A stretch of DNA of 23,789 nt. It comes from Anaerolineales bacterium. GTDB lineage: Bacteria > Chloroflexota > Anaerolineae > Anaerolineales > Villigracilaceae. A model generated the notes under the pieces. The model made no database searches, had not been told where the DNA came from, and saw only the letters and a list, made by a program, of their open reading frames with translations. The translations under genes and the position numbers were made by a program. Shown in pieces: positions 1-23,789 of this stretch. Within the stretch, counting starts at the first letter, position 1. The number at the start of each line of letters is the position of its first letter. The stretch is from positions 1-23,789 of the forward strand of contig JAICRQ010000005.1 in NCBI GenBank assembly GCA_025966435.1. Direction: 5' to 3'.

Positions 1-103
1 CGCCGCAGCCGGCGCGGCCTGTACCAAGGATTATGCCATCATCACGCGCGACGAGCGCCAGCGTTTTGGTGTTACCGCCATCGACTCCGAGTACGAATTT
101 CAT
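1..103 (-). CDS. BadF/BadG/BcrA/BcrD-type sugar kinase (N-acetylglucosamine kinase-like), N-terminal fragment
   Basis: Only the first 34 codons lie in the window; the rest runs off the left edge. The N-terminus shows the ASKHA phosphate-1 motif GVDGGNTKT at residues 6-14, typical of BadF/BadG-type ATPases, a family that includes N-acetylglucosamine kinases. The ATG at 103-101 lies 3 bases after the stop of the deaminase-like gene, so the two are almost certainly cotranscribed. In this setting it would phosphorylate an amino sugar in the cytoplasm to feed the neighbouring deaminase. That role is inferred from context, because the family also contains glucosamine kinases and unrelated 2-hydroxyacyl-CoA dehydratase activators. 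Confidence 0.8.
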   Translation of the reverse strand, partial: MKFVLGVDGGNTKTLALVARDDGIILGTGRAGCG

Positions 104-106
104 TGT

Positions 107-847
107 CTATCTGCTCTGAGTTTCGAGACCATGCCATGCCGCCCGATCTGCCAAGACCGTTACATTCGGTGCAGACTGAAGATAGGATGCCGGCACGTCG
201 GGCGTTTGTGGGCCTTCCATGGCACGATGAAGGATCTGATATTTGTGCGCCCCTGATACAAGGAGTAGCGTCCGGCGAGCAGCCAGCAGCAAATCCATGC
301 CGCATGTCAGTGCCTGAGGCGGTACCTGCTCCTCACCGCCCCAGTAACGCGCATTGCTTGCAATACTCTCCGGTGTCAGAGGGATGACCCGCGTGGGAGA
401 ATCAGGCAGCGACGGTGGTTCGTTGAACCCCAAATGGCCATTCGGACCCAGTCCTAGAATCGAAATATCGAAACCACCGGCCTCGCGCACTGCAATCTCA
501 TAGATACGACACGCGTCCCATGGGTCTGGGGCATCACCCACCAACCGGACGACATTTGTTTCCGCGATATCAAGTGGTTCGATGAAGGAACGATGCATCC
601 AGCCGAAGAGCGACCGCTGGTCATCGGGCGCGAGACCAATATAAGCATCCAGTTGGAATGCGTGCAGCCGTGACGTGTCGATCAGACCATGTGAATAACG
701 CCTTGCCAGTTCATGGTACACGCCCATCGGCGTATTGCCCGTCGCCACTACAATTGTGGCATCTGGCTTTGCGTTGATCGCTTCTACCAGCCAGTCGGCG
801 CCAGCATGGCTCAGGGACTCGTAGTCATCTACAATAATAACGTTCAC
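107..847 (-). CDS. nagB: Glucosamine-6-phosphate deaminase-like protein (NagB / 6-phosphogluconolactonase family)
   Basis: This 246-residue protein matches the NagB family, which converts glucosamine-6-phosphate to fructose-6-phosphate and ammonia in the cytoplasm. The N-terminal phosphate-binding region reads ATGNTPMGVY (residues 35-44). Asp67 in the QLDAYIGL segment corresponds to the proton-abstracting Asp72 of the E. coli enzyme. The catalytic GPNGHLGFNEP segment (134-144) supplies His138 and Glu143. The family's usual Glu after the catalytic Asp is replaced by Ala68, so substrate preference may differ. The start codon overlaps the end of the GH4 gene by 4 bases (ATGA type), indicating translational coupling. 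Family membership is clear; the exact substrate is inferred from the neighbouring kinase and glycosidase. Confidence 0.85.
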   Translation of the reverse strand: MNVIIVDDYESLSHAGADWLVEAINAKPDATIVVATGNTPMGVYHELARRYSHGLIDTSRLHAFQLDAYIGLAPDDQRSLFGWMHRSFIEPLDIAETNVVRLVGDAPDPWDACRIYEIAVREAGGFDISILGLGPNGHLGFNEPPSLPDSPTRVIPLTPESIASNARYWGGEEQVPPQALTCGMDLLLAARRTLLLVSGAHKYQILHRAMEGPQTPDVPASYLQSAPNVTVLADRAAWHGLETQSR

Positions 848-2148
848 TGGAACAGTCGCTCAGGCAAATACTGGCGATGCGCGGCCGCCATCTCATCGTA
901 GATTGTCTCCGCCAGGGGCAGGGAAAAAACCAGCGGGTGACTGGCAAGCGCCCGGATAGCATCACGCCGCGTGCCACTCCAGGCCGCTTCCGCAGCCAGC
1001 GCCTGATATTCGCCCAGCATCTTCACCAACCCGATGAGGTGACGCGGCATATGTCCCTGCGCGATGGGCTCCACACCATTCCGGTCGACATATCCCGGGA
1101 CCTCCACCACCAAATCATCAGGGAAGTCAGCGATGGCGCCGCGCCCTGGCACATTTACCGGCCACACCTCTTTACGATCGTTGAATACCGCGTCCATAAC
1201 GTCGATTGCGAGCTCCAGCTCATGGATGCCGCCGCGCGAACGATGCGGGTCAAGCGCAGGCTGGTCTAAGGCAGCCTGTTCTTCATAGTGCCTCCAGTAG
1301 TCCGGGACGTTCGCAAGAATGTCCTGTGCGCGGGTTGTTGGCTTACCGCGAAGTTCGGCGAGTACATCCTCCTTAAAATAGTAATACTGGAAATAGTCAG
1401 CCGGAAGGGATTCCATTGTACAAGCCAGTTCGATCAAGCGTAGATGCGGAGCGTGGCGGCTAACCGCGGGGTCCCCGCGCATGCGATTTCGCGCCGCGCG
1501 TAAGAACGGCAGCATGTCCTGACCATCGTATAAGTGTCGAACACTCCAGCATCCATGATTTAATCCGATCATAGTGGCGTCGACCAGATCAGGGTCTAGC
1601 CCTGCCGAGCGAGCAATCCCGCGCGGGAAAATAATAGGTCCCTCGCAAAGCGAAACAGTTGCGATATCACTATGATGTGTAATTGCCTCGGAAACCAGGT
1701 TAATTGGATTGGTATAGTTGAACAGCCTTGCACGCGGACATATTGCCTCCATATCCGCGATAATCCCCTGCATAACGTGGATCGAGCGCAACGCCATAAA
1801 GAAGCCACCCGGGCCCTGTGTCTCCTGCCCGATGACGCCATGCTTGAGCGGAATCGCTTCGTCGTAGTAACGCGCCTCGAAGCCGCCCGGGCGAAAGCTC
1901 GTTAGCACCGCGTCACAATCCTGCAGCCCCGCGCGACGGTCAGTCGTACAGCTTACCCTCAAATCGATGCCCTGATGCCGCGCCATCCTATTGGCAAGGG
2001 TCTTCACCAGGGAAAGATGCGTCTCGTCAATGTCGATCAACACGACTTCCGAACCCTGAAAATTTTGTCCCTGGTGGATGAGCGATGCCATTGTACCTGG
2101 TGCGCGTGTGCTGCCGCCGCCGATGTAAGCTACCTTAATCCGTGCCAC
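844..2148 (-). CDS. Glycoside hydrolase family 4 protein (6-phospho-glycosidase-like, NAD+ and metal dependent)
   Basis: A 434-residue GH4 enzyme. The family uses NAD+ and a divalent metal to cleave glycosides, usually 6-phosphorylated, by a redox-elimination mechanism. Visible hallmarks are the Rossmann start IGGGSTRAP (9-17), GQETQGPGG (107-115), the substrate-binding NYTNP (144-148), the metal ligand Cys168 in CEGP, and the second metal ligand His198 in GLNHGCW. The start is GTG at 2148-2146, backed by the Shine-Dalgarno AGAGGAG (2159-2153, minus strand). It is first in the operon with the deaminase-like and kinase genes, which points to a phosphorylated or free amino-sugar glycoside as substrate. 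No PTS or ABC transporter is visible in the window. Linkage specificity cannot be read from the sequence. Confidence 0.88.
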   Translation of the reverse strand: MARIKVAYIGGGSTRAPGTMASLIHQGQNFQGSEVVLIDIDETHLSLVKTLANRMARHQGIDLRVSCTTDRRAGLQDCDAVLTSFRPGGFEARYYDEAIPLKHGVIGQETQGPGGFFMALRSIHVMQGIIADMEAICPRARLFNYTNPINLVSEAITHHSDIATVSLCEGPIIFPRGIARSAGLDPDLVDATMIGLNHGCWSVRHLYDGQDMLPFLRAARNRMRGDPAVSRHAPHLRLIELACTMESLPADYFQYYYFKEDVLAELRGKPTTRAQDILANVPDYWRHYEEQAALDQPALDPHRSRGGIHELELAIDVMDAVFNDRKEVWPVNVPGRGAIADFPDDLVVEVPGYVDRNGVEPIAQGHMPRHLIGLVKMLGEYQALAAEAAWSGTRRDAIRALASHPLVFSLPLAETIYDEMAAAHRQYLPERLFQ

Positions 2149-2480
2149 TATACTCCTCTGCTTGACAAGATTTACACGGTGGACTGGAGGATGGGCAATT
2201 CAGTGCCGTCATCCAATGACACGTGTGTAACTGTTATTAATATTGCTATTTCCCGCGATTTTACTACATTGCCAAAGCAGTACCCGTAAGTGGATCTTAA
2301 GCGCAAAAAAGGTCATAAAAGGTGCTTCTTTTCCATTTCCATGGTGCATTTTCTTTGTAACCTTTAGGCATATTTAGCGTCATGAGCGTATATCTGACAA
2401 ATCTACAATGTTTTGACTATTAATAGAAAGATCGAGATTGAGCAAGAGTGCTCGAACAGTTTTTATTGGCGAGGTGCCGA
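2149..2480. promoter_or_regulatory. Divergent intergenic region between the catabolic operon and the polysaccharide operon
   Basis: This 332-base stretch contains no convincing gene and must hold the start signals for both directions. A perfect 8-base palindrome, ACACGTGT, lies at 2219-2226, a possible but unproven operator for the minus-strand operon. On the minus strand I find no good sigma-70 hexamer pair. On the plus strand there is a weak candidate promoter at 2394-2423. The region is AT-rich, as is usual for promoter DNA. Confidence 0.45.
2394..2423 (+). promoter_or_regulatory. Candidate sigma-70-type promoter for the NusG paralogue / polysaccharide operon
   Basis: A CTGACA hexamer (2394-2399) and TATTAA (2418-2423) are separated by 18 bases, about 60 bases upstream of the ATG at 2481. 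The match to consensus is moderate, and AT-rich DNA makes chance matches common. No better pair was seen before the gene. Confidence 0.25.
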
Positions 2481-3005
2481 ATGCAATGGTATGTATTCCA
2501 GAGTAAATTTCAAAAAGAGAGCCTGGTTTGCGAACAGCTTCGCATTCGGAATGTCGATACCTTCTTTCCTCGCCTTTATGTGCAACCGGTCAATCCCCGC
2601 GCTCGCAGAATGAAACCTTACTTTCCTGGATACGTTTTCGGACGCCTTGACCTAGAACAGATTAGCAGGTCGATCATAGACTGGATCCCTGGAGTGATTG
2701 GGATTGTGAGCTTTGGGGGCGAACCAGTATCTGTGCCAGACCATCTGATTACTACGCTTCAACAGCACCTTAACGCCATCAATGCAGCGAAGCGCGAATT
2801 ATCTGAGAGGTTTCAACTTGGTGATTCGGTAGCCATTCAGGGAGGACCCTTTGCAGGTTATGAAGCGATTTTCAATTCTCGTTTGCCCGGGCGTAACCGG
2901 GTGGAAGTACTCTTGAAACTGCTTCAGGGTCCTCAGATACGTGTAGAACTACCAATACATCAAATTGCATTGAAAGATTCTTCGTTCGTAAAGAGAGCTT
3001 CTTAG
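2481..3005 (+). CDS. NusG paralogue, RfaH/UpxY/LoaP-type transcription antiterminator
   Basis: A 174-residue specialised NusG paralogue that would travel with RNA polymerase and let it read through a long operon. The NGN domain (about 1-100) begins with MQWYVFQSK and contains FPGYVFGR (48-55) and the PGV segment typical of the family. A KOW domain follows, starting near GDSVAIQGGPFAGYEA (114-129). I chose ATG 2481 over the upstream in-frame ATG at 2448 because GAGGTG (2471-2476) is correctly spaced and the family normally starts at the WYV strand. It is the first gene of a ~21 kb co-oriented run and sits directly before a duplicated ops-like leader, the usual arrangement for polysaccharide-operon antiterminators. 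Which subfamily (RfaH, UpxY or LoaP) it belongs to is not resolved. Confidence 0.88.
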   Translation: MQWYVFQSKFQKESLVCEQLRIRNVDTFFPRLYVQPVNPRARRMKPYFPGYVFGRLDLEQISRSIIDWIPGVIGIVSFGGEPVSVPDHLITTLQQHLNAINAAKRELSERFQLGDSVAIQGGPFAGYEAIFNSRLPGRNRVEVLLKLLQGPQIRVELPIHQIALKDSSFVKRAS

Positions 3006-3026
3006 GAAGAAGCGCCAGTTGTACTG

Positions 3027-3120
3027 CTCTTAGCTAGGCTGCTCGTCTTGTCCTGGCCCTTACATTTTAGCATTCTCTTTTCATTCGATACTACAGATGT
3101 GTCGAAATGGCGGAGCGCGG
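3027..3120 (+). repeat. Leader direct repeat, copy A (hairpin plus ops-like element)
   Basis: This is the first copy of an imperfect ~95-base direct repeat, with roughly 20 differences from copy B by eye. It begins with CTCTTAGC and ends with GGCGGAGCGCGG (3109-3120). Just before that end, TTCGATAC (3084-3091) can pair with GTGTCGAA (3099-3106), giving an 8-pair stem with one G-U and a 7-base loop. The GGCGGAGCGCGG element closely resembles the E. coli ops core GGCGGTAGC with one base removed. Confidence 0.85.
3109..3120 (+). promoter_or_regulatory. Candidate ops-like antiterminator recruitment site 1
   Basis: GGCGGAGCGCGG differs from the start of the E. coli ops element (GGCGGTAGC...) by loss of one T. 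It lies about 100 bases after the NusG-paralogue stop codon and 2 bases after a predicted RNA hairpin. GCG-GAG-CGC could itself form a very small non-template hairpin, which is a property of ops. The function is inferred from resemblance and position. Confidence 0.5.
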
Positions 3121-3144
3121 TCAAAAGAAATGGCAATTCAATAA

Positions 3145-3239
3145 CTCTTAGCCTGACCGCTCATCCTGTCCTAGATCTTACATTTAGCATTCCGTTTCTC
3201 ATTCGATACGATTAGGTGTGTCGGAATGGCGGAGCGCGG
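3145..3239 (+). repeat. Leader direct repeat, copy B (hairpin plus ops-like element)
   Basis: The second copy of the leader repeat, shifted by 118-119 bases from copy A. The stem is preserved: TTCGATAC (3202-3209) pairs with GTGTCGGA (3218-3225), the A-to-G change converting an A-U pair to G-U, while the loop differs (8 bases). The stem is again followed by AT and GGCGGAGCGCGG (3228-3239). The E1-alpha Shine-Dalgarno AAAGGA (3248-3253) lies just downstream, so this copy sits within the 5' leader of the first enzyme gene. Confidence 0.85.
3228..3239 (+). promoter_or_regulatory. Candidate ops-like antiterminator recruitment site 2
   Basis: This is an exact 12-base repeat of site 1, 119 bases downstream, with the same hairpin-AT-element order. 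It is the last conserved block before the E1-alpha ribosome binding site. Exact conservation of the 12-mer within a repeat whose other parts have drifted suggests that this segment is under selection. Confidence 0.5.
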
Positions 3240-3261
3240 CGGAGACTAAAGGAACAAAAAT

Positions 3262-4215
3262 ATGCTCACCCTTGTAAATTCCCCCTCACCAGATCAACAA
3301 AACATGGCAAGGGACCTCACTGAAGTGTTTTACCGCCAAATGTATACAATCCGCAAAGTTGAGCAAAATCTTCTTGATTTGTTTGCACAAGGCTACATCA
3401 CAGGCACCGTCCATACATCTATGGGACAGGAAGCCTGTGATGTTGGAGTAGTCAATTCTCTTGACCGGTCAAAAGATATTATTTTTTCTAATCACCGCGC
3501 GCATGGACAGTTTTTGGCATATTGTGATGATGTAGAAGGATTGATCGGCGAAATCATGGGTAAAGAGACCGGCGTTTGCCTAGGCATTGGTGGGAGCCAA
3601 CATATACACAGAGAAAATATGTACACCAATGGCGTGCAGGGAGGGATTGTTCCAAACGCCGTTGGAGCTGCGCTCGCAGAAAAAATCAAGGGGACCGGCG
3701 CGATTACTGTTGTATTTTTAGGGGATGGCACAATGGGTGAAGGGGTAGTTTACGAGAGTTTTAACATCGCTTCTTTATGGTCATTACCAGTATTGTTTCT
3801 GCTGATCGATAACGGTATCGCGCAAAGCACACCAAAACACCTGGAACATGCTGGCGAACTCGAAACTCGAGCAATGACTTTTGCGATTGACAGTGCATCC
3901 ATTGAAGCTGACGATGTCAATAAGGTTTATTCGACTGCTTGCGAGGTTGTGAATAAAGTGCGCGAGCATTCAAGACCTTTTTTCCTTCATGTTAAGGCGG
4001 CTCGGCTGGGTCCACATAGCAAAGGGGATGATACCCGGTCGAAAGAGGAAATCGAGTCCCTCAAGCAAAAAGATCCTTTGTTGAAAATCTCAGAGAGTCT
4101 GCCCGTAGGTCTTCGAATGGAGATCGAACAGAAGATCGATGTTCGTATTCAAACAGCAGTTGAAAAAGCAATGCTGGCCAGCCATCCCGGGCTAGAACAA
4201 TTGCGGAGGGTATAA
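3262..4215 (+). CDS. 2-oxoacid dehydrogenase E1 alpha subunit (pyruvate/acetoin dehydrogenase type), thiamine diphosphate dependent
   Basis: A 317-residue alpha subunit of an alpha2beta2 E1 enzyme, which decarboxylates a 2-oxoacid (pyruvate, a branched-chain 2-oxoacid, or acetoin) and passes the acyl group to a lipoyl arm. Visible motifs are NHRAHG (77-82), GIGGSQH (108-114), the ThDP/Mg motif GDGTMGEG (154-161) and its partner DNGIAQST (183-190), plus PHSKGDDTR near residue 255. The usual ENN reads IDN here, but the Asn matching the Mg ligand (Asn184) is kept. Start ATG 3262 has AAAGGA 8 bases upstream. The beta subunit follows 2 bases after the stop. Finding E1 genes at the head of a polysaccharide operon, next to a lipoyl-sugar acyltransferase fusion, argues against a housekeeping complex. 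The substrate is unknown. Confidence 0.9.
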   Translation: MLTLVNSPSPDQQNMARDLTEVFYRQMYTIRKVEQNLLDLFAQGYITGTVHTSMGQEACDVGVVNSLDRSKDIIFSNHRAHGQFLAYCDDVEGLIGEIMGKETGVCLGIGGSQHIHRENMYTNGVQGGIVPNAVGAALAEKIKGTGAITVVFLGDGTMGEGVVYESFNIASLWSLPVLFLLIDNGIAQSTPKHLEHAGELETRAMTFAIDSASIEADDVNKVYSTACEVVNKVREHSRPFFLHVKAARLGPHSKGDDTRSKEEIESLKQKDPLLKISESLPVGLRMEIEQKIDVRIQTAVEKAMLASHPGLEQLRRV

Positions 4216-4217
4216 CC

Positions 4218-5234
4218 ATAGCCGGATTAACTTTTCTAGAAGGTGTGCGCGCTGGGCTTTTCCAAGTGATGGAAAAGGACCCGAACGCGATTCTTCTGGG
4301 CGAAGATATTTTGGATCCATACGGGGGAGCATTTAAAGTAACAAAGGGCCTTTCTACTAAGTTTCCACAGCGGGTATTCACCACACCCATCAGCGAAGCA
4401 TCCATTGCAGGCCTTACTGTTGGGATGGCCTTACGGGGAATGCGTCCCATCGCTGAGTTTATGTTCGGCGACTTTATCACATTGGCTGCGGATCAAATCG
4501 TCAACCATGCTGCAAAGTATATGGGGATGTATGGCGATCAGATGAAGCTTCCAATGGTGCTTCGCACGCCAGTCGGCGGGGGACGTGGATATGGCCCCAC
4601 CCATAGTCAATCCTTAGAGAAGATGTTCCTCGGCTTGCCCATGTTTCATATACTTGCCCCCTCTCATTTCGTTCATCCAGGCGAAATCTTGGTGCAAGCC
4701 ATCTCAGGAAGTTACCCCACTCTATTTCTTGAAAATAAGCTGCTCTATCCAGAAGTGTTGAAGCTTGAACAACATAGCGGGGTCATCAATCGCACAGTAC
4801 ATTTCGATGAGCATAATTATCCTGTTGTCGTACTCTCGAACTTTCCCGACAAGCGCAAAGCGGATATCGCAATCGTAGCGTATGGCGGGATCAGTCGGTT
4901 ACTAGGACCCGTCCTGAACCAACTTGCACAAGAAGAAATATGGATAACAGCCTGTTTACCCGTCTCCTTGAGCCCTCTACCCATCAAACATATCCAGGCT
5001 ACGACGGAAGGAATAAAAAAGATCCTGGTGATCGAAGAAGCTTCACCTGCGTTTGGATGGGGATCAGAAGTATCAGCAGCCCTGTATGACGCACATGCGG
5101 GACAGTTGGATGGACCTATCCTTCGAATCGGAGCAGCAAATTCTGTCATTCCAGCTTCCAAACCTCTGGAGGAAAAAGTGATTGTTTCAGAAGAGAAGAT
5201 TCTATCGGCTGTGTTTGAGGTGATGGCATGGTAA
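4218..5234 (+). CDS. 2-oxoacid dehydrogenase E1 beta subunit, apparent ATA start
   Basis: This is the partner of the E1 alpha subunit, together forming the thiamine-diphosphate site. Family motifs are GED (28-30), PISEAS with the cofactor-activating Glu60, GGGRGYGPTHSQS (120-132, His129), and the C-terminal VIPASKPLEEKV region. Homology to E1 beta starts at LTFLEGVRAGL, upstream of the first ordinary start codon (GTG at 4245). In frame, an ATA at 4218 lies 8 bases after GGAGG (4205-4209), so initiation at ATA or a sequencing or mutational change from ATG is likely. The GTG at 4245 has no properly spaced ribosome binding site and would delete a conserved helix. The 3' end overlaps the next gene by 7 bases. 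The substrate cannot be told from the sequence. Confidence 0.85.
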   Translation: MAGLTFLEGVRAGLFQVMEKDPNAILLGEDILDPYGGAFKVTKGLSTKFPQRVFTTPISEASIAGLTVGMALRGMRPIAEFMFGDFITLAADQIVNHAAKYMGMYGDQMKLPMVLRTPVGGGRGYGPTHSQSLEKMFLGLPMFHILAPSHFVHPGEILVQAISGSYPTLFLENKLLYPEVLKLEQHSGVINRTVHFDEHNYPVVVLSNFPDKRKADIAIVAYGGISRLLGPVLNQLAQEEIWITACLPVSLSPLPIKHIQATTEGIKKILVIEEASPAFGWGSEVSAALYDAHAGQLDGPILRIGAANSVIPASKPLEEKVIVSEEKILSAVFEVMAW

Positions 5235-6397
5235 AAGTTCTGCCTGTCAAAATGCCTAAAGTCAGTCCAAATGATGACAACGGCACGATTGTCGAATGGT
5301 TGCGTGCAACCAGTGAGGAGGTCAACAAAGGCGAGATTCTATGTATAGTCGAAACGACCAAGAGCATATTTGAGATCGAATCGCCTTCAGGTGGCTACTT
5401 TTTCCCTCTGAGTAGTGTGGGAGAAGCTGTTGATGTCGGCGTAACAATTGGGGCAATTACGGACACGCAGGTTACCCAGGAAGAAGTAATTCATCTGCTG
5501 GAACAAGAAGAGCAACCCCAAGAAATTGCAGCCCCTGTCCCCGTAACCAACGAATCAACCCTGACCATCAAGGCCCAATTACTGGCGAAACGTCTCGGCA
5601 TTAATCCAGCTGAGCTTCCTCAAAATGGCCAAAGGATCACCGAAGAAGATGTAAAGAAATATGCCGAAAGCAGAAACACAAGCCTACATTCAGACCGCCT
5701 TGAAATGGATACAGTCCGAGATCGTTATCCTGAGGGGAAAATCCAGAGAATTCTCATCATCGGCGGTGGAGATGGAGCAGTGCAACTGTTAGATGTTCTG
5801 GCGAAAACGCCGGAGCAACAGGCGGTCGCTATCCTTGATGATAATCCTGAATTACGCGGAAAAAAAGTGAACGGGGTACCGGTCACCGGCGGTATTGACG
5901 TAGAGCAGATCGTTGCTTTGTATGAGCAGGATGAGTTTGACGCCGCCATTATTTCTATCAGCACAATCATAAAACTAAGAGCTGAGATTTTCGAGAAGCT
6001 CAAAAGCAGAGGGATCCCTTTTGCAAATATTATCCATCCCTCGGTTGTTAAAGGCTTCAACGTGAAGATGGGGGAAGGGAATGTAATTATGGCTTTTACA
6101 CACCTAGGTGCCTGCGCCAGCTTGGGCGATAACAATTTTATCAGCGCCTATTGCAGTATTGAGCATCATAACGAAATGGGAAATCACTGCAGTTTTGGTC
6201 CAGGTGTCGTTACATCCAGCCGGGTAATCTTCGGAGATCAGGTACGTTGCGGCACTGGCATCTTTATCGAACCGAAAATCCATATCGGCGCTAAGGCTGT
6301 GATTGGCTCCGGATGCATCATCTGGCAGAATGTGCCCGACGGCGCTATTCTCAAATCAAAGCTCAATTATGTTGAACGTGCCAGCAATAAGAAGTAA
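5228..6397 (+). CDS. Lipoyl domain / E1-E3-binding domain / NeuD-PglD-type sugar acyltransferase fusion
   Basis: A 389-residue fusion. Residues 1-80 are a lipoyl domain with the acceptor Lys45 in VETTKSIFE. After an acidic/proline linker, residues 113-146 look like a peripheral subunit-binding domain (LLAKRLGI ... GQRITEEDVKKYA), the part of E2 that docks E1 or E3. Residues 172-389 are a NeuD/PglD-like acyltransferase: a nucleotide-sugar-binding Rossmann-like part starting IIGGGDGA, then left-handed beta-helix hexapeptides with IEHHN, where His313 aligns with the family's catalytic His. The E2 catalytic core with HxxxDG is absent. The usual GxPAK/R ending of this acyltransferase family is replaced by AILKSKLNYV. 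It overlaps E1 beta by 7 bases. I infer acyl transfer from the lipoyl arm to an amino sugar; use of acyl-CoA instead is not excluded. Confidence 0.88.
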   Translation: MVKVLPVKMPKVSPNDDNGTIVEWLRATSEEVNKGEILCIVETTKSIFEIESPSGGYFFPLSSVGEAVDVGVTIGAITDTQVTQEEVIHLLEQEEQPQEIAAPVPVTNESTLTIKAQLLAKRLGINPAELPQNGQRITEEDVKKYAESRNTSLHSDRLEMDTVRDRYPEGKIQRILIIGGGDGAVQLLDVLAKTPEQQAVAILDDNPELRGKKVNGVPVTGGIDVEQIVALYEQDEFDAAIISISTIIKLRAEIFEKLKSRGIPFANIIHPSVVKGFNVKMGEGNVIMAFTHLGACASLGDNNFISAYCSIEHHNEMGNHCSFGPGVVTSSRVIFGDQVRCGTGIFIEPKIHIGAKAVIGSGCIIWQNVPDGAILKSKLNYVERASNKK

Positions 6398-6410
6398 CCA
6401 GACAATAACT

Positions 6411-7109
6411 ATGTGGGACGAAAATATGCAAACAGATATTACTGTAAAAAATGTAACCAGTAGCGAGAGAAAACAATCTTCCTATTTCACTCTACTAAAA
6501 CCAGTTCTTGATTATTTCGTTGCAGCCATTTTACTCATTATTACATCTCCCTTGTTTCTGGTTGTTTCTATTGGGATTAAGTTACATTCCCCTGGTCCCG
6601 TTTTTTTCTATCAGAAACGCATAGGGAAAGATGGCAAACCATTTCGGATGATCAAATTCCGGTCCATGCGCGTTAATGCAGACTCCACTCCTCACAAGGA
6701 ATACGTTCAGTCGCTTATCAAACAAAACACCCGACCGAGAGATCTGGGAAAAGAGACTCTCAAGTTAGAAGCGGAAGCAGACTCACGTATTACCGGATTA
6801 GGCAAATTCTTACGTTCATTCGGATTGGATGAATTGCCACAATTGATCAATGTTTTGAAGGGAGAGATGAGCATCGTTGGACCTCGCCCCTCTCTCGATT
6901 ATGAACTCGAAGTATACGAAGAATGGCATAAGCAGCGCCTGGCAGTTCTTCCTGGAATCACGGGCGTCTGGCAGGTCACTGCACATAACTCTGTTCCGTT
7001 CAACGAAATGGTGCAGATTGATATGGATTACATTCAAAATGCAAGTCTCTGGCTCGACCTGAAGGTTATGTTGCTAACACCAATCGAAATGCTCAAGAAG
7101 AAGGGTTAA
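6411..7109 (+). CDS. Initiating sugar-phosphate transferase, monotopic phosphoglycosyl transferase (WcaJ/PglC superfamily)
   Basis: A 232-residue short-form phosphoglycosyl transferase that moves a phospho-sugar from a nucleotide sugar to undecaprenyl phosphate, the first membrane step of repeat-unit assembly. The N-terminal membrane hairpin spans about 32-57 with a central Ser-Pro. The conserved KFRSM (82-86), the catalytic Asp140-Glu141 dyad in LDELPQL, GEMSIVGPRP (151-160) and PGITGVWQV (181-189) are all present. The start is uncertain: ATG 6411 is used here, while ATG 6426 has a weak GGGA upstream. An in-frame ATG at 6303 was rejected because it lies inside the preceding gene. Its likely donor is the modified sugar made by the neighbouring genes, which is inference. 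Confidence 0.92.
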   Translation: MWDENMQTDITVKNVTSSERKQSSYFTLLKPVLDYFVAAILLIITSPLFLVVSIGIKLHSPGPVFFYQKRIGKDGKPFRMIKFRSMRVNADSTPHKEYVQSLIKQNTRPRDLGKETLKLEAEADSRITGLGKFLRSFGLDELPQLINVLKGEMSIVGPRPSLDYELEVYEEWHKQRLAVLPGITGVWQVTAHNSVPFNEMVQIDMDYIQNASLWLDLKVMLLTPIEMLKKKG

Positions 7110-7113
7110 CAAA

Positions 7114-8196
7114 ATGGAAATCAGCTTGATCCCGCAGGATTTGAAATCACATCCAATGTCTCCAAATGGGGATGAGGTACAGACGATTCGCGTTGGCGTG
7201 ATTGGATGCGGTTATTGGGGACCAAAATTGGCCCGCAACTTTCATGATCTCCCCGGAACCAGCCTGGGGGCCATCTCGGACATGCGACCGGATCGGCTCA
7301 ACGAGATGAAACAACTATATCCGGAAACGCATACGACCCATAACCACCGGGACCTGCTGGGAGATGGCATCGATGCAGTTGCTATTGCTACCCCCGTTCA
7401 CACGCACTATGCACTGGCTAAAGAAGCTCTTCTGGCTGGGAAACACGTATTTGTCGAAAAGCCGTTGGCATCTGGTTCGTCCCAGGCTATGGAACTTGTG
7501 GAAATCGCAGCTCAGAAGAACCTCACCTTGATGGTTGGGCACACGTTCGTATACAACCCAGCTGTAGAGGCAGTGCGCGAGATCGTCCTCTCGGGCCAGA
7601 TGGGCAGTATTTATTACCTAAACTCTACACGCGCGAACCTTGGTCTGCTTCAGCCGGATATCAACGTGATGTGGGACCTCGCCCCTCATGATATTTCGAT
7701 GCTCTCTTACATTTTGAACAGGCAGCCTTACTCGGTGAGCGCACGCGGGGCGACCTACGTGAATCAGTACCGCAATCTGCATGAAGTTGTTTACCTGAGC
7801 ATCCTATTCGATGGAGGAATTATGGCAAATCTGCGGCTTAGCTGGCTAGATCCAGTTAAGCAACGATGCCTCACTATAGTTGGCAGCCAAAAGATGCTTG
7901 TTTATGACGATATTGCCGAAAACAAGGTAATCATTTTCGATAAGGGCGTGGATGTTCACCCTTACTCCGTTACCGAAGAACAGTTTCGCGCTTCTTATCG
8001 TCACGGTGAAGAGACGATTTACCCGATCACCTGGCGCGAGCCACTCCTGGTCGAGTGCGAGCACTTCGCCGATTGCATTCGAAATCAAAAACAGCCGCGT
8101 AGCAATGGTCAACAAGGGGTAAATGTGATCAAGGTGCTTGAGACCGCCCAGCGTTCGCTTCAGAACGGCGGCGTAGAACTAATTGTGGAGTATTAG
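7114..8196 (+). CDS. Gfo/Idh/MocA family NAD(P)-dependent sugar dehydrogenase
   Basis: A 360-residue oxidoreductase. The Rossmann motif GCGYWG is at 31-36, the family signature VEKPLA at 114-119 with the substrate-binding Lys116, and WDLAPHD at 187-193 carries the expected catalytic His192. Members of this family in polysaccharide loci (for example WbpB and WlbA) oxidise C3 of a nucleotide sugar ahead of transamination. The start ATG is preceded by AAGAAGG, only 4 bases after the previous stop. Followed 4 bases downstream by a DegT-type aminotransferase, it fits a two-step keto-to-amino conversion. The precise nucleotide sugar and carbon position are inferred from analogy, not read from the sequence. 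Confidence 0.88.
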   Translation: MEISLIPQDLKSHPMSPNGDEVQTIRVGVIGCGYWGPKLARNFHDLPGTSLGAISDMRPDRLNEMKQLYPETHTTHNHRDLLGDGIDAVAIATPVHTHYALAKEALLAGKHVFVEKPLASGSSQAMELVEIAAQKNLTLMVGHTFVYNPAVEAVREIVLSGQMGSIYYLNSTRANLGLLQPDINVMWDLAPHDISMLSYILNRQPYSVSARGATYVNQYRNLHEVVYLSILFDGGIMANLRLSWLDPVKQRCLTIVGSQKMLVYDDIAENKVIIFDKGVDVHPYSVTEEQFRASYRHGEETIYPITWREPLLVECEHFADCIRNQKQPRSNGQQGVNVIKVLETAQRSLQNGGVELIVEY

Positions 8197-8200
8197 AACC

Positions 8201-9385
8201 ATGAATACTAAAGAAATGATAGCTTTTGTTGATCTTCATGCCCAGCACGCCCCCATTCTCGATGAAATCCATGCCGCAATAAATGAAATACTCTCGAATT
8301 CTTCGTTTATCGGCGGGACAGCAGTTTCCCAGTTCGAAGCCGAATTTGCCCAGTATTTAGGCGTTCAGGAAGTTATTGGGGTCGGAAATGGAACAGATGC
8401 ACTTTGGCTGGCACTCGTCGCTAATGGGATTGGCCCCGGAGATGCCGTTATCACAGTTCCGAATACATTTATCGCAACGGCCGAAGGCATCACCCGAGCA
8501 GGTGCCCATCCACTGTTCGTCGACATCGATATTGAAACAGCCAATCTTTCGCCCGTGGCGCTGAATGAATTCCTGGCCAATCAATGCGCTGTTGATGATA
8601 ATGGTCACCTTCGCCATGTCCAGTCAGGCACCCGGGTAGCAGCCGTGATGCCAGTACACCTGTACGGTCTTCCGGCCGATCTCTTGGCGATTTCAGAAAT
8701 TTGCGAGCAACACCAGCTCACATTGATCGAAGATGCTTGCCAGGCGCACGGTGCCAAAATACGAGTGAATGGTGAATGGAAACGAGCAGGGACATTCGGT
8801 GCTGCCGCAGCCTTCAGTTTCTACCCGGGAAAAAATTTAGGCGCAATTGGCGATGCAGGAGCCGTGGTAACAAACAACCCTGAAGCCGCCGCAAAAATGC
8901 GCGAACTGCGCAGTCATGGGTCCAGTGAGAAATATATCCATACTACCCACGAGGGATGGAATGCCCGACTCGATGCAATCCAGGCAGCTGTGCTTTCGAT
9001 CAAGTTACGTTATCTGGATGAATGGAATGAGTGCCGCTATCAGGCCGCTCAGTGGTATCGGCAAGGTCTGGCCGGATTACCAATTGAGCTACCTTATGAA
9101 CCTGAAGATCACCAGCATGTCTATCATCTGTATGTAGTACGAACCGAACAACGAGACGAAGTGCGAAAAGCCCTGCTCGACTACGGGATTGAGACTGGTA
9201 TTCATTATCCCATTCCTCTCCACCTGCAGCAGGCTTACAATTGGATGAACCTGCCTCTCGGCAGCTTCCCAAATGCTGAACGTTCTGCCCAGACAATTTT
9301 ATCTCTGCCGATGCACCCTTACCTCAGCCAACAACAGGTGGAGCATGTATGCCAGGCGTTCAAATCAGTGCTATCTGATAAATAA
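8201..9385 (+). CDS. DegT/DnrJ/EryC1/StrS-type PLP-dependent sugar aminotransferase
   Basis: A 394-residue aminotransferase of the nucleotide-sugar type. FVDLHAQHAPI near the N-terminus, GNGTDAL, IEDACQAHGA and the Schiff-base lysine Lys211 in FYPGKNLGA are all present, followed by GDAGAVVT and the C-terminal HVYHLYVVR region. It would transfer an amino group, normally from glutamate, to the keto-sugar produced by the adjacent dehydrogenase. I placed the start at ATG 8201, with GGAG 10 bases upstream and 4 bases after the previous stop; a TTG at 8183 inside the previous gene is less likely. The amino sugar produced is the best candidate acceptor for the lipoyl-linked acyltransferase upstream. 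Confidence 0.92.
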   Translation: MNTKEMIAFVDLHAQHAPILDEIHAAINEILSNSSFIGGTAVSQFEAEFAQYLGVQEVIGVGNGTDALWLALVANGIGPGDAVITVPNTFIATAEGITRAGAHPLFVDIDIETANLSPVALNEFLANQCAVDDNGHLRHVQSGTRVAAVMPVHLYGLPADLLAISEICEQHQLTLIEDACQAHGAKIRVNGEWKRAGTFGAAAAFSFYPGKNLGAIGDAGAVVTNNPEAAAKMRELRSHGSSEKYIHTTHEGWNARLDAIQAAVLSIKLRYLDEWNECRYQAAQWYRQGLAGLPIELPYEPEDHQHVYHLYVVRTEQRDEVRKALLDYGIETGIHYPIPLHLQQAYNWMNLPLGSFPNAERSAQTILSLPMHPYLSQQQVEHVCQAFKSVLSDK

Positions 9386-9405
9386 AGCAGAAAAGAGAGA
9401 TGGAT

Positions 9406-10284
9406 ATGGAACGACGTTTAATTTTACGATCCATGGCACGACGATGGTGGATATTCCTGGTGGTACTTCTGATCACCGTAGGAACCACTCTATTTCTAAC
9501 CTTGCGAGAAACTCCCATATATAGAGCCAAGGCTACCTACGTTACGCGTTTGAGCGCTGAAATCACTGACGCGAAAACAGAGTCAACGGTTCTGGATAGC
9601 CTAAACAGATATGTGGAGCTGCAGGGAACCTATTCCGAAATCGCGATGAGCCAAGCGATCAAGCGACAGGCAGGCAAAAAAATTGGTATCACAGGCAGCG
9701 AGCTACGCAAGCTCTCGGTCAGCAGCCGGACTTTGCCAGGGTCTAGAATACTCGAAATATCAGTTCAAGGGGAAGATCCGCAGTTGATCCGTGATTTCAC
9801 TACGGCTGTTGGGGAAGAAACAATGACGTATGTCAACAATCTTTACCCATCTTACGAACTTACCCTTTTAGATGACCCCAATGCTCCTAATACACCGATC
9901 AGCCCAAAAATCCCCTACAACTTAATTGTGGGCACTCTGCTAGGTGCATTTTTAGGAGCAATAGCTCTCTTGTTGTCCTCCTGGTTGCGCGGTGACTTTA
10001 AAGGGATCCAAGCTATTCAAAGCGATCAAGGAGAACCAAGCGCGCTCCTGCCACTGAAAAGCGAACTTGGGTTTCTCATGCAACAGTGTGAATTAATCCG
10101 CGCTGAGCTTAACGAGACTCGCGAGATCATCCATAATACAGAGAACGAGGCTAGGGCACTCCGTACTGTGCTGAACAACTGGTCAAAGAACGGTAGTTCA
10201 CAGGGTAGAGGCAAGAAAACGGAAGTTCAGCCAGAAGAGCAAAATGAAACCGGCCACTTGGAACACGAATCCCCCAGCGAGTGA
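9406..10284 (+). CDS. Wzz-like polysaccharide chain-length determinant protein with a cytoplasmic tail
   Basis: A 292-residue membrane protein of the Wzz/polysaccharide co-polymerase group, which sets polymer length together with Wzy. TM1 is about residues 14-33, an extracytoplasmic domain follows, and the proline-rich segment NAPNTPISPKIP leads into TM2 (about 172-195). After TM2 there is a ~95-residue hydrophilic tail with a likely coiled coil (about 218-260) rather than a BY-kinase domain, and no Walker motif. ATG 9406 is preferred because GAGAG lies 6 bases upstream; an in-frame ATG at 9400 would be too close. The 3' end overlaps the flippase gene by 41 bases. Sequence conservation is low in this family, so the call rests on topology, motif and context. 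Confidence 0.78.
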   Translation: MERRLILRSMARRWWIFLVVLLITVGTTLFLTLRETPIYRAKATYVTRLSAEITDAKTESTVLDSLNRYVELQGTYSEIAMSQAIKRQAGKKIGITGSELRKLSVSSRTLPGSRILEISVQGEDPQLIRDFTTAVGEETMTYVNNLYPSYELTLLDDPNAPNTPISPKIPYNLIVGTLLGAFLGAIALLLSSWLRGDFKGIQAIQSDQGEPSALLPLKSELGFLMQQCELIRAELNETREIIHNTENEARALRTVLNNWSKNGSSQGRGKKTEVQPEEQNETGHLEHESPSE

Positions 10285-11836
10285 AATAATCGAAACAAGC
10301 CAGGAAGCAGGGACCACTCAGAACGAACAGAATATGCTCGTGACCGCAAAAGGCGGGGGTGTATTGTTGTTCGGCCGGCTGGTGACCTATGTTGCCCGCT
10401 TTGCCATCACCTTTGTTTTAGCCCGTCTCATGGGCGCAGAAAACTATGGCTTGTATAACCTGGCCATCTCAGCCGCTATGATTGCCGGTGCGATTTCGGT
10501 GTTTGGTCTGGATACAACCATGACGCGCTACATCGCAATTCTCAACGGCCGGAAGGACCGTCGCGGAGTATGGGGCGCCATTCAGATTGGGATCGGGGGA
10601 GCATTGCTCCTCAGTGTGTTGACCAGCACCGCACTGTTCTCACTTTCGTCTCTGATCGCAGAACATGCATTTCACGAATCTCGGCTTGCGCCGCTCCTGC
10701 AAATCGCCAGCCTGACCGTCCCCTTCCTTGCCATGAGCGATGTCCTGGCCGGGGCGACACGCGGCTTCAAGCGCATGTCAGACACAGTCATCGCCCAAAA
10801 TATTGTCCAGCCAGTAATTCGCCTGGGTTTGATAATTCTGCTGGCTGCAGTTGGGTTCAGTACCCCGGTCGCGATCCTTATTTTTGGCTTGTCTGACCTA
10901 TGCGCTTCCTTGGTTCTGTTGTATCTTCTCAACAAACGATTCAATCTGAAGCGGTCGCTGGCAACCGGAACGCGGAACCTGGGTGAGCTATTTGGGTTCA
11001 CCCTCCCGCTCGGCCTGTCCGATTTGATGACGACTTTCCGTAGTTATCTGCAAACGCTTCTCATTGGCTCGTTAGATACGGTCCGCGGAGTTGGGGTGTT
11101 TTCCATCGCTAACCAGGTAAACCAAATTGGGAACATGTTTCATGCATCGATGAATCAATCCGCCCGGCCCTTGATCGCAGAACTCAGCGATCAAGGGAAA
11201 CAACCCCAGGTTGAGCATATCTACCAGACAACAACTCGTTGGATGGTGACCTTAAATATGCCCATGATTCTGATCGTGACACTTTTTCCTGTACAAGTCA
11301 TCTCTATTTTTGGCAAGAGCTTTCTAGAAGGTGCGCCCGCCCTAGCGATCATGGGGCTGGTTAATCTATTCAATGTAGCGACGGGTATGTGCGGGACGAT
11401 CCTTGATATGACGGGACACACGCGCATGAAATTGTTCAATACAATCATACGGGTCAGTGTTGCCATTCTCGCCAATTTCCTGCTTATCCCTCGCTTTGGG
11501 GTTACCGGAGCCGCCATTGCAGCCCTTATTCATGAGGTAATTGCCAATGTGCTGCCCATGATCCAGTTGTGGTTCCTTTACCGCATTCTTCCCTACAACC
11601 CGCATATCCTGAAGCCACTTGCTGCTGGAGTGCTTGCCGCCGGTGGAGCTCTGGTTATGCGTACCTGGCTACCCAGTTCAGGTAACCTGTTACTCACTAT
11701 TCTTCATATGTTGGTGACGCTGGCCATATATGCGGCAGTGGTTCAACGATTTGGGCTGTCATCAGAAGAGCTCATGGTAGTTAACCGGATACGCCGCCGA
11801 GTAGGCACGCTGCTTTCGCGGCTCACGCCATCGTAA
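10244..11836 (+). CDS. Polysaccharide flippase, Wzx-like (MOP exporter superfamily)
   Basis: A 530-residue multi-pass membrane protein with about 12-14 hydrophobic segments. A ~40-residue polar N-terminal extension is followed by the family's usual opening KGGGVLLFGRLVTYVARF and LARLMGAENYGLYNLA. Flippases of this type move undecaprenyl-linked repeat units across the inner membrane. The ATG at 10244 has GAAGAG just upstream. A later ATG at 10334 would give a protein without the polar extension and remains possible. The position between the Wzz-like and Wzy-like genes is typical of a Wzx/Wzy-dependent pathway. Confidence 0.9.
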   Translation: MKPATWNTNPPASEIIETSQEAGTTQNEQNMLVTAKGGGVLLFGRLVTYVARFAITFVLARLMGAENYGLYNLAISAAMIAGAISVFGLDTTMTRYIAILNGRKDRRGVWGAIQIGIGGALLLSVLTSTALFSLSSLIAEHAFHESRLAPLLQIASLTVPFLAMSDVLAGATRGFKRMSDTVIAQNIVQPVIRLGLIILLAAVGFSTPVAILIFGLSDLCASLVLLYLLNKRFNLKRSLATGTRNLGELFGFTLPLGLSDLMTTFRSYLQTLLIGSLDTVRGVGVFSIANQVNQIGNMFHASMNQSARPLIAELSDQGKQPQVEHIYQTTTRWMVTLNMPMILIVTLFPVQVISIFGKSFLEGAPALAIMGLVNLFNVATGMCGTILDMTGHTRMKLFNTIIRVSVAILANFLLIPRFGVTGAAIAALIHEVIANVLPMIQLWFLYRILPYNPHILKPLAAGVLAAGGALVMRTWLPSSGNLLLTILHMLVTLAIYAAVVQRFGLSSEELMVVNRIRRRVGTLLSRLTPS

Positions 11837-11886
11837 TACTCCTATACACGAAAAACAGTCGGCGATTAAAACAGAGAGGTTTGTTT

Positions 11887-12612
11887 ATGATCATTAGCCA
11901 TAAGTACAAGTATGTGTTTGTTGAATATCCGCGCACAGGAACTACGGCTGTTAGCAACGAATTGTGCCAGAACTATTCTGGCAAGCGCATCCTACGCAAG
12001 CACAGCACCTACCAGGAGTTTCTGAAGATCGCTTCGCCAGAAGAGAAGAAATACTTCGTCTTTACCAGTGTCCGCAATCCACTCGACGACGCGGTTAGCC
12101 ACTATTTCAAACTCAGAACGGATCATCGCGATCGCTATACCAATCGAAAGAAAGTGCGTAATGGAAAGCGTCTGGCAGAATATTTCGATGCGTATATTTT
12201 TCGATATATCCAAAACCATGATGTTGATTTTCCAACCTACTTCCGCAGGTTTTATGTAATTCCCCACAACACTTGGTCGACCATATCGATCAAGCGCTAC
12301 AACCACATCATGCGCTTCGAGAGCTTGCCGGAAGATTTCGCTCATGTGCTGAAGCTTCTGGGGATTGATCCGGTCCGTCCTCTACCGCAGCGTAATGTAA
12401 CCGGCGAGCGGAAGAAGGAATACTGGATGTACTACACGCCGGAGATCATTCCGCGGGCAAGGCGTATCTTTGGGCCGTTTATGAAGCAGTGGGGATACGA
12501 ATTCCCGAAAGAATGGGGCGAACAGCCCATCTCGTTCTGGAACCAGATGGAATATAAGTTTTTCACTTTATTCCGCCGGGTATACTGGAGCGTCCTACGC
12601 GAGCACATTTAA
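11887..12612 (+). CDS. Sulfotransferase family protein (ST1)
   Basis: A 241-residue PAPS-dependent sulfotransferase-like protein, which would transfer sulfate from PAPS to a sugar hydroxyl or amine. The 5'-phosphosulfate loop is PRTGTT (15-20) and the 3'-phosphate site is RNPLDDAVS (63-71), with Arg63 and Ser71 at the classic spacing. The start is ATG 11887 with AGAGAGG 7 bases upstream; a TTG two codons earlier is in frame but weaker. It differs in motif wording and length from the tandem block further on, so it is likely an independent lineage. It sits between the flippase and polymerase-like genes. The substrate is not predictable. Confidence 0.85.
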   Translation: MIISHKYKYVFVEYPRTGTTAVSNELCQNYSGKRILRKHSTYQEFLKIASPEEKKYFVFTSVRNPLDDAVSHYFKLRTDHRDRYTNRKKVRNGKRLAEYFDAYIFRYIQNHDVDFPTYFRRFYVIPHNTWSTISIKRYNHIMRFESLPEDFAHVLKLLGIDPVRPLPQRNVTGERKKEYWMYYTPEIIPRARRIFGPFMKQWGYEFPKEWGEQPISFWNQMEYKFFTLFRRVYWSVLREHI

Positions 12613-12629
12613 AAGGATAGCAGAACCGC

Positions 12630-14138
12630 ATGCAAACGCAACAAACGCGAGTCAATATGATCGGAGCCTGGCTGTCGCAGGTGACCGGCATCCGCCGGAT
12701 GGGTGAGACCGGCGGGCCAACTACCTTATCCACGTGGCTTCCGCTGGTAGTAGGGGGAATCCTTGGGATCCTAGGCGCGTACCTCCTCATCCAGCAGAAC
12801 GTGGTGGCATTGCTTGCGATCTTGCTGATCGTGCCCATGCTGCTACTATTCTTCTACTATCCCTTCATCACCGTTATCATCTGGCTACTGGTATTCCCAT
12901 TTTTCCTGAGCGAAGTTCTGCCCGGGGCGCGACCCCTATACTGGCTGCTCCACCGGGCGATGATCCCAGGTGCACTGTTAGCGTTGCTTGGACTATCAAT
13001 CCTTGGGATTCGGAAGATTAAAAACGTGCGCTTCGGGCTCGTGGATGGCGTGATGCTCGCATACCTGGTGCTTTGTGTCTGCAATATTCTCCTGCTTACT
13101 GCCAGGCCAAATTCGCAGCTTATCCATCTCTATGACCGTATTTTCGTGCCGTTCTGTATGTACTGGCTGATCCGCGTGACCCGGCCTGGTCAAATGGACT
13201 TGGAACGGCTTGCCCCCGTAGCCTTCATCATCATTTTTTCACAGGGAACCATTGGAATCCTTAGTTGGTTTGCACCGGGGGTCCTGCCACCTAAATGGTT
13301 AGGCCGGTTAGGCGAACGAACCGTGGGCACCTTTGGGAACCCGGCGGTTTTCACGACCACATTGCTTTTTGCTGTGGTGATCCTAACGGAGACATTGTGG
13401 CGCGGCTCTAACCGAAAAAAATTGCAAATGGCCGTGTCTTTTCTGACAGTAGCATTTGCGTTCTTCCTCGTATTTTTCTCGTTCTCGCGGGGCAGTTGGT
13501 TAGGTGCCCTCCCGGTCTGGCTTGGGCTGTACATTCTCCACCCCAAGTGGATGAGGCGCTTGAGCCTGGTGGGCTCAATTGCACTCGTTCCCCTATTGGC
13601 GCTGGGTCCGCTGGCTGAATATTCCTCATTTGCTTCAGAGCGCCTGTTTACGGAAACTACAGCCGAGGGTCGCGTAATCGGGGGAGCGGCAACCTTCCGG
13701 ATGATCCAGGAAAGACCAGTTTTTGGCTGGGGCTATCGCAACCATGAGCTTTACGACGAGCAATTCCGTGACCGTGTGATGGGGCTTGTAGACAGCAAAG
13801 AGCAGAGTTCACACAACACCTACCTGCTGATTGCCGCCGAGATGGGCATCCCAGGATTGATTCTGTACTACCTTCCAATCGGCTTGCTCCTATATCTAAC
13901 CATAAAGTACTGGCACAGGCTGCCAGACACCCGGATCTGGAGCAGATCTCTTGTGCTGATGCTCTGGCTGTTGATCGTTGACCATGTCATAGTCGGGCTA
14001 TTCACTGATATGATTCAGTCCCCTTTCTTTAACACAACCATCTGGTGGCTGGCACTTGGACTGATTGCAAATGCCATCGATGCAGGCAGGAATTCTACAG
14101 TTACGTCACAAAGTAAGCAACTGCAAACAATTGGATAG
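12630..14138 (+). CDS. O-antigen ligase / polymerase family membrane protein (Wzy-like)
   Basis: A 502-residue protein with about 11-12 hydrophobic segments. It carries the Wzy/WaaL-family signatures FSFSRGSWLG in the mid region and, in the large loop before the C-terminal helices, SSHNTYLLIAAEMG with His395. A GWGYRN segment precedes the loop, also common in this family. Polymerases of this group join undecaprenyl-linked repeat units on the outer face of the inner membrane; ligases of the same fold attach finished chains to a carrier. With Wzx- and Wzz-like neighbours, polymerase is the likelier role, but sequence alone does not separate the two. AAAGGA lies 12 bases before the ATG. Confidence 0.85.
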   Translation: MQTQQTRVNMIGAWLSQVTGIRRMGETGGPTTLSTWLPLVVGGILGILGAYLLIQQNVVALLAILLIVPMLLLFFYYPFITVIIWLLVFPFFLSEVLPGARPLYWLLHRAMIPGALLALLGLSILGIRKIKNVRFGLVDGVMLAYLVLCVCNILLLTARPNSQLIHLYDRIFVPFCMYWLIRVTRPGQMDLERLAPVAFIIIFSQGTIGILSWFAPGVLPPKWLGRLGERTVGTFGNPAVFTTTLLFAVVILTETLWRGSNRKKLQMAVSFLTVAFAFFLVFFSFSRGSWLGALPVWLGLYILHPKWMRRLSLVGSIALVPLLALGPLAEYSSFASERLFTETTAEGRVIGGAATFRMIQERPVFGWGYRNHELYDEQFRDRVMGLVDSKEQSSHNTYLLIAAEMGIPGLILYYLPIGLLLYLTIKYWHRLPDTRIWSRSLVLMLWLLIVDHVIVGLFTDMIQSPFFNTTIWWLALGLIANAIDAGRNSTVTSQSKQLQTIG

Positions 14139-14141
14139 CTC

Positions 14142-15125
14142 ATGACTACTCAAGAAATGATTCTCCCCAAACAAAACGACGCTTCTTTCGAAGCTACAAA
14201 GCAGACTGATGTATCTTCTGGTTATATCTTTATTGTTGGACTCAGCCGCAGTGGAACAACGCTTATGCGGAATGTCCTCAACCAATCCGATTGGATTGCG
14301 ATTTCACGCGAAAATCATTTTCTGGGGCACCTGATTGGCGCGGAGGGCATGCGGCAGAAGTTCCGCAAGTTTGGTGATCTATCAATCGATCAGAATGTAC
14401 ATAATCTGGTGGACCATCTATACTCTGGCGGATCAGAGCGCAGCTCATGGTTCCGCAAGGCTAGTTCGCATTGGCGCTGGATCACCCGGCGGGTAGATAA
14501 GCAAGAATTTACTCAAAAACTACTGGAAACAGACCGCAGCGAGCGTGCCTTTTTTATACTTTTGATGCAGTTGTTTGCTGATAAAAAAGGGAAGCCCATT
14601 ATGGGTGAAAAAACGCCTGCGCACTTTCGTTATGTCGAAACACTGCTGAACTGGTTTCCGGAAGCAAAGATCATTCACATGATGCGTGATCCGAGGGGTA
14701 TTTTTGTTTCCGAATGGCGCAGGCGGCAGAAAGAGGCGCAATCATTCCCCTACCGACAGCTAAAGCAATTACCGTTTCTGATGAAACTAGTCATATTGCT
14801 TCAGACAACTATCACTTGGCGCGAAGGCGCGCGGCGCTGTCGAGAAAATCAGAACAAATATCCTCTAAATTACTACACGCAGCGTTTCGAGGGCCTTGTC
14901 AGTGATCCAGAAGTACAAGTGAAAGAACTCTGTGCCTTTATTGGCGTGCCTTTTCAGCCTGCTATGCTGGAACAGACCGTAGTCAGCATGGGTTTTCAGG
15001 AAAAACAAACGGGTTTCGATTCTGGTGCCGCGAATCGTTGGAAGAAGCATATCACACCCTGGATCGATGCCTGGTTCCGCTTCTGGCTTAGGGAAGATAT
15101 GGAAATCTTTGGGTACTCTAAATGA
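14142..15125 (+). CDS. Sulfotransferase family protein (ST2, type A)
   Basis: A 327-residue protein with canonical PAPS sites: SRSGTT (35-40) in FIVGLSRSGTTLMRN, GEKTPAH in the middle, and RDPRGIFVS with Arg182 and the Ser 8 residues later. A ~28-residue non-conserved N-terminal extension precedes the first strand. It resembles ST6 (18149) more than its immediate neighbours, sharing the GEKTPAH wording and the C-terminal RWKKH/RWRKH block followed by a WFRFWL/WFKFWL segment. Its stop overlaps the next gene by 4 bases (ATGA), so translation is coupled. It probably sulfates one position of the glycan repeat; the position is unknown. Confidence 0.87.
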   Translation: MTTQEMILPKQNDASFEATKQTDVSSGYIFIVGLSRSGTTLMRNVLNQSDWIAISRENHFLGHLIGAEGMRQKFRKFGDLSIDQNVHNLVDHLYSGGSERSSWFRKASSHWRWITRRVDKQEFTQKLLETDRSERAFFILLMQLFADKKGKPIMGEKTPAHFRYVETLLNWFPEAKIIHMMRDPRGIFVSEWRRRQKEAQSFPYRQLKQLPFLMKLVILLQTTITWREGARRCRENQNKYPLNYYTQRFEGLVSDPEVQVKELCAFIGVPFQPAMLEQTVVSMGFQEKQTGFDSGAANRWKKHITPWIDAWFRFWLREDMEIFGYSK

Positions 15126-16189
15126 AAGATAGAACAGCCAGCCTTCAACCAGAGAACCCTCCGCGTGGACCGATTTTTATTGGCGGTTTGGATCGCTGCG
15201 GAAAAACGACTATGCAGGCGTTTCTCTCTTCACATCCAAACATTGCCATTCCCGCAGTCGGTTCAAATTTCTGGTCATACTTTTACGGTCAATACGGTGA
15301 CTTGAGTGTCCCCGAGAACTTTGAGCGTTGCCTGACGGCATTGATGCATTATAAGCATGCCCTCTACCTACAGCCTGATTCTGAGCGAATCCGCAAAGAG
15401 TTCTGGCAGGGATCACCAACCTATGCGAGATTATTTGGCTTACTCCATCAGCATTATGCGGAACGAGCAGGGAAAACCCGCTGGGGCGACCAGACTGGTC
15501 TGATCGAACGCTACGCTGATCAGGTATTAGCTGCCTACCCTGGAGCCAAAATGATCCATATGATTCGTGATCCGCGCGATCGTTATGAGGCGTCAATTGC
15601 CATGTGGCCAAACGGCAAAGGCCGCTGCGGGGGCGCGACTGCGCGCTGGAAATATTCGGTCGCCCTGATGAGACGAAACCTTTCCTCTCATCCAGACCGC
15701 TACTTACCCGTACAATATGAGAAGCTAGTTCGTCAGCCGGAAGAGACACTGCGCAGCGTTTGTGAATTTATCGGAGAAACCTACACTCCAGCAATGTTAA
15801 CAATGGATGGATCTCCAGGTCACCGTGAAAAACTGGTTCAGAATGCCGAAACTTCTGAGCAACCTCTTTCCGAAAAATATATCGGAAGGTTCCGGCAATA
15901 CATTCCAAAAAAAGAAATCGTCTTTATCCAGCAGTATGCCAGAGATGAAATGCGACAGTTGGGGTATGCGCTTGAGCCAATCCGGTTCTCTCTCAAAGAA
16001 CGGGTTCAGTATGAAACTTGGACGCGACCAACCAACCTAGTCCGCATGATCAGCTGGCTGCTGGTGGAGTCCCTGCATCAGCGGTTCCCACGCCTGGCTG
16101 GCAGGCGGCCCTCAGAAGCGATGGTATTGCGATCTGGCAAAACCGGGAAGGTAAAACCCGCTACTTCAGCACGCCAGGGAGAAGGGTAA
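15122..16189 (+). CDS. Sulfotransferase-like protein with altered cofactor sites (ST3, type B)
   Basis: A 355-residue member of the tandem type B group (ST3-ST5). The fold cues are GPIFIGGLDRCGKTT (16-30), RYADQVLAAYPGAKMIHMIRDPRD around Arg149, and the ARWKYS and FIGETYTPAML blocks. Compared with ST5, the 5'-loop Thr is replaced by Lys28, giving a GKT that mimics a Walker A motif. The GDK lysine is Gln124, and the Ser expected 8 residues after Arg149 is Ala (a Ser follows at +9). These changes are shared with ST4. The overall architecture remains sulfotransferase, but cofactor use may differ. A ~70-residue basic C-terminal region extends past the core. Confidence 0.78.
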   Translation: MKDRTASLQPENPPRGPIFIGGLDRCGKTTMQAFLSSHPNIAIPAVGSNFWSYFYGQYGDLSVPENFERCLTALMHYKHALYLQPDSERIRKEFWQGSPTYARLFGLLHQHYAERAGKTRWGDQTGLIERYADQVLAAYPGAKMIHMIRDPRDRYEASIAMWPNGKGRCGGATARWKYSVALMRRNLSSHPDRYLPVQYEKLVRQPEETLRSVCEFIGETYTPAMLTMDGSPGHREKLVQNAETSEQPLSEKYIGRFRQYIPKKEIVFIQQYARDEMRQLGYALEPIRFSLKERVQYETWTRPTNLVRMISWLLVESLHQRFPRLAGRRPSEAMVLRSGKTGKVKPATSARQGEG

Positions 16190-16193
16190 ACCT

Positions 16194-17123
16194 GTGGAGA
16201 CCGGTCCCATTTTTATCGGTGGATTAGATCAGTCAGGGAAAACTCCCCTCCGACGGATGCTCTCCGCCCACCCTGAACTCCTATTGACCCGCAGAACGTA
16301 TATGTGGTCGCGCTTCTATGAACAATTTGGTTCTCTTTCCAACCCCGCGAATCTGGAGCGCTGTCTTTCAGCAATGCTGACTCTGAAAGCCATCCAAGAA
16401 ATGCATCCTGATCCCCAGCAGATCCGTCGCGAGTTTATTCAGGGTCCACAAACGTATGCCCGACTGTTTGAACTATTTCACCGCCAGAATTTGAAACGTG
16501 CCGGAAAGCGCCGCTGGGGTGACCAGCTCGGGTTAGTGGAACGATTTGCAGACCTTATTTTCTCTTCTTATCCTGACGCCAAAATGATCCACATGATTCG
16601 TGATCCGCGCGACCAATCGGCAGAAGGCACGGACAAGAAACACCGGAGTCGTGGCAAAAGTGGGTGGTTAACAGCGCGCTGGAAGTTTTCAGCTCATCTG
16701 GCTCAGCACAACTCACGGCGCTATAACAAGCGTTACTTAGTGGTACGCTATGAGGACCTGATGCAAGACACTGAGAAGGTGCTGCGCAGAATATGTACTT
16801 TCCTCAATGAAGATTATCTGCCTGCGATGCTCGACGTTCTTAATAATGCACCAAACATAGATGAAGAGGAACAGGTAGAGAACCATGAGTACCACCCACA
16901 AACCGGCGCGAGTACAATAAAAACACAAATTACATTTACTCAATTATTCGCCAGGCGCGATCTGATTGATTTGGGATATACCGTCAAACCGGTGGCTCTT
17001 TCAGCCGGGGAGCGAATTAAGTTTTCTATGATTGATCTCCCGGCCAACCTGGCGGGTATGATCGCCTGGAATCTGACCGAAGGGAAACAGTTCCTTCGTT
17101 CGGGAGCCAAAAAGGAGATTTGA
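16194..17123 (+). CDS. Sulfotransferase-like protein with altered cofactor sites (ST4, type B)
   Basis: A 309-residue tandem paralogue of ST3. It starts at GTG 16194, with GAGAAGGG ending 7 bases upstream. The first loop is GGLDQSGKT (9-17), where the usual Arg is Gln13 and the Thr is Lys16. The GDK block reads WGDQ (108-111). The segment after RDPRD (Arg136) is a basic, low-complexity insert with Glu rather than Ser at +8. A stretch coding AKMIHMIRDPR is nearly identical at DNA level to ST3, pointing to a fairly recent duplication. It is intact in frame, so it is not a pseudogene by sequence, but its PAPS site is the most degraded of the seven. It may have a structural or altered role. Confidence 0.72.
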   Translation: METGPIFIGGLDQSGKTPLRRMLSAHPELLLTRRTYMWSRFYEQFGSLSNPANLERCLSAMLTLKAIQEMHPDPQQIRREFIQGPQTYARLFELFHRQNLKRAGKRRWGDQLGLVERFADLIFSSYPDAKMIHMIRDPRDQSAEGTDKKHRSRGKSGWLTARWKFSAHLAQHNSRRYNKRYLVVRYEDLMQDTEKVLRRICTFLNEDYLPAMLDVLNNAPNIDEEEQVENHEYHPQTGASTIKTQITFTQLFARRDLIDLGYTVKPVALSAGERIKFSMIDLPANLAGMIAWNLTEGKQFLRSGAKKEI

Positions 17124-17129
17124 TATACT

Positions 17130-18134
17130 ATGGATAGCCGGCCCATTTTTATCGGGGGAGTCGAAAGAAGTGGAACTAGTTTGCTTTATGCCCTGCTAGC
17201 ATCTCATCCGAATATTGCTATGACCCGGCGAACCAACCTGTGGCCGTTTTTCTATCAACAGTTCGGGGATCTCAACAAGCGCGAAAATCTGGATCGCTGC
17301 CTGTCTATGATGAAGCAGTATAGGCGCCTGCGGATCATGAACCCTGACTATGAGCGCATCGAACAACAGCTCAGGCAGGGCAGTGCAGATTATATAAAAC
17401 TGTTCACGCTGATCTGGGATCAGTATGCTGAGAAATTAGGAAAACCGCGCTGGGGTGACAAATCGTTGAACACCGAGCGCTACGCTGATGTGATCTTCAA
17501 GGCGTATCCGGATGCACGCATCCTTCACATCGTACGCGATCCACGCGACCGTTACGCTTCGGCCTTGAAGCGTTGGAAGGTGATCCGGGGCGGGGTCGGA
17601 TCAGGAGCCGGCATGTGGCTGGAGTCGGTGCGCGTTGGTTACCGTAATATGCGTAAGTATCCGGGACAGTACCGCTTCGTCCGCTACGAAAGCCTGGCGG
17701 CGGAGCCAGAGAAGCTGATGCGCGAAATTTGCGACTTTATCGGTGAGACGTATGACCCTGTGATGCTTTCGATGCGCGGCGCCGAGGCATTCCGCGACGA
17801 CGGCGGCAATAGCTCATTCGAACAACACGAGCCGGGCTCCATCTCGACACGCTCCGTCGGGCGCTACCGCAAATACCTGACCCCACGCTGGATCGCTTTT
17901 ATTCAGGCCGCTGCAGGTCGGGAAATGAAAGCATTGGACTATCCCCTGGACGATCTCCACCTTTCTGCCCGCGAACGGTTGCTGTTTACCTCAATGGACC
18001 TGCCACTGAACGCCGCTCGCCTGACGGCCTGGCGCTGGAGAGAAGCCTATCTGGATCGGGTTGGTCGCCCGATTCCCGAATCGCGGCTTGTGACCGACGT
18101 AGGAGCCGGGCAGGCAGAGGTCATGGGGTTATAA
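17130..18134 (+). CDS. Sulfotransferase family protein (ST5, type B, canonical sites)
   Basis: A 334-residue paralogue of ST3 and ST4 that keeps the standard cofactor residues: VERSGTS (11-17), WGDKS with Lys111, and RDPRDRYAS with Arg136 and Ser144. It aligns with ST3/ST4 through FFYQQFGDLNKRENLDRC and FIGETYDPVML. AAAGGAGA lies 12 bases upstream of the ATG. Codon and base composition change within the gene: the first third is close to 50% GC, while from about 17450 onward it is near 60%, continuing into ST6. That suggests a recombination boundary inside the coding sequence. It is probably the active member of the type B trio. Confidence 0.87.
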   Translation: MDSRPIFIGGVERSGTSLLYALLASHPNIAMTRRTNLWPFFYQQFGDLNKRENLDRCLSMMKQYRRLRIMNPDYERIEQQLRQGSADYIKLFTLIWDQYAEKLGKPRWGDKSLNTERYADVIFKAYPDARILHIVRDPRDRYASALKRWKVIRGGVGSGAGMWLESVRVGYRNMRKYPGQYRFVRYESLAAEPEKLMREICDFIGETYDPVMLSMRGAEAFRDDGGNSSFEQHEPGSISTRSVGRYRKYLTPRWIAFIQAAAGREMKALDYPLDDLHLSARERLLFTSMDLPLNAARLTAWRWREAYLDRVGRPIPESRLVTDVGAGQAEVMGL

Positions 18135-19385
18135 CCCGAGAGAATTTCATGCACAGCCTCGATCACATCTTCATCGTGGGTCACGGGCGAACGGGCTCAA
18201 CGCTCACCCGCCACATCCTAAACAGTTCAGACTGCATCGGACTTGGAGGCGAGTCGCACTATCTGATCGATAGCGCCACCCTGGGCATTCAGTCCCGGCC
18301 TAGCATGCGCAAACAGCTGGCGCGGGTCGGTAACCTTGCCACCGACGAAGGCGTCAGGAAGGTGGTGGATCACCTGTTCACCATTCGCGAGCGACGTTTC
18401 ATGTTCTGGAATTTCAGTGCCAAAGAGGTCGACCGAGAAGCCTTCCTGCGCCGGCTGCTGGCCATAGACCCCGCAGAGCGCGAGCGTGGCCTGTTCGAAC
18501 TGGCGATGGATATCCACGCCGCCGGCCGCCCTGTGGGAGGCGAAAAAACCCCAGCGCACGTCTTTTTTGTCCCGCAACTTCTAGAGTGGTTTCCCAACGC
18601 GAAAATCATACACACCTTCCGCGATCCACGGGCTATTTATGCATCCCGTAAAAAGAAATCTGAGAGTGCAGGCCGCCGCCCAGGCAAAGCTGGGTTGCGA
18701 CGGCTGGGCGTGGCATTCCAACTGGCTTCCAGCCTGCATGTTATCGCGAATTGGCAGCGGATAGAGAAATATCATCGGCGCTACCAGGAGCGGTTCCCAG
18801 GGCGTTATACCCTGTTGAAGTACGAAGACCTGGTGCTGGAACCGCAAGCTACACTCGAGAGATTGTGCCGCTTCCTCGACGTCCCTCTGACAGAGACTAT
18901 GCTCCAGCAGACGGTGATCAATTCGAGCTTCCTGCCCGATGGAGCGGCCGGATTCGAAATAGGGGCGATCACACGCTGGCGAAAGCACATGGACCCGCTT
19001 GTTCAGAGCTGGTTCAAGTTCTGGCTTGGACCTCAACTACGCGAATACGGATACGAGTCGTGAACGAAACAACTATCGTCGAAAAGCCACTGGCTGAGTC
19101 AGCCAGTCTAGCCGAGATACCAGCCCGGTTATTTGCGGCGCTCAACCAGTCCGGGGTACGCTACTGCAACTGGAAGAGCCGGATCCGCATCCCCGATGGG
19201 CTTGAAGGCCGCACAGACCTGGACCTGCTGGTTGACCCGCGCGACATTACAGCTTTTCAGGAAATCCTGTCGGCACACGAGGTGAAACAGTTTCGCGCCG
19301 CGCCTGGCAAGGCATACCCCGGTATCGAGAATTACCTGGGGTTCGACCCCGGCACTGGCAGGCTATTCCATCTGCATGTCCATTA
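17450..19385. other. GC-rich tract with edges inside coding sequences
   Basis: By hand counts of 60-base lines, this tract runs at about 53-70% GC, whereas lines just right of it (19381-19560) count 38-40% and those left of it about 50%. It covers the end of ST5, all of ST6 and the start of the nucleotidyltransferase-kinase gene. The right edge is abrupt, dropping from about 57% to 38% between adjacent lines. It may be an imported or gene-converted block; no flanking repeats were seen. Confidence 0.6.
18149..19063 (+). CDS. Sulfotransferase family protein (ST6, type A)
   Basis: A 304-residue protein similar to ST2. PAPS-site cues are GRTGST (13-18) in FIVGHGRTGSTLTRH, GGEKTPAH in the middle, and RDPRAIYAS with Arg158 and Ser166. 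The C-terminal RWRKH block and the FKFWLG ending match ST2. GAGAGAA precedes the ATG. It lies fully inside the GC-rich tract, so it may have entered separately from ST2 despite the similarity. Its TGA overlaps the GTG of the next gene (GTGA), indicating coupling. The substrate is unknown. Confidence 0.88.
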   Translation: MHSLDHIFIVGHGRTGSTLTRHILNSSDCIGLGGESHYLIDSATLGIQSRPSMRKQLARVGNLATDEGVRKVVDHLFTIRERRFMFWNFSAKEVDREAFLRRLLAIDPAERERGLFELAMDIHAAGRPVGGEKTPAHVFFVPQLLEWFPNAKIIHTFRDPRAIYASRKKKSESAGRRPGKAGLRRLGVAFQLASSLHVIANWQRIEKYHRRYQERFPGRYTLLKYEDLVLEPQATLERLCRFLDVPLTETMLQQTVINSSFLPDGAAGFEIGAITRWRKHMDPLVQSWFKFWLGPQLREYGYES

Positions 19386-20610
19386 TCAGCTCGTCTTAGG
19401 CGAGCAGTATGTAAAAAATTACCATTTGCCGATTGAACAAGATTTCTTAAACAACACTACTTTGCAGTGTAACGTCAAAATACCGCGTCCCGAAGTTGAA
19501 TTGATTGTTTTTGTTGTGCGCTCCTTATTGAAATACCGTGATCGGGATGGCATTAAGGAAATCGCGCGGTCTATCCTAAAGAGACAAAAAACAGGCACAG
19601 GCGGTTTCCCTGCGGGTGTTATACGAGAGGCTAGATGGCTTTTGGACTTGACATCATTACAACAGGTGCGGGATCAGCTTCAGCAATGGCAAGATGTTAT
19701 TCCTGCGGATGTTGTGATTGAGCTCCTGCAAAGCCTGAAGAATAAAACGCTGACAGGTTCTCAGATCCTGCGTTTACGTAAGTTACTTCGGAACGCCCTG
19801 CTATCGCATCAACGTGAAAGCCGGGAAAGAGTAACGCTGCGCTACTTCCGAGAGGACTGGCGGCGGAAAAGGAAAATCTTCAAGCCGCGCATTCAAAAGA
19901 AGATGACCCGCCCGCAAGGTGGAGTGCGAATTGCCTTCATAGGCACCGACGGCGCTGGGAAATCCACCGTAATTCAACAGATCCAAAAATGGCTATCTTG
20001 GCGGATGAGCGTTAGGACCTATTACATGGGAAAGTCAAGGTCACTGCTGGCAACCCAATTTGCCAAAAGAGTCACCTCCCTTTCGCGCAGCGTTTTTTCT
20101 GGTTGCAGCCGTTTATTCGGAAAAGGCAGTCTGATTACTCATCTGGCCAGGTGGAATCAACGCTTCTGGGAAAACATTTCCTTTTTAGCTGAAGGCTGGG
20201 AACGGAATCAGCAATTTCAACAAAGTATGCTGGAATCTGAAGCAGGATGCATAGTGCTCTATGACCGTTATCCTTTAAAAGATGTGCGGATGTTCGATCG
20301 TCCCGTCGATGGTCCAAGGATTGCGACAGAATGGAACGGAAGGGCAAGTGGGTTGGAACGCCGACTTGCAAGAATAGAGGAAGACCTGTACCAGCAAATC
20401 ACCATTCCTGACCGTATTATTGCTCTGCGCGTCCATCCAGAGACCTCCCGCGTACGCAAACCGGATCACGATTATGAGACGATCCTCCAAAAAGCAGGGG
20501 CAATTGACCAGGCAATATTGACCGTCCCCGGTCTCATGGTCATCCAAGCTGATGCCCCCATTGAACAAGTGGTTCAGCAGGTGAAATCAATTATTTGGGA
20601 TTGCTTGTAA
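19060..20610 (+). CDS. Nucleotidyltransferase-like / thymidylate-kinase-like P-loop fusion protein
   Basis: A 516-residue two-domain protein. The N-terminal part has a nucleotidyltransferase-like motif, GRTDLDLLVD, with acidic Asp53 and Asp55, preceded by the YCNWKSR segment usual in such proteins. The C-terminal part (about 288-516) is a P-loop kinase of the thymidylate-kinase fold, with Walker A GTDGAGKS (295-302) and the DRY signature (402-404) after a hydrophobic strand. I chose GTG 19060, overlapping the previous stop in a GTGA, because upstream frame-open sequence lies over ST6. Similar fusions occur in polysaccharide loci, but I know of no assigned reaction; phosphorylation of a sugar or nucleotide is inference. 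Base composition switches sharply near codon 107-110. Confidence 0.75.
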   Translation: MNETTIVEKPLAESASLAEIPARLFAALNQSGVRYCNWKSRIRIPDGLEGRTDLDLLVDPRDITAFQEILSAHEVKQFRAAPGKAYPGIENYLGFDPGTGRLFHLHVHYQLVLGEQYVKNYHLPIEQDFLNNTTLQCNVKIPRPEVELIVFVVRSLLKYRDRDGIKEIARSILKRQKTGTGGFPAGVIREARWLLDLTSLQQVRDQLQQWQDVIPADVVIELLQSLKNKTLTGSQILRLRKLLRNALLSHQRESRERVTLRYFREDWRRKRKIFKPRIQKKMTRPQGGVRIAFIGTDGAGKSTVIQQIQKWLSWRMSVRTYYMGKSRSLLATQFAKRVTSLSRSVFSGCSRLFGKGSLITHLARWNQRFWENISFLAEGWERNQQFQQSMLESEAGCIVLYDRYPLKDVRMFDRPVDGPRIATEWNGRASGLERRLARIEEDLYQQITIPDRIIALRVHPETSRVRKPDHDYETILQKAGAIDQAILTVPGLMVIQADAPIEQVVQQVKSIIWDCL

Positions 20611-21386
20611 TGTGGATCGAATTTCTCGGCGGCGTCGGATCAGGGAAATCAAGCCTGGCAACGGCACTCAGGGAACGCTTGAATACGGCTGAATTCCCGG
20701 TGAGTTCGCCTCAGCAACTACTCGATATCCGCCTTGCACAAGCTCTTCCAGGAGCCATCCGCTACGGACGTTCACAGAAAATCGCAAGACGAGCCTTATT
20801 GACTGGATACCAGGCACGTTTCTCTTTGAAACACCCAAAACTGGTATGGCAAGCGTGGAATGCAAGCCAAAACCTTCGTAATCTACCTGGCTGGCACCGT
20901 AATATTATCTTCCATCTTTTTTTTGAAGTCGCAGGCTGGTATGAAGCTGTGCCTTACAGAGTACCGCCCAAGCGTATAGTTGTAGTTGATGAAGGGCTAG
21001 CTCACCGGTCCATTAACTTGTTTGCGTGGCAGAACAGAGATCTTGATGCAGGAGAGATTCAGGCGTACATTGAGAATCTGCCTAAGGTTGTGCTGACTAT
21101 TCTGGTCTGCGCGCCAGTGCAGGACTGTCTGGAACGTGCATATAATCGTGGTCTCCCGCTGCGTCTCCGTGGAAAAGATCCCCAAACCGTTCGTCGTTTT
21201 GTTGAAAACTCTCACACAGTTGCATTGCTGGCCGGAAACGCTTTAACTTCTAGGGGAAGTCCCGTGATCGAAATAGATAATAGTTTGGGACTGGAGCAAT
21301 CCATTACAACGCTTTGCAGGCAGATCACCGAAACGCCCATGTTTCAAAAATACTTCACAAAACAATACCAGACGGCCTTTTCGTAA
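20610..21386 (+). CDS. P-loop kinase-like protein of unknown substrate
   Basis: A 258-residue cytoplasmic protein. Walker A is GGVGSGKS (7-14) right after the first strand (MWIEFL). A second hydrophobic strand, IVVVDEGLAHRS, near residues 119-130 resembles the Walker B/DExx region of nucleoside-kinase-like proteins, and a basic GLPLRLRGK segment near 190 could be a lid. The ATG overlaps the preceding stop (TAATG), so it is translated by coupling to the fusion protein and probably works with it. A nucleotide or sugar kinase is the natural guess; the substrate is not readable. Confidence 0.7.
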   Translation: MWIEFLGGVGSGKSSLATALRERLNTAEFPVSSPQQLLDIRLAQALPGAIRYGRSQKIARRALLTGYQARFSLKHPKLVWQAWNASQNLRNLPGWHRNIIFHLFFEVAGWYEAVPYRVPPKRIVVVDEGLAHRSINLFAWQNRDLDAGEIQAYIENLPKVVLTILVCAPVQDCLERAYNRGLPLRLRGKDPQTVRRFVENSHTVALLAGNALTSRGSPVIEIDNSLGLEQSITTLCRQITETPMFQKYFTKQYQTAFS

Positions 21387-21396
21387 ACGGCTGAAG

Positions 21397-22542
21397 ATGA
21401 AACGTAACCCTATGAATTCAATACCAATTTTCTGGGTCAAAGCCGGACTTCAACTCCCTCGCCCGGATCGTCTGAATTTGAAATCTGTTTTCACCGCTAA
21501 CAAGCTCTCGAGGGAAGATGAACAATGGATCTCGGCGCTTGTATCCACTTATGGATTATCACTTTTACAACCGGCAAAAAAATTGGAAACGGATGGCAGG
21601 AGCAACAATTGGGTCTTAATAACGAACAAGGGAAAGAAAATCCTCAAAAAGTATAAGCCATCGGTAGAAGCAGAGCAGATTCTCCACGAGCATGCCATAC
21701 TCTCTCAACTCGCCCTGTTTCAGTTCCCTGCCCCTCGCCTCAACAAGAATCTTCACAGCGAGACGCTTACCCTTATCGAGAATAGCCGGTTTGCAATGTT
21801 CGATTTTCTGGATGGCTACTTTCAATACCACGAGCAGATTTATTTTCCGAATCAAACCAATACATTCCTCGAATTAGCGGCACTATCTCTAGCATCTCTC
21901 CACGAATCGCTCCGTGATTTCACTCCTGTTGGGAAAAATCCAAACGGCTTTATTTCAAAAGAAGGTCCACGATGGCTGGGCTTGAATTGGTATCTGGAAA
22001 AACTAACGGCTAACAAACAACAAACTCAGGAAAGCTTAAAGGGAAGCTTAGGGTACGAACTTAATATGATCCACAGCCGTGGAAAGTGGATTGAAGACCG
22101 CTTGAGTGTGTTGGACGAGATCTTAACGACTGCCCCGCTAGACCGAGTCATTATCCATGGAGATTACGGACCATACAATCTGCTTTTCAAAAATGGCAAA
22201 CCTGTGGTGATAATTGATTTTGAGCTTGCCCGGTTGGACTGGCGGCTAACAGACCTAGCTACTTCCATGAACACCTTTACAAGAAACCGGATGGGCTTTC
22301 AACAAAAGAAAATGCGTCGATTCATTCAGGCTTATCAGAGCGCATCAAATGTAGGTACTGAACAACTTGATTACCTGCCAGTCGTTTGGGAGTATCTATC
22401 TCTACGACGGCTAATTGTCTGCTGGAGTAGGGCTTTGGAAACCGGTCAGACGAAATGGCTGGTGGAATCCTTAGACCGTATCCAGATTATTGATTGGATC
22501 ACTATGCATAAGAGTGACATGCTGAAATTGGTTACCCGTTGA
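21397..22542 (+). CDS. Aminoglycoside-phosphotransferase-fold kinase (APH/choline-kinase-like)
   Basis: A 381-residue protein with the APH kinase core. The N-lobe contains the nucleotide-binding lysine candidates in KKILKKYKP. The catalytic loop is IIHGDYGPYNLLF with His254, Asp256 and Asn261, and the metal-binding Asp274 is in IDFELAR. Family members phosphorylate small hydroxylated molecules such as sugars, choline or aminoglycosides. The context, between a P-loop kinase and a sulfotransferase in a glycan operon, favours a sugar or a glycan-linked alcohol over drug resistance. The ATG at 21397 lacks a strong Shine-Dalgarno; ATG 21412 is a possible alternative. The gap to the next gene is 16 bases. 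Confidence 0.82.
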   Translation: MKRNPMNSIPIFWVKAGLQLPRPDRLNLKSVFTANKLSREDEQWISALVSTYGLSLLQPAKKLETDGRSNNWVLITNKGKKILKKYKPSVEAEQILHEHAILSQLALFQFPAPRLNKNLHSETLTLIENSRFAMFDFLDGYFQYHEQIYFPNQTNTFLELAALSLASLHESLRDFTPVGKNPNGFISKEGPRWLGLNWYLEKLTANKQQTQESLKGSLGYELNMIHSRGKWIEDRLSVLDEILTTAPLDRVIIHGDYGPYNLLFKNGKPVVIIDFELARLDWRLTDLATSMNTFTRNRMGFQQKKMRRFIQAYQSASNVGTEQLDYLPVVWEYLSLRRLIVCWSRALETGQTKWLVESLDRIQIIDWITMHKSDMLKLVTR

Positions 22543-22558
22543 ACAGGAGAGAATACAA

Positions 22559-23479
22559 ATGAGCCAAAGTTTCATTAGTGGAATATATTCATCACTAACT
22601 CAAACCGATTCCAAGACTGCAAATCAAAGCTTGGCCGAGCAGGTACGATCAAAAGCGCGTCTGGTAAAGAGTTATATCCGTTCCTATCGTTGGGCTCGTG
22701 AAAAGAAAGAGAGCTTTCACGATGTTCAACACTACTGCCTATTCGTAGGACATGCCAGAAGCGGAGGCAGCCTGCTGGGTGCGTTAGTCGATGCTCACCC
22801 GAACGCGGTCATCGCTGATGAGGTTGACATTTTTCCTTATCTCGAGGCGGGTTTCGAGCGTGAGCAAGTGTTTCATATCCTTCTAGAGCGCTCCCAACAT
22901 CAAGCCAAGCAGGGACGTTCAAAGGCTGGGCGCGAGACACAACATTCGTTTTTTGTATCGGGGCAATGGCAGGGACGCTACGAGACCTTGCAGGTAATCG
23001 GCAATCGAAAAGCGGGAATCTCTACCCAGCACCTACGGCAAAACCCAAATTCGTACAACCAATTACGGCGTCTACTGGGGGGAAAAATCAACTTGAAAGT
23101 CATCTTCTCCGTCCGTAATCCATTTGATACAGTCAGCACCATGAATATCCGCAGTGGCCGTGACATAGTAAATGGCATTGACGCGTATTTTTCTAACTGC
23201 GAAACAATTGAGGTACTTCGCAGGAGCCTGCCGTCTACAGATTTTCTGGCAGTTCGGCATGAAACTCTCCTTGCAAACCCGGCAAATGAACTCCGGCAAA
23301 TCTGCCAATTTTTGGCGCTGCCCGCTCTGCCTGATTACATTGAGGCATGCTCGAGCATTCTCTATCGGGCCCCCTCACGCAGTCGGAACAAAGTCAATTG
23401 GTCTCCTGAGTTAGTGGAAACCGTCAAAACCCGGATTGGGCAGTTTGAGTTCTTACAAGGCTATTCGTTTGAAGACTAA
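22559..23479 (+). CDS. Sulfotransferase family protein (ST7)
   Basis: A 306-residue sulfotransferase-like protein with a ~58-residue N-terminal extension rich in basic residues. The 5' loop is GHARSGGSLL (64-73) and the 3'-phosphate site is SVRNPFDTVST around Arg186, with Ser at +7 and Thr at +8. The C-terminal part has the common LANPANELRQICQFL block. GGAGAG sits upstream of the ATG. It is not close in motif wording to ST1-ST6, making it a third or fourth lineage within the operon. The substrate is unknown, but the operon context implies the same glycan. Confidence 0.85.
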   Translation: MSQSFISGIYSSLTQTDSKTANQSLAEQVRSKARLVKSYIRSYRWAREKKESFHDVQHYCLFVGHARSGGSLLGALVDAHPNAVIADEVDIFPYLEAGFEREQVFHILLERSQHQAKQGRSKAGRETQHSFFVSGQWQGRYETLQVIGNRKAGISTQHLRQNPNSYNQLRRLLGGKINLKVIFSVRNPFDTVSTMNIRSGRDIVNGIDAYFSNCETIEVLRRSLPSTDFLAVRHETLLANPANELRQICQFLALPALPDYIEACSSILYRAPSRSRNKVNWSPELVETVKTRIGQFEFLQGYSFED

Positions 23480-23505
23480 ATATACATTGGATAGGAAGGG
23501 TTACT

Positions 23506-23789
23506 ATGAGTGATCGTGTATTAATCATTGGATTAGACGGAGCAACCTGGACGGTGCTCTTACCCTGGATGGAAGACGGGTCGTTGCCAAACCTGGCCCG
23601 GTTGCGTGCCGAAGGTTCCTGGGGCGATTTGATGTCTACCATTCCACCGTTAACTGCTCCAGCATGGAGCACATTTCTAACCGGTAAGAATCCGGGTAAG
23701 CATGGGGTATTCCACTTTATCCCACTCGATGACGCTGCTGAAACGGAAGACATACAACAGAAAGCCGATAAAATCGACGTGGTGGATGC
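23506..23789 (+). CDS. Alkaline-phosphatase-superfamily protein (type I phosphodiesterase/nucleotide pyrophosphatase-like), N-terminal fragment
   Basis: The first 94 codons are present; the rest lies beyond the window. The N-terminus shows IIGLDGATW with metal-ligand Asp11 and PPLTAPAWSTFLTGKNPGKHG, where Thr50 is at the usual nucleophile position of the phosphodiesterase/nucleotide pyrophosphatase branch. AGGAAGGG precedes the ATG by 5 bases. The superfamily covers phosphodiesterases, phosphatases, sulfatases and phospho-group transferases. In this locus it might remodel phosphate or phosphate-ester groups on the glycan or its lipid carrier; that is inference. The threonine favours the phosphodiesterase branch over sulfatases, which use formylglycine. 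Confidence 0.85.
   Translation, partial: MSDRVLIIGLDGATWTVLLPWMEDGSLPNLARLRAEGSWGDLMSTIPPLTAPAWSTFLTGKNPGKHGVFHFIPLDDAAETEDIQQKADKIDVVD

Follow-up and report, generated by a model that had tools for sequence, protein, structure and literature searches.

A 2-oxoacid dehydrogenase E1 encoded beside a lipoyl-sugar acyltransferase fusion in an Anaerolineales genome

The window analysed here is the whole 23,789-nucleotide stretch of contig JAICRQ010000005.1 from an Anaerolineales bacterium (GenBank GCA_025966435.1). It carries three adjoining genes, embedded in a polysaccharide cluster, whose features are collected in Table 1. The preliminary description of this DNA had placed E1 alpha and E1 beta beside a lipoyl-acyltransferase fusion at 3262-6397, which was borne out by a Pfam domain search. 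The closest solved structures are human PDH E1 alpha 6cer (E 2e-33) for E1 alpha, which contains the thiamine-diphosphate motif GDG..N, and 1ik6 (E 1e-38) for E1 beta. When scanned from 4245, E1 beta scored 99.6 bits against Transket_pyr and 52.3 bits against Transketolase_C. Its start is probably the ATA at 4218 and not the listed GTG at 4245, since a start at the GTG would remove conserved residues; a Shine-Dalgarno-like GGAGG lies ahead of the ATA at 4205-4209.

Table 1. Positions in the window of the three-gene set, the domains of the fusion protein and the neighbouring genes.
Feature	Position	Strand	Evidence
RfaH/NusG-like antiterminator, upstream of the set	2448..3005	+	PF02357, 57 bits; RfaH model, 91.3 bits (cut-off 144.5)
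E1 alpha, 2-oxoacid dehydrogenase subunit	3262..4215	+	E1_dh PF00676, 167 bits
E1 beta subunit	4218..5234	+	PF02779 and PF02780; inferred start
Lipoyl / PSBD-like / NeuD-type acyltransferase fusion, 389 aa	5228..6397	+	Pfam, NCBIfam and PDB comparisons
Lipoyl domain, residues 1-82	5228..5473	+	PF00364 Biotin_lipoyl, residues 7-75, 37.7 bits (cut-off 22.1)
Lipoyl Lys45 codon, motif ETTKS	5360..5362	+	Lys in 38/38 full-length fusions
PSBD-like domain, residues 113-146, shortened loop	5564..5665	+	Profile-profile comparison
PglD_N domain, residues 174-258	5747..6001	+	PF17836, 27.3 bits (cut-off 23.4)
Left-handed beta-helix acyltransferase domain, about residues 278-372	6059..6343	+	PF00132 Hexapep; PerB 4ea7
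Catalytic His313 codon	6164..6166	+	Aligned with PerB His141; His in 38/38 fusions
Sugar-phosphate transferase, starts glycan assembly	6411..7109	+	PF02397, 211 bits (scanned as 6303-7109); ATG 6411 read from sequence
Gfo/Idh oxidoreductase, proposed nucleotide-sugar 3-dehydrogenase	7114..8196	+	PF01408
DegT/StrS aminotransferase, proposed C3-aminotransferase	8201..9385	+	PF01041, 355 bits
Wzz-like (under the Pfam cut-off), flippase-like, sulfotransferase and Wzy_C-type genes of the same polysaccharide cluster	9400..14138	+	

The claim that the fusion begins with a lipoyl domain bearing Lys45 and ends with a NeuD/PglD-type beta-helix bearing His313 in place of the E2 core is one on which Pfam and the PerB alignment agree. 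PerB structure 4ea7 aligns with residues 174-374 (E 4.9e-20), and Hexapep PF00132 matches residues 278-312 with 44 bits (cut-off 27). The PerB His141 position is the one changed in 4eaa and 4eab, which are titled as the H141N and H141A mutants. Against the NeuD model TIGR03570 the window fusion scored 138.7 bits, under the curated cut-off of 160.8. A search at E ≤ 0.1 gave no match of the window fusion to the E2 core family PF00198. At E ≤ 0.01, 38 fusions matched 12 families, PF00198 not among them; its absence rules out an ordinary E2 misread as a fusion. In this set of 38 full-length proteins, which leaves out fusions shorter than 330 aa (L161 and L165), Lys45, His313 and an ETxK motif are invariant, PF00364 is found in every member and PglD_N, which in PglD binds the nucleotide sugar, in all but one (37/38). 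AlphaFold modelled the whole fusion with a mean pLDDT of 57.9, with residues 1-110 below 50 because no alignment was available for that part; residues 1-161 modelled alone reached 40.9. A Foldseek search with the first model ranked Rex repressors, matched in the Rossmann part, above PerB and VioB.

The segment at residues 113-146, earlier described as a retained subunit-binding domain, was recovered by profile-profile comparison, but a Pfam scan of the window's fusion did not call it at thresholds up to E ≤ 1. Pfam calls a PSBD in two of the 11 members of the set A1 at E ≤ 1 and in one of the 38 fusions at E ≤ 0.01. Comparison of a profile of 36 fusions (L079 and L080 left out) with 30 classical PSBDs recovered the PSBD with a probability of 96% (E 3e-9), and three other fusion segments searched as a comparison gave less than 1% each. 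The segment has two predicted helices (AlphaFold pLDDT about 70) and a shortened GTGxxGR loop; in the G535 and G660 fusions it is not recognisable as a PSBD. The PSBD of the fusion is degenerate.

The lipoyl and NeuD halves lie in one reading frame at 40 loci, and fusion-bearing loci fall into six families (f1, f2, f18, f41, f110 and f112) from two classes. This recurrence excludes an assembly artefact in which a NeuD gene was joined to a piece of an E2, which the preliminary description had named as a way in which its model could fail. We rate such an artefact, or one of binning, as next to negligible: the window's assembly consists of 635 contigs at 80% completeness and none of the 17 other genomes listed for its genus gave a match at E ≤ 1e-50, but the same join recurs across all of these families and both classes. 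In a gene-neighbourhood survey, as had been proposed, 37 of 41 loci proved to have a same-strand E1 beta; within the stretch examined, E1 alpha and E1 beta were both present on that strand in 35, E1 beta alone in two and neither in four. The fusions of G220 and G660 have no E1 within that stretch. A locus with in-frame stops (L085) was left out of the set A3. As for relatives with the acyltransferase but without the lipoyl lysine, which had been expected to speak against the model, no fusion lacks the lysine, although standalone acyltransferase relatives with no lipoyl domain do exist, sisters of subfamily 2 among them (L053, L055, L056 and L164). Elsewhere, 33 plasmid records matched, though in none did a single place span 80% of the query, and NeuD-only loci with no fusion were found in viral contigs (n = 17) and in a collection of genome contigs (one locus).

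In the E1 tree, reduced from 66 to 48 rows by dropping 18 further E1 beta sequences of subfamily 2, the 19 fusion-linked E1 betas make up one side of a branch with support of 98/88. Of the 29 E1 betas encoded beside classical E2s, 28 fall apart from them, the exception (C_L076) having a very long branch. The 40 loci, the E1 beta linkage, the invariant lysine and histidine, and the separate E1 beta clade give good support to a coupling between E1 and a putative lipoyl-tethered sugar acyltransferase. In the NeuD tree, a single clade of the acyltransferase halves of all 19 fusions was rejected (AU p 0.002). Grouping subfamilies 2 and 3 was also rejected (p 0.037), grouping 1 and 3 was not (p 0.053), and grouping 1 and 2 was rejected (p 0.021) unless four standalone relatives were admitted (p 0.11). 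A second NeuD tree was built without L168, which is cut at a contig start, and without the long branches L090, L003 and L084. In the lipoyl tree (80 columns) a single clade of all fusions was not rejected (p 0.21), and G535 and G660 have lipoyl domains that fall with those of classical E2s (97/86). These trees hint weakly at a separate origin of each fusion group; an E2 may have been re-tooled by attaching acyltransferases of unrelated fold, perhaps more than once.

The preliminary description had noted that no E3 lies in the window and had assigned reoxidation to a housekeeping enzyme. No E3 was seen within the window, and the genome does encode one (C531; TIGR01350, 582 bits), together with LipA. 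An E3 scored over the cut-off in 40 of the 44 genomes in which a fusion, whole or cut, occurs. Some E2-core match was present in 39 of these 44 genomes; that of the window is one of them and carries two classical E2 cores outside the gene set. G917 (93% complete) has the E1-fusion set and an E3 with no PF00198 match, and in G367 (94% complete), which also has both, PF00198 is represented by a short remnant only.

Downstream of the set, the Gfo/Idh protein has UDP-GlcNAc 3-dehydrogenase as its top NCBIfam match (182 bits, under the cut-off of 450) and mixed Gfo/Idh enzymes as PDB matches. The DegT/StrS protein, scanned from 8204, matches 7b0d (glutamine--scyllo-inositol transaminase) best, followed by QdtB 3frk and 2oga, with WbpE (3nyu and 3nu7) lower in the list. 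Matches to the RfaH ops consensus occur at chance level. Fusion copies in the window, G765, G123, G535 and G660 are accompanied by polysaccharide genes. The Gfo/Idh, DegT and sugar-phosphate transferase proteins of G765 are 65, 54 and 55% identical to those of the window and nearly colinear with them; those of G535 are 49, 48 and 42% identical and in a different order. In G660, a sugar-phosphate transferase and a Gfo/Idh protein, 46 and 49% identical to the window's, are encoded beside the fusion. We read the Gfo/Idh and DegT pairs of the window, G765 and G535 as a putative 3-amino-sugar pathway, and the acceptor in the window would most likely be an NDP-3-amino sugar made by the two enzymes encoded 0.7-3 kb downstream. 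No window-like Gfo/Idh or DegT gene was found near nine subfamily 2 loci (L040, L042-L045, L078, L138, L144 and L160), where genes for bactofilin, LysM and DUF4013 proteins are among the neighbours. An amino-sugar acceptor is supported only for some of the copies in polysaccharide clusters. The seven sulfotransferase genes suggest that the window's surface polysaccharide is sulfated.

We propose, with a probability of roughly 0.6, that the set encodes a dedicated E1 and an E2 in which the CoA-acyltransferase core has been replaced by an unrelated sugar N-acyltransferase with a NeuD/PerB-type beta-helix, so that the lipoyl arm feeds an amino sugar. Using thiamine diphosphate, E1 would decarboxylate pyruvate or a related 2-oxoacid and reductively acylate the lipoyl group at Lys45 of the fusion. 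The acyl-lipoyl arm would then swing across, within one assembly, to the beta-helix domain; there His313 would activate a nucleotide-linked amino sugar at its amino group, which would receive the acyl group from the arm. Dihydrolipoyl would be reoxidised by the housekeeping E3, bound to the altered PSBD, and the acylated sugar would go into the surface polysaccharide. Lipoylation, acylation by E1, direct CoA-free transfer and the identities of the acyl group and the sugar are what we infer here. The preliminary description had drawn the same route from 2-oxoacid through acyl-lipoyl to amino sugar without acyl-CoA; the fusion recurs at 40 loci and its coupling to E1 is well supported, whereas the CoA-free step stays conjectural in a genome with two E2 cores that could act in trans.

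That step is where the main rival differs. A housekeeping E2 core acting in trans could make acyl-CoA from E1 and the lipoyl arm, with the fused NeuD domain using acyl-CoA and the fusion only raising its local concentration. Besides the two E2 cores, it draws on structures of PerB and PglB, both relatives, whose PDB titles name CoA or acetyl-CoA complexes, and on the retention in G535 and G660 of the tail motif GxPA, which has a role in CoA binding. GxPA is found in 34 of 40 standalone NeuDs but in two of 38 fusions, a difference that points indirectly towards direct transfer. Since subfamily 2 has three standalone relatives (L053, L055 and L056) that lack it as well, and G535 and G660 keep it, it does not cleanly track the fusion, and its loss is weak as proof that a CoA site has been lost. 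The E1-fusion sets of G917 and G367, kept with no PF00198 match and a short remnant respectively, speak against supply in trans, which is also awkward in that classical E2 cores form 24- or 60-meric cages with lipoyl domains of their own; we consider it unlikely.

Somewhat less probable still is that the lipoyl domain serves as a tether or as a redox or regulatory element, the NeuD domain using acetyl-CoA while E1 and the lipoyl domain perform some other reaction, such as a carboligation or the formation of an aldehyde on a sugar. The closeness of the NeuD halves to CoA-binding enzymes and the L038 and L079 fusions, with no E1 in the stretch examined, would fit this, but same-strand E1 beta genes in 37 of 41 loci and the invariant ETxK motif fit an arm loaded by E1, and regulation needs no dedicated E1. 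Direct transfer could also go mostly to an acceptor other than an amino sugar (a hydroxyl, a lipid or protein amine, or a cell-envelope precursor), in keeping with the nine subfamily 2 loci, which adjoin bactofilin, LysM, DUF4013 and other genes and no sugar clusters. Retention of PglD_N in 37 of 38 fusions and the polysaccharide surroundings of the window, G765, G123, G535 and G660 copies count against this, and we hold it to be the more doubtful of these two readings.

The set shares with the pyruvate, branched-chain and acetoin dehydrogenase complexes a heterotetramer-type E1 alpha/beta, a lipoyl domain, a segment recovered as PSBD-like and an E3 in the cell, and differs in the NeuD-type domain that stands where PF00198 is missing, the shortened PSBD loop and the E1 beta clade of its own. 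PglD_N, the beta-helix and the catalytic histidine (PerB His141) are common to it and the PerB/PglD/VioB/NeuD N-acetyltransferases, to which the fusion adds lipoyl and PSBD-like domains at its N-terminus, neighbouring E1 genes, rarity of GxPA (2/38) and, in the proposed mechanism, acyl-lipoyl instead of acetyl-CoA as donor. LpxA and LpxD, whose chains are distant matches of the fusion, are acyltransferases of the beta-helix type whose acyl group comes from an acyl-carrier-protein arm and not from CoA. The fusion would likewise use a carrier arm, but its carrier would be its own lipoyl domain, with a thiamine-diphosphate E1 doing the loading, and not phosphopantetheinyl-ACP. The odds seem about even that sugar acyltransferases have, in acyl-lipoyl made in place by a dedicated E1, a third class of donor alongside acyl-CoA and acyl-ACP.

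The lipoyl swinging arm is a textbook property of CoA-forming complexes and of glycine cleavage; if direct transfer is true, it also serves glycan modification. Surface sugars would then be N-acylated straight from 2-oxoacids in a redox-coupled, CoA-independent reaction with a 2-oxoacid specificity of its own, and the acyl groups need not exist as CoA esters. Unusual acyl groups of surface polysaccharides could become predictable from E1 sequences, and the three genes would offer a self-contained system for studying the donor switch of a beta-helix acyltransferase.

A G765 protein (L136:3083-3808) that matches no Pfam family at E ≤ 0.001 is 56% identical to the window's sulfotransferase at 11881-12612.

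The preliminary description reported, in the window, E1 alpha and E1 beta genes beside a lipoyl-acyltransferase fusion, and this arrangement was confirmed by Pfam domains in all three genes and strengthened by recurrence of the fusion, which occurs at 40 loci. The window (23,789 bases) makes up all of contig C371; the assembly, 80% complete, has 635 contigs. The natural reading of E1 beta starts at ATA 4218, which has GGAGG ahead of it; the ORF list gives GTG 4245. E1 most closely resembles pyruvate dehydrogenase (PDH), though it falls under the curated PDH cut-offs, and the PDB chains nearest to the lipoyl half of the fusion are pyruvate dehydrogenase E2. The acyltransferase half is nearest to the perosamine N-acetyltransferase PerB (4ea7, E 4.9e-20), with His313 aligned at PerB His141, the residue altered in 4eaa (H141N) and 4eab (H141A).

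Coordinates of genes and elements in the window and in loci (L) of other genomes (G)
Feature	Sequence	Position	Strand	Pfam domains
E1 alpha	window	3262-4215		E1_dh
E1 beta	window	about 4218-5234		Transket_pyr + Transketolase_C
389-aa fusion	window	5228-6397		Biotin_lipoyl + PglD_N + Hexapep
26-base repeats	window	3095-3120 and 3214-3239		
Gene beside glycosidase	window	107-847	minus	
Family 4 glycosidase	window	844-2148	minus	
Seven sulfotransferase genes	window	within 11881-19063 and 22559-23479		
ATP-sulfurylase/phosphodiesterase fusion	L136 (G765)	14282-17586		
Bactofilin-type gene adjoining fusion	L042	within 9061-10672		
Bactofilin-type gene adjoining standalone NeuD-type gene	L082 (G253)	within 8802-10018		
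Gap frame	L144 (G929)	3175-3843	opposite to fusion	DUF4013
36-codon ORF	L203 (G367)	752-862		

The 40 loci, window counted, carry the lipoyl and NeuD halves in a single frame. They came from overlapping searches of 396 genomes of the class, 400 of the phylum and 158 of the class of genome G535, with further sets of 46 and 20 (two families) and 152 (own family). The known range is a lower bound, because the profile search was confined to the window's phylum. None of 17 other genus members listed had a match at E <= 1e-50; no fusion was found in viral contigs or in a plasmid collection, where 33 of 72,556 records matched and none covered over 80% of the query. Among the 38 fusions of at least 330 aa, Glu42, Thr43, Lys45 and His313 are invariant; position 44 holds Thr in 36 of them and Asp in the other two. 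When L041, a locus cut by a contig end, is added, E1 alpha and E1 beta lie on the same strand within the sequence stretch around the fusion in 35 of 41 loci, and E1 beta only in two (L036, L155). Neither gene was seen on that strand in four (L038, L161, L079 and L142, the last with just 229 bases upstream). The order differs in G535, where the fusion comes first, followed by E1 alpha and E1 beta. A gap of 600-938 bases separates E1 beta from the lipoyl region in 16 loci, ten of which were examined: L036 holds a 197-codon frame, and in the remaining nine a frame of similar kind is read from the opposite strand. In L144, the one gap frame scanned with Pfam, it is a DUF4013 membrane protein gene; eight more loci have frames like it in this gap, and they make up part of subfamily 2 (below).

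The subunit-binding domain (PSBD) of the preliminary description appears to be kept in altered form. Pfam E3_binding gave no call in the window fusion, and was called in two of the 11 members of alignment set A1 at E <= 1 and in one of 38 fusions at E <= 0.01, but a profile of 36 fusions recovered the domain against 30 classical PSBDs (96% probability, E 3e-9, 30 columns). Control segments (lipoyl, PglD_N, beta-helix) each scored under 1% against the classical profile. The AlphaFold model places two helices at the site (pLDDT about 70), and the 38-fusion profile matches PDH E2 chain 3duf_I across profile positions 5-146, lipoyl plus PSBD. Together, these three results argue for a genuine but altered PSBD, in which the GTGxxGR loop is shortened. 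It is not recognisable in the G535 and G660 fusions.

These two fusions form subfamily 3 (arm motif ETDKV). Subfamily 1 comprises the window, G369, G336, G220, G123 and G765, and probably G250, judging from its E1 beta; its motif is ETTKS or ETTKV where readable, the G123 arm being cut off. Polysaccharide genes surround the fusion in the window, G765 and G123 (with an adjoining Wzy_C gene); elsewhere, G336 has aldo/keto reductase and cation ATPase genes among its neighbours, and G220 an acetyl xylan esterase gene. Subfamily 2 (ETTKA or ETTKS) comprises the other 33 of the 40 loci, 11 of them placed by tree. Among the nine of its loci with neighbours examined (L040, L042-L045, L078, L138, L144, L160), none showed a Gfo/Idh or DegT gene resembling those of the window; Pfam-named neighbours there are bactofilin (L042), LysM (L160) and DUF4013 (L144). 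In our own reading, a prolyl-tRNA synthetase gene lies beside the L042 bactofilin. A bactofilin-type gene adjoins the fusion in G243, G263 and G357, and another adjoins a standalone NeuD-type gene in G253; the label comes from Pfam in L042 and from similarity in the rest.

In the E1 beta tree, a single branch (98/88) separates the 19 fusion-linked E1s from 28 E1 betas adjacent to classical E2s; C_L076, also from the classical set, sits on a very long branch. Subfamilies 1 and 2 (16 of 18 fusions) likewise share one side of a branch (99/96) in the lipoyl tree, with G535 and G660 among classical lipoyl domains (97/86), and a single clade of all 18 was not rejected (p 0.21). In the NeuD tree, which has 59 rows, 19 of them fusions, a single clade of all fusions was rejected (p 0.0022), as were subfamilies 1 and 2 alone (p 0.021); with four standalone relatives admitted, these two were not rejected (p 0.11). 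A simple story would be one E1-plus-lipoyl lineage whose acyltransferase partner was swapped over time. The subfamily 3 lipoyl part is perhaps of separate origin, and some lineages may have lost theirs.

Domain anatomy and gene linkage suggest that E1 would load the fused lipoyl arm, which would deliver the acyl group to the sugar acyltransferase domain. Direct, CoA-free transfer, as the preliminary description proposed, is our best reading from the sequences, at a probability of about 0.6. Its chief rival is an E2 core acting in trans. The window's genome has a classical E1, E2 and E3 cluster on contig C531 (E3 at 582 bits), a second classical E2 on C149, and LipA (365 bits, over the cut-off). 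Of the 44 genomes that carry a fusion, whole or cut, an E2-core match is present in 39; E3-like matches at E <= 1e-60 occur in 42, and 40 of these exceed the cut-off. Neither E2 core nor classical PSBD was found in G917 (93% complete, about 30 contigs), which has the E1-fusion set and E3; G367 (94%) has E1, fusion and E3, with no classical PSBD or full E2 core found. In G912 (94%), whose fusion is cut, neither E2 core nor E3 matched, and no E2 core was found in G858, G907 and G905 (62-66% complete). Missing contigs could account for the absence in any single genome. The sole E2-core-like trace in G367 is the 36-codon ORF, which resembles the C-terminal end of the core.

Among the 35 PDB matches listed for the window fusion and the best 60 of 133 for the 38-fusion profile, the best matched stretch lies within the E2-type or the NeuD half and in no case bridges the two. 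By the PDB and family libraries, the fusion may be new.

Downstream of the window fusion lie genes for a sugar-phosphate transferase, a Gfo/Idh oxidoreductase and a DegT aminotransferase, then Wzz-like, flippase-like, Wzy_C and seven sulfotransferase genes. The aminotransferase matches 7b0d best in the PDB (an entry named glutamine--scyllo-inositol transaminase); QdtB comes next, with WbpE lower in the ranking. We take QdtB and WbpE to be C3-aminotransferases, and this kinship, with the Gfo/Idh partner, points to an NDP-3-amino sugar as the putative acceptor in the window. G765 is nearly colinear (shared genes 39-65% identical), running E1 alpha, E1 beta, fusion, DegT, sugar-phosphate transferase, Gfo/Idh, Wzz-like, flippase-like and sulfotransferase-like, with APS kinase and an ATP-sulfurylase/phosphodiesterase fusion upstream of the set. 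Its cluster is related to the window's sulfotransferase cluster. G535 runs sugar-phosphate transferase, Gfo/Idh, fusion, E1 alpha, E1 beta, DegT and Wzz; G660 shares the first three, with no E1 seen within its sequence stretch. The 26-base repeats, 92% identical and 119 bases apart, lie between an RfaH-like gene and E1 alpha; they do not match the ops consensus and are a possible regulatory element. Diverging from the polysaccharide cluster, the family 4 glycosidase gene lies beside a gene that, in our own reading, appears glucosamine-6-phosphate-deaminase-like.
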